The notes under the pieces were generated by a model. It saw nothing but the letters and a program-made list of their open reading frames with translations, did no database searches and had not been told where the DNA came from. A program made the position numbers and the translations under genes. From Tetraselmis striata (taxonomy: Eukaryota > Chlorophyta > Chlorodendrophyceae > Chlorodendrales > Chlorodendraceae), in the NCBI GenBank assembly GCA_006384855.1, contig VCJN01000095.1:42841-106840 (forward strand): 64,000 bases of DNA, given 5' to 3'. Every line of letters starts with the position of its first letter. Within the stretch, counting starts at the first letter, position 1. This document shows positions 1 to 64,000 of this stretch, piece by piece.

Positions 1-911
1 TTGCTGAGTTTCCAGATGAATACCGCTGAGGCAGTAGCTGGGACTCTGGTGAGGTCCTGCACCTGCGAGAAGACAAGCATGTGACGAAACACTGGCACTC
101 AGGCGCTCGCTCCCCCTGCGCTCTGTCAAGTCAGGATTGTGTGTAAATGTGCGAGTGACCACCAATTGGGATCAGCGACTCTGTACCTCCATGCCCCACA
201 CCCGCACCAGGACCTCGCACTCCACCTTCCCAGTCTGAAAGGCCCCCATCAGCTCGGAGTTGGTGTGCCCAACCAGCATCCTGTAGCTGCAGCTCGTGTG
301 GGAGCTCTCCATCGAGAAGACCCCCTTATCTCTGATAAGATACAGTCGGCCACAAGTGAGTATGTGCATGTTGCAGGTGCATACCATTGACGTACATGAT
401 GCAATGGTGCGACCAAAACAAAGTCACTGCTGGGACTGTGGGAAGTGTATAAAGATAGAAGGGTCGTAGGCCAGCATGCCACAGCGGAGGGCGACGCACT
501 GCGCAGCAGGGGATGCGAACTTCAGCAGCGCTGCGTTGTCTTGTCTCCGAAGAGCGGCGAGCTGCGCGAGGACAACCTGCCAACAGAACGGGGGGCTGAT
601 CAGCTGCAGTGTGGATACAGAAAAAACTCCTTGGACGCACGCAGAAATTGTATGTGCCTCACGCTCATCCTTATGCTTAAGCACGTAGAATTTAACCCCC
701 TAACCCCACCACCCAACCCCTACCGGGGTCCCACGCAAGGGAGGCAGCAAGGGCGGCAGCTTACCTGGCCAGGCTCGACATCTGGGGAAGGCACAGTGGG
801 TATGGTCTCCGTGTCCGAGTTGGCGCTTGATCGAACACGTTTCATTAACATCCGACGTCGAGGCGACGGCATATATCCAAGCCTGCACAACGAGCAAATA
901 CACCTACACAT
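1..911 (-). CDS. DUF4864-like protein, 5' part of gene (runs off left edge)
   Basis: I infer four exons on the minus strand: about 911-765, 576-428, 331-187 and 62-1. All have GT donors and AG acceptors, and the phases match throughout (0, 2, 0). The second exon begins VVLAQLAALRRQDNAALLKF and continues with an ASP motif, like the opening 'QLxALRxxD...FASP' of the DUF4864 family in plants and algae. The third exon contains YRMLVGHTNSEL and ends VLVRVWGME; the fourth contains AVFIWKLS, matching the 'W-x-L' strand expected near the family's C-terminus. The function of that family is not known to me. The N-terminus is uncertain, with possible ATGs at 911 and 872; an organelle transit peptide cannot be judged. 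Phase-consistent exons and no lesions argue for a working host gene. The family name is recalled from motif pattern only. Confidence 0.5.
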
Positions 912-1984
912 TCGTTCGACGCGCCTGGCCCCGCCTTCTGAAACCAGATGGACTGCTATCGGAGCTCGGAGCAAGCAACAACAGCCTGCTCTAGTCTCGC
1001 AGTTGAGAGCAATGGCGAAGTAGAGTCAAGGCGCGATAGCATTCCGCCTCGATGATACATCTGCCCGCTGATTTTTGGCCGTGCGCCACCGACGCGCCGT
1101 GCAATCGCTGACACTGAGCGTCACAGGCGTTCCGGAAGACGCCGCGCCACCGCTACAAGCCTGAAAATAGTGCGAACGCGCCATGTTTTCGAAAAGACTG
1201 GCACACGGAACGCAAGCTAGGTAGTGGTCGGGGCCATGACAAGGCAAGGTGTCCCAGCAGGAATGCTTCGCTCCTTAGGGCAGTAGAGACGTCGTATAAT
1301 TGGGGCTTTGCACTCACGCACTCATCCGGAGAGCCTACTCGGCGTGTCATTCCTCCTCCAACTGGTCGAACTACCATGTAAGTCAGTAGGGCGAGAAACT
1401 GACGGTGCGTGGTCTGTGTGTTTGAGGCGCCGGAGAGACCCGCTGCGGGCGCGAGAAAAGGCCCGTCGCAGCCATGCACGGCAACACGGCAGGGATACAA
1501 CGTTTGTCGTTTGTTAGGTTGCATGTGAGCGGGGTGCGGAGGTTACCTCGGAGCGCGGACGCTGGCTGCGCCGCGAATACGGGAGAGGCTCGTGGCTGCG
1601 CGTCCGAGCCGGCCGGCTCTTATCGCCGCCGCGCGGCCAAGTACAACTTCCATTGCCGGACCTGGGCCTGTTCCCAATCGAGGAAACAAGAGCTGGTGTT
1701 GTGACACAGTCGGTGAGGGTGACGGAGTCAACAGTGTGTGTGCCCTATTCGGGGCAGCCTTGCTGTGGCCATTCACGCGCGAGTCCGTCCGCCTTCGCTG
1801 CGACGCGATATCGCGCGTGTTCTGGCGCCCATCCGGCGGTCATAATTCCGTTACCACAACGTATGTTCTAGAAAAGCTGAGTGGGTGTCCCCGGAACATA
1901 CATTATCTGGGTATTGCCCCCCCCCCCCCCCCCCCCCGGCATGCGTGGCGTGGAGACGTGCCAGCTCAGCGCGGCTGCCTGCGC
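912..1984. other. No supported gene
   Basis: Short overlapping open frames on both strands show no recognisable domain or splice-consistent chain. The stretch probably holds the promoter side of the minus-strand gene to its left. A run of about 20 C lies at its right end (1917-1937). Confidence 0.4.
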
Positions 1985-2095
1985 TTGTACATACTGGTGT
2001 GAATTACAAAAAAAGGACAGTTCCCCAAAATTAGAAAATCAACACAGCAAACCGCCTAAAAGCGGCCCGCATCCCGCAAAGGCGGGATGGATGAG
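1985..2095 (+). repeat. Diverged fragment of the 972-bp array unit
   Basis: The order 'tactggtgtg-attacaaaaa', then a Pro-like spacer, 'ccgcctaaaagcggcccgc' and 'atcccgc' repeats the order seen in each unit of the 30.2-35.8 kb array. It is clearly diverged and lacks the rest of the unit, so this family is also dispersed outside the array. About 120 bp to the right, 'ctggtgccagtcctgtcccg' (2214-2233) recurs at 61.31 kb, so another short dispersed repeat is present. Confidence 0.5.
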
Positions 2096-2370
2096 TGATG
2101 CGCACACGGTTCAGAGTCCGGGCCACGCGAGCACGTGTGTACATACTACTGTGCAAGTAGCGACTGTTTAGGCCGTCGGCCGTCGGCTCGTAGGGACGCT
2201 GCAAGGGTTTCACTGGTGCCAGTCCTGTCCCGGGGGCGGAAAAATAGAAGTAGCGACTGTTCGTTATTTCAAAGTTGAGTTAAAGGTTATTCTGCCCAAA
2301 AGGTCGCGCAGAGGACTGTTTTCAATGGACATACATTTAAGAGCGGAAATTGGCAAAATAGATAGAGAGG

Positions 2371-2650
2371 TTCAGTGAAAGCGTGCAAGGGAGACGTGCC
2401 AGGGGGGCCGCGCTGGGGGCGTAGTCAGGGGGGCGCTGTGTGGATCACAGCGAAACTGGAAGATAGCGGGCTCCGTTGTTACGGGCGGTTGTTTTTATGT
2501 CGGCTCGTGGTGCACACGCAGGGGCGCATTGACGGGTGAATTAGCAACCCGTACCGCTACAGCATCACATGCAGCTAAAAAGCGGTTTGGAATGGAGGAA
2601 AGTAACCCACAAAAGCTAGTTTAGATCATTTCAAAGTTTAGTATGGTTGC
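2371..2650 (+). repeat. Terminal fragment of a dispersed (DIRS-like) repeat family
   Basis: It begins ggttcagtgaaag and ends ctagtttagatcattt. Relatives in the same order lie at 13,450-13,690, about 30,100-30,218, 35,811-36,090 and 37,960-38,190. All end in a variant of aaacc(c)cataaac-gtttagatcatt. Here the fragment lies about 170 bp downstream of a minus-strand tyrosine recombinase remnant, and at 30.2 kb it adjoins an RT-RNase H ORF. I therefore infer it is an end of a DIRS-type element. Confidence 0.5.
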
Positions 2651-2817
2651 TAGGGACGAGCGAACGAAGAGAGCGGCACATAGACGAAGTATATATGGGT
2701 AGCGGCAGCTAACACATGATCATGCGCCGGGAAAGCCACTGCTGCGAAAACTTGAACTTGGAAGTGGCAAGCAAAGGGGCGCGATGTGGCTGAAGAAGAA
2801 CCAGTCGCCATGCATGA

Positions 2818-3916
2818 TTATGAAGGGAGGAAGTTAGGATCGATGTAGTCCAAGACGACGTCGGAGTTGCGCGCCCACCCGCCTACATATATTATGTGGC
2901 AAATGCGGGACAGCGGGACACCCATGGCCTTAGCGGCAGAGGCCTCATCCTTCCGGAGGGTGTGCGTGCTCCAGGAGGTGTCGGCAAGGGGGGGCGGCAC
3001 CGACGAGACGAGCCGACGTAAAAAAGCGAGTCCGAAATGGTAGCGGCAGTCAACGAGGTGGAGTGCTAAGCAGGGGTGACAGCCCACAAATTTTGTTCCC
3101 GGCCTAGCAATGGGTCGATGAATGCGAAGAAGAAGGAGGGTGCTCAACCACATGGAGAAGCGGCACGCTTAGGTCGTCACTCGTTGTTGCGCCATCTGGC
3201 GATGCCCTTCCCGCTACTTGCAGGGTATTGTTGTACGAGTCGATGTGCACTTCCCGGCGCACTCGGCACGACACGCCAGGAACCCCGGGCGATGAACATG
3301 AAATTGTCGACCGCGGGGCCATGAGGGCATGGAAGTCGTTTCAGTACAGCGGTACTCGGGGGGAGGAGCAGCATCAACGATTAGCTCGGCGAGTGCAACA
3401 AACGAGTCAGCGACATCAGCAGGTAGCGGGACCCGCAGGGCAACAACTTCTAGGCGGAGTTGCATGAGCATCATGCCGCGACGCGCAGCGGTGAGGCGCA
3501 AGCTGCCCTTAGCAATCATGGGGTCGATGTTGTGCATTTCGAAGAACGTGTTGATGGCCGCCGGAAAGGTAGGGATGCGGCGACTTAGCCCCGGCCAATG
3601 TGAGTGACCCCGCTCACCGATTCAGGAGACTACGTACCGAACATATGTAGCAATAATCGCCTCCATCGGGTTGATGTTCTCCGAGCCGTGATCGAACTCG
3701 GCGAACATAATGAGCTTCCCGGTATAGCTCTTGAGACTCGAGGCGGTGAGGGAGCTGGAGCAGAGGAGGTCCCGGCTCATCCAACCCGAAGGCCTCTTGT
3801 AGACGAGTCCGAAGTGAAGCCGCCCAACATGGGGAGAGCTTCGGGCTCGTCAATTTGAAATTTGAAATTTGGTACAAGCGAGTATAGTTTCGTCTTTGAC
3901 TAGCTGTCTTTACCAA
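2818..3916 (-). pseudogene. DIRS-type tyrosine recombinase remnant
   Basis: The C-terminal part contains STHTLRKDEASAAKAMGVPL followed by GGWARNSDVVLDYI. This is the H-x-x-R box and the final W/Y box of the tyrosine recombinases in DIRS retroelements (putative nucleophile in DYI). Upstream on the same strand, the frames around 3,540-3,720 resemble the SAM-like N-terminal domain, with INTFFEMHNIDPMIAKGSLR. The frame is broken by TGA near 3,622 and by in-frame TAG (3,216-3,214) and TAA (3,171-3,169), so it is decayed. It would have joined the circular cDNA of a DIRS element to the chromosome. No RT lies beside it; the RT piece at 27.9 kb may belong to the same family. Confidence 0.7.
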
Positions 3917-5096
3917 GCATTAGGGAAGGGCCGCCCCTTACCAACCCGTGTAGGATCCGCTGATTAAAGCGCGTAGGGCGGAGCCTATGTAGGTCTCGTG
4001 GCTATGTTGCAGTCCAGTCGTACTAGTCATCATCAATGGACACGTGCACGCTTAGTGTTTCATACGAGGGTGATGACACGCGTACAAGGCGCCAACCTGT
4101 ATGCGCCAGCACCCGCACCGGATGTGCACGACGCACGTCCGTACAAACACGCGACCACGTGACCGCCCGTATATGCGTTTCCCACCATTTCTATGGCCCC
4201 GGATCTCGTATTCTGCTCATGCGCTGAGGTCCACCGGCGGCGGCCAAGCAGCTAGGCCGCCTTAATTGTCATCTCGCTGCCGAGATCGCACCCCGCCTTG
4301 ACCTGCTGCCAGCGGTGTCCTAGGACGCCTCGAGGGCCGGAGGTCAAGGCGGGGAAAAAATCAAAACCCCCTTGCACCGTTGGCTGTATGCTCTCTTATG
4401 TTGTGCAGCACACCTATGCCGGATCGTCCGACGCTCAATAGCCACATGCCCACGCTCCTGGCCGAGGTCACCGCCCGAGGGCGGCTTCTTGGGTCCCGTG
4501 CACGGTGGGATCTATGAAAGCCGCCACCGTGCAAGGCTGTGCCGAGAATTGAAACCCCCCCCCCCCCCCCCCCCGTACTGGTCGGGCGGGTGCGCAACAA
4601 AGTACGAAAACACTATTTTATTTCGAATAGCCTTCGCGAGTAGGCTGCGCTCCTCCGAGTCGTACACCCCCCTCCCAACTCGTAGGCGGATTTCGGAGAG
4701 ACCGCCGACGCAAGGCCGAGGTCGTACATGTATTGTTTTTAGCAGCCCCCCGTGCAAGCAAGTTGCCGCCCTTCGGCGCCACTGGCACTACGAGCATTAT
4801 TTGAGAAGCCCCATGTGAGGCGCTCCTCGGTCGTCGCACGATCCGTCGATCAGCGGTAACTCCGACGGCGACGGCAGTGACTGAGCGACAACCGACGAAG
4901 ATGAGGAGCCGCTGCCCCCCGGCAGAAACACCCGCTACAACAGCAAAATTCCCCTAGCGCCTCGATCGCAGCCGAAGACTGCAAAACCCTACGCCCAATT
5001 CAAGAATACCGGATGTTTCTAAGCGCTACGCCCAGATATCGTGGCGGGTTACTACATTTGCAAAAACAATCCCCGCCAATAGTTGACATTGTGTTC
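3917..5096. other. No supported gene; hairpin and C-run
   Basis: No open frame here has recognisable features. A perfect 14-bp inverted repeat, CCCCGCCTTGACCT at 4291-4304 and its complement at 4341-4354, spaces a 36-nt loop and is followed by six A. A run of about 20 C lies at 4554-4574. The hairpin could be a small foldback element; nothing shows it is transcribed. Confidence 0.4.
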
Positions 5097-5130
5097 CGAC
5101 AACAGTAATGCAACCTATTTTGCCCCGAGG
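5097..5130 (+). repeat. Target duplication CGAC and left terminal inverted repeat
   Basis: CGAC at 5,097-5,100 is followed by the terminal repeat beginning AACAGTAATGCAACC. It pairs with the right end at 12,415-12,444. A subterminal palindrome, GTCC-AAGCAT-GGAC (5,244-5,257) followed by AAA, lies 140 bp inside and resembles palindromes elsewhere in the element. Confidence 0.85.
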
Positions 5131-5359
5131 CACGCGGTGCATTGTGGTTAGGTCTAAATTAGGGTTTGGGGGCAGCAGTGGGATTGCAAGCTAATATGAA
5201 TGCCGGTTGGTTCATTTTGTGCCAAGTCGGGGAAACCAATTCCGTCCAAGCATGGACAAATCAAAAGAGTGAAGGAAAGGGGCTCAAAAACACTGCGCAA
5301 ATCATTTGTCAGAATCTAGCAGCATTAACAACACGATAAAGTTTCATCATGTACGCAGC

Positions 5360-7612
5360 TCACCGTTCTGGGCGCGAGCAGAGGTCAATCAAATTTGAGA
5401 ACTCGCTGCTCTTCTCATCTTTGATGCCGATCTTCTCAAGTTCAACTTGAAGAACTTCAGACCTCTTGAACTCCTTCACTACTCTGATTTGCGGAAGTGC
5501 CCTAAAGCCGGGGCGATTTGCATCATGCTCTGCATACCAGCTCTCGAAACATCTGCGAAGGTTCTGCAGAAACAATTGCACCGATTTCGAAATTCCGACG
5601 CGGTTGCCTGCGCCAATTTACGACATGTTGGAACGTCAGATAACTCATTGACGAGAAAATAATCGAAGGGAGTGAGAAGGCAGGGATTGATACTTTCAGT
5701 CACAATTACCTGGAGTCACAATCGTCTCTGAAACCTTTTCTTTTCCCTTGGATTCCTTTGAAGGTTGAGTCGCTACTGGCTCATTTGCGCGTCCTTTCGA
5801 ACCTGTCAACACATGATTTCAAACAATGTAAATATGACACAGTGCACTCACAAAGCCAGGGATTTGATACTTTCAGTCACAATTACCTGGAGTCACAATC
5901 GTCTCTGAAACCTTTTCTTTCCCCTTGGATTCCTTTGAAGGTTGAGTCGCTACTGGCTCATGTGCGCGTCCTTTCGAACCTGTCAACACACATGATTTCA
6001 AACAATGTCAATATGACACAGTGCACTGACAAAAATCATATGATTGGAGAGGCAAGGACCTGATTGATAGTAAGCTTGCATGAGCTTTTCGTAATCGATT
6101 AGCCTTCGCGTTGTCTGCATTTGAGCATCTGAGAGGACCTGGCCGCTCTTGATTCGGGCCCTCAAAAGCAAGGCGGCCGATCTTTCTCCTTGCGAGTGCG
6201 TGCCGTAAGCCGGCACCCTACCTCCTAAAAGGCTCGGTTTCCAGGGGTTACCTGATGCCTCAGCGCCCGCTCTAGCTGCAGAAGCTGAGGCTGCACGGCT
6301 CTTCTTCGCCGCCGGCTGCTCGGGCACAGAAGATGACGCCTTGTGTTTTCTCCCTACTAGCGCTCCGAGCGCATCGAATTCTTTTGCTTTCTCGGTAGGT
6401 ATTGATGTCCGCTTGGACCTTCGACCTATAAATATCATATCCGGTCAGACCGTTTCGTCCCGCTGATGACAGAACGTTTCGTCCCACTGATGACCGACCG
6501 TTTCGTCCCACTGATGACAGACCGTTTCGTCCCACTGATGACAGAACGTTTCGTCCCACTGATAACAGAACGTTTCGTCCCACTGATGACAAACCGTTTC
6601 GTCCCACTGATGACAAACCGTTTCGTCCAACTGATGACAGACCGTTTCGTCCCACTGATGACAGACCGTTTCGTCCCACTGATGACAAAACGTTTCGTCC
6701 CGCTGATGACAAACCGTTTCGTCCCACTGATGACAAACCGTTTCGTCCCACTCATGACAGATCGTGTCGTCCCACTGATGACAAACCGTTTCGTCCCACT
6801 GCTGACAAACCGTTTTGTCCCACTGATGACAAACCGTTTCGTCCCACTGATGACAAACCGTTTCGTCTCACTGATGACAGACCGTTTCGTCCCGTTGATG
6901 ACAAACCGTTTCGTCCCACTGATGACAAACCGTTTCGTCCCACTGATGACAAACCGTTTTGTCCCGCTGATGACAAACCGTTTCGTCCCACTGATGACAA
7001 ACCGTTTCGTCCCACTGATGACAAACCGTTTCGTCCCACTGATGACAAACCTATTTGCAATACATTATGTACTGCGGTTTAATAATGTAATGTCTTTAAG
7101 TACTGCGCTTCACACTAATATTAAACCACTTCTTACGGCGGAGTACAGGCAGAGGTTCCCCCTGGCCGCTCTTCACCTCCACCCCCTCCCACCACCAATT
7201 AGCATCCTTACTGAACTTGCCGCAGCTGCCTCGACGGGACGTAATACTACCCTGCAGGACCCTGATGCCGCTCGTCTCGTTTGGGTTTCTATTCCCACTC
7301 GTCTGCCTACACCTCGAGCGGTCCTAGATTACACCGCTTCTACAGGGAACCCTATCCGAACTCGCTAGATCTGGCCGCATCACGCGTCGAGCAGGCAGGC
7401 GGCTACTGTACGCTCCCACTCGTATGCCTGCACCTTAAGTGGTCCTAGATTACACCGCTTCTACAGGGAACCCTAACCGAACTCGCTAGATCTGGCCGTA
7501 TCACGCGTCGAGCAGGCAGGCAGCTACTGTACGCGCGCACAACTCACCTGGGGTGGCGTCGTCCTTGCTTGTCTTCCTTGTCCTTGGCAGGCTCGTTCTT
7601 CTTCGGCGCCAT
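5360..7612 (-). CDS. Small basic companion protein of the transposon (gene A)
   Basis: Not recognised as a known family. Three exons are inferred: 7612-7548, 6418-6060 and 5607-5360, giving 223 aa and a TGA stop. The donor of exon 1 is a textbook CAG|GTGAGT, and phases 2 and 1 match at both junctions. The N-terminus MAPKKNEPAKDKEDKQGRRH is highly charged and is followed by a Lys/Ser/Ala-rich stretch (RKHKASSS..., AAKKSRAASAS) that could carry a nuclear localisation signal. The C-terminal exon (SVQLFLQNLRRCFESWYAEH, then KEFKRSEVLQVELEKIGI) looks helical. Its position inside the inverted repeats, head to head with the transposase, suggests an accessory DNA-binding or regulatory role. The second acceptor has an alternative (TATAG, 7 nt upstream), which would change the frame. 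It is disrupted only by repeats in introns. Confidence 0.6.
5680..6033. repeat. Two direct copies of a ~177-bp unit in intron 2 of gene A
   Basis: The sequence tactttcagtcacaattacc occurs at 5,691 and 5,868. The next ~150 bp are nearly identical, including 'ggttgagtcgctactggctc'. The second copy stops just before the donor of exon 2. A tandem duplication within an intron, with no coding effect. Confidence 0.85.
6451..7051 (+). repeat. 24-bp minisatellite, 25 units, in intron 1 of gene A
   Basis: The unit is about CGTTTCGTCCCACTGATGAC plus aaac. Twenty-five units fit exactly in 601 bp, with scattered single-base variants. TTTCGTCCCA...TGACAAA is an imperfect palindrome of the same pattern as TTTTGTCCCA-AC-TGGGACAAAA at 11.55 kb. 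The array lies between the donor at 7,547 and the acceptor at 6,419 of gene A. Open frames through it encode only the repeated peptide and are not genes. Confidence 0.95.
7294..7531. repeat. Two direct copies of a ~121-bp unit in intron 1 of gene A
   Basis: The sequence gtcctagattacaccgcttc occurs at 7,321 and 7,442. The copies share the downstream 'ctcgctagatctggccg' and 'cgcgtcgagcaggcagg' blocks and differ at a few bases. The right copy ends 15 bp before the splice donor of exon 1. Confidence 0.85.
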
Positions 7613-8163
7613 TATGGAGGTAGGTAGGTTGACGCGGTAGATGAGCGGGTTTCTTGGTGGGAAGCGGTGAGGGAGAGGTGGAAATGACGTGGTTTCAGTC
7701 TGCCGCCGCTCTGACCCCTGCTGGACCAACGGCGCGCGTGCACACACTATAGTGTACCTCGTCGTCGTCATCAGGTTCATGTATTTTGCACCGCGACGAA
7801 TATACAAGGCTAACTACTGCGACTATATATTACTATTACTGGAAGATAAAATATTCCCTACTCGAGAGTCATAACGGTACGAGAGTACAGTGGCGTGGCA
7901 ATAATACTTCCTTCATGGGATGATATATTCCTTGGATTGGATTCGGGTGTACTTACTAGTATAGAACTATTTCCGACATACGAAAGAAACACGAAATAAT
8001 ACGGTATTTGAGTCCTCAATTATTTTGACCCGTAGATGGATATTATGCCCCCCGGTCAACGGCCCGTCCGAGAACGGTCATCGGCCGTCACTCTGCCTCA
8101 CCACAGATCACAGTCCTTCTCCCCCTCCCCCCCCCCCCCCCCCACCCACTCGCCCCGCGCTGC
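7613..8163. promoter_or_regulatory. Shared promoter region between the two divergent transposon genes
   Basis: This 551-bp gap separates the start codons of gene A (minus) and gene B (plus), so it should hold both promoters. It is AT-rich in the middle (for example gactatatattactatta near 7,822). It also contains a C-run around 8,127-8,142 just upstream of the gene B start codon. No TATA box can be assigned to one gene with confidence. The role is inferred from layout. Confidence 0.4.
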
Positions 8164-11100
8164 ATGGCGGCGGTCGAAAGCATGGCCTCTTCTCCAGGAT
8201 CCGGCGCGTCGGACACTACAGTTACTTTACCGCTGTGTTCGTGCCGCAGCGGGTACTCGTGTGATTGCGACGCGCGTGCGAGTGGTCGTAAGGAGCCTGA
8301 GAAAAGGAAGTACACGTGGGGCAAGGGCTCCGATGAGGTCGCCGAAAGCGATAATGGCAAGGTCTCGTCTCTGATCAGCAAGCGCACCTCTCGCGATTGT
8401 ATCCGCCTCATGCTCGCCAAGGAGGCTAGCGAGCAGTCGCCATGCTGTTCGCGCAAGTGCGTGCACAAGCTATACTCACAGTGCGGAGAGGCCCTCGTTG
8501 ATGCCGTGTTGGACCGTGCGTTGACCGTATACTCTGGCAATCAGAACCGCTCCTTTGACCGGCTCGCTCAGGTTCTCAGGGGCGGCTACGAGTCGGCATC
8601 CGACAAGTTCGATTACATGTTTGATCACGGTGGCTACTTGCGCTCTTTCGACCATCGGGGCCCCATCTACACGTGTGGGCGTGCGTGGGAGGCCTTGCAT
8701 CATGTCTCGAAACACAGACGTCTCGTGATCCAGCGGTCGGTGGTGGATAACGAACCCACGTACATCAGGCAGCGCAAGCAATACGAGAGCAGACAAACCG
8801 GACCGAGGGAGCATGTGCGCATGTTTCTCGAGCACTTCTTCTCGGATGACCTCGGTCACGTCGAGATCATGCCTTTTCATGACGGAAACAGCGAGACCTT
8901 CAAGAAGCACCTACCTCCCTGGATGACCAAGATTTGCGTCTACTACTACTACAAGTCGTGGGCCGAGGACGACAACGCCATTCTCCGTGGTGAGGCCCAT
9001 TTTGTCCCACTGATGACATACCGTTTCGTCCCGCTGACGACAGACCGTTTCGTCCCGCTGATGACAAACCGTTTCGTCCCACTGAGGACAAACCGTTTCG
9101 TCCCGCTGATGACATACCGTTTTGTCCCGCTGATGACAGACCGTTTTGTCCCGCTAATTACATACCGTTTTTGTCCCGCTGATGACAAGCCGTTTCGTCC
9201 CGCTGATGACATACCGTTTCGTCCCGCTGATGACAAACCGTTTCGTCCCGCTATCGCCAGAACGTTTTGTCCCGCTGATGACAAACCGTTTCGTCCCACT
9301 GATGACAAAACGTTTCGTCCCACTGATGACAAACCGTTTCGTCCCACTCATGACAAACCGTTTCGTCCCACTGATGACAAACCGTTTTGTCCCGCTGATG
9401 ACAGACCGTTTTGTCCCGCTGATGACAAACCGTTTTGTCCCACTGATGACAAACCGTTTTGTCCCGCTGATGACAGACCGTTTTGTCCCGCTGATGACAA
9501 ACCGTTTCGTCCCGCTATCGCCAAAACGTTTAGTCCCACCGACGCCGGACCGATTTCGTCCCACTGATGACAGAACGTTTCGCACCGCTCATGGCATACC
9601 GTTTCGTCCCACCGACCACAAAAGTATTTGTCCCACATAATCAGCCGATATCGTCCCACTGCAGAGAGAACGTCTTGTCCCACTGCTGAGAGACGGTTTT
9701 GTCCCACTACTGACATACCGTTTCGTCACACTGATGACAGATTGTTTCGCCATGCTAATTACAGAATTATTCACCCACTACCGATATAATTATTTCGACC
9801 CACTTTAGACCGAACTTTTCTGTCTCGCATTATGAGACCTTATTTGTATACCGACCTATCACGCCCCTGCCCCTTTGTAGATTTGGCTACCGAGAGCGAA
9901 GTGAAGCTCGCATCGTTCGACACTTTCCGCCGGACTTGGAAGGAAGACTTCCCGGATGTCACCACGCCGAAGGTGAAGCGATTCAGCCACTGTCCCATAT
10001 GCGCGGCGGGCAAAGCACTCAGAGACCAAGCTCGCGAAATTTGCACAAAGGACATGACGCCAGAGGAACGTCAAGTGCACCGTCAACATCAGCAGCTGGT
10101 GAGGCGTCAGGTCAGAGCTGAGCAGAAGGTACACCTCAAGAGAGTGCGCCAGGAACGAAGGGATCTGAACAACGCCGTCTTTCAGTCGCGCCTTGGCCAT
10201 GGAAACTTCTTCTTCTTCGAAATTGATAGCATGGACTCCGCGAAGACCCTGCTGCCTCACTGGGTTCGCATCCCCAAGACTGTGAAGCCCGACATGCTCC
10301 TCAAGTACCACCTCACCTGTGTGAAGTACGACGGATACCGCCCGGACGACATCTACTACTACACCAACACCATCCCCCACGATTCGTCCACGACGTGCAC
10401 TCTAATATGGATCACGATCATAAAGGTGAGCTCGTTAGCCTTCCGATAGGTTCGCCGTGGTTGTCCGGTAGCCATGGACTGATGAAATCTGATCTGCGAT
10501 GCAGGAAATTCAACACCGTGGTAGAAAGATTCCGTACATCAGAATCCAGATGGACAACACCGTCAGGGAGAACAAGAATAGGAACGTGGCGGCCCTCTGC
10601 AATTGGCTTGTGTCTATCGGCATCTGCGACGTCATTCATTTGGTCTTCTTGCCTGTCGGGCACACTCACGAACGGGTTGACCAGATCTTCAGCCGCATCA
10701 GTCTTGCGCTATCTCGCAGCTCCGCCTACACAATCGAAGCCTTTCTTGACTTGGTGGCGAAGGCATTCTCGCCCACTCCGGAGATTGCTGAGCTCTCATT
10801 CTCCCTCGACTTCTCTGAGTGGTTAAGGCCCCATTTCCAAGACCACATTTAGGACATCAGTAAGCCGCACAAATTCGAGTTCACCCGTGACGACGCCGCC
10901 GCGTCCGGCGGCTCGTTGCGCACCGCCTTGTGGTCCAACACACCGCTTTCTGAGCCCGTGCAGATCTTGAAGAGCGCGCCAACTGGGACGCCCGAGATTC
11001 GTGCGGGCCGGCCCCTTTTGTACGCTCTCTGCGACAAAAAGAAGCCCGACGCGGTGAAGGTCCAGAGGTACTTGGATGATTTCAAGAAGGTCAGGTCGTA

Positions 11101-12152
11101 CATCACGGACCTGGCGGTCCAGTGGCACTTCTCCCCAATCGAGCGCGAGAGCTGGAAGAATCTGCTCGGCGACTTGGATGAGATGCAAACTGCTCCTTCG
11201 GCAGCTTTCTCCGGGTTCTGGCCGCAACGGAAAGAGGAAGTTGACGACTTCTTGCTCGAGCACGGGCAGACCGCGCCTGCTGAGGCACGTCACACGATGG
11301 CTACCAACGCCGACCTCAACAGTGCCGAAGCCGCTCGCGTTGAAGCCGAGGTTCGTGCTCAAGTGCTTCAAGATGACAGCGCCTTCCGGGGAGTTCACGC
11401 CGGCGCCAAGGAGAGGCTTCATGACAACACATCGCCCAGCGATGCAAAGGGCTCGAACCTCGTTGTCATCGACGTCTCCGATGTGAGTCCCATTGTTTGT
11501 CATTTTTGTCCTTTACGGGACAAAACAATTTGGTTCATCTACCTTGCTTGTTATTTTGTCCCAACTGGGACAAAAATGGCGTGGCGTCTCGCTCGGGACT
11601 AACATAGCTCGCGGTCTTGGTCATCGTTAGGTGCATGAGGAAGACAAGTGTCCTGAAACTCTTGGTGATTGGGAGTCGAGATTCGTCATCGGGCTTGTGA
11701 AGTCGCGCGAGACTACCGAAGACACGTTGACCGTGGCCGTATACGAGCCCTTCCATGCCGATGCAAAGGGCAAACCCCTCATGCCCCTATGGTTGTACGC
11801 GCAGACAAAAGGAGGGAAGAAGCCAGTTGACACAAGCTGGGAGAAGTGCCTGACGCTTCCTTGGAAGCTTGTTGAAGCCGTCCCCCTATCGTACGCGAAG
11901 GCCATCCACGACGCGTCGGGAAGTCGAGAGGTGTTCAACGAGGACGGCACCATGGTCAGAAAGAAGTGGTACGGTAAAAGCGTCCAAGTCGTGAAGACAT
12001 ATGCGCAAACTGGGTGGCAAATCAGCCAGCCACGAAACAACTGCGTCCACGTCATGTCAACCACCCCAGCGCAACGCAAACCCGGCGGAGTCGTCAAGTT
12101 TAACGCAGCCACGAAGAAGGACTTGCTTGAGTTGGGGATGCTCAACGAATAA
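8164..12152 (+). CDS. DUF7869-like transposase candidate (gene B), one in-frame TAG
   Basis: Four exons are inferred: 8164-8989, 9881-10425, 10505-11482 and 11631-12152 (957 codons including stop). Phases are 1, 0 and 0, and all introns are GT-AG. The N-terminal exon has paired cysteines (CSCRSGYSCDC, CCSRKC) and YTCGRAWEALHHVSKHRRLV, typical of the N-terminal part of DUF7869 proteins. The RNase H-like core shows FFFFEIDSMDSAK, then IQMDNTVRENKNR and VGHTHERVDQIFSR; the acidic residues there are candidate catalytic residues. A Lys-rich coiled stretch (about EEQRQVHRQHQQ) precedes the core. The last exon adds a domain I do not recognise. Codon 10850-10852 is TAG, with the same frame open on both sides, so this copy may be a pseudogene. 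The final stop is TAA. Acting as a transposase is inferred from family and context. Confidence 0.7.
8999..9830 (+). repeat. 24-bp minisatellite filling intron 1 of gene B
   Basis: Same unit and same genomic orientation as the 6.45-7.05 kb array, about 33 units. The variants TTTTGTCCCGCTGATGACAAA and TTTCGTCCCACTGATGACAAA are mixed. Units are regular up to about 9,520 and become increasingly diverged towards the acceptor at 9,880. The array makes up almost the whole 891-bp intron (8,990-9,880). Because the two genes are divergent, the array is read in opposite senses in the two transcripts. Confidence 0.95.
11503..11576. repeat. Two palindromic hairpins in the last intron of gene B
   Basis: TTTTTGTCC-TTTAC-GGGACAAAA (11,503-11,525) and ATTTTGTCCCA-AC-TGGGACAAAA (11,553-11,575) lie within the 148-bp intron 11,483-11,630. 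Both share the TTTTGTCCC/GGGACAAAA arms that appear degenerate in the 24-bp minisatellite. A good branch-point-like ggactaac lies at 11,607. Confidence 0.85.
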
Positions 12153-12189
12153 ACTATCAGCAACGTCTTGTGGCTAGCTAGCCGCTGGA

Positions 12190-12194
12190 TGTAA
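12190..12194 (+). terminator. TGTAA polyadenylation-type signal of gene B
   Basis: TGTAA, the usual poly(A) signal of many green algae, lies 38 nt after the TAA stop in AT-rich sequence. Gene identity and signal are consistent, but the cleavage site is not visible. Confidence 0.5.
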
Positions 12195-12227
12195 TAATCA
12201 TAATAAATATTGATTTATTGCCTCATC

Positions 12228-12247
12228 TTGTCCCATTTTGGACAAAA
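12228..12247. repeat. Subterminal palindrome near the right end of the transposon
   Basis: TTGTCCCATTTTGGACAAAA is an imperfect palindrome of the same type as those in the introns, about 200 bp from the right terminus. The left side has GTCC-N6-GGAC at 5,244-5,257. Closer to the right end, acggtgcaaaat occurs twice (about 12,399 and 12,416). Confidence 0.7.
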
Positions 12248-12411
12248 TGCTCCAAAACCAACATTGGATATGCGTCGCGGCTGGCCTTCATGCTGTTGAA
12301 TGCTGCACTGCACCCAAGGTCTACAAACCCAAGCTACATCACCAGTGAGTCTTAAGTACTGATAGTAAACCCGGGAACTAGGGTATAAACAAACCCTACG
12401 GTGCAAAATGA

Positions 12412-12448
12412 ATTCCACGGTGCAAAATAGGTTAAATTACTGTTCGAC
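12412..12448 (-). repeat. Right terminal inverted repeat and target duplication CGAC
   Basis: Read on the minus strand from 12,444, the end begins AACAGTAATTTAACCTATTT and matches the left end. CGAC at 12,445-12,448 repeats the four bases left of the element. Confidence 0.85.
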
Positions 12449-13449
12449 CCGAGAGACTCATACACATGCTAGACGGTTTCGTCAAGCCATGACATGATGT
12501 GTATTGTGCCACACAACATCAGCGATGGAGGGCCATGTAGCCCCCACCCACCCACACATACTAGCCGGCTCAGCGATAAATATAGCATTGAGCACCTCAC
12601 AGCTATTATGGTTAGATTACCTCCCCATCACACCACAATATCAATAAGCGGGACGCCAACGCACGGCTGCCTTAGCTTACCTGCTGAGCTATGGATGGGA
12701 TGGGTCTGACTTAGGTACAGACAGCAGGCTGGGGGGCGTTGATGTCTGAGCTACTCTTGATGCCTTGACCCACTAGAAGGAGGAGGGGCTTGGACACACG
12801 CGTGAGGATGGCCGGTAGCTTGAGCTGTGATTACACATTTGTGTTTCCCATAGTGGTTAGAGAGGACATGCCCTAAGAGCGACTCAATCTAGGCGAGTTG
12901 AGCAGCAAACGCGCAGTTGCAATCAATTTCAATTTCAATTTGGGTCGGCAGACGCCGGTCATCCTGTTTAAGACAGTCGTTCGTCAGGTCGGTCCGTAGT
13001 GGGAACAGACCGGGCACCCGGCAAACTAGTCGATGAACGTTCTCCTTGCCATGCTCTGCTTTCTGCATTAGTTTTGGCACCGCAAGGTATTCGTCCTTGT
13101 CACTTGCAGATTTTGCACCGGCACGGCCGCTTAGGGGTGGCTCGTCTTTAGCAAGTCCGGGCGCGCATTTGGTAGCTGTAGTCGTACCGATACTCGGCTG
13201 GGGGCCGTGATCGAAACTCATACATCGCGATATACCGGTATTCGGCTGCCCATGTACCGAATTGAGCCAGCGACGAAGTGAGCTCTAGCGGCAACGCAGA
13301 CTAGGCATGCATGTCCACTTGAATCAACTCGAGTGTCGGCTCGGCGACGGGGTCTTCTCCATCTGGCATGGTGACGCACAGAGTACGGACGAGAGTATCA
13401 CACTCGGATGGTGAGCTGAGTAGTGCGGTCTTTAAACAACCGGGAACCT
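12449..13449. other. No supported gene
   Basis: Only short unrelated open frames. The sequence caatttcaatttcaatttg (12,921-12,939) is a small simple repeat. This is probably old intergenic or decayed mobile sequence. Confidence 0.4.
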
Positions 13450-13690
13450 TGCATGCAATAAGTTACGGGACACTGTATCAATGTGTGGAATACAGCAAAA
13501 CTGAAAGATGGCAGGCTCAACTGTAAGTTTCGGTTGCTTTTATATATGTATGCTCGTCGTGTTGCACACGAAGGGGCACAGCAACGGGTGAACAAGTAAC
13601 CCGTACCTCTATCAACACATGCAGCTAGAAAGCGATTAGAAAAGGATGAAACCCCATAAACTAGTTTCGGTCACATTACCGAGTGTACCT
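13450..13690 (+). repeat. Second copy of the dispersed terminal repeat family
   Basis: The order of blocks matches 2,441-2,640: 'gcaaaactgaaagat-gc-ggctc', 'gttgcacacgaaggggcac', 'gggtgaa-aagtaacccgtacc', 'acatgcagcta-aaagcg' and 'ccataaactagtttcg'. Identity is roughly three quarters by eye. No coding remnant lies beside it. Confidence 0.6.
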
Positions 13691-15528
13691 GAACGGACGG
13701 CAACATCGTCATCGTTTCATGCAGCAGTCAACTAACAGCACGTAGGGGCGCAAAATTTCATGAAAATTGTACTATTCGATTGCTATAAATGGGCCCGCAT
13801 AACAATATAGCAGCGGAGAAAAGGGCAATATTCGAACATTTTTTGTCCAATCCACGACCTCGTAAATTGTCCCATTTAAATGGTACAATTCACTGGGCGG
13901 TGTGATTTAGTAGCGGAACTCACGTACATCGCACATAACTATTTTACTACTCGCGTTCGCGACTGCGGGATTGTGCAGCCGCTAGCCGCCAGCATGCGCA
14001 CGCGAATGGGGGTGGGGGTGCCGGGCCGTCCACCCTCTCCACCACTACCAAGACCGGCTCTAACCCCAAGTTGGGGCATGGGCGAGGAACCCGACTGAGA
14101 AGCGAGCCAACACGACACACCCTTAAACAGTTTCAACGTTTTAATTCTCACAAAATCGCACATATCGGTGATATGATGTACGTCGCGTTCCTTTGGCGTA
14201 GATACTCCCTGCTGATTAGCATGATACGTTGTTAGCATGCCCTTATGTGCATGCGTGCGTGTGCCTTCTCTGCCGTGCATATACTTGGAGGGACGTGCAG
14301 CTTACCCATGTTGGCATGTTGGCACTCGCATGGCAGGTTGGGTATCGCCCATTATGTTGGACGTGCCGAGCACAGTTCCTCCACGACTCACACGGCGACC
14401 GTCGCCATAGGCAGCCAACGGGCCCGACCGACCCCCACGGCTCAGGGTTACGTCTGCTCGGCCGGGCGGGCGCCCACCCGACGCTCATGTCGTGTGGCGG
14501 CGCCGGTCGATGGCAAAACCCGGATGAACACGCAGTCACAGACGGGCCTGCAACAATAGCCGTCAGCGGCAGACGTCGTGGCGAGTTTGGTTTCCGATAT
14601 CGCAATCGAAATGCACGATGCGAGTGCCGGCAAAAGCCATGCCGGTAAAAGCGGCGGGCAGGTAGCGCCGGCAGCCACACTCTTTCCGCTGGTGCATGAT
14701 GTTGGACACGGTGCTGATGGCCCGGGTGAGCAGGGTTCTGCGGTTGAAGCCGTGGCTTCCCGCGAAGCAGACGGTAAGGGCCTCGGCATCCGTTGACGAT
14801 ATAATGGATACTTGCGTGTGTGTGTGGGGGGGGGGGGGGGGGGGTGGCGGTAAAGCTAACCTTGTGCGCATGACTGTGCTCATGACAGCTTCTAGTTGAC
14901 GACCCGACCCCATGTAATCTCTAGGGCCGCCCGCAACGGCTCGCCGCCTAGGGTAAGCTGCCATTGCCATCAATCTAGAGGCGCCGCTCTCGAAAATAGA
15001 GGCGCGGCCCGTCGACAAGGTGGGTGCCATTGCGGCGATATAGCGCTGCCAATGACATTAATAGTTTTACGGCTTGTTATTCTTGTCGCGCTCGCGAGCA
15101 GGACCTCCCCCTACTCCGACTGCACAAGCCCACGCCGGCAGCAGCACCGCACGACAAGTCGCCACTGGCATTGAGCCGGAGACGCCCTCGACATAGGGGC
15201 AGCCGGTAGCCAAGGTCGGTGCCATTGCTGCAATCAAATGCTGCTATAGGCACAAATGGCTTTACGGAACCCTTGCTAATCGCGTCGCTTTCGCGACCAT
15301 GATTCCCCCGCTCCGAGTGCACTAGTCCAAGCCAGCACCCGCGCAGACCCTGCACCACAAGGCGCCATTGCCATCAAGCTGGAGACGTTGCCGTCGCATT
15401 TTCGCATTGATTCCCGCGTGGGGGGTTGTCCCCAGCTCAATGGGCGGCCCATTGTCCATGCCATACAACATATGGCAAGACCTCATAGCTTGGCGTAGTT
15501 CGGCTTCGCGCCTTGGCAGGTGCGGCTC
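13691..15528. other. No supported gene; weak tandem similarity and G-run
   Basis: No recognised coding sequence. A run of about 18 G lies at 14,826-14,843. From 14,960 to 15,410 the phrase 'ggtgccattgc' or 'gccattgccatcaa' recurs three or four times with 'gagacg' or 'gaggcg' blocks at roughly 180-bp spacing, suggesting a diverged tandem repeat, perhaps part of the adjacent retroelement's untranslated region. Confidence 0.35.
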
Positions 15529-17874
15529 TCAAACTCCATCACGTACTCCCGTATGGCCCCTTGTCGTCCGCTTGCGCCAGCACTGCTCCAATCCAGCTCT
15601 GCTGTAATCGGTGTGCAGGATGAAAGGGCGTCTCCAATCTAGATTATTCAGTATGGGGGCTGAAACCAGGTCTGCACTGAGCTGCTCGAAGGCTTGTTGT
15701 TGTTTGGGTCCCCATTCCCACGGTATTTTGCCGGTGAGCTTGGTCAGTGGCTTGCGCTTGACAACCATTTGCTCGATGTACTTGCCGCAGTAGCACACCA
15801 TGCCGAGGAAGCGTCGAAGCCCGGCCACGTCAGTCGGCGGTGGCATCTTCACAACAGCCTCCACATTGGAGTGCTGCGGGAACACGCCTTCGCCGTCTAC
15901 CCAATGGCCCAAGAAGGCAATGTGCCTCACATCCATGCACCCCTTGCCGGGCGCCACGTCCGATGCCGGCCTTTGCGAGCCTCCGAAACACCGTCTCCAA
16001 ATGTTGAAGTTGCTGCTGAAACACCTCAGCCTCGCCCACCTCGTCTGCGCATGAAAAGACACATATGTCATAGGCCTAAACTGCCACGAACGGCACGTCG
16101 TCTATGGCCTCATCCATGACACGATGCCATGTTTGGCTAGCATTCTCGAAGCCCATTGCCATCCGGCACCACTCATACTGCTGCCGGTCGGTGCCCCAAA
16201 AGGCAGTTATGTGTTAAACCTTAAAACCCTCCTCCGCGATGGGTAGCTAATGAAACGCCGACTTGGCGTCAAACCCGCTGTACATCCGCGCGCCCGCGAC
16301 CTTGCTGAGTAGCATGTTTATCTTGGGCATGCAATATGCCGATGACCCAATGACACTGCTCAACGGGCGGGCGCCCAAACACACCCGAGTCCCGGTCCAG
16401 TTGTCGTCATCGGCCTTCTTCGGCGGACACACCGCCGGGATGTTGTAGGGCAATTGGCTCTCGCGGATCGCTCTAGCCGCCAACAACTCTTTGCACAAGC
16501 TGTCCACGAAGTCCCACTCAGTCTTATTGCTCAAGCGGTACTTGGGCCGCTTGATGCGCTGCGCGTTGGTCGTCGGTATCCTGAATTCCCAGGGCTTGAC
16601 GGCCGGTAGGTCGCTGATGGATCACACCCACACGTCATCCCAAAAGTTGTCGCAGAGCTCCACGAGCTGCCTTTGATGTGAAGCCTCGCACTCTCGCGCG
16701 CACCGCCAGTGTTTCTCAGAATCCTTGAGGCTCCGAACATCCTCCACGTGATCGTACATACTTGCCTGCGAGTAGCCACGATTGGCCCACGTGGCCGCGC
16801 TACTCCGCTCCGCACTAGCGTCCCGCCGCCGTCCGAACACGGCGTTGGCCCCAAAAGCTCGGCGCCCCGCCTTGCTCGTCGCCATCACCTTGCGGTGGGA
16901 GCGCGCGTTCGCGCGCGCCCTCACCGCCACAAACATGGGCTAACATCGTGGTGTTGCCGCGACGGCTCGCCTCGCTGAATTGCAATCATGTGCCGCCCAA
17001 CCATATGAGCAGCAGCCTGCAGCACAACGCATGTCGACACGGTTGCTGCCACGCTCTCCCGCACGATTTCTGCTTCTTGCGATCCTTCCGCCTCTCCTGC
17101 TTCGCGCGCTGAGCCGCCTTGGCAGCCCGGGCTGCGCGCGCTAGGTCCCCCAAGTCCCTCAGTCGTTGCTGCTCTACGAAGAGCTGCCCGACGATCCACG
17201 CAACATTGCGCATACCCATTGCAATACCGAGGAGGCGCTCACAGTCCGACAGCGGTATGCCATGAATCACGCTCGGCTCGTAACTAAAAAGTTCCCTCCT
17301 TCGGGTGGACAGTAGGCCGCTCCAACTCGCCCGCCTTGATGTTGAACAACATGCCCGCCTCCTTGCCGGAGTAGGCATCTGAGTCCGGTCGCGCCAAGAC
17401 CGTTGGCAACGCGCGTGGCTGCCCCGGTATGTTGACGCGCACTCCGTTGGGTGGTGTCGGCAGATTGACGTGCGGCCGCAAGTGCGGTGGTAGCCCCTCT
17501 CGCAACAAGCGCGGCTGCATTTCCGCTCGCATCTCCCACTACGCCCGCTTCAGTCTCTCTACGTCCCCTAGGTTCATCCAAAACCGTCGCACTCGATTAT
17601 AACTTGCTCCACAGCCCGCCTCATCAATCGCTAGCGCTCTCTCAATGTTCTTTGTGATGTATTTCTCATACTCATTGATGTAGAGTCTCTCATCACCGCT
17701 CGTATCCACGTTCTCAAGGAGCCACCCCACGCCGGCGGGCTGTTTCTCCTCGAGCATCTCGATGAACGCGGCCACGTGAAAGAGCAAACGTGACCCCCGG
17801 TCGCGCAATCCAAATAATCGCGTTAGGTGGCGGTTGGCTATGCACATGCATGGGCATGGCCATCCACACCCCAC
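15529..17874 (-). pseudogene. Ty3/gypsy-type retroelement gag and reverse transcriptase, decayed
   Basis: Read on the minus strand: a gag-like region (17,874-16,990) ending in a Lys/Arg-rich stretch (KQERRKDRKKQK), then an RT N-terminal fragment (16,534-16,247) with GARPLSSVIGSSAYCMPKIN and MYSGFDAKSAFH. The RT C-terminal, thumb and RNase H start (15,990-15,560) follow, with FLGHWVDGEGVFPQHSNVEA, LRRFLGMVCYCGKYIEQM and PFILHTDYSRAGL. The YxDD box is replaced by AYDICVFS, so the active site is lost. Frames change several times. An in-frame TAG at 17,541-17,539 separates two halves of the gag-like frame, and a frameshift follows near 17,285. This element copied itself through RNA and is dead here. 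Confidence 0.75.
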
Positions 17875-18263
17875 TACGTCTATCTATGTGTGGCAGGCGC
17901 CTCACGTCCTCCGCCGCGATCGCCGTGATATCTTGTGGGAATGAGTCTCGCCCCTTGATCGCGCTAGCTGGTAGTATGTTTGGATATCTGGATATATATG
18001 GCTTGTATCGGATGGCCGATAAGGTATGCCTACCTTCCGCGGATAAAACCCATCTTGCCACAATCTTGCACGAATTTTACGACGCTTCCGGCCACCCGGA
18101 CGCCGAACAATATATGTAAAACATTGTGATTTAGATGTATAAATCATATTCTGGCGTATGCGTAAAGACATCATATTGCTGAATATGCCCCAACATGCCA
18201 ACGCAAAAATTACACCCAACGCCCGCTCGATCGGCAAACTTTCCCCCAAACCCAAAGCCACTT

Positions 18264-18662
18264 GACCTTGGGATACCGTCTATGGATTTTATTACGGGCC
18301 TCCCCTTCTAGAACGGCTACGACTCCATTGCCACTTTTGTAGGCACATTCCATCACGATACATGATCACTTTGTACCCTGCAATATGTCGATTGACGCCC
18401 CGCAACTCGCGCGGCTATTCCTGGCTAATGTATACATACATCTTGGCCTTTGCCGCACTATAATTTCCTCCCGCGATCCCCGCTTCACCTCAGCGTTTTG
18501 GAAAACTTCTTCCGCTGCCTGCAAATAAATCAAACAATTCCACCTCGTACCACCCGCCAACCGAGGGCCAAAACGAACGCACGCACTGTTGAGCAAATCC
18601 TCCGGCCGTTCGCGCACGAAAATCCCGATGGTTGGATGAACACCCTATCCCTCGCCAAATAA
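18264..18662 (+). pseudogene. Ty3/gypsy-type integrase fragment, opposite orientation to the RT
   Basis: Plus-strand frames read SMDFITGLPF, stop TAG, NGYDSIATF, then after a frameshift NMSIDAPQLARLFLANVYIH and ISSRDPRFTSAFW. These are the catalytic-core signatures of Ty3/gypsy integrases (MDFI-GLP; the second Asp in SRDPRFTS-FW). A further frame ends in VEQILRPFAHENPDGW, corresponding to the region after the third acidic residue. At least two frame changes and stops make it non-functional. It lies about 400 bp from the gag end of the minus-strand element, so an inversion or a second insertion is likely. Confidence 0.75.
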
Positions 18663-20557
18663 TGCCGTAGTGGCGTTGCCCTGACTCAGCGTCGATGTGC
18701 TCCGAGACGGCTTCAGTAGGTTACATCGCACTCCGGTGGTATGAAGTCCGAACGGACGCCTTCCTAAATATACTATGGGTGTTGACGTCGATCGTCGGCC
18801 TGGGAGACTTTTTGAGGGTAGCCCGGATGCCGGGTTGCGGTAGTATTGGCGCACTGGGCGAGCGGACCGGGAGGTGCGAGCGGAATATGACGACCCATGA
18901 GTCGTGTACCTTGGATAGTTCAGCGTTCGGAAGCGTTACTTCCTTGCGTGGTAGTTTCATTGGTGTGTACGCCGTGTCCCCGGGGTGTGACAGCAAGCAG
19001 GAACGCGCGCAAAAGCCACGCACGCATGTATCTATTATATTTGTTGTTTCCTGGTATATGAATAAATGTACGACAAATCGACGATGATATAGCAATACCG
19101 TCCTCCACAAAAGTCTTTGCATGTGGAATTAATCCGCATGTAAAATCGCGTTAGCACGCGAAACTGTATCGCTTGGGCGTCGCGGGACCTTAAAAATTGA
19201 CAGTATGCAACCTTCCCATACACGTCCGAAGAGGTGGTCGATTCGTTTGGTTGATATTGCGAGTGTAGAAATATTTCCCAGCAATGAGATCACATGGCTA
19301 ATACTGTCTAAAACGGGCAGCAAACATGAGAAGTGAGCAGCACGTGGGTGGTGTAACCACTACCCTGCCATCGCAATCATGTGCACACGCGCTTCCGTTC
19401 ATTGGTGGGCGACCACATGTATGGACTGTGCGAGGTGTGCGTTTGGGGTCAAATAACAACGCCAGCAATTGGTGCGATTTGTGGCCGCGTTAATTTTGAC
19501 GATAGTGTGGCATTAACGTCAACTATATGTTTGGCCCAATAATCAAACCGTTCCCGATGTGCAAGCTGAGCGGCAATGGCGGCGCCCTGCCACGAGAATG
19601 CAGCACATACTGAGTGTTTTCGATTGATGCATTGGTACATGTTCACACTGCCCACACTGTGTGCTAAGCGCGGGGCGGATCGCCTCCGCACCGAAAAGCT
19701 CCGATACCAGGATCGCATTGGTCGTGACACGTGTTTTGATATTTGTCGCCCACGGCCTGAAGCGCAAAGCCAAAATGGTGACTAGGTGAACACTCACGAC
19801 ATGGAGCTCCATGCAAAAGGTCTTCTTGGCTCAAACTCTGAAAGCACCCGGAACTTATTAGCCCACCACTGACATGGCCTCATCATGTGCCCCTGCCAAT
19901 GACCACGATGTATTGGTTGGGATATCAGAAACATGCCAGCATCGATTCGCCGTATTACTAAAATCCAAATCCAAAAATAGAATAATTCTGAAGCCCTACG
20001 GGCTCACAGGCTTCCTCGTGCTACCCTCATAATAAAATTCTGGTAAAACAGCGCATTGTAAAACGCGATTGCTTGCAACTTATAGATATTTCTGCGGGGC
20101 GGGCTGCCGTATTCCGCATTTCGTATGCGGCCCGCTAGCTGACCAAATACCCCACAGCACGTGCCGAGCATCATAAGAGAGGCTACTATCCCTTATACCT
20201 CCGCGGCCATCCGAGAAACTAAAAGCTACGACCTCCTTCTTTTCAAAATATTGGCTTGTCATGCATATTCAAACCGACCACAAACATTGTTCATAATCCG
20301 TATTAGGTCGGTGTCGCCACACAACCTTTTATATGTGCACGCCACAGCTCGTGCACTTTGCAATACCCTAGCACAACATGCACACCGTCCTTATATTATC
20401 ACGGGCTTACTGTCAATGGTTGCAACGGCGTGAATCATTCTTGGGGTTATCGACTCCATGGCATGCGACCCAATCAAAATTACAAAAGATACCTGTGGAA
20501 GACTGTAATATACTCGCATTGGTTGTTTACGCTCATAACAATATTTTCCCTATGCAT
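18663..20557. other. No supported gene
   Basis: No open frame with recognisable motifs and no clear repeats. AT content is higher than in the surrounding elements. Confidence 0.4.
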
Positions 20558-20567
20558 ATATTATTAC

Positions 20568-20612
<45 letters not shown>

Positions 20613-20622
20613 CATTATTATA

Positions 20623-20695
<73 letters not shown>

Positions 20696-20740
20696 TATTA
20701 TTATTATTATTATTTATTTATTACTTATTGTTATTATTAA
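20558..20740 (+). repeat. (TTA)n microsatellite
   Basis: About 180 bp of TTA/ATT trinucleotides with a few interruptions, ending ttattattaa. It abuts the left end of piggyBac-like copy 1. It creates long artificial open frames of poly-Leu, poly-Tyr or poly-Ile. Confidence 0.95.
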
Positions 20741-23740
20741 TTCTCAAGTATTTCTGAGTTTGTGCCACCGTGGTCTAAAAAACGACATGTGCCCCCAGCG
20801 TGACCACGCCTCGCATCGGACGCCAGTCCACTTCTCCCGCCAGGATAGTGCCCCAAGGACCCGTCTCGATAAGCGGTGGGTGGTAGCGGGAGTAAAGCTG
20901 GGGCGCCGGCGCGGCCGCTCATGGTGGGCGATGAGTCGAGATCGGACATTTTTTTTTGCCCGATTTGTCGATGCCGCCGCGACGAAGATGATGCCCCGCC
21001 AGCCCCCGTACCTCAACCACCACCGGCCCCCATACCACGGACGGGACCCTGGGGTACCCCTGGGGGGCGGAGTTCCCCACGGTCCGGTGGTTTACGCGGC
21101 GGTTGTGCCCATCGGAGGTAGTATGCCACGGTGGCATACTAAATACTAACCGAAATAATCAAGTTACGGCCATCACCATGCTCGTTGATTGTTACATGTC
21201 CCACCACTGCACCACCCAGTATGACCCCAGCTGCACCATGCACTGTCCCGAGGGGTGGATACCTTACATTTGCAGTGCATAAGCTTGAATAGAGTGCGCA
21301 CATGGGCATATCTACGCTACACCGCTGAGAGTTCTTTGCCCGCTGAGCGGCCTCGTGCTTGTGCGCCGCCAAGCACTCAGGGTGCTCTTTCCCACAAACA
21401 AAGTAGCAGTGCGGTTGGGCCTGACGCTTCCCCTTGTCATTCGCGTCTCCCCTAGTGGTCATCACTGGAGCATTGCCACAAATGCAATACCAGCGCGACT
21501 TCCTGGTGCAGCCCGCAACAGTGCATGTGCGCACAGCGCGCTTGCCAGGCGCCTTCACCAGGTCATGAGTCCGGCTCCCACATCCCCTGGTGAAGCGAGT
21601 AGTCTGCACCTCCGGGTTAGTGCACAGTTGATATGCCAGGCGGCGCATAAATGTGTGTTGCGGCAAGGACGCCTGGCCATGCTTGAAGTACCGCCAGGCC
21701 AGATACGCGTTGACATGCGAAATGCCTAGCAGCGCCTGAAAGTCACGAACCCACCAGCGCAGAGTCCTGACAGACTTTTCGATGCATGAGTGGCCCTGGC
21801 GAAGAGCGTTATGGCGGTCAACAGTGTTGAAGCGCGCACGATACTTGCTGTGGATGTCCATTTGGTTCAGCGTGAAATCGTAAGTAGCGAATTCACCTGT
21901 GCGCTTCTTGATGGGCACTCTGCGCTGCCTGGGCTCGCCTTAGCTAGACGTGCCTGCAGTGCCAAGCAGAACCATCGGCTGCTTGTCCATGTCGGCTGCG
22001 GCCAGCAAGGACACCTCCTGCCCAGCAACGGAGATGGTGGTGGTCGCCGTTGCCCGATCGCCGCGGTTAGGGACCTGGCTCAATAGCCACTCCTTCACCA
22101 TGTAGGCATGCGCAGTCTTGACGTTGCCGATGATGTAGAGGCCGTGCATAAAGAAGGCCAGGGCAGTCCTCACACTCATGAAGCCAGCATCCAGAACCAC
22201 TACCCTACCACTCCCATGCCAAGGCTTAGTGCATCGCAACGCGACAGCACCATTGGCACCCAGCTTGTCATTGCGAGTCCCTAGTACATTTACTTTAAAA
22301 TTAATGTACTCAGCATTGGCCATTCTGAGTGCACCTTCATATAACTCATATATGATCAGTATCCCTGTCTCACAGCAGCATGTGGTGTGCGCTTCACGAC
22401 CATTCTCAGTGGGCTTCCTAGGGACAAACATCAAACCAACCATACCTCGGCCCAGCCAGGGCACCATGGACTCATCTACAACAATCCAGCAGCCGGGCTT
22501 GAATGAGCTTTGCAGTATAGTCGCGAGGTAAGCCGGAGGCAAGAAGAAAGCCATGAAGAACTGCAGGATAGACGCGTCGGCGGCACAGCGGAAAAGGGCG
22601 CCTGACAGCACTGGGGTGTGCTTGTCGTAGTTCGCAGGGTCGCATGTGCGCTGGCCACCCTTTCTCCACCGCAAGCCGTGCGCAGCGACAAAATCGGGCC
22701 CAGCGTCGACATTCGGAGCCTCGGGCTCAGGGGCTTCCAGCACCTCCTCGCTGACGTCGATGGCGTCGTCGTCGTCAATAGAGGGAAGGCCAGACGGGCC
22801 AGGGGTGGACGAGACCAGGGTAATGCCCGCAGGGGCGGCGGCTGCGGGCGCAACGGCGGCCGGTGCCGCAGGAGCGGCACCACGCCCACCAGCAGCCGCA
22901 GCACGGCCACCACCACCACCACGGCCACCACGGCGACCGCGCGCGCGGCCGCCACCTCGACCGTTGCCTCGGCCCGGAGCTTTGTTGGTGCTGCCAGGTG
23001 GTCGACCGCGCTTTTTCGGCTGCACTGGCGCCGATCTCGCTGCGGGCGCGACTGCGGCAGTTTCGGGTATGACGGCGGCGGGCGCAGCGGCGGCGTTTTC
23101 GGGTATATCGGCGGCGGGCGCAATTGCGGCAGCGGCCGGAATCTCTGGCGTCGCGCCAACTTAAACCACTCCGCCGCCCACGAGGCCTGCAGAGGACCCC
23201 CCCCCCAGCCTCCTGGGCCGGTGGCGGTGGCTCAGGCGGCCTAGGGGCGGATGTGCCCCCGCTCAAGCGCCTGCTGATCGAGTCGGTGCCAGCGAAAACG
23301 ACTGTGATCCCGCGCGCGGCGAGTGCAGTGAGCCCTTCCGACACGGTCCGGGCCGCTCGCGGTGCCCCAGGCGGCGTCCCGCCTTCCCCTGGGGCTGGGG
23401 CAGCCCCCTGGGGCGGCGGGAGCAGCTGTGTCCCCTCGCCGACGTCTGCGGCGCCCTCCATGCCGGCAGCGCTGATGAGTAGGATGGCGGTTGTCGACAC
23501 TTTGTCGGCGGAGAGGAGCGATCTGTCGCAGATGGCGGCGGAGGTGGTGGACCCTCAGCCGCCCGAATCACCACCCACGAAAATTTTGGGTCCAACTATG
23601 GCTCCTGACCTCTCATTTCCACACGTGCTGGGCCAGCATGCGCGGTCAGGAACTGTTGTGGGGGCATGTGTAGGTAGATGGCCACCGGTGGTCTAAAACA
23701 GGCGTTAAGGCCACCGGTGGCCTAAAGAAATTCTGGAGAA
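20741..23740 (-). mobile_element. piggyBac-like transposon, copy 1
   Basis: Ends are TTCTCAAGTATTTCT at the left and, in reverse complement, TTCTCCAGAATTTCT at the right. Both are followed inward by a GCCACCG(G)TGG palindrome. The left flank is ...TTAA from the microsatellite and the right flank is TCA, so this copy has no matching target duplication. It is nearly identical to copy 2, offset by 3,581 bp; seen differences are a C-run of 10 versus 9 and a few bases just outside. The pair is therefore a young tandem duplication. Confidence 0.85.
21139..23461 (-). pseudogene. piggyBac-like transposase, copy 1 (frameshifted and with in-frame stops)
   Basis: Same coding sequence as copy 2. The C-run around 23,197-23,206 has 10 C here and 9 in copy 2, which puts the N-terminal ~100 codons out of frame. 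The conserved part (23,025-21,940) has the AT-hook KKRGRPPGSTNK and a Gly/Arg-rich linker. It then shows the DDE core signatures VDESMVPWLGRG and VPRKPTENG, and VVLDAGFMSVRTALAFFMHG with the second Asp. After an in-frame TAA (21,942-21,940) the same frame continues with NTVDRHNALRQG (third Asp), LRRWWRDF-like sequence and a Cys-rich zinc ribbon (CTVAGCTRKSRWYCICG). Confidence 0.8.
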
Positions 23741-23743
23741 TCA

Positions 23744-24321
23744 TGTTACAGCAACATATCCTCGGACCACCGTGTATATAGTCGCTGTATAAATACGAAG
23801 CGGCGAAAAGAGGGCGAGTCTCGCTTGCTGATTCAGCAGTTGATTTAGCCGGCTTGTAGTGTTGATCTTGTAATACTGTTGTTTCCGGGTAATAATGCTT
23901 TTAGCGTTAGATTTGTCAGTAATTAATTACTTTTCAAAAGAGACGTATTATTTTGTAAAACAGATTAAATCTGCAAGCCGCGTAAAAGCGGCCCGCTGAC
24001 TACTGGTGTGCATTACAAAAAGGCCGGTACCCAACCCACCGCTAAAAGTTGTATTACCCAAAAAAAAAAAAAAGCAGCACTACAAGATCAGCAATACAGT
24101 ACAAGCCGCCTACAGGCGGCCCGCATCCCGCACGAGGCCGCGCAGGTCGGGCCGGTCGTCAGGTCTACGGGGCGGGCACGGCGCGAATCGCCACGCCCGC
24201 CGCCTGTACCGGCACCGGACGCCGGAGGCCGTCGTTCGACCGTCGCCCGTCCGTCGACGGACGCCGGGCCCCGGGTCGGCGGACTGCCCCCGCACCGCGG
24301 CGACCCCTTTTTACACCATCA
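23744..24321 (+). repeat. Short form of the array unit (578 bp) between the piggyBac copies
   Basis: Starts TGTTACAGCAACATATCC and ends CTTTTTACACCATCA, the same termini as the ~972-bp units at 30-35 kb. It lacks the central ~390 bp present there, from 'gtaaaaacgcgctgcgg' to 'gggccgctttt'. It includes the A-run and the GC-rich 3' part of the unit. Confidence 0.85.
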
Positions 24322-27320
24322 TTCTCAAGTATTTCTGAGTTTGTGCCACCGTGGTCTAAAAAACGACATGTGCCCCCAGCGTGACCACGCCTCGCATCGG
24401 ACGCCAGTCCACTTCTCCCGCCAGGATAGTGCCCCAAGGACCCGTCTCGATAAGCGGTGGGTGGTAGCGGGAGTAAAGCTGGGGCGCCGGCGCGGCCGCT
24501 CATGGTGGGCGATGAGTCGAGATCGGACATTTTTTTTTGCCCGATTTGTCGATGCCGCCGCGACGAAGATGATGCCCCGCCAGCCCCCGTACCTCAACCA
24601 CCACCGGCCCCCATACCACGGACGGGACCCTGGGGTACCCCTGGGGGGCGGAGTTCCCCACGGTCCGGTGGTTTACGCGGCGGTTGTGCCCATCGGAGGT
24701 AGTATGCCACGGTGGCATACTAAATACTAACCGAAATAATCAAGTTACGGCCATCACCATGCTCGTTGATTGTTACATGTCCCACCACTGCACCACCCAG
24801 TATGACCCCAGCTGCACCATGCACTGTCCCGAGGGGTGGATACCTTACATTTGCAGTGCATAAGCTTGAATAGAGTGCGCACATGGGCATATCTACGCTA
24901 CACCGCTGAGAGTTCTTTGCCCGCTGAGCGGCCTCGTGCTTGTGCGCCGCCAAGCACTCAGGGTGCTCTTTCCCACAAACAAAGTAGCAGTGCGGTTGGG
25001 CCTGACGCTTCCCCTTGTCATTCGCGTCTCCCCTAGTGGTCATCACTGGAGCATTGCCACAAATGCAATACCAGCGCGACTTCCTGGTGCAGCCCGCAAC
25101 AGTGCATGTGCGCACAGCGCGCTTGCCAGGCGCCTTCACCAGGTCATGAGTCCGGCTCCCACATCCCCTGGTGAAGCGAGTAGTCTGCACCTCCGGGTTA
25201 GTGCACAGTTGATATGCCAGGCGGCGCATAAATGTGTGTTGCGGCAAGGACGCCTGGCCATGCTTGAAGTACCGCCAGGCCAGATACGCGTTGACATGCG
25301 AAATGCCTAGCAGCGCCTGAAAGTCACGAACCCACCAGCGCAGAGTCCTGACAGACTTTTCGATGCATGAGTGGCCCTGGCGAAGAGCGTTATGGCGGTC
25401 AACAGTGTTGAAGCGCGCACGATACTTGCTGTGGATGTCCATTTGGTTCAGCGTGAAATCGTAAGTAGCGAATTCACCTGTGCGCTTCTTGATGGGCACT
25501 CTGCGCTGCCTGGGCTCGCCTTAGCTAGACGTGCCTGCAGTGCCAAGCAGAACCATCGGCTGCTTGTCCATGTCGGCTGCGGCCAGCAAGGACACCTCCT
25601 GCCCAGCAACGGAGATGGTGGTGGTCGCCGTTGCCCGATCGCCGCGGTTAGGGACCTGGCTCAATAGCCACTCCTTCACCATGTAGGCATGCGCAGTCTT
25701 GACGTTGCCGATGATGTAGAGGCCGTGCATAAAGAAGGCCAGGGCAGTCCTCACACTCATGAAGCCAGCATCCAGAACCACTACCCTACCACTCCCATGC
25801 CAAGGCTTAGTGCATCGCAACGCGACAGCACCATTGGCACCCAGCTTGTCATTGCGAGTCCCTAGTACATTTACTTTAAAATTAATGTACTCAGCATTGG
25901 CCATTCTGAGTGCACCTTCATATAACTCATATATGATCAGTATCCCTGTCTCACAGCAGCATGTGGTGTGCGCTTCACGACCATTCTCAGTGGGCTTCCT
26001 AGGGACAAACATCAAACCAACCATACCTCGGCCCAGCCAGGGCACCATGGACTCATCTACAACAATCCAGCAGCCGGGCTTGAATGAGCTTTGCAGTATA
26101 GTCGCGAGGTAAGCCGGAGGCAAGAAGAAAGCCATGAAGAACTGCAGGATAGACGCGTCGGCGGCACAGCGGAAAAGGGCGCCTGACAGCACTGGGGTGT
26201 GCTTGTCGTAGTTCGCAGGGTCGCATGTGCGCTGGCCACCCTTTCTCCACCGCAAGCCGTGCGCAGCGACAAAATCGGGCCCAGCGTCGACATTCGGAGC
26301 CTCGGGCTCAGGGGCTTCCAGCACCTCCTCGCTGACGTCGATGGCGTCGTCGTCGTCAATAGAGGGAAGGCCAGACGGGCCAGGGGTGGACGAGACCAGG
26401 GTAATGCCCGCAGGGGCGGCGGCTGCGGGCGCAACGGCGGCCGGTGCCGCAGGAGCGGCACCACGCCCACCAGCAGCCGCAGCACGGCCACCACCACCAC
26501 CACGGCCACCACGGCGACCGCGCGCGCGGCCGCCACCTCGACCGTTGCCTCGGCCCGGAGCTTTGTTGGTGCTGCCAGGTGGTCGACCGCGCTTTTTCGG
26601 CTGCACTGGCGCCGATCTCGCTGCGGGCGCGACTGCGGCAGTTTCGGGTATGACGGCGGCGGGCGCAGCGGCGGCGTTTTCGGGTATATCGGCGGCGGGC
26701 GCAATTGCGGCAGCGGCCGGAATCTCTGGCGTCGCGCCAACTTAAACCACTCCGCCGCCCACGAGGCCTGCAGAGGACCCCCCCCCAGCCTCCTGGGCCG
26801 GTGGCGGTGGCTCAGGCGGCCTAGGGGCGGATGTGCCCCCGCTCAAGCGCCTGCTGATCGAGTCGGTGCCAGCGAAAACGACTGTGATCCCGCGCGCGGC
26901 GAGTGCAGTGAGCCCTTCCGACACGGTCCGGGCCGCTCGCGGTGCCCCAGGCGGCGTCCCGCCTTCCCCTGGGGCTGGGGCAGCCCCCTGGGGCGGCGGG
27001 AGCAGCTGTGTCCCCTCGCCGACGTCTGCGGCGCCCTCCATGCCGGCAGCGCTGATGAGTAGGATGGCGGTTGTCGACACTTTGTCGGCGGAGAGGAGCG
27101 ATCTGTCGCAGATGGCGGCGGAGGTGGTGGACCCTCAGCCGCCCGAATCACCACCCACGAAAATTTTGGGTCCAACTATGGCTCCTGACCTCTCATTTCC
27201 ACACGTGCTGGGCCAGCATGCGCGGTCAGGAACTGTTGTGGGGGCATGTGTAGGTAGATGGCCACCGGTGGTCTAAAACAGGCGTTAAGGCCACCGGTGG
27301 CCTAAAGAAATTCTGGAGAA
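24322..27320 (-). mobile_element. piggyBac-like transposon, copy 2
   Basis: Termini as in copy 1. TCA precedes the left end (24,319-24,321) and follows the right end (27,321-27,323). The empty site can be read in the array as ...CCATCA|TGTTAC..., so the insertion duplicated TCA, or up to ATCAT if the outer T/A pair of the termini is counted as target. Canonical piggyBac elements duplicate TTAA. Confidence 0.85.
24720..27041 (-). pseudogene. piggyBac-like transposase, copy 2 (one frame, two in-frame TAA)
   Basis: From MEGAADVGEG at 27,041 to the TAG at 24,722-24,720 a single frame of 774 codons is open except for TAA at 26,744-26,742 and 25,523-25,521. The first TAA lies in a Pro/Ala-rich N-terminal region; the second lies between the second and third catalytic aspartates. 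The part between the stops has no ATG before the AT-hook, so the original start must be upstream of the first TAA. Domains: low-complexity N-terminus, AT-hook, DDE core (VDESM, VVLDAGF, NTVDRHN), C-terminal Cys-rich ribbon. As written the protein would be truncated. Two very short introns ending in CAG are an alternative explanation. Confidence 0.8.
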
Positions 27321-27323
27321 TCA

Positions 27324-27902
27324 TGTTACAGCAACATATCCTCGGACCACCGTGTATATAGTCGCTGTATAAATACTAAGCGGCGAAAAGAGGGCGAGTC
27401 TCGCTTGCTGATTCAGCAGTTGATTTAGCCGGCTTGTAGTGTTGATCTTGTAATACTGTTGTTTCCGGGTAATAATGCTTTTAGCGTTAGATTTGTCAGT
27501 AATTAATTACTTTTCAAAAGAGACGTATTATTTTGTAAAACAGATTAAATCTGCAAGCCGCGTAAAAGCGGGCCGCTGACTACTGGTGTGCATTACAAAA
27601 AGGCCGGTACCCAACCCACCGCTAAAAGTTGTATTACCCAAAAAAAAAAAAAAAGCAGCACTACAAGATCAGCAATACAGTACAAGCCGCCTACAGGCGG
27701 CCCGCATCCCGCACGAGGCCGCGCAGGTCGGGCCGGTCGTCAGGTCTACGGGGCGGGCACGGCGCGAATCGCCACGCCCGCCGCCTGTACCGGCACCGGA
27801 CGCCGGAGGCCGTCGTTCGACCGTCGCCCGTCCGTCGACGGACGCCGGGCCCCGGGTCGGCGGACTGCCCCCGCACCGCGGCGACCCCTTTTTACACCAT
27901 CA
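27324..27902 (+). repeat. Short form of the array unit (579 bp), left of the RT element
   Basis: Same termini and same internal deletion as the 23.7 kb short unit. It ends ...CACCATCA and is followed directly by the RT-RNase H sequence. Confidence 0.85.
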
Positions 27903-29771
27903 TTCACATTTAGCAGTGAGCGAGGCGAATCGACGAGGGTTGAACTGCCAGTCGTCGCAATCAACCTCGCGACTAAGGCGGTCAGCCCAGATATTCGCCG
28001 CAGAACGGATGTAGCGCACGGAAAGGGTGATGCCGTGCGTGTCCATGAGGTACCACGTTTTGCGTAGCTCAGGCATGAGGCGTGGAGAGCGAGATGTGAG
28101 GTTAGTGAGGACGCCGACAAGTGCTTGGTTATCCTCGTGCAAGCGGATGTGGCGGTTTTGGAGCATGGGGAGGAAGGACTCGATAGCCAAGCGGACGGCT
28201 TTGAGCTCTTTCAGGGTAATGTGCGCATTGCGGTCATCGTCGTACCAAAAACCCCGAGCTTCATGGTGCTCGTTCAAAACGGCACCCCAGCCGTAAGACG
28301 AACTGTCGACGTGTAGGTATCCGGTTTCGACGGGGCGGTTAATGGGGCGGCCGTTGTGTTGGGTGGGCACACCCACCCACCATTGCAGATCGCGCTCGAG
28401 CTGGCGGGTAAGCTTGACGCGGCCGGACCAAGAGTCGCGCGTCTTGAGCACATCATGTAGCTCACGAAGGTAGAAACGGGCAGGGGCAATGGCCAAGTAG
28501 AGAAACTGGCATTTGCCCGCGAGAGCGGCCAACTCGCGAGCTGGCAACCACCGACGATCGCGTTTTGCTCGTTGGATTAGGCGTTTGGCCGCGCGAGCAA
28601 TGCTGGCGAGTTTCTCAGCGGGCGCACGAAGAGTAGGTGACCCCGATGTGTCAATTTCTAACCCCAGGTGCACGAGCTTCTGGGTGGGCTCCCACACGCC
28701 CTTGTTGGGGTTGCGCAGCAGACCAAAGCCCGAGAGGTGGCGTTCGATGTAGTCACGTTGCCAGATGGCCTCAGCCTGAGTCCGAGCTAGAAACAGGAAA
28801 TCGTCCATGTAGGGCAACATGCGCAGGCCAAATCGTCGCCGGAAATTAGGTGTGCCATCTGCTTCAGCCGGGTTACGACGCAATGCCCTAGTGAGGACGT
28901 TGGTGAATTGGCAGAAGTAATAGGGGGACAGAGACCAGCCCATGGGAAGGCCAGCCAGTCGGTACAGAGTGCCGCGGTAATCGACAGTGAAAAAATCCCT
29001 GTCCTCAGGGGCGATTCCAACCGCGTAAAACCCGTCTTGCAGGTCCATCTGTAACATGTAGTCCCCAGGGCGCGACAGGTTGCGTAAATGCGAAAGCGTC
29101 TCAAACGAAAGATCGCGCGTCTCACAATAGCGGTTCAGGGGGCGAAGGTCAATGATGAGCCTCCATTTGTTTGTTCCAGGCCTAGGAACCAGGAACAGCC
29201 GGGACACCCATTTTGCGCAGTAGCCTCGCTCCCAGGCCCCAACGGCCAGGAAGCGAGCCAATTCACCGTCCATAAACTCCAGTTGAGCAGGACTAGCATC
29301 CCCCATTGACACCCCCTGATGAAAAGAAGGTGGGGCAAGCCCGTCCAAGAAAGGAACGCGTACACCTCGGGATATCCAGTTGAGAACACTGCGATTTGCG
29401 CCAGCGGCTTGCCAGTTGCCGAGATTACGACGGACGCGATGTCTCATAAAAGGGGAGTCAGGAGTACAGGAATTGGCGCGATGGATGTCTCGAGGGGGGC
29501 GAGCACAGCGCCCTGTCACTCTGCTAGCCCTCTCCGCGTCGGCGTCAGGGTCCACGGTGCGCGGCACAGTAGGAGTGCCGCGGCGTGGGAGTAGCCATGT
29601 GCCACTGGGCGCTGGCTTGGCCACTGGCAGTGTACTGCCACTTTGTACTCGAATCTGTACTAGACGACGGGCATACGCCGGCATACGCCCCAATCGGAGC
29701 GCATCGCGACACCTACGCCGAGTAGGGGCCCGTACAGATCGAGCCATGCCCACACGGGAAAGGGCAGCCAT
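27900..29771 (-). CDS. DIRS-type reverse transcriptase-RNase H ORF (623 aa)
   Basis: An uninterrupted frame. About residues 175-330 are the RT fingers and palm: KWVSRLFLVPRPGTNKWRLI, DLRPLNRY, MLQMDLQDGFYAVGI, GLPMGWSLSPYYF and the YMDD box (MLPYMDDFLFLA). About residues 480-615 are an RNase H domain of DIRS type: YLHVDSSSYGWGAVL, AHITLKELKAVRLAIESFL, LHEDNQALVGVLTN and YIRSAANIWADRLSR. Function: synthesis of element cDNA from RNA and removal of the template. The N-terminal 120 residues are Arg-rich and of uncertain coding status; the start could lie further in. The TGA stop straddles the junction with the flanking repeat, so the C-terminus is probably truncated. No tyrosine recombinase is adjacent. 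Confidence 0.85.
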   Translation of the reverse strand: MAALSRVGMARSVRAPTRRRCRDALRLGRMPAYARRLVQIRVQSGSTLPVAKPAPSGTWLLPRRGTPTVPRTVDPDADAERASRVTGRCARPPRDIHRANSCTPDSPFMRHRVRRNLGNWQAAGANRSVLNWISRGVRVPFLDGLAPPSFHQGVSMGDASPAQLEFMDGELARFLAVGAWERGYCAKWVSRLFLVPRPGTNKWRLIIDLRPLNRYCETRDLSFETLSHLRNLSRPGDYMLQMDLQDGFYAVGIAPEDRDFFTVDYRGTLYRLAGLPMGWSLSPYYFCQFTNVLTRALRRNPAEADGTPNFRRRFGLRMLPYMDDFLFLARTQAEAIWQRDYIERHLSGFGLLRNPNKGVWEPTQKLVHLGLEIDTSGSPTLRAPAEKLASIARAAKRLIQRAKRDRRWLPARELAALAGKCQFLYLAIAPARFYLRELHDVLKTRDSWSGRVKLTRQLERDLQWWVGVPTQHNGRPINRPVETGYLHVDSSSYGWGAVLNEHHEARGFWYDDDRNAHITLKELKAVRLAIESFLPMLQNRHIRLHEDNQALVGVLTNLTSRSPRLMPELRKTWYLMDTHGITLSVRYIRSAANIWADRLSREVDCDDWQFNPRRFASLTAKCE

Positions 29772-30218
29772 GGGTTACTGTTGGTCGACACTGGTCGAAG
29801 GTCTTGGACCTTGTTCCACTGAATGGGGAAGCGCTGCAGCTTCGTCCTCTCCTCGCGTTGGGCGAGTAATCAGCAGCTCGTTCGCGGGTAGTAGTTAGCA
29901 CGTCGCAAGCGGCGCGCGTACATTAACCACACAAACCCTAACGGGTTTCTCCCAGGGGGGGCCCCGAAAGGCGTCGCTCACCGTACATGGTACGATGGCG
30001 GAAGACCGGCACCCTGCGCGGCAAAATTGCCGCGACTTTGCTGTGGTGCGCTCGATGGAGCGTGCCACAGCAAAGGAGAGTGACCGGTCGGTCCGCCGTG
30101 AAGGCAGGTGGTGGCTCTGACCGGCCCCCGCAACCGTGCGCGCGCACACACGCGCTAAGGGCGCCGCGCCAGGGCTATCTCGTACAGGTAGAGAAACCAC
30201 ATAAACTAGTTTAGAACA
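27903..30218 (-). mobile_element. Truncated DIRS-like element piece between array units
   Basis: The left edge follows the terminal CACCATCA of an array unit. The right edge, after 'aaccacataaactagttta', passes into the middle of a unit at 'ttacccaaaa'. The sequence just inside the right edge belongs to the dispersed terminal family (2,371-2,650 and others). From 29,772 to 30,218 no coding sequence is visible. The two flanks do not form a target duplication, so this is a rearranged piece or the internal region of an element whose terminal repeats are the units themselves. Confidence 0.6.
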
Positions 30219-33200
30219 TTACCCAAAAAAAAAAAAGCAGCACTACAAGATCAGCAATACAGTACAAGCCGCCTACAGGCGGCCCGCATCCCGCACGAGG
30301 CCGCGCATGTCGGGCCGGTCGTCAGGTCTACGGGGCGGGCACGGCGCGAATCGCCACGCCCGCCGCCTGTACCGGCACCGGACGCCGGAGGCCGTCGTTC
30401 GACCGTCGCCCGTCCGTCGACGGACGCCGGGCCCCGGGTCGGCGGACTGCCCCCGCACCGCGGCGACCCCTTTTTACACCATCATGTTACAGCAACATAT
30501 CCTCGGACCACCGTGTATATAGTCGCTGTATAAATACTAAGCGGCAAAAAGGGGGCGAGTCTCGCTTGCTGATTCAGCAGTAAAAACGCGCTGCGGTACC
30601 GCGTTATTTTGGCGTTTTAGACGAATATATGACGTGCCTGGGCTAGAATACACGCGCATCCATTCAGAATCTTGCCGTACACGGACCAGTGCCTAGAAAT
30701 GAAACGAGCACAGATCGAACGTATGACGGTTCATTCACGAAGACGCAGCACACGAGGACGGACGGAGGACGGACGCCTAAAAATCCGTGATAAAACCGTA
30801 TTGCAACCGGTATCGATTCTCTCGTATTCCAGGCGATTTCGGACGCGGCTCTCCTTGTCCTCCGCTCAACCCAAGAGGTAGGGGAAAAAGAGACGTATTA
30901 TTTTGTACTAAGCGGCGCTTCGCGCCGGGGATTTGTGGAGGTGCCCCTACCTCTTGGGTTGAGCGTGGTGCGGGATGCGGGCCGCTTTTAGCCGGCTTGT
31001 ACAGTAGTGTTGATCTTGTAATACTGTTGTTTCCGGGTAATAATGCTTTTAGCGTTAGATTTGTCAGTATTTCATTTTTCAAAAGAGACGTATTATTTTG
31101 TAAACCAGATTAAATCTGCAAGCCGCGTAAAAGCGGCCCGCTAACTACTGGTGTGCATTACAAAAAGGCCGGTACCCAACCCACCGCTAAAAGTTGTATT
31201 ACCCAAAAAAGAAAAAAGCAGCACTACAAGATCAGCAATACAGTACAAGCCGCCTACATGCAGCCCGCATCCCGCACGAGGCCGCGCAGGTCGGGCCGGT
31301 CGTCAGGTCTACGGGGCGGGCACGGCGCGAATCGCCACGCCCGCCGCCTGTACCGGCACCGGACGCCGGAGGCCGTCGTTCGACCGTCGCCCGTCCGTCG
31401 ACGGACGCCGGGCCCCGGGTCGGCGGACTGCCCCCGCACCGCGGCGACCCCTTTTTACACCATCATGTTACAGCAACACATCCTCGGACCACCGTGTATA
31501 TAGTCGCTGTATAAATACTAAGCGGCAAAAAGAGGGCGAGTCTCGCTTGCTGATTCAGCAGTAAAAACGCGCTGCGGTACCGCGTTATTTTGGCGTTTTA
31601 GACGAATATATGACGTGCCTGGGCAAGAATACACGCGCATCCATTCAGAATCTTGCCGTACACGGACCAGTGCCTAGAGCAAAGATCGAACGTATGACGG
31701 TTCATTCACGAAGACGCAGCACAGGAGGACAAACGGAGGACGGACGCCTAAAAATCCGTGATAAAACCGTATTGCAACCGGTATCGATTCTCTCGTATTC
31801 CAGGCGATTTCGGACGCGGCTCTCCTTGTCCTCCGCTCAACCCAAGAGGTAGGGGAAAAAGAGACGTATTATTTTGTACTAAGCGGCGCTTCGCGCCGAG
31901 GATTTGTGGAGGTGCCCCTACCTCTTGGGTTGAGCGTGGTGCGGGATGCGGGCCGCTTTTAGCCGGCTTGTACAGTAGTGTTGATCTTGTAATACTGTTG
32001 TTTCCGGGTAATAATGCTTTTAGCGTTAGATTTGTCAGTAATTTATTTTTCAAAAGAGACGTATTATTTTGTAAACCAGATTAAATCTGCAAGCCGCGTA
32101 AAAGCGGCCCGCGGACTACTGGTGTGCATTACAAAAAGGCCGGTACCCAACCCACCGCTAAAAGTTGTATTACCCAAAAAAAAAAAAAAAGCAGCACTAC
32201 AAGATCAGCAATACAGTACAAGCCGCCTACAGGCGGCCCGCATCCCGCACGAGGCCGCGCAGGTCGGGCCGGTCGTCAGGTCTACGGGGCGGACACGGCG
32301 CGAATCGCCACGCCCGCCGCCTGTACCGGCACCGGACGCCGGAGGCCGTCGTTCGACCGTCGCCCGTCCGTCGACGGACGCCGGGCCCCGGGTCGGCGGA
32401 CTGCCCCCGCACCGCGGCGACCCCTTTTTACACCATCATGTTACAGCAACACATCCTCGGACCACCGTGTATATAGTCGCTGTATAAATACTAAGCGGCA
32501 AAAAGAGGGCGAGTCTCGCTTGCTGATTCAGCAGTAAAAACGCGCTGCGGTACCGCGTTATTTTGGCGTTTTAGACGAATATATGACGTGCCTGGGCAAG
32601 AATACACGCGCATCCATTCAGAATCTTGCCGTACACGGACCAGTGCCTAGAGCAAAGATCGAACGTATGACGGTTCATTCACGAAGACGCAGCACAGGAG
32701 GACAAACGGAGGACGGACGCCTAAAAATCCGTGATAAAACCGTATTGCAACCGGTATCGATTCTCTCGTATTCCAGGCGATTTCGGACGCGGCTCTCCTT
32801 GTCCTCCGCTCAACCCAAGAGGTAGGGGAAAAAGAGACGTATTATTTTGTACTAAGCGGCGCTTCGCGCCGAGGATTTGTGGAGGTGCCCCTACCTCTTG
32901 GGTTGAGCGTGGTGCGGGATGCGGGCCGCTTTTAGCCGGCTTGTACAGTAGTGTTGATCTTGTAATACTGTTGTTTCCGGGTAATAATGCTTTTAGCGTT
33001 AGATTTGTCAGTAATTTATTTTTCAAAAGAGACGTATTATTTTGTAAACCAGATTAAATCTGCAAGCCGCGTAAAAGCGGGCCGCTGACTACTGGTGTGC
33101 ATTACAAAAAGGCCGGTACCCAACCCACCGCTAAAAGTTGTATTACCCAAAAAAAAAAAAAAACAGCACTACAAGATCAGCAATACAGTACAAGCCGCCT

Positions 33201-35765
33201 ACAGGCGGCCCGCATCCCGCACGAGGCCGCGCAGGTCGGGCCGGTCGTCAGGTCTACGGGGCGGGCACGGCGCGAATCGCCACGCCCGCCGCCTGTACCG
33301 GCACCGGACGCCGGAGGCCGTCGTTCGACCGTCGCCCGTCCGTCGACGGACGCCGGGCCCCGGGTCGGCGGACTGCCCCCGCACCGCGGCGACCCCTTTT
33401 TACACCATCATGTTACAGCAACATATCCTCGGACCACCGTGTATATAGTCGCTGTATAAATACTAAGCGGCAAAAAGAGGGCGAGTCTCGCTTGCTGATT
33501 CAGCAGTAAAAACGCGCTGCGGTACCGCGTTATTTTGGCGTTTTAGACGAATATATGACGTGCCTGGGCTAGAATACACGCGCATCCATTCAGAATCTTG
33601 CCGTACACGGACCAGTGCCTAGAAGCAAACGAGCAATCGAACGTATGACGGTTCATTCACGAAGACGCAGCACAGGAGGACAAACGGAGGACGGACGCCT
33701 AAAAATCCGTGATAAAACCGTATTGCAACCGGTATCGATTCTCTCGTATTCCAGGCGATTTCGGACGCGGCTCTCCTTTTCCTCCGCTCAACCCAAGAGG
33801 TAGGGGAAAAAGAGACGTATTATTTTTCACTAAGCGGCGCTTCGCGCCGGGGATTTGTGGAGGTGCCCCTACCTCTTGGGTTGAGCGTGGTGCGGGATGC
33901 GGGCCGCTTTTAGCCGGCTTGTACAGTAGTGTTGATCTTGTAATACTGTTGTTTCCGGGTAATAATGCTTTTAGCGTTAGATTTGTCAGTATTTTATTTT
34001 TCAAAAGAGACGTATTATTTTGTAAACCAGATTAAATCTGCAAGCCGCGTAAAAGCGGGCCGCTAACTACTGGTGTGCATTACAAAAAGGCCGGTACCCA
34101 ACCCACCGCTAAAAGTTGTATTACCAAAAAAAAAAAAAAACAGCACTACAAGATCAGCAATACAGTACAAGCCGCCTACAGGCGGCCCGCATCCCGCACG
34201 AGGCCGCGCAGGTCGGGCCGGTCGTCAGGTCTACGGGGCGGGCACGGCGCGAATCGCCACGCCCGCCGCCTGTACCGGCACCGGACGCCGGAGGCCGTCG
34301 TTCGACCGTCGCCCGTCCGTCGACGGACGCCGGGCCCCGGGTCGGCGGACTGCCCCGCACCGCGGCGACCCCTTTTTACACCATCATGTTACAGCAACAT
34401 ATCCTCGGACCACCGTGTATATAGTCGCTGTATAAATACTAAGCGGCAAAAAGAGGGCGAGTCTCGCTTGCTGATTCAGCAGTAAAAACGCGCTGCGGTA
34501 CCGCGTTATTTTGGCGTTTTAGACGAATATATGACGTGCCTGGGCTAGAATACACGCGCATCCATTCAGAATCTTGCCGTACACGGACCAGTGCCTAGAA
34601 ATCAAACGAGCACATATCGAACGTATGACGGTTCATTCACGAAGACGCAGCACAGGAGGACAAACGGAGGACGGACGCCCAAAAATCCGTGATAAAACCG
34701 TATTGCAACCGGTATCGATTCTCTCGTATTCCAGGCGATTTCGGACGCGGCTCTCCTTGTCCTCCGCTCAACCCAAGAGGTAGGGGAAAAACAGATTAAA
34801 TCTGCAAGCCGCGTTAAAGCGGGCCGCTGACGACTGGTGTGCATTACAAAAAGGCCGGTACCCAACCCACCGCTAAAAGTGGTATTACCCAAAAAAAAAA
34901 AAAAAAAAAAACAGCACTACAAGATCAGCAATACAGTACGAGCCGCCTACAGGCGGCCCGCATCCCGCACGAGGCCGCGCAGGTCGGGCCGGTCGTCAGG
35001 TCTACGGGGCGGGCACGGCGCGAATCGCCATGCCCGCCGCCTGTACCGGCACCGGACGCCGGACGCCGTCGTTCGACCTCGCCCGTCCGTCGACGGACGC
35101 CGGGCCCCGGGTCGGCGGATTGCCCCCGCACCGCGGCGACACCTTTTTACAGCATCATTTTAAAGCATATATTACTGCTAGCTCATACTGCTAGCTCATG
35201 TAATGATGTACTCGGACCACCGTTTATATATATAGTCGCTGTATAAATAAAGAGGGCGAGTCTCGCTTGCTGATTCGGCAGTAAAAACGCGCTGCGGTAC
35301 CGCGTTATTTTGGCGTTTCAGACGAATATATGACGTGCCTGGGCTAGAATACACGCGCATCCATTCAGAACCTTACCGTCCTCGTACCTGTACCATGAAA
35401 TCAAACGACCGAACACCGAATGTATGACGGTTCATACACGAAGACGCAGCACACGAGGACGGAGGACGGACGGAGGACATTCGTGATTTTTGTAGTATGT
35501 TTCCGGTATAATTCACGATAGATCCGTCTTAGTCGCAGGATTTTAACGGACTGTGGTAGGAGTGCCTAGAAGTCAAACGAGCACATATCGAACGTATGAC
35601 GGTTCATTCACGAAGACGCAGCACAGGAAGACGGACGGAGGACGGACGCCTAAAAATCCGTGATAAAACCGTATTGCAACCGGTATTGATTCTCACGTAT
35701 TCCAGGCGATTTCGGACGCGGCTCTCCTTTTCCTCCGCTCAACCCAAGAGGTAGGGGAAAAAGGG
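30219..35765 (+). repeat. Tandem array of ~972-bp units bounded by TG...CA
   Basis: After a partial unit (30,219-30,484) come units at 30,485, 31,466, 32,439, 33,411 and 34,387, of about 981, 973, 972, 976 and 771 bp. A diverged partial unit follows to about 35,765. Each full unit contains: TGTTACAGCAACAT start; TATA-like sequence; a GCTCAACCCAAGAGGTAGGG arm and its inverse about 60 bp on; two copies of 'agagacgtattattttgta'; an A-run of 10-20; a ~50-bp imperfect inverted repeat around 'gcatcccgc/gcgggatgc'; and a GC-rich 3' part ending CACCATCA. No protein-coding capacity is convincing. TG...CA ends suggest solo-LTR-like or DIRS split-repeat origin. Confidence 0.9.
30529..30536 (+). promoter_or_regulatory. 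TATA-box-like TATAAATA in the array unit
   Basis: TATAAATA follows gtgtatatagtcgctg about 45 bp from the unit start and recurs at the same place in every unit (for example 31,511, 32,484, 33,457, 34,433). Such a position would suit an LTR-type promoter. Transcription is not shown. Confidence 0.4.
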
Positions 35766-35810
35766 TGCGGAGGCTGTTTTACACGGAAAAGCGCCATTTT
35801 ATGGCTAGGA

Positions 35811-36090
35811 AGGTTCAGCGAAAGGGGAGGGAATGTCGGAGGAGGAGCCCGCAGGGCGGAGGCGGAAAACGGGAGGGCGCTGCCGAAGGCAGCGAGCTGG
35901 AAGATGGCAGACGAGCTGCTGGTGGCTGTCCTAAGGAGCTCTCCGGCCGGGAGCGCAGGGCTTGCGGGCGATGGGGTAGCCCGTACCAAACCCCGATGGT
36001 AACGGCTTCAAACCACTACCGACCGTACGGGTCGCACTAGGACAGCTATAGTCCGTTAGGAAACCCCATAAACACGTTTAGATCATTTCA
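35811..36090 (+). repeat. Dispersed terminal repeat family, copy beside the array
   Basis: Runs from ggttcagcgaaagg to cataaacacgtttagatcat. The part from gctgccgaaggcagcgagct onwards is almost identical to 37,980-38,188. The end matches the ends at 2.64, 13.67 and 30.2 kb. Confidence 0.65.
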
Positions 36091-37959
36091 ATCATGCATT
36101 CGAGTCTGGTTTTGCCAGTTTACACGCGGTTCGTTTACGACTGCGAGCGTGGGCAGTCGGCAGGCGTGCCGACCAGACGAAGGCGGAAGATGTCTTGAGT
36201 TGTAGAGGGGTCTCGCGCCAAGAGGACCTCGATCGAGGCGCAGGCGCATCAGACGCGGGCGGGAGATGTTGACGCCGGCATGACATAGGCCGGACGTGTC
36301 GCGGAATTAAGGCGCCGTCTCCCGACGGCGCCCTAAAGCATTGCTTGGCTGCTCGCCATGGTGGCGTGCGGCATGAGCCGGAACTGCAGGCCAATAGCAG
36401 CAGCAGGGGTAGCAAAGCCCAAGTTGGCGACGAGCGCCCAGCAAAGCAGCGGCACAGGCACGAGTAGGACGAGTACAGCGGCGCGCACGAGCGCGCGAGC
36501 GCGCCGAGTACAGTCAGGTGAAGTACTGGTGCACTGTACCCGACGCGATGGTAACTCGTACCCTGTACCTGTATTGGCGATGCACGTTACGAGGGGTGGA
36601 CACGCAACAACTCGCGATGACAGCGATGTACTGCTGCTGTCATCACCAGCGGTGGTTGTTTCGCCCCCTTGCGCCAAGAGCGGCGGGTGAAACGCACAAC
36701 GCTGAGGGCGCGGAAATGTTGGAACCCTGTGTGGTCGTGCCGTACCGGTTCAGGTGTGTCGGGGTCGGTTGTCGGCGACGTCGCAGAAGACCCGCCGACT
36801 CGGTTAGCTGTCGCCGTGGGTCTTTCTTCGCGGAGAGCGGTGAGCCGACCGCCGTTGCTGCACCAACGACGGCTGCTGACCAACCCACAAAGCGTAGGCT
36901 TAGGATGATGCCACGAAACGCACAAGTCGCGTTAGGTGGCGGAGCTGTCCCCCGGCGGGCAGCTCGTGTTGTCACAGATGCGTTGCCGTGACGTTGGAAG
37001 CGGGTTGGCCGGCGTAGAGGCCCTTGTAGCCTATGCCGGCCCGTAACGATGCCAATGATGTCGGGGCGAGGGTGACGACGAGGCGGCCGCTGCTGCTGCA
37101 CCAGCGACGGCCGCCGAAGTCCCAAACCCAGAGTTGGCCAAGAGTAGTTACGTACACCACGAGACGCCAGGCACGCCAGGTGGTAGAGCTGCCCCCCGGC
37201 GGGCAGCTGCAGGTTGTCGTGGTCCTTGTGACGACGACGTTGTAGGAGACGTCGGAGACGCATCGGCACGGGCCGCACAAACGCCTCCCACTGCGACCAC
37301 AGCAAACGTTGCGGAAGCTTCATTGGGGCGAGGGCAACGAGCCCTCTCAAAACACCGGCGCGTGAGCGGCGCCACCAATGTAACAGGCCAATTACGCGAG
37401 TAGTTCCGGAAAATCACAGCATGTAACGACCGTTGATGCCACGGCGCCCTGCTGCGAGGACACGGGGACTGGGTTGCAATGTCTTGCGGGACAACAAGTG
37501 GTCGCCCCGACGACACGGACGTCCTCCTCACCTACGAGGCGCCGATTTGTTGCGGTGGGCGTAGTTGTCGTCGTTGACAACCGTGACGAGCAGCGGCCAT
37601 GGTGCCGAGCGCGTCCACCTCACCTAAACCGCAAGAGTTGACTACTGCGAGAGGGCGCTCCACTGCGGGAGCCCCGAAGGCCTGTATTGCGACTCGACTT
37701 CGGGTGGTGAGGTTTAAACCCCCCCAACGGGGACCCCTTAGCTCCAATTCCTTGCCGTGCGCATCGCCATCCGAAAACGTCCCAGCTGCAAAGCCAGGGC
37801 AAAAACGGAAAACGACCTCGGGCGCACGACTAGGGAAAACCACACTACCGAGGGGCTGTCTGTCGCTGCCTGATGTTGCAACGCATGTGCGCGGCACGAC
37901 GACTCACTACCGGGTGGATGAACCTCGGTGCGGACTTGTTCAGCCTCAGTGACCCTCGC
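36091..37959. other. No recognised gene; internal ~310-bp similarity
   Basis: Two stretches (about 36,770-36,980 and 37,070-37,250) share 'gctgctgcaccancgacgg' and 'ggagctg-cccccggcgggcag' in the same order, as if an Ala/Arg-rich segment had been duplicated. Open frames on both strands are GC-driven and cannot be assigned. As this lies between two copies of the terminal repeat family, it may be the inside of a non-autonomous element. Confidence 0.4.
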
Positions 37960-38190
37960 GCGCACAAGTACGCGAAGCCGCTGCCGAAGGCAGCGAGCTG
38001 GAAGATGGCAGACGAGCTGCTGCTGGCTGTCCTAAGTAGCTCCCCGGCCGGGAGCGCAGGGCTCGCGGGCGATGGGGTAGCCCGTACCAAACCCCGATGG
38101 TAACGGCTTGAAACCACTAAAGACCGTACGGGTCGCACTAGGACAGCTATAGTCCGTTAGGAAACCCCATAAACACGTTTAGATCATACC
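37960..38190 (+). repeat. Dispersed terminal repeat family, second nearby copy
   Basis: Nearly identical to 35,890-36,090 over about 200 bp, including 'ccgggagcgcagggc' and 'ggacagctatagtccgttag'. With the 35.8 kb copy it brackets 1.9 kb as a direct repeat. Confidence 0.8.
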
Positions 38191-38702
38191 ATGTCATACG
38201 GGTACCGGTCTTTCTGCCGGTATGGCACACATTTTCGTTATCCGAATATGACATGATAGTCGGCGATCCCATTTTATCGGATATGATAACACCTTACGCG
38301 GACTGTTTCGGTTCGTATGCGACGACGTTACGGTGAAAGTAAAAGTAAAGTTTGCCCCGGGACGTCGGTCGAAGCCCCCCTAGCACTTGACCTCTTGCGC
38401 GAACTGCAGTCGTAGGTCTGGCATAGCCCGTAGACCATTGCCTCATTCGAACCCCGAAGGGCTAAATGCATCAACCCGGGGAAACCCATGACACGCCGGG
38501 AAGATATTGCCGAAAATGCATCGGTCAGGAATCGATACCCGGACCGATCACCGACCCCACGGAACGAATCGATACCCAAATCTCCGCCAATCACTGACCC
38601 CACCGTCGCCACTCTCGTCGGCAACCAAGACTTCCTCCAAACACGCGTGCGCTTTTTTTTGGCTCCCAAGACCTTTGTGGCCGCGTCGCCGACCTGGAGG
38701 AC
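38191..38702. other. No supported gene
   Basis: A short imperfect duplication, 'gaatcgatacccggaccgat' and 'gaatcgatacccaaatctcc' (about 38,530 and 38,566), is the only structure seen. Open frames on both strands lack recognisable motifs. Confidence 0.35.
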
Positions 38703-40043
38703 ATGCTCGTCGATGCACGTCTTGCCGGCTCCCACGGTGGGGAGAAGGCGTGGACCTTCATTGGAGGCGACATGAAGCAATTGCATCTCGACAGGAGTGG
38801 TGACACCCGCCCCTTTCCCACCCGTTGCGTGTTTTCGTCCTTGTCTACCAACGAGCGACCTCTAACACTACCTCACGATCCGCAGGACCCGATGACCTCT
38901 GACTGCAGGGGAGGGGCGGGGACGAGAGCAGGGTGAACATGGGGGCCTTCCTGGCCTCCGAATACCACCGGCTTGTGTACAACGAGCTGCGGGGGATTTG
39001 CAACGAGTATGTCCAAGAAGCTCACCGGCAGTTGCGAATCTCGTCCCCTGGTTACATTGCCCGGCACAAGGCCCGCGTCATGGCAGACCCGGATTGCGGC
39101 TCGGGTCCTGCCCAGGCGACGGCGTGGCGAGGGGGGGGCTGCTCCTCATCGTCTCTCCCAATTGCTGCGCGCCACTCACTGCCGTCCGAAGGGGGCGAGA
39201 TGTGACAGTTGTCGACGCCTTGAAGTGGGTTGCACCTGGAATCGTGATGACCCCCCCCCCCCCCCCCTTCGCCTTCCACAGTGCCATTATGTTTTAGGTG
39301 CTAGTCGGGGAGGAATCTCACCCTCGCGCCTGTCTCTCCCTGCATCTCGGCCCAGTGGGAAGTCGCAGCAGCGTCGCCGCTTGGCGTCGTGCCGTGACTG
39401 GAGCACAATCGGCCGGAGGTCCTTGCCGAGCTCCGGAAGGTCCGGAATCTCTGCACTATCTAGTCGCATGGCGCAGAGCAAATCTCTCGTTCCCCTCGGC
39501 GTCGCGGACAACCGCTACCGCACGGACGTCTGCCAAGGAAACGAGGACGTTGCGACGTACTCGCGCCATGGCCTTGCTTTCCTCTTGCCTGCACAAGATG
39601 TCCACGCCAGCCCGCCCAAAGGAGGCGTCAACCTTGCGTTCGCAACAAGATGCTCGAGATGCAAGGACCTCGCGGGTGTCACCCCTTGCTTCCGCATCTT
39701 CGAGAGCATGCACCCCAACGCAGGCGCGATGATGTCGGGACCGGAGTGGCAAAATCTGTCCTATCACGTCCCCGGCATGTCTGCCTTCCTGCATGAAGTC
39801 GATCACGAGGACGAGGCCCGCCGTCGCAAGCACGAGACAGCGAGAACCATGGCGGCGGCGAAAGAGATGCGGCACTAGAACCCGGAGGCCCATATTGGGG
39901 ACAGCGAGTACGTCCTCGCGGACGTCAAAGCAGCGGTGGATGAGGCAACCGCTGGCAAGACTGACGAGCGCGATATGCGGAGGGTGGAGAGAATTAACCG
40001 CGAGGGGTGGGATTACCCGCCTCTCCGCGGTGGGGGCAGGTGA
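38703..40043 (+). pseudogene. Unrecognised multi-exon element gene with an in-frame TAG
   Basis: I do not recognise the product. Coding-like segments on the plus strand are GEKAWTFIGGDMKQLHLDRS (about 38,750), MGAFLASEYHRLVYNELRGI (38,939 on) and, from about 39,600, RCSRCKDLAGVTPCFRIFES. After those comes EWQNLSYHVPGMSAFLHEVD, then a charged helix. The last frame is open across a single TAG (39,876-39,878) and continues with NPEAHIGDSEYVLADVKAAV to a TGA at 40,041. The segments lie in different frames, so introns or frameshifts are present. A C-run (39,250-39,266) sits in one gap. Just downstream lies the methyltransferase-like remnant, so both may belong to one element. Confidence 0.4.
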
Positions 40044-40317
40044 ACGCCCGCGTCTCTTGCGTACAAACCCGTATATTGTCGCTCCTATCTCTTGTAGCGA
40101 CGAGACGCTTTTCCATACCCGACTCCCGTGCGTGGTGGAACCTTGTCGTACAGGTTGTTGCGCCGGACTTTTCCGGAGATTGGTGGTACGTTGTCGACGT
40201 ACGCAGCTCGCTTGACTGCGGGAATGCCTGGCGCGTGGTCGGAGCACACCCTGAAACACAGGCACGCTCTTTACCGCAAGATGTTGGGTATGGAAAAGCG
40301 TCAACAACCCACCTTGC

Positions 40318-40859
40318 ATGTACACATCTCCGTGGGAGTATCACTGCTTGACGGCCCGCGTAAAGACCCGGCGACAGGTCTGCGTGTGGGATCCATGCAG
40401 CGGCTTCGCCGGCACGGCACACGCTCTCTTCGGGAGGGCCAGGAGGGTGTTCTTGAGCGACGTCAACCCGTCTCGCGTGTCCCACTTCGTCGCGGACGCC
40501 TTGTCGCCGAAAACGCACGACCGCTGCCGCTGCCGCTGCCATGTGCAAGGAGCCCTTTGTTGTTGTCACGTCGCATTGGTTCACTCACATGGATTTACTC
40601 CTACCGCTGATGGCGGCCTCCAAGGCGGAAATAATTTATTGCGTGCAGATTCCGAGCACCTACTTGACGCAATAAGTGCCCCTCCCGCGAATGGACTACC
40701 TCGACAGCATGTTGACAGCGCGTCATGTACTTATCATCGCGTCAAAGCACCCAAGAAACCCCGACACCAACAGACGCGCCTTGTGGTTGATCGTCGGAAG
40801 AGATTTGGCGACTTTAACAACGCATCTCTCGGAGCACCTCGGCAAGCAACGTGGGTAGT
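40318..40859 (+). pseudogene. DNA methyltransferase-like remnant (DIRS MT type suspected)
   Basis: The first frame has VCVWDPCSGFAGTAHALFGR and FLSDVNPSRV, which resemble the S-adenosylmethionine-binding motif (D-P-C-x-G-x-x-G) and the following acidic strand of adenine methyltransferases. The frame then slips in a (GCTGCC)n stretch near 40,525. The next frame reads PFVVVTSHWFTHMDLLLPLM, IIYCVQIPSTYLTQ, an in-frame TAA (40,673-40,675), then MDYLDSMLTARHVLIIASKH and RRALWLIVG. Methyltransferase domains of this kind accompany DIRS-type retroelements, hence the suggestion. The catalytic D/N/S-P-P-Y/W box is not intact (TSHW), so activity is unlikely even without the stops. Confidence 0.45.
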
Positions 40860-41253
40860 TCGTGTATGGTCCGTGACAGGGGATTCATGCAGCTTTAGCT
40901 TCGCTGCAATAGCTCACTCGGCAATACCTCATTAATCAACATCAACGATCATAACAAATCATTTTCGACCGCAGATGTGGGTTGAATCGACTCATGTCCG
41001 TCGATTTCACAAACCGCATTTCCCTTGGTAGTGCGGCCGGGGCAGCGGGGCGCCAACGCGCGGCGGCCGGGGCAGACCGGCGCCAACGCGCCGCGGCCGG
41101 GGCAGCGCGGCGCCAACGCGCGGCGGCCAAAGATTCGGCGAGTTTAACGGCTCATCTCTCGGAGCACCCCGGCAAGCAACGTGGGTTCGTGTATGGTCCG
41201 TGACAGAGGATTCATGCACCTTAAGCTTCGTTGCAATAGCTCACTGGGCAATT
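40808..41253 (+). repeat. Duplicated tail flanking a 30-bp GC-rich minisatellite
   Basis: About 120 bp ('gcatctctcggagcacctcg' through 'gcaatagctcactcggcaat') at 40,808-40,930 is repeated with changes at 41,131-41,253. Between the copies, at about 41,030-41,130, lie three units of a 30-bp repeat, GGCCGGGGCAGCGCGGCGCC plus aacgcgcggc. The same unit with one change forms a larger array at 49.3 kb. Confidence 0.85.
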
Positions 41254-41272
41254 TACCGCTTGTAACACATTA

Positions 41273-44016
41273 TTATACTCGCAGAGATGCCGAGTCGCAC
41301 GTCGGACTGCGGAGCGTCATTACAAAGTTACGCCTTTTACTTAAGCCACGGCTATTGCGATCTGCGGGCACTTGTGCTTGGTTACGCCTCGCCTTGCACC
41401 CGCTGCCGCCCGCGGCCGGGGAGGCGGAAGGAGATGGAGCCCCTGTACCCGTTGCATGCCGGAGATTCCCGCACTGCGGCATGGCGTTTCCGCGACGGCG
41501 TTGCGATGCGTTCCCGCCGTCGTGGGACTGCCTCACTAGGGCCGCAGTAGGACCGCGAGGCCGATGCTTGCATGCACGGTCGCTCATGTCGCCTGCCAGC
41601 CTCTCGAGCCGCATCTTCTCCGTAGGGTCTCGCAGGGCACCCCATAGAAGCTTGTGGGAGCAAATGCCGTACAGCCAGAAGCGCTCGCAGTCGCATCTTG
41701 GCCGGCCGTTTCGAAGGGTCACTCGATTCAGGAAGAGGAAGTCTCGCTCAATCGCCCGAATCGTCCATCGCGGCGGTCTGCTTCCCACGTTTCCGGCCAA
41801 GCTGTTGCGGTAGTTCAGCACCGATGGTCTAGTGACGCTGCGAGTGCCGATCTTGAAGGGGTCGCCAACGAGGTACAACGCCCCGTCGACCTCAAGGTGG
41901 CTTCCCGGTGCCTGCAAATAGTCAACCGCGAAGTGGACGTCCGTCGAGAGCTCCATGCCGAAGGCAGGGTTGATATGCTCTCTAGGTGCGCTTGTACGTC
42001 TCGTCCTCCAACAACTTGGGGAAGTGCTTCTCCATGAGGGAGTCGGTGGGGTTGCGCAATCCCTTGGGAAAGGCGTTCTTGGCAGCATTGTGCCACCCCT
42101 CCATGCTGTTATTCCTGGCGGGAACTATCACGAAGTTGGAGGCTCTTGACCACCAATCGAGGTTGGCGCCCAAATAATTGTCCTCGAACCACCGGGCGAC
42201 TGGGCCGGGGGCTGACCTGGCCATCACTTGCAACAACTTGGTCCCGACTGCATGTGTACGTTCTTCGGAGCGGCACGAGTGAATCACCTTCACACACTTC
42301 ACACACCTTCCACTCGTACTCCCCTCGGCATACATGGACACGCCGACCGTTGACGCTCGTCGTGCTCTTCCTGAACTGGAACTTGTGAAGGACATGTATC
42401 CAACAACCGATGGTCTGCAAGAGATGCACAGCGCGAACGCCTCAGCGGGGGGGATTCGTACCTATTGTTACGAGATTCCACCGAGAAGCGGGATAAAGGG
42501 CGGGGAGGGCGCACCCTCGCAGTAGGGAAACGTTTCGTTTGGCGACGCGAATCCCGCCCCCTCCGTCGCTCAAGAGCCCGCGCACATTGGGCGATTGCCA
42601 TACGTCTTCTTGTGCGCATCCATCGTCGTCTTAAACATGAGGGTCATCGCTGCCCCATCCTCCTCTTGCGCGAAGCAGAAGAAGATTGGGCGGAAGCAGT
42701 GAACGAGGTTGTACTTCTCCATGTCATACTCGATTGAGTGGGTGCCAAGGGTCAAGAGGACCCACTTGCCGTAGTGAATCTTGTGCGTGCCGTCGGTGAC
42801 GAGGCAGAGTGGAAGATTTCCCGTCTCGGCCAGGCGCAAGGTCCTAAACATACCCATCGTAGTGAACACCACCCCCTTGGCCTCGTCGCTGAACTGTAGG
42901 ACGACCAACTTGTCGTCTTCCAACGCCGCGTCGCTGTCAGCAGAGTTCAGAGGCGGCATCCCGCTGCGACGAGCCCAATCTCTGAGGTCGGCGATAGACT
43001 CGTAGGCCCGGGGCCCCTTCTCAGCGCGAGTGAGGCTCCTTTTCCAGGCTTTAAACGACAGTCGCCACGCCCTTGCGTCCGCAATCTTCCTCTCGTCCTT
43101 CCCCAGTTTCTCCACAAGTCGCATAGGCGCGTCGTCGACGAGCTCCTTCATCTGGGCTTTAGCTCGCTGAGGAATGCGAACTTTGCCGTCCACGACGACG
43201 TCAACCTCATGCTGCGTGTGGAGGCGGTGGTCGCGCTGCATCTCACAGCGCTTGCTCACCGGATCACTACAGATGCGGAGATGCGCGGGGCAATTAACGT
43301 GGGAGGCGCAGTTATACACCTGCCGAGACCCAACCCTTGTTAGTGGATACACTCGTGGAACGTGCCGAGATTCAACTACAAGATGCCCCCCTTCCGACAC
43401 AGCACGCGTGAGAAGCACTCACATACGCGCCCTTGGTGACATATTGGGCCTTCCATTCGTCCATCACCCAGATCAAATCCTGCACTGCGGCTTGCCTCGT
43501 GAGAAAGGTTGCATCGCCAACCTTCCTCCAGTCGAATCTCAAACGCTTTTCCGCCCCTTGCGCAGAAGCTCTCCCCTGCTGGCAGGGGCTTGGCGAGGGT
43601 GTTGGGCGCTTGCTTTGCTGGCTCCGCTGGGCGGAATCGGCACGTTCCGGACCCGTAGCGCATGTGGGCGCGATGTACAAAGGTTCGCCAACCTCCGAAG
43701 GCAGACACGGAGGAAGGGCGAGCCCATGTAGCAGCTGTCCAGCAACGGCATTCACGCCCTCTTTGAAAAGCGTGTCTCTTTGATCAAGTTGAAGGGGCAA
43801 ACTGTCTAGGAAGGAGATGTAAGGCTGAATTTGCTCTTGGGCCTGGCGAAAGGCTTCGTTGCCATGCGCGGGGCAGACGAAGGGTCGGCCATGACGGCTA
43901 CTGAAGGCCATCAAGGAGAGTGGAGGCAGTGCACTGGTGTGGAGTGGGGCGAGGAGTGAAATCTCCAATAGGGTGGGCCACTTGTGCGCGCAAAATGGCG
44001 CGAAGTAGCGCCGCAC
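41273..44016 (-). pseudogene. MULE-like transposase with SWIM zinc finger, frame-broken
   Basis: Read on the minus strand: an N-terminal part (44,016-43,420); a FLYWCH/WRKY-like zinc-binding segment (RQVYNCASHVNCPAHLRI, about 43,320); a charged linker; and the start of the MULE core (LPLCLVTDGTHKIHYGKWVL, first catalytic Asp; FRPIFFCFAQEEDG). After a gap come NFVIVPARNNSMEGWHNAAK (the conserved N-N-x-x-E-x-W segment), and a C-terminal SWIM finger RCDCERFWLYGICSH (C-x-C...C-x-H). Frame changes occur near 43,400, between 42,570 and 42,395, and near 41,985. A CACTA-type terminus lies directly at the upstream end (44,014), so the gene was probably cut there. Confidence 0.75.
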
Positions 44017-44599
44017 TGTGAGATTCAGATGTGACGTAAATGTGCCCTACTAGTGACGAACGACGACATACGGGGGCGATACAGGACGGACGAGGGACGT
44101 GGATTTCATACCGAGTAGCGACGACTATCGCGCGCGACGTGTAAAGTACTATATGAATTTCTCGTTTCCATAATTTCATCAAATTGATATGCGCACGCGG
44201 GCTCGCGTGTCGCGCGCCGACGCGGAGCACCCGGGCTAAGTACATGCGGCTGCAAGTACTCGCTGCACATCGCCGCACATCGCTGACCCCGCGGTGTGCG
44301 GCGATGTGCGGCACGACGGGCGGAGGTGTGGGCGGATGTAGGTGGTACGGTAGGTGGTAGGCGGTAGGTGGTGTTCGTAGGTGCGCGTTTTAATGCAGCC
44401 GCCCTAACTGCTGATGTTTGTGTAACGCCCCAGCACGCGCATGAAGTACGGGGTCGCCTCACGGTCACCGCCGCTCACCGCTGAATCAAGCGCGGACAGC
44501 CGCGCACTCGCATCTGTGTTGCCTGCCGGTGGTGGGTTACATCCACCCCAACTCTCAACCCCCCCCCCCCCCCCCCGCCCCCCGCGCGCGGCAGCAGGC

Positions 44600-45900
44600 A
44601 TGCCGGCAAAGGGATGGATAGCGAGTGTGTCGAAGGATGGCGTGTACTCATGCAAGCACTGCCGGGGCAACGTGACGGGCACATGTGATAAGATGGCGCG
44701 AGAGCGGCACTTCCTAAAATTCCCTAACTGTAGCCACTCGTTGAAGCGTGCGGCTAAGTTGCGCCGCAAGGCCGCCTTATCACAAGCAGCAGCAATAGGG
44801 GCGGCAGCAGGAGTAGCTGCAGCCGTCGGAAACGGCCCGCCGGCGCCGGTCTCGGACGACGGCGGCTCGAAGGTGGACGATGTGATGGGCGTGGGGGAGG
44901 ACCCCGTTGGCGAAGACGGTATGGACATCGACGCGCCTGCGTGGCCGCCGGCGGGCGTGGAACCCGCGATGAGGGCGTGATACGGGAAGGCGATCCCGGC
45001 GACTTCTACATGAAGGTCATCGCCAAGAAGTTCCGGGGAGTATGGCACTACGGCGTGATAACCAGCGTCGTTACCGAGTGGGTGTTGGAGATCTACGGCG
45101 GGGCGACCCAGTGAGGACGGTGACACTGTGGACCTTCTGCGTTCAGAGGTGAGTGGGCCCGGCCTATGTGCTGGTGGCACCACTCACCTGCGGTTGTATG
45201 GAATCACACGCACCCGCCCGGTCGGCGTGGCAGGTTGTGGAGGCTATGGCGGCTGCCCATGAGCACCCCCCTGTGGATGCGGACGGGGAGGCTCGCTTGG
45301 CAACCGTCCCTGAAGGCGATGACCAGTCCAGTGAATCCGAAGAGGAGGGCTGGGAAGGGGGAGGGGGGGGACGCGGCTGGCGCCGGGTGGACGAGCGATG
45401 AGGAGGAGGAGGAGGCGGCGGCGCACCTCCGGGCGTGGGAGTCATCTGCTGTGCCGGGGTCCGACACGAATGCCCTCACGTTTGCAGTCACGAAGTGCTC
45501 GGCCCATGTGAAGAGGAAGAAGTTTAACAACTCCGCTGACAGCGACTGGCAGCTGCTGCATGACATCATGCCCGCCGGCTTCACCTGGGGTGGGATGGCC
45601 GTGCCACGCAGCCACAAGGCGATGCGGAAGTTCCTGCGGGTACGGCCGGGATGTCTGCCTGGGTGCGTGCGTGACGCGGCGCGTCTTGGGGTGTCATGCC
45701 CCTCACGCTCCTCGCCTCCCGATGCATGCAGGTGCGTGATACATCCAGATATGTCCGGCACATGTGCCCCAAGGGGTGCGTGGCGTCGTTCAGCGGGGCG
45801 CCCGGGAAGGCTGGCGGATGGGCGAACCTCCCCGACCAGCACTGTCCGGAGTGCAATGCCGACAGGTTTATCCGCATGCCTGCTGGCGGAGCGCGAAGAC
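44600..45900 (+). pseudogene. CACTA (tnp2-like) transposase, N-terminal exons, copy 1
   Basis: MPAKGWIASVSKDGVYSCKH starts a BED-like zinc finger (C-x-x-C, then RERHFLKFPNCSHSLKR) followed by an Ala-rich and acidic linker. A small beta-rich segment (FYMKVIAKKFRGVWHYGVIT, Tudor/chromo-like by eye) follows. It is spoiled here by a 17-bp deletion relative to copy 2. A later exon has WTSDEEEEEAAAHL, DSDWQLLHDIMPAGFTWGGM and SHKAMRKFLR. It is spliced (donor 45,640, acceptor 45,731, phase 0) to YVRHMCPKGCVASFSGAPGK and DQHCPECNADRF, the Cys-pair start of tnp2 transposases (cf. 'HxCPNDC...CPxC'). A G-run shifts the frame in the acidic exon. Confidence 0.65.
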
Positions 45901-46264
45901 GCCAAGTACACCACCATGGTCGCGCGAGCTCAACACTTCTACCTTGCCACGCCGCCGCCCCCGCCGGCGGCTAACTCGGACGACAGCCATGCCAGCGCGC
46001 GGCCCATAGGGCTGCATTGTGTACGGTGTGGACGCTGGAACGAGCCCACACTGCCGTGGGCTTGGACTTGTGGAGAGTGCCGGGCGGTGGTGGTGGTTCC
46101 GGCGGGGAGGAGGCCCTTGTCCTCCTAGACGGTCCGGGAATCCGCAAGGTGGCTGTTCTCATGGCCCCTGTCCACATGTCCTCCGCGAATGCTGCCGACT
46201 TTGGCGTCGACGCCCCCGAGCTGCTGCTGGCGGGGATCCACGCGAGGTCGCAGGACGGTGCGCG

Positions 46265-46830
46265 AGGGGGGGGGGGGGGGGGGGCAGTGGCTGTGGGATA
46301 GGTGGGGCAGCGGTTGCTACCGAGTGAGGCGTAGCATCGTTTGCAGTAGCAACGCAGCCTTTCCGGTTGCATAGTGTGACGCCGCCTGGATGTAACCCAG
46401 CATTACGCGCAAAGTGCAAGTGCAAGCTGCTGATGGCGGGGATCCCGCGGGGGGGGGGGGGGGGGGAGGGGGGGCTGTGGGATAGGCGCGGCAGCGGTTG
46501 CTACAGAGTGAGGCGTCGCATCGTTTGCAGTAGCAACGCAGCCTTTCCGGTTGCATAGTGTGACGCCGCCTGGATGTAACCCAGCAGTACGGGCAAAGTG
46601 CAAGTGCAAGTGCAAGCTGCTGGTGGCGGGGATCCACGCGAGGTCGCAGGACGGTGCGCGAGGGGGGGGGGGGGGGGGGGGGGGCAGCGGCTGTGGGATA
46701 GGCGGGGCAGCGGTTGCTACCGAGTGAGGCGTGGCATCGTTTGCAGTAGCAACGCAGCATTTCCGGTTGCATAGTGTGACGCCGCCTAGATGTAACCCAG
46801 CCATACGCGCAAAGTGCAAAGTGTTACACG
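46265..46830 (+). repeat. ~190-bp tandem repeat with poly-G, three units
   Basis: Each unit has a G-run of 16-21, 'gctgtgggatagg', 'ggcagcggttgctac', 'gtttgcagtagcaacgcag', 'tgacgccgcctggatgtaac' and 'gcgcaaagtgcaagtg'. GTTGCTAC and GTAGCAAC form a hairpin in each unit. G-runs start near 46,265, 46,449 and 46,663. Confidence 0.85.
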
Positions 46831-47831
46831 CCCGTGTGCCCCACCCAATAACATTGCGCCCGACCTCACTGACGGCATGTCTCGCTCTCCATCATCTCCC
46901 GGGCCGTCCGCCGCCTCACCCTGCGCACCCTACCAGCCGCGCGTGCCTTCTCGGAAGCCTCACACACGGCGGCGCGAGTCGCGTCGTGGAACACGTCCCT
47001 GACATGGCGGAACTCCGCCCTCACCGTGGCCGTGGTCGGGCAGGGGACTGCCCGCTGATGGGTCGCCATGCATGGGTACTTGGGGCCGCACTAGGCCGGG
47101 GTCCCGTCGCAGCAACACTCCCATTCCGTCCGTTGGCCGCAGTACACGCATGACGGGCGTCCGGCCAGGACACGCACATGATAGTGCATGTGGCCGCCTC
47201 CCGCCACTGCTCGTAGTGCTCCGCACTGTGAGATTCAGATGTGACGTAAATGTGCCCTACTGGTGACGAACGACGACATACGGGGACGATACGGGACGGA
47301 CGAGGGACGTGGATTTCATACCCAGTAGCGACGACTATCGCGCGCGACCTGTAAAGTACTATATGAATTTCTCGTTTCCATAATTTCATCAAATTGATAT
47401 GCGCACGCGGGCTCGCGTGTCGCCCGCCGACGCGGAGCACCCGGGCTAAGTACAGGCGGATGTACGCACTCATTGCACATCGCCGCACATCGCTGACCGC
47501 ACATCGCTGACCGCTGACCCCGCGGTGTGCCGCGATGTGCGGCACGACGGGCGGAGGTGTGGGCGGATGTAGGTGGTACGGTAGGTGGTAGGCGGTAGGT
47601 GGTGTTCGTAGGTGCGCGTTTTAATGCAGCCGCCCTAACTGCTGATGATTGTGTAACGCCCCAGCACGCGCATGAAGTACGGGGTCGCCTCACGGTCACC
47701 GCCGCTCACCGTTGAATCAAGCGCGGACAGCCGCGCACTCGCATCTGTGTTGCCTGCCGGTGGTGGGTTACATCCACCCCAACTCTCAACCCCCCCCCCC
47801 CCCCCCCCGCCCCCCGCGCGCGGCAGCAGGC

Positions 47832-49240
47832 ATGCCGGCAAAGGGATGGATAGCGAGTGTGTCGAAGGATGGCGTGTACACATGCAAGCACTGCCACGGC
47901 ATCGTGACGGGTAGTAGTGAAAGGACGGCGCGAGAGCGGCACTTCCTAAAATTCCCGAACTGTAGCCACTCGTTGAAGCGTGCGGCTAAGTTGCGCCGCA
48001 AGGCCGCCTTATCACAAGCAGCAGCAGCAGGGGCGGCAGCAGCAGCAGCAGCAACAGCAGCAACAGCAGCAACAAGCGCGGCAGCAGGAGTAGCTGCAGC
48101 CGTCGGAAACGGCCCGCCGGCGCCGGTCTCGGACGACGGCGGCTCGAAGGTGGACGATGTGATGGGCGTGGGGGAGGACCCCGTTGGCGAAGACGGTATG
48201 GACATCGACGCGCCTGCGTGGCCGCCGGCGGGCGTCGAACCCGCGATGAGGGCGTGATATGGAAAGGCGATCCCGGCGACTTCTACATGAAGGTCATCGC
48301 CAAGAAGTTCCGGGGAGTATGGCACTACGGCGTGATAACCGGCGTCGTTACCGAGTGGGTGTTGGAGGACTACGGCGGGGCGACCCAGTGGCGCGCTGTT
48401 TTCGAGGACGGTGACATTGTGGACCTTCTGCGTTCAGAGGTGAGTGGGCCCGGCCTGCGTGCTGGTGGCACCACTCAACTGCGGTTGTATGGAATCACAC
48501 GCACCCGCCCGGTCGGCGTGGCAGGTTGTGGAGGCTATGGCGGCTGCCCAGGAGCACCCCCCTGTGGATGCGGACGGGGAGGCTCGCTTGGTAACCGTCC
48601 ATCAAGGCGATGACTTGTCCAGTGAATCACGCACCTTGCCCGGCGTGCGTTCAACACAACCCGGCTGGCGGAGGCCAAGCAGAACACTGGCTGCCATGGC
48701 GTGTGCCATGTGCATGTGGTCCTGGGCTATGTCAGCATGATCAACCTCTTCCCCCTCGCGCCGTTCCACCTGTTTTTTTTTGGCTTGGGAAAGGGACTTC
48801 TGGAGGAAATTTGTCACCGTGCAGGGCCACATTGGATTCCGAGCTATGAAGCAGGAAGACCGGCGCCAGGCTTTAGTCCCGATACCCAGCAACTTTGAAC
48901 GCGGGTTGCGCCCTTCGTTTGCAGTGTCCAAGAATCGAAAGGTAACCCCCCCCCCCCCCCCCCCCCCGGGCGTGGGCGTGGGCGTGGGCGTGGGCGTGAC
49001 GGCATTCCCCTCCATGACTGCAGGGTCAGGCAAGGTGACGGTGCAGTCCGGCTGGGTCATGGAGGACTGCTTGCACCACATGGAAACGTTTTCCATTCTT
49101 AACGCCGGTCCGCTGCTCGAGGAGGCCCGGGTGAAGGCGATCATGACCGAGAAGGAGCTTCGCGTCCCCAGGCGGTGCTTGGGCACATGTACAAGCGCAT
49201 GCAAGGAGCTGCGTGGTTCGTCACGCGGTGGGGGTTGTAG
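47832..49240 (+). pseudogene. CACTA transposase, internally deleted, copy 2
   Basis: The N-terminal BED-like exon and the Tudor/chromo-like segment are intact (GVWHYGVITGVVTEWVLEDY, donor at 48,440). Sequence after VVEAMAAAQEHPPVDADGEA jumps directly to later transposase sequence. That later part includes INLFPLAPFHLFFFGLGKG, then in a shifted frame DFWRKFVTVQGHIGFRAMKQ and LVPIPSNFERGLRPSF, which suit the C-terminal half of tnp2 transposases. The acidic exon and the Cys-pair exon of copy 1 are missing, so the two copies have complementary deletions. A T-run at 48,771 and a C-run at 48,947-48,967 lie at frame breaks or introns. Confidence 0.6.
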
Positions 49241-49319
49241 AATGTGGTGACGGAGGAGGACGGCCCCGAGCGCAAGGCGCAGGTGGACGCGCTCACTAGG
49301 GAGGGGAGGACTCGATACC

Positions 49320-49549
49320 CAGCGCGGCGCCAAGGCGCGGTGGCCGGGGCAGCGCGGCGCCAAGGCGCGGCGGCCGGGGCAGCGCGGCGCCAAGGCGCGG
49401 CGGCCGGGGCAGCGCGGCGCCAAGGCGCGGCGGCCGGGGCAGCGCGGCGCCAAGGCGCGGCGGCCGGGGCAGCGCGGCGCCAAGGCGCGGCGGCCGGGGC
49501 AGCGCGGCGCCAAGGCGCGGCGGCCGGGGCAGCGCGGCGCCAAGACAGC
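49320..49549 (+). repeat. 30-bp GC-rich minisatellite, about 7.5 units
   Basis: Unit GGCCGGGGCAGCGCGGCGCC plus aaggcgcggc, nearly perfect. It differs by one base (aaGgcg versus aaCgcg) from the three units at 41.03-41.13 kb. Open frames through it on both strands are artefacts of the 30-bp period. Confidence 0.95.
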
Positions 49550-50139
49550 GCATACAGCGGAATCGGCGGAAAGGGATGCATTACAAGCTGTGGACGGCAG
49601 CCGCTGAAAACTATGCGGTCATGCCGCAACAACCCCAGCACTGGCTTCTGGATACCTCTGATCTGGCTGACGGCGGCGGGCTGCGGGATGCAGGGCCGCA
49701 TGACTGAGGTGGCGGTGCTGGTGAGCCCGCAGAGTCTGCATGCGGCGGAGGCGGCGCAGCCGCATAGGCACTAGACAATGCTCTGAAGCGAGCCCCAATT
49801 GTCTGCCCAGCGCCTGCCCCAATGTAACGCACCAGCTTGGCAGCAATTGGCAGCTCTTTTGCCCCCCCTCCACCCCACAGACACACTACCAATACCAGTT
49901 TCTCATCCCGGCGGGCAGTTGATGCGTATACCCAGGCTTGTGCGTACGCGGTGCGGGGGGGGGGGGGGGGGGGGGGGATCACTATAGCTAAGCTAGTGAT
50001 GTGAGATATGAGTGCAGCAACAGATATTGTGCAAGATATAATACGATGGCATGCAAGCGGGTCCCCGCTCTTCCACAATCATTGGCCCTGCTCCCTCTTG
50101 CCCCGCCCCCGGTGCCCTTTAGCTGCTCTCAGCATCCCG

Positions 50140-50455
50140 AGTGGGATGGGCGGGGCAGCGGTTGCTACCGAGTGAGGCGTAGCATCGTTTGCAGTAGCAA
50201 CGCAGCCTTTCCGGTGTGACGCCGCCTGGATGTAACCCAGCAGTACGCGCAAAGTGCAAGTGCAAGCTGCTGATGGCGGGGATCCCGCGCGGGGGGGGGA
50301 AGGGGGGGGGGGGGCAGCGGCTGTGGGATAGGCGCGGCAGCGGTTGCTACAGAGTGAGGCGTCGCATCGTTTGCAGTAGCAACGCAGCCTTTCCGGTTGC
50401 ATAGTGTGACGCAGCCTGGATGTAACCCAGCAGTACGCGCAAAGTGCAAGTGTTA
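50140..50455 (+). repeat. Second zone of the ~190-bp poly-G repeat
   Basis: Two units with the same blocks as 46.27-46.83 kb, including 'ggcagcggttgctac' and 'gtttgcagtagcaacgcag'. As in copy 1 it is followed by 'ttacacg-ccgtgtgccccac' and the minus-strand ORF. Confidence 0.85.
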
Positions 50456-50494
50456 CACGTCCGTGTGCCCCACCCAATGACATTGCGCCCGACC

Positions 50495-51196
50495 TCACTG
50501 ACGGCATGTCTCGCTCTCCTTCAGCTCCTGGGCCGTCCGCCGCCTCACCCTGCGCACCCTACCAGCCGCGCGTGCCTTCTCGGAAGCCTCACACACGGCG
50601 GCGCGAGTCGCGTCGTGGAACGCGTCCCTGACATGGCGGAACTCCGCCCTCTTCGTGGCCGTGGTCGGGCAGGGGACTGCCCGCTGATGGGTCGCCATGC
50701 ATGGGTACTTGGGGCCGCACAAAGCCGGGGTGCCGTCGCAGCAACACTCCCAGTCCGTCCGTTGGCCGCAGTCCACGCATGACGGGCGTCCGGCCAGGAC
50801 ACGCACATGATAGTGCATGTGGCCGCCTCCCGCCACTGCTCGTAGTGCTCCGGTCAACATGGCGACGAGCAAGTCGGCATGTCCCGCAGGTGGCTGCGGG
50901 GCGGGTGGCGCGAGCGCAGCCTCGCTCGCCTCGACAACCCCCTCAGCCCGATCAGTCGCCTCGACCACGGCCTCCTCCGCCTCCTGACGCGGCGCACCAG
51001 GCGCATCATCGTCGCCTGGCAGGGCGTCCCCCCCCGCAACGGCGCCGTCGGCGGTGGCCGACGCCGTCGTGGCGGGGTGTTGTGAGGAGGTGGCCCTAGA
51101 CATAGGTGGGGCCGGCACCGCCATGTGTTGCTCCACATGCGGTGCGGTTCCTGACGCGACAGCTCCGTCGCACCAGTACCGGCGCCGGCACCCCAC
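50495..51196 (-). CDS. Second ORF of the CACTA-type element, Cys-rich protein
   Basis: 233-codon open frame. The N-terminal half is Ala/Pro/Glu-rich (low complexity). The middle has a Cys/His cluster, CVDCGQRTDWECCCDG then LCGPKYPCMATH, that looks like a zinc-binding module. The C-terminus is basic and helical (HDATRAAVCEASEKARAAGR, VRRVRRR). A partial copy lies at 47,223-46,866 in copy 1. The family is not recognised. By position it could be the accessory DNA-binding protein of the element. The true start and possible introns are uncertain. Confidence 0.45.
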   Translation of the reverse strand: MGCRRRYWCDGAVASGTAPHVEQHMAVPAPPMSRATSSQHPATTASATADGAVAGGDALPGDDDAPGAPRQEAEEAVVEATDRAEGVVEASEAALAPPAPQPPAGHADLLVAMLTGALRAVAGGGHMHYHVRVLAGRPSCVDCGQRTDWECCCDGTPALCGPKYPCMATHQRAVPCPTTATKRAEFRHVRDAFHDATRAAVCEASEKARAAGRVRRVRRRTAQELKESETCRQ

Positions 51197-52142
51197 GCAC
51201 GCCTGCTGGGCTTACCACCAACCGGCATGTTTCCTTTGGGAGGCGGTTCATCCGCGTCGGAGGTGAGCGGCGGTGCCTGTGTGGGTGTGGATACTGCCCG
51301 GCCATTAGGGCTCCCGCCGCCTGTCGCTCCGCCGACCCACGCCGCGGCGTGTGCTGCGCCCCGCATAGTCGCCTCGAATATAATATACATGACGCGGGGA
51401 CGGGGGGGGATTCGTGCGTTTCGTATGTCGGCGGAAAGGCGTGCGAAGCTGCGGCTGGCGAAGGTGGTGGAAGTAAGCGTGGCGGCGTCGGCGGCGTATT
51501 ACCGTGCGTGCATGCGTGCGCAACCCCGGCGGCAGCAAGCGCCGGACTCGGCGTGTGCCAGCGGCAGAGCTGCGAAGCCATGGACACGGTACGGGATGCC
51601 AAGTCTGGCTAAGCAACTGCCGAGGCTGGCGGCTTAACCCCCATGTCCGGCGGTTTAGGGACGGAAATTGCGTAGAAGTTGATCGGGAAAGCGGGCATAT
51701 AAGCCTGGCTGTGCTAGGTTCCTATTAAGTAATGGCGGTTTGTGCTAAGTAATTCGTAGGGGTAGACCATGCAGCGCAGGTAGGGGGCGGTATAAATGAG
51801 GCCGGGCACATATACTGCTCCACGAAACGACACTGTCGCACGTGTGGTTGAATAGACGCCCCCCCCCCCCCCCCCCCCCCCCCGCCGGGTCGGCCCGCCG
51901 GGTCGGCCCGCCGACCCGCCACGGCATGTAATATTTGTCATGCATCGCCGGGGTATGTGTGAGTGGATGCCCCGCCGCCACATCCCCCCCCCCCCCCCCC
52001 CCCCCATTTACACTTGTGCACTCATTAACTTTGGGCTGGTTTCGGAGCAGTACATGTACGTATGTATATACATACAATGGAACGTAGGACCTGCGCGGAA
52101 AGAGGCGGGGCTGGCGGAGTGCGTTGGGGGTGCGTAGAGTAG
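51197..52142. other. No firm gene; one short basic ORF and two C-runs
   Basis: On the plus strand MTRGRGGIRAFRMSAERRAK (51,389-51,637) starts an 82-residue basic frame that could be a coding exon, but nothing supports it further. C-runs of more than 18 lie at 51,858-51,883 and 51,986-52,005. Between them, 'gggtcggcccgcc' is repeated twice. Confidence 0.3.
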
Positions 52143-53640
52143 CGTGTTGGTGAGATTCGGGGTGCATCGGACGCCGGATGCCCATCCACCCAGCGTAAAA
52201 GACGCCTACGTAATATTCACACTATATATATTCACACGCAAATGTGTGAAAACCGGACATTCCGTGCCGGATGGGTGGGAATACGGCGTCCGATGCAGCC
52301 AAAACCCCAGCAACACGCTATTCTGTGCACCGCCAATGCACTCCGCCAGCACCGCCTCATTCTCTGTCGATTTCGAAAACGCCTTCACATTACCCACCGC
52401 TAATTGCAATTGCCACCGTGTAATGTTGTCACGATGTGCGCACACAACAACACTTACTACCGGTTCCGACGCGGATGGAGGCGAGGCTTGCGGAGTGCGT
52501 TGGGGGTGCGTAGAGTAGCGTGCTGCAAATAATTGGGGTGCATCGGACGCCGGATGCCCACCCACCCGGCGTAAAAGACGCGTAATATTCACACTTTATT
52601 AACACACAAATGTGTGAAAACCGGACATTCCGTGCCGGATGGGTGGGAATACGGCGTCCGATGCAGCCAAAACCCCAGCAACACGCTATTCTGTGCACCG
52701 CCAATGCACTCCGCCAGCACCGCCTCATTCTCTGTCGATTTCGAAAACGCCTTCACATTATCCACCGCTAATTGCAATTGCCACCGTGTAATGTTGTCAC
52801 GATGTGCGCACACAACAACACTTACTACCGGTTCCGACGCGGATGGAGGCGAGGCTTGCGGAGTGCGTTGGGGGTGCGTAGAGTAGCGTGCTGCAAATAA
52901 TTGGGGTGCATCGGACGCCGGATGCCCACCCACCCGGCGTAAAAGACGCGTAATATTCACACTTTATTAACACACAAATGTGTGAAAACCGGACATTCCG
53001 TGCCGGATGGGTGGGAATACGGCGTCCGATGCAGCCAAAACCCCAGCAACACGCTATTCTGTGCACCGCCAATGCACTCCGCCAGCACCGCCACATTCTC
53101 TGTCGATTTCGAAAACGCCTTCACATTATCCACCGCTAATTGCAATTGCCACCGTGTAATGTTGTCACGATGTGCGCACACAACAACACTTACTACCGGT
53201 TCCGACGCGGATGGAGGCGAGGCTTGCGGAGTGCGTTGGGGGTGCGTAGAGTAGCGTGCTGCAAATAATTGGGGTGCATCGGACGCCGGATGCCCATCCA
53301 CCCGGCGTAAAAGACGCGTAATATTCACACTGCTTTATTAACACACAAATGTGTGAAAACCGGACATTCCGTGCCGGATGGGTGGGAATACGGCGTCCGA
53401 TGCAGCCAAAACCCCAGCAACACGCTATTATGTGCACCGCCAATGCACTCCGCCAGCACCGCCTCATTCTCTGTCGATTTCGAAAACGCCTTCACATTAT
53501 CCACCGCTAATAATTGCAATTGCCACCGTGTAATGTTGTCACGATGTGCGCACACAACAACACTTACTAGCGCGCTACCGGTTCCGACGCGGATGGAGGC
53601 GAGGCTTGCGGAGTGCACTTGCGGTGCACAGACTAGCGGG
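52143..53640 (+). repeat. 368-bp satellite, four tandem units inside the CACTA-type element
   Basis: 'aaccggacattccgtgccgg' recurs at about 52,250, 52,618, 52,986 and 53,357, giving spacings of 368, 368 and 371 bp. Units are nearly identical over their whole length, apart from short insertions ('taatat', 'gcgc'). Each has 'ggatgcccacccacccggcg' and 'gcgcacacaacaacacttac'. No coding sequence is credible across units. Confidence 0.95.
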
Positions 53641-53737
53641 AGACTAGACCCATTGTCGCTTATTTACAAGCACGGGCGGTGCTGCCAGACCTGATCGTCT
53701 ACGGCCGATATAATATTCACACTATATTAACATCGGT

Positions 53738-53790
53738 GCACACCGCCGCACACCGCCGCACACCGCCGCACACCGCCGCACAACGCTGCG
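53738..53790 (+). repeat. Subterminal 10-bp repeats, caccgccgca
   Basis: Four to five direct copies of caccgccgca. The left end of the element has related 'tgcggcgatgtgcggc' and 'ggtaggtggtaggcggtagg' clusters (44,290-44,380; 47,520-47,610). Subterminal repeats are typical transposase-binding regions in CACTA elements. Confidence 0.7.
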
Positions 53791-54059
53791 CGCGCACATT
53801 CGTCGCACACATTATCCCGGATTCACTCGCCGTATCCATTACGCCGTGCTACTTCAACAATAAACATTGCGAAATTACACCGACACAATGCCGCACCGAC
53901 TAGCTCTTGACAATACGTGCATATAAATAGTAGTGGCGCGCTGCTCCTCGCCTCCGATGTGTCGTTGACTGCTGCGGAAGGCGGTCGTCGACTGGGTGTT
54001 AGTTTCTCCACCTCGGCCGCCCCCCCCCCCCCCCCCCCCCCTTCACCGCTCACAGCGCC

Positions 54060-54650
54060 ATGGCCGACCTCGCCCCCCCGGGCAAAAGTGGGCGGCGAGC
54101 CTTGTTGTCTCGCGTGTCCGCGCCGCCGGCATCGAGGAGGACGAGAAAGACATGAGGAAACCCGTGACAAGGTGGGCGCGCAACAAAACACTCCATCCTC
54201 CGCATTAGCACGCACCCACTCGTGGCTAACTTGTGCCGCGCGCAGGTTCGTCCGGGAGCGCCGTAAGGCCCACCTCAACGCCAAGGCTTCCACAGTGCCA
54301 GCGGCGCAACTCGTGGTGGCCGAGGAGGCCGCATCCTCAACCGCTTAAAGGCGAAACGATTGTGGCTTGTTGTGGGTGTCTGGGCACAGGGGGCGTCCCG
54401 ACGCCAAGGTAAGGAAGCTCATGGCGGCGTCGTCGACGGCACAGCCTCCCGGGGTGGTGAAGACACTTACTGACGGATGACAAGAAGCGGAAGAGGCCAG
54501 TGAAGAAACGCCGAGGTAAGAAACTGACGGTCGCGGAGTCGGAGGCGGAGTCGGAGGCGCAGGCGGAGGCGGAGGCGGAGGCAGCGAGATCGTCGAAGCG
54601 GAGGGTCCCCCGGGCACGCAAGAACAAGAACAAGCAGTAGCCCCCGCCCC
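54060..54650 (+). CDS. Possible small basic protein gene near the right end of the CACTA-type element
   Basis: Coding-like sequence RVRAAGIEEDEKDMRKPVTR ends at 54,171 with donor AG|GTGGGC. It joins in phase to FVRERRKAHLNAKASTVPAA at 54,246 and stops at TAA 54,345. A separate downstream frame has DDKKRKRPVKKRRGKK, a strong bipartite nuclear-localisation-like stretch, then an Ala/Glu repeat and KNKNKQ before TAG near 54,640. The start codon and the link between the two parts are unclear. Flanking C-runs at 54,022-54,042 and 54,657-54,676. Confidence 0.35.
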
Positions 54651-55336
54651 CTTTACCCCCCCCCCCCCCCCCCCCCAGGCGGGAGCGGCTGGCGGCGAGG
54701 GGGGCGGGGGGGGGCGGGGCGGGCGTGGTCCCCCCGCCCCCGCACCCCCCCCCCCCCCCCCCCCCCCCCGGGCCACATCCCCCGATGGCAGCTGTCGCGA
54801 ATATTGTAATTCAATCATTCTTCGGCAAACCGCTGCCTGCCCCCGCCCTCCCCCTCGCGAATATTTATGTAACGTGAGCACTCTTTGGCAAAACATGGCA
54901 GCCAAACCGCCCATCTGATGACCTTTGATCGGACGGCTGGCAGGCCCGATCAGCAGTACTAGTACTACAAATTCCCCAGTGTTACCAAGTACGTACGGCT
55001 GCGATTTGCGCTCCCATGTACTGATAGTCGTAGTTATCCACAGGACGACTAGGGCTCGTGCCCGGGTACCGGGTACCGGGTACTACATCCCCGGTACCGG
55101 CGTAATAAATATATCGCGTACTACCCGGTACCACACGGACAACCTTGTACCTTGTACGTCAGTGCCATGTACGCTTCACCGGGCTGGTACGACTACCAGA
55201 ATGATGACAAAAAGGATTTATCGCCCGCCGGCAATAACGCCGGATGTACTCGCACGTAACTAAATGGACGTGCCGCCACCAGCAGCAGCCTTCACGGATA
55301 AATAATAGTCGCTAGTAGTAGTGCTTCGTCACCTGT
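54651..55336. other. No supported gene; C-runs and KpnI-like palindromic repeats
   Basis: Two C-runs (54,657-54,676; 54,746-54,770). From 55,060 to 55,135 'gggtaccggg' and 'ccggtacc' recur several times. It lies just inside the right CACTA terminus. Confidence 0.4.
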
Positions 55337-55360
55337 ATGTCACATCTGAATCTCACAGTG

Positions 55361-56140
55361 CTTGTGCCACATGTCCGGTCGTACCTCGCAACTTAGATGA
55401 GGAAGTCCGCTGACAAGGTCGCCGTCGCGGACTTTAAGCCTCCTTGCATGTGGTGGCTGTTCAAGCGGTCGTACATCGCCTCGGTCATCGTCGAGACTAG
55501 CTCATCCTCGCCTACCACTGTCAGTCCGTCCACTGTGGTGAACTTGCCACACTGCCGGCAAAATTCGGAGGCGGCGGGCTGGCTGGCCGAAATGGTCAGT
55601 ATGCACTATGTGCAGTTCTCGCGCTGCGCCATACCGCTTGGGCGCGGCGTCGGCGCGACGGGTTTCCAATTTCCTACCCCCTATAGCATCAACAGACAAT
55701 GCGAGAGAACATCGGAGGAACTCAAAAATCCGCCACGGTAACGACCTGAGCTTCCTCTCCCTCTAGCGATATCGGGTGCGTGTAGGGTGGGATCGGTGCC
55801 GGGATTCTCCGATTCTGTTTGGCGTGGGTGGGCTGCAGTGAGTGAGTGGGTGGGCAAAAGGGCGGCATCCGTACCTGATGTGGCCGATTTCATAGCCGGT
55901 GTTGACCACTGTGGACACCACCTGCCAGGCCACCGCCAGTTATCGGTACCCATGGGATAGGGTTCACGCTCCGGGGGCCGTGGCGCGCAATGGCCGCGCG
56001 CACTGGCGGCGAGCGTGCTATGTGCAGCTCGGGTGGGTGAGGGAATTTTCTGTGTGCTCGTATAAAGGCTTCTCTTACGTAAACAGGTCGCGCGCGATAT
56101 CCCGGTACAGGTACACCGTGCGTGCGGGTGCGCTGTGTAC
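55361..56140 (-). CDS. Tentative exons of unrecognised minus-strand gene(s)
   Basis: Three short segments look coding. VYLYRDIARDLFT ends at a donor AC|GTAAGA (about 56,080). VVSTVVNTGYEIGHIR ends before GTACGG (about 55,876). RIPAPIPPYTHPISLEGEEA is followed by QVVTVADF and TGA (about 55,716). They could be the last exons of one gene. Separately, CGKFTTVDGLTVVGEDELVS and LNSHHMQGGLKSATATLSAD end at a TAA at 55,397-55,399, immediately outside the CACTA terminus. No family is recognised. Confidence rests only on splice signals and peptide character. Confidence 0.3.
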
Positions 56141-56910
56141 GTTAAAGCCTCCCGCTTGAAGCTTGTACACCGTGGCTCTGCACTCAAGCAGCTACTGCAT
56201 GACGTTAGGCAAAGCAACAAGCCTAGCTGTGCGCATGATGTTAGGCATCACAACAAATCTAGCTGTGTGCAGAGGGGCCACTGTGTGGAGCAGCAGTCAC
56301 AAGGGGGGGGGGGGGGTACAGTACCTTAATCCGGACAGATCGATATGCTGCTGAGTCTGCACTGTAGGGTTGCGTTTGTATATACTGCTAGAGTACGCTC
56401 AGCGCAGGGCTCCAGGGGAGTGAGCTGAGCACCTGGTACGAGTGCAAGGAGTCGTTGCTGCCACGTGACGCGTGGATGCACAACTACAGTAACTTGACTA
56501 TCTATGCCAACCTAAGGCGCAAAACATCATTTCTGGTAGTATGCAAAGGGGACGGACGGACTTTGGGTACTTCCTTCCTTCATACATTGTTGGCGCAATG
56601 GCACAATAATACTGTGGCCGTTGCCTCATATGTACAGCGTCCCCCCCCCCCCCCCCCCCCTCCACATCACCCTCTCCTGCCCAAATCAAAATCATTTCAG
56701 CTTCAACCTCTGACCTATACGTGAGCCGCTCTCAGGAAGCCACCATGACTATTCACAGGCAGGCCAATGCATATCCATTCGGTGGAAATGTCCGACATGT
56801 GAGAACTTACAGTCAGAGTATGCCATTTTTAACCTGTAATTATTTACAGAGGGGGGGTGATTATAGGAAGAAAATCCATTGGTCCATAGTTGACATTTGA
56901 TTTGGCATTC
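56141..56910. other. No supported gene; short tandem duplication
   Basis: 'gcatgacgttaggcaaagca' and 'gcatgatgttaggcatcaca' (about 56,198 and 56,233) start two copies of a ~36-bp unit. A G-run lies at about 56,300 and a C-run at 56,641-56,660. Confidence 0.4.
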
Positions 56911-59900
56911 TCACAGGCGAGAACCCAAGCCGCGGCTTTGATCCATGTTGGCGGAGACACGTGTCCGAGGTGTGGCCCTGTTTGTATCATCCCCTCTCTG
57001 ACTGGCGGCAGTCCCTGCTTGGATGCTTTGCCGAAGAACGTAGCTGCTCAGGCTTCCTTGAGACGAGCCACCGAATGAATGAGCATACCGATGGCGGCCG
57101 CCAGCGGGGGTACCTTCCCGCATTGCCTTCCATTCCTTCCACTCCACAATGGCTGACCGTACGGAATGGTTTGGGGTGAGAGACAGATGATCCAGGGTCA
57201 TGTTTGTCATAGGACTCTGACTGGAGTTCCGTAGCCACTGGATGATGGCTGATCGCTCGTATGTGAACCCATCAGCTGCAACCACTGGGTCTTCGAATAT
57301 CTCTTTGGTAATTGGGCAGATAAAAACAGCTGGAGGCCCACCAAGGGTGCCAGAGGGAGGGAGGCTTGATGCACCAGCAGCCCAAACAGCTCCAGCCCGG
57401 CTTGTTCCTGCCACACTTGCGCCACAATCGCTGTCCGCCTTGCTGGCGCGTGACATAGAAATGCTGGAAGCAATAGAGTGGGCCATATCGCCAATCATGC
57501 TTCCATGTCGGGATCGTCTCCCCCCAATGGATGACCGGAATGTGTAGCCTGTCAAGGCAGGTATGTGGATATTAGATAACTTTGATTCCGAATTGACAGG
57601 TGGGCAAAGCGGCAAGATAACACAAACGAGCGTGTGTGTTGATAAGGGTTTCTCCCTCCCTGTCTGCATAACACAAATTGGTGTTTCTCATCACAAGGGG
57701 GTGGGAAGGTGTTGGGGGGGGGGGGGGGGGGGCAGCACATACCCCCATCACTTGGAGAGCCTGTCATGCCAGGCGGTCCCACCAGCAGCCCTGCAGGTGG
57801 CGCCACACTCTTCTTCGGTAGTAGCTGGTCAAGCTCCTTTGTCACAGTTTCATAGTCTTTGAGGACAAGCCCCGCATCATGCTCAACAACAGCCAAAGTG
57901 TTGCAGCCTCCACACGCGACCTGAAATATCAGCAAAACAAATATCACCCACCGTTGCATTCCCCTCCACCCACGGCCATTTGCAGCATGTGGCATGGAGG
58001 GCACACAACCTGAAAAAACTTCCGGCCTTCCAAATGCCTGACCAAGGTGGGTTCTGGGCAATTTGGCGACGTTCCAGGAAGAGCGGCTCCGTGCCCAAGC
58101 TGCCCCTCTGTTCCACGGCCCCAGGTGTACATCTGGGAAGCCATGTCTGATGGCGGGCCAGCAATCACAGCGACGTGATGCATGCCTGCTGCTATCTGCG
58201 TCGTGATAAGCCCTCCCAGGGCACCCTTCACACGCATCGGGACATCACTGCCCTCCCAGGCCGGAAGGGCTCTCCCATCATACCCAGCAGCACAGGTGGT
58301 ACCAGTCTGCCATACTTTACCACCGGCGGATAGCATGAGTGTAAAGTGAAGCCCAGCTGCAACCTGTTAATGACCACAATACACAGTCGCATCAGTTGAA
58401 GACGCCACCCACTTAAGCTTGGGCTATCGAAGCAGATGGAGCATGCAGCACCTGGCGGACGGAGTCAGGGCCGCGCGCGACTTGCTCTGGTAACATACGC
58501 CCCTCCTCATCGCCCACACCAAGGCACCCTTTGTCACCGCCGCCCCAAGTCCACACGATGCCCCGTGGGCCACGACTCCTCCGCGCTTTCCCCCGACTGG
58601 AAGGCGCGACAGAACTGGACAATTTCCGCTCCTTGGGTGTCGATGTGTCGCCACTGTTGTCAGAGCTGCTGAGACCTCCCGGTTGTGGCTGCTGCAAACT
58701 GCAGCTAGATGCCTCACGTGCAATTGTGACACATGCAGTGTGCCACACGCCTGATGCTGCATGCGTGACCTTCCAGTTGGACAGGGCTTCCACTCTTCGC
58801 GGGATAAGACAGGTGTCATGTCCACCGTGGCCGAGCTTCCCACCAAACCCATCACCCCAAGTGTATAGGTTTCCTAGATGTACAGCGCACACCGCCATAA
58901 TATCAGAAACATGTGCGGGTGCATGCTGGTCATGGCATTTAGGGCAGTCTAAACAAGCGGCCATACCATTGCTGGCGACAGCTGCAGTATGATACGGGCC
59001 GGAAGTCACCAGGGTGATGGTCACTCCCTCTAGCGGACGCTCCACACGCTTTGGAGCCCACTGGCGGTGAGGGGTGCCATGGCCAAGGATGCCTGCAGTG
59101 CCGTCGCCCCAGGTGTAGAGGTAGCCATCGCGAGTGACAGCAGACGTATTGTAGTCGCCGCATGCTACTTGGATAACGCCCTTGCCGGATAGATCCATCA
59201 CCATCTTGGGGTGCGTGGACGATTGACAGTCTCCGTGCCCAAGGCGGCCAGCATCCCCACAACCCCAGGTGTAGGCTTCCCCATTCTTGGTAATCATCGC
59301 TGCATGGCGTGGGCCACAGGCAACCTGCAAGAGTTCACAGGTCAGCTAACGGCTCCTTTGTCCAGATACACTGGGACATGCACCATTACAGTGGGAACGC
59401 ACCGCAGCGGCGTCAAGTCTGAACGTATCATGCACTAGGCTGGGCACCCAGGACTCTTGCAGCCCTTCTGCCGCAGATCCACTCTGTGCCGCCCGGCCAG
59501 ATGTTATCGTGCCAGAAGAGGCCCCCCAAATGTAAACATCTCCAATCAGGTCCTTTTTTTGACCCCCATGGCCAATGGAACGCTGCGCCTGGACAAGGAC
59601 CACATACCGGGTGTGTCTCACTCACATGCACACCCGTGACCAGATCATATGAGCAAGGCAGAAATGCACCTGAATTCACCCACCTCTGAAGCCTTGTCAG
59701 CTTGCTTGGAGGTGTTTGCATTTGACACATGGGCTGCCAAAGGATTTGTCTTCACTTGCGCTGCTGGGAGATTTATCTGTGTGCAGCAAGTTGGAGGTCA
59801 CACAATCCCATGAGCCTGTGCCGCTCTCAGCGCGGTGTTTTATTCTGGCCAGAGATTGTGCAAGCTGTCAGGACACGACCTGCCACTGACTGAAGGGGTG

Positions 59901-60776
59901 ATATACATGCATACCTGCTGCGCATCCCCTCGAAGTGTTTCATGGAAGTAGGTTAGCCCTGTGAACCATAGCTCGTACTCGTCTTCGTTGCTGCAAACAA
60001 TGTCCAAAGACCGCCTCTCCCCTCTACGGGTCCATTGGGATCACCAGCGAGATTCAATCATATGCACCAGCAGCTGGGCCCGCAGAAAACAGGAACCGCA
60101 AAAAGCGGCCAGCACCCCACCTCTTAATGTTACGGTAAAGGATGGAGAAGGACAGCCCCTTCAGGTGCTTGTGCTGGGGAAACCGCTTGAAGACCTCTGT
60201 TCCCTGGCCGGCCTCAATCGCATACACGTCATGCAGGCTGATTTCTTTCCGGTCCTTTCCACCTCTTGCCCGCTTCGACGTCCACGACAGCGAATGAAGG
60301 TCTTCAGACAGGACAAAGTGTGCTTTGTGTGGCTGGCCGCGCCTGCCGTACTTAAGCATATAGTTACCCTGCGATGCCGAGGCTGGAGTGTTAAAGGAGG
60401 TTGCGATTTCAGCAGGGGCCTCAACACGTGGACAGAACTGAGGGAAAGGCAAGCTCGCCTTTTTTAGTGCAGTGACGTACTCCTCTTTGGGCCGAGGGGC
60501 TCGACGACGAGTTATGGCGAGCGGCAGTGAGAGGTCACCCCCGTGCTCAGACTGCGGACAGGGCGACGACCAGAGCCAGAGGTAGCTGAAAACGTTGCGC
60601 GCGTGACGTACGGTTGGTTGGGGGGGGGAGGGGGGGGGGGGGGGGGGGCTCATCATCTGTGAGCTCGAGCGTACCTCGGCCATTGGCGGCAAGCCGTTGA
60701 AAACCACGCGAAAGCTTCCTGTTCGAGGCCCTGGCAACGCCCGCGAGTTAAACAGGCCAGTGAGGGCCCTCCGCAT
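56911..60776 (-). CDS. PRAF-like protein: PH domain, seven RCC1 blades, C-terminal U-box
   Basis: Exons with matching phases are inferred: up to 60,121; 60,023-59,915; 59,776-59,684; 59,588-59,403; 59,324-58,967; 58,873-58,452; 58,363-58,010; 57,920-57,743; 57,548-56,911 (TGA). The PH domain has NYMLKYGRRGQPHKAHFVLS and RSLDIVCSNEDEYELWFTGL, as in plant PRAF proteins. RCC1 blades include VACGPRHAAMITKNGEAYTW, VACGDYNTSAVTRDGYLYTW and YTWGRGTEGQLGHG. The last exon has a U-box (FICPITKEIFEDPVVAADGF, then TYERSAIIQWL). A U-box recruits E2 enzymes for ubiquitin transfer; RCC1 propellers often act in GTPase exchange or binding; the PH domain suggests membrane lipid binding. The first exon is uncertain: an ATG in PPMAE before donor GTACGC near 60,677, or one near 60,776, is possible. 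Plant PRAFs carry a FYVE finger instead of a U-box. Confidence 0.85.
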
Positions 60777-61370
60777 AATGAACAGCGTCAAGCTTGTGTC
60801 CACGTGAGACAACTGCACCGACGAGTGCTTCCTTTGCAACCTAGTGTGCGCGCCTGCAGTCTGCAACACGCCAACCGAAATGTCCCGGCCGGTCGTCGTC
60901 AATGCACCCTGTCCCCCGCACGGCGACACTTCATGTCTTGTTCCGGTAGTAGCTGTCAGTGCGCAGCAGGACGGGGCCCGGCCGTTAGATGTAAATGAGG
61001 CGTCCTCTCCTTCCGCAAGCGCGGAGACGCCTGCTGGACGCAGTATGGTAGGCTCCGGCACTGCTGCTGCTCTGCTCTGCTGGCTCGTCAGCACCGCCGC
61101 AGTGCGCCAGCACGGTGTCGACACGGGGCGCCCTTGTGTAGTGGTCGACCTTAGTCGCGAAGTCCTTGACTGCGCCCCGCCGAGCACAGCAGAAATTACG
61201 GTTTCAATATTTTATTTAACGTCCAGCATGTGCCGCGATACCCGCACCTGTACCGGCCCGGGTACGTATCGCCTCGCGGAATTATCCTGGTTTTACTACT
61301 GGTCTACTGCTGGTGCCAGTCTTGTCCCGGGGGCGGGAAAAAGGAAACCTGTACGCGCGTGAGTGAACTT

Positions 61371-61588
61371 TTTTGGTTAATACAGGGAGAGCGTCCGGAG
61401 AATACACGCAAAGTACTGGGGGAGGAAAAAGCCTAGTGAGTGCTGTATAGTATGTCGACGGCGCGTTCGACGCGTGGGGCTCCGCGTTCGGACGGTTCAG
61501 TTGAGCTTGCGTGCCTGTCGGATTCAACGGCTTTTTCCTTCCCCAGTACTTTCCGTGGATTCTCTTGACGCTCTCCCTGTAACCAAAA
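61371..61588. repeat. Foldback element with ~60-bp imperfect inverted arms
   Basis: The left arm ggttaatacagggagagcgt...gtactgggggaggaaaaagcc (61,375-61,433) pairs with ggctttttccttccccagta...gctctccctgtaacc (61,528-61,584). There are few mismatches or 1-3 nt gaps. The loop is about 95 nt. Just left of it, 'ctggtgccagtcttgtcccg' repeats a phrase at 2,214. No coding sequence. A MITE or a long-hairpin RNA source are the options. Confidence 0.8.
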
Positions 61589-62440
61589 GACACATTCAAC
61601 GACGGTGGGGGTCATGTTGGATCACGCCAGGCGGGTGCTCTTCGCCACCCCCCCCCCCCCCCCCTACCTCTCTGTCTCGCTAGGGCGCCTTTTCAGCAGT
61701 CGACCACCTGGCTGCAGTGACAGCAACTAGCGATTAGGCACAGGCCGGGGCCAGTCATGCACTGGTGAGAATCGCTTTGATTGCCTGGTTGGAGACGTTG
61801 TCTGGCTCCCGCTGGTCAGTTTGACCGCCGAGACCGCTCGAGGCGTGTCAGAGTTGGAGAATTGAGGTTGACGAGTGGCCGCCACTTCACGCACACGCCT
61901 GCGGACCACGAGTACGCTAGAGGTCAACGCTGTCAACAAGTCAAGGTTGCGCTTGTGATTTCTTTTGCCAGTCCCCACTCGCATATCTCGCCGAGTTCGA
62001 CTGCTGACCTCTGAGTGGCTGTGACAGGCCAAACGGTGCCCTTCCGTTGACTGGCGACGAATCTGGTTTTCACAGACTGCACACTCTGCTTACACGTGAC
62101 ACGTTAGCATTTTGCGGCAGCGGCCACCTCAAAAGGAGATCTAACGGCTCGGGGGGGGGGCAGGTGCTCCCATTGCCGCCTTCGTCTATACTGCCTGTCC
62201 ATGTAACCTGCCTGCTGGCTCATATTCAGCCACATGCCCACTTTCTGAATATGCCCTGCGGCTGCAAACCTCACGGTATAATCAGAATTCGGTTCCGTGC
62301 TTCATGAGCATCCAAGGTACGGACCTGCTGCGCGTGACAGTGCAGTGAATGCCAGCATAGCTGAAGCTGACTTTGCTCACGCTTGCTGTGCTGCACTGCC
62401 CCCAGCTCACACTCTCCAGCCAGCCACCGAGAAGAGCAAT
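61589..62440. other. No supported gene; upstream region of the sialyltransferase-like gene
   Basis: C-run at 61,650-61,665 and G-run at about 62,150. No convincing open frame. It should contain the promoter of the gene that starts at 62,441. Confidence 0.4.
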
Positions 62441-63993
62441 ATGCATGGATACTCAGCGGTAAGCCGTTCCTACCACATCCAACGAGTCATCGTTGATGTT
62501 AATTATCGCGCCGATCACGGGCTCTAACCAACAACCCCCCCCTCCCCCCTTCCACCCCCTCTCTTTCCTCGCACTGCTGATTTACAGAACCTGTCCACAG
62601 TGACAAACATCGCAGTGTTTACCCTGCTATTCTGCTTCAGTGGGACAGCAGCTTTTCGACTATCAGGTCTGCTTCTGCGCAGTGGCCACGCTCTCCGCAG
62701 TGGATTCTTACTTTGATCAATGACCAACCCACGTAATTTCTCCGATATCCACTTATTTCTGTGCTTGTGCCTTCAGCGCCACATTGGTTTGATAGTAAAG
62801 CCGGACACACGGGGTCGCTTTCAAGCACGACAAACACCGTGCTGTATATTCCCGAGGGAGCGTCAGCACCTGCCGGATTTCAGGCGGTGGCGAACCTGAA
62901 GCACCTCCCAGTCATGCCACATCCGCACCCCCAGTCCAAGCGCGGCAGTACCAGTCGAGGTAGCACCCGCTCCAGGCAAGGCAGCAATCGCAGCCAGCGG
63001 TCTAGGACTTCCAGCAGGCCAGTTGCAGACACATATGTCTGCAAGACCAGGTAGTTCATACATGCTGCCCGCCATGAATCGAGTGCCACAAATACTTCAA
63101 GGGGCGCATACTCACGGCCATTGCCTTGCTTCAGGTCAGCTGGTGACTTGTTGGACCGTGCATTGGAGCGGATTGGTGGAAGCCTGTTCCTCAATCAGGA
63201 AAGGCTTGACCATTTCCAGGCGGATGGCCGCTTTGACCCGGTAAGTGTTTTGGTGCCAGATTTACTCATTCTGGCATGCAGCGCATGATGGTCGGCTATG
63301 TAATTTATCATATGGGATCAACACACATGCAATATGTGCAGGTATTTGCAGGCAAGTATCTGCCGAAGAACTGGGAGTCATTGACGCAATCCAGGGGAGT
63401 GGAAAGGTTCCCACGCTGTGCAGTCGTTGGAAACAGGTACTGGAATTATGCTTGCTGAAATTGTGGCGTGTTCACTGCAGTGGTCACGCTCTGGAGTGAG
63501 GCTGACTGTGCTGTACTTCGTCCCATCTCTAGCGGGCACCTTACATTGAGCCGTTATGGACGGGTGATAAACTCCTTTGACGCTGTGATTCGCACGAATC
63601 AGGCCCCAACAAAGGTCTGAAACATGCTATGTGTCAAGCGTCCATCTGCCTACCACATGCCGGTTTGCCTCGCCCTGAAAATATCCTCCATGTTGCTGTT
63701 CAGGGTTATGGGCACCTTGTAGGCCACAAAACCACGTTCCGCCTCATCAACCGCGCAATGGGAAGGAGATACCAGGATGCTATGGAGAGCCGATTCAGGC
63801 GTCTTAGAAAAGTAAAAGGCACCATTGAAGCCGCATCAAGCAAGGTATACCTGATTTCCTCTTGTTTCTGTATCGGCATGTGCTACCGCCGTAACTGACA
63901 TTCCAAATTCCAATACAGTATTCCAGGCTCAGGACAAGGTCCAAGATCAAGGAGAGGCTAAACGCGGGCGACGGTACTCTGTCCAGACTGCTG
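62441..63993 (+). CDS. GT29 sialyltransferase-like protein, 5' part (runs off right edge)
   Basis: Eight exons are inferred with consistent phases: 62441-62458, 62588-62666, 62777-63050, 63135-63240, 63342-63436, 63533-63614, 63704-63844 and 63919-63993, then donor GTATGA (290 codons so far). The N-terminus is MHGYSA followed by a hydrophobic segment, NIAVFTLLFCFSGTAAF, a type II membrane anchor suited to the Golgi. A Ser/Arg-rich stem follows (about residues 80-115). The sialyl motif L is split over exons 5-7: FPRCAVVGNSGHLTLSRYGR, then INSFDAVIRTNQAPTK and VGHKTTFRLINR. In this family, motif L binds the CMP-sugar donor. Motifs S, III and VS lie beyond the window. Algal GT29 proteins may use a sugar acid other than sialic acid. 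A polypyrimidine tract with C-runs (62,535-62,575) precedes exon 2. Confidence 0.85.
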
Positions 63994-64000
63994 GTATGAA

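Follow-up and report, generated by a model that had tools for sequence, protein, structure and literature searches.

The window, a stretch of 64,000 nucleotides of Tetraselmis striata DNA, contains an inserted element of 7,344 bp on the plus strand (5101..12444), which is an internally deleted copy in a family in which most of the longer copies measure 12.0–12.8 kb. The element is flanked on the left (5097..5100) and on the right (12445..12448) by the target-site duplication CGAC, read directly from the sequence, and is bounded by a left terminal inverted repeat (5101..5128, plus strand) and a right one (12417..12444, minus strand) that match each other at 24 of 28 bp. Its termini are AACAG...CTGTT (AAC...GTT), and a 20-bp end motif lies at 5101–5120 and 12425–12444, with 2 matches at up to three mismatches in the window compared with a mean of 0.01 in 100 shuffles. 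The original prediction had described a unit of 7,344 bp here with both inverted ends and with CGAC on either side, and both the ends and the 4-bp duplication were found as described. A repeat of the sequence ATTTTGCACCG lies immediately inward of the right end (12390–12444) and is a possible candidate for an additional transposase binding site. The right flank (12471–12747) is part of a dispersed repeat, as 33 of the 40 matches listed cover no more than this flank (74–79% identity), indicating that the element inserted in or beside older repetitive DNA. Elsewhere in the window, a unit of ~3.58 kb is present as a tandem duplicate (20740–27905, 99.9% identical) that looks like either a very recent duplication or an assembly effect; the unit encodes a transposase fragment (PF13843, E 3.6e-17), presumably of the piggyBac type, and a third copy of its end, ~265 bp long and ~99% identical, lies at 30218–30485. 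A gene for an RCC1-repeat protein is found on the minus strand at 58416–59345 (PF00415, E 1.9e-50).

The larger gene retained within the element (gene A) is encoded on the plus strand in four exons (8164..8989, 9881..10425, 10505..11482, and 11631..12152, the last including the gene end) and occupies 8434–12280 in the 12,576-bp copy C154. Its product matches DUF7869 (PF25273) over 10282..10840 on the plus strand (coordinates placed by hand), split by the intron 10426–10504, with an E-value of 4.6e-39 and a score of 134.5 bits against a curated cut-off of 26 bits. In the predicted model, the core of the protein has RNase H topology, and its best alignments are to retroviral integrases and mariner-type transposases; neither Tc1/mariner elements nor retroviral integrases gave a significant sequence match to gene A. 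The acidic residues of a DDD/E layout are present in this model, with a conserved Asp pair at the end of strand 1 (D391 and D394 of the window protein, codons within 10225..10236), a second Asp after strand 4 (D474, 10553..10555), and a third in the helix after strand 5 (D516, 10679..10681), all on the plus strand; in the numbering of protein P0004 these are D385/D388, D468, and D510, with 41 residues between the second and third acids. The expectation of a DUF7869-type protein with an RNase H fold was therefore borne out by the profile match and by the RNase H-like core of the model. Pfam gives no function for DUF7869, and the domain was named in no paper in the literature searched; proteins carrying it were found in many copies in the liverwort Riccia and also in a fern and a sea urchin. 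From the predicted fold and the conserved acids, DUF7869 would be catalytic and is very probably the transposase.

The second gene (gene B) is transcribed divergently from gene A and is best seen in the longer copies, where its annotated relatives occupy 350–7869 of C154 on the minus strand, and the annotated models with both ends (P0162 and P0176) comprise 964 and 978 residues. The window retains the first exon (MAPKKNEPAKDKED..., 7548..7612, minus strand), in which 4 extra bases relative to copy C238 shift the frame, and the large annotated proteins match nothing else there. The gene B product of the longer copies carries an acidic stretch and a weak N6/N4 DNA-methyltransferase-like C-terminus, which matches PHROG_67 (DNA methyltransferase) at 3.5e-7 and PF01555 (N6_N4_Mtase) at E 8.9e-6 to 1.6e-5, with a best PF01555 score of 26.2 bits, just below the curated cut-off of 26.7, and with matches in 5 of 18 gene B models; the match to CcrM is weak (1.2e-3) and far below the CcrM cut-off. 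Inspection by eye found DVTAGTGTT, which we take to resemble a SAM site, and ADALFG where a catalytic motif presumably of the DPPY type would be expected, and the lack of DPPY at this place makes the methyltransferase activity of gene B uncertain. When the genome was searched with the methyltransferase-like part, 139 of 1,040 candidates were scored and yielded 331 exon matches, many of them inside copies already located by their ends, while a search for relatives of gene B returned 71 T. striata models and one other protein (7,995 candidates scored). The two genes are often neighbors in the annotation, as a gene B model lies within two numbers of 22 of the 75 gene A models, compared with 0.5 under random numbering. 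The likeliest role of gene B, at a guess, is to act on marks that the element carries on its DNA or chromatin, by DNA marking or counter-silencing.

The small basic protein of the original prediction corresponds to an ORF on the minus strand (5998..6438) within the span of gene B, between the first gene B exon and the acidic exon of the longer copies. This ORF is real: of the 10 copies in which it is present, with the window among them, 9 keep it open, and 21 of its 32 variable codons alter the residue; however, it lies inside a large gene that is mostly deleted here, and none of the 72 annotated gene B models includes it. Splice-like phases would permit the ORF to serve as a gene B exon, and it may be such an exon, a separate small gene or part of an intron. 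The span of gene B also contains a 177-bp unit in two copies (5677..6033) and, between its first exon and the basic ORF, a minisatellite of 25 units of 24 bp (6449..7051). The same 24-bp minisatellite occurs in intron 1 of gene A (9000..9749) and is thus common to both divergent transcription units; a third 24-bp array is present within gene B in all nine longer copies read, with array lengths that differ between copies.

The original prediction had described the element as complete, which it is not. In comparison with C154, segments of ~2.68 kb and ~2.54 kb (about 5.2 kb in total) are absent from the window copy, with junctions at 5277..5282 and 5593..5598, respectively, each showing a 6-bp alignment overlap; the first junction was found at a single place in the genome, that of the window, with up to two mismatches allowed. 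Short overlaps of this kind at internal deletions are consistent with unsuccessful repair following excision. In addition, gene A carries an in-frame TAG stop on the plus strand (10850..10852) at a codon that is open in all nine other readable copies (C200 is not readable at this place), and the divergent gene B is largely missing.

The ends of the element are widespread in the 224-Mb genome of T. striata, where the 20-mer end was found at 709 places with up to three mismatches (16 for a reversed-pattern control) and the exact 32-bp left end at 83 places (none for its control). Convergent end pairs no more than 30 kb apart were formed by hand among 100 of the 709 places and gave 19 pairs, including the window and leaving out C67, which is a single end; of these pairs, 14 span 11.1–12.8 kb (12 of these 12.0–12.8 kb), two span 7.3–7.4 kb (the window and C200), and three span 18.6–28 kb. 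The 4-bp flanks are identical in 14 of the 19 pairs and varied in sequence (GGTA, TCAC, GTTA, GCAG, GTTC, AACG, GTAC, ACAC, ATGT, GCCA, ACGC, AGCT, TCAA, and CGAC), with G or C at 29 of the 56 bases; in two further pairs (C455 and C488) three of the four bases agree, and in the remaining three (C58, C200, and C226) there is no agreement. The further copies and duplications to which the original prediction had looked for support are thus present, and the outcome it had named against itself, that no other copy would share these ends, did not occur. The best protein matches of the window genes are Tetraselmis gene models (Tetstr1/TSEL) at 97–99% identity. Sequence differences among ten copies, compared over a 2.7-kb block with C200 left out, range from 0.07 to 2.98%, which indicates that the family spread recently; the window copy differs from the other nine by 1.01–2.25% and has 11 private substitutions.

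Empty sites were sought by comparing the joined flanks of each copy with the same genome, with 40 candidates scored per copy and chosen matches read base by base. Eight other copies (C54, C154, C163, C140, C48, C464, C264, and C345) have related empty sites that are ungapped at the junction. For example, C54 has one site (191 of 192 bases identical) with a single GTTA, and for C154, 39 of the 40 matches listed are sites at 99%, the four that were read each having a single GTTC and no gap. Similarly, one site was found for C163 (189/191) and two each for C140 (181/183, with the target within a short internal repeat), for C48 (182/191 and 181/191), and for C464, C264, and C345 (181–184 of 190–192), a single target base differing in one of the C464 sites. 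Both sites read for C363 show a gap of 4 bases along with one changed base next to the junction and are therefore not clean, and no empty site was found among the 40 candidates scored for each of C24, C238, C470, and C483, a small sample that is not evidence of absence. The junction of the window's own site is spanned by diverged relatives at 70–74% identity, and of the five that were read, four have a single CGAC and one has CGGC, with one or two gap columns near the junction. The prediction of empty sites with one copy of the target therefore holds cleanly for eight other copies, but for the window's own CGAC it extends only to these diverged relatives. A TIR DNA transposon is recognized by inverted ends and by a target duplication of constant length with empty sites; the ends and the duplication are seen here, the empty sites at other copies, and together with the further copies these features uphold the claim of a real transposition unit.

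Several known groups of transposons resemble the element in part. EnSpm/CMCT elements including Lanisha, in the portion of the literature consulted, mostly have CA...TG termini, a C2C and an H(3-4)H motif between the second and last acid, and a 2–5 bp duplication (PMC12730594). The Tetraselmis element is likewise a TIR transposon with a duplication length within this range; however, its ends are AAC...GTT and no C2C/H motif is seen by eye between D468 and D510, and membership in EnSpm/Lanisha is unlikely from the termini and the missing motif as they are described there (PMC12730594). Tc1/mariner elements (Mos1, SETMAR) and retroviral integrases differ in that the Tetraselmis element duplicates a varied 4 bp rather than TA, and membership in Tc1/mariner was rejected on this ground. 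The pairing of a transposase with a methyltransferase in one DNA transposon has a parallel in Mariner-2_PGv and Mariner-1_OLpv of giant algal viruses, which, as far as the source describes them, differ in having another transposase, methyltransferases of the Methyltransf_26 and C5 cytosine types, an extra endonuclease, and a viral host (PMC3627910).

The element in the window is, with high confidence, a defective member, shortened by internal deletions, of a cut-and-paste family that has recently been active in T. striata and in which the DUF7869 protein of gene A is a DDD transposase and gene B its methyltransferase-like partner. Insertion is staggered with a 4-bp duplication, the ends are precise, and the spread is recent, while a cut-and-paste mode would follow from the family type. 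According to this model, the gene A product would be an RNase H-fold (DDD-type) recombinase with DUF7869 as its catalytic core, which would bind the inverted ends, excise the element, and cut and join DNA as mariner and integrase enzymes do; insertion at staggered cuts 4 bp apart would duplicate 4 bp of the target. The product of gene B (960–980 residues in the longer copies, with the N6/N4 methyltransferase-like C-terminus) may then act on the element's DNA or chromatin marks.

The position of DUF7869 among the transposase groups is less settled than this assignment, and there is about an even chance that it is a Sola-group transposase already listed under another name in Repbase, so that the element would be no more than a new family within Sola that carries additional cargo. 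Sola elements are described, in the part of the source consulted, as having a DDD transposase, a 4-bp duplication, and inverted repeats of 11–1124 bp, and as occurring in moss and being uncommon in flowering plants; the DDD-type core, the 4-bp duplication, the 28-bp ends, and the finding of DUF7869 proteins in both liverwort and fern all agree with that description (PMC10741241). The Sola2 families of the amoebozoan Dictyostelium fasciculatum, by contrast, are reported in the section consulted with AWWT target duplications, which none of the 14 duplications fits, although AWWT may not hold for all Sola2 (PMC3627910), and most of the longer Tetraselmis copies differ from Sola in their length of 12.0–12.8 kb and in a second large gene. 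Sola (Sola1/2/3) is thus the nearest group by features, in a comparison of published descriptions. A more tentative reading, to which roughly one chance in three may be given, is that DUF7869 represents a separate superfamily that belongs neither to Sola nor to any other named group; it is favored by the failure of any Pfam or NCBIfam transposase model to match gene A or the relatives scanned and by the absence of DUF7869 from the papers in the literature searched, but the features match Sola.

Because genes A and B both lie within the element, DUF7869 could instead be a passenger, with gene B as the mobility enzyme. This is very improbable, since no match to a recombinase turned up among the gene B proteins and fragments scanned and the relatives found for gene B are the 71 T. 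striata models and one protein, whereas DUF7869 is widespread, is multicopy in Riccia, and has an integrase-like core. The minisatellites inside the element might suggest a segmental duplication or a satellite in place of transposition, but the exact ends, the varied 4-bp duplications, and the empty sites of eight other copies leave this reading almost no probability. Returning to the transposase assignment for gene A, a more speculative extension, considered unlikely as a whole, is that DUF7869 constitutes a separate DDD superfamily with 4-bp duplications in green algae, bryophytes, ferns, and animals, and that the Tetraselmis lineage acquired a methyltransferase-like partner that would set or block adenine or cytosine marks on the element's own copies to escape silencing.

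Through its precisely defined ends, its duplicated target sites, and the empty sites of its copies, this family ties DUF7869, a domain with no assigned function, to transposition, and the known ends provide a substrate for a direct transposition assay. The divergent methyltransferase-like gene B is a possible transposon-borne tool for DNA marks. In Tetraselmis, at least 75 gene A and at least 70 gene B gene models are pieces of this family, and their annotation as mobile elements is due.
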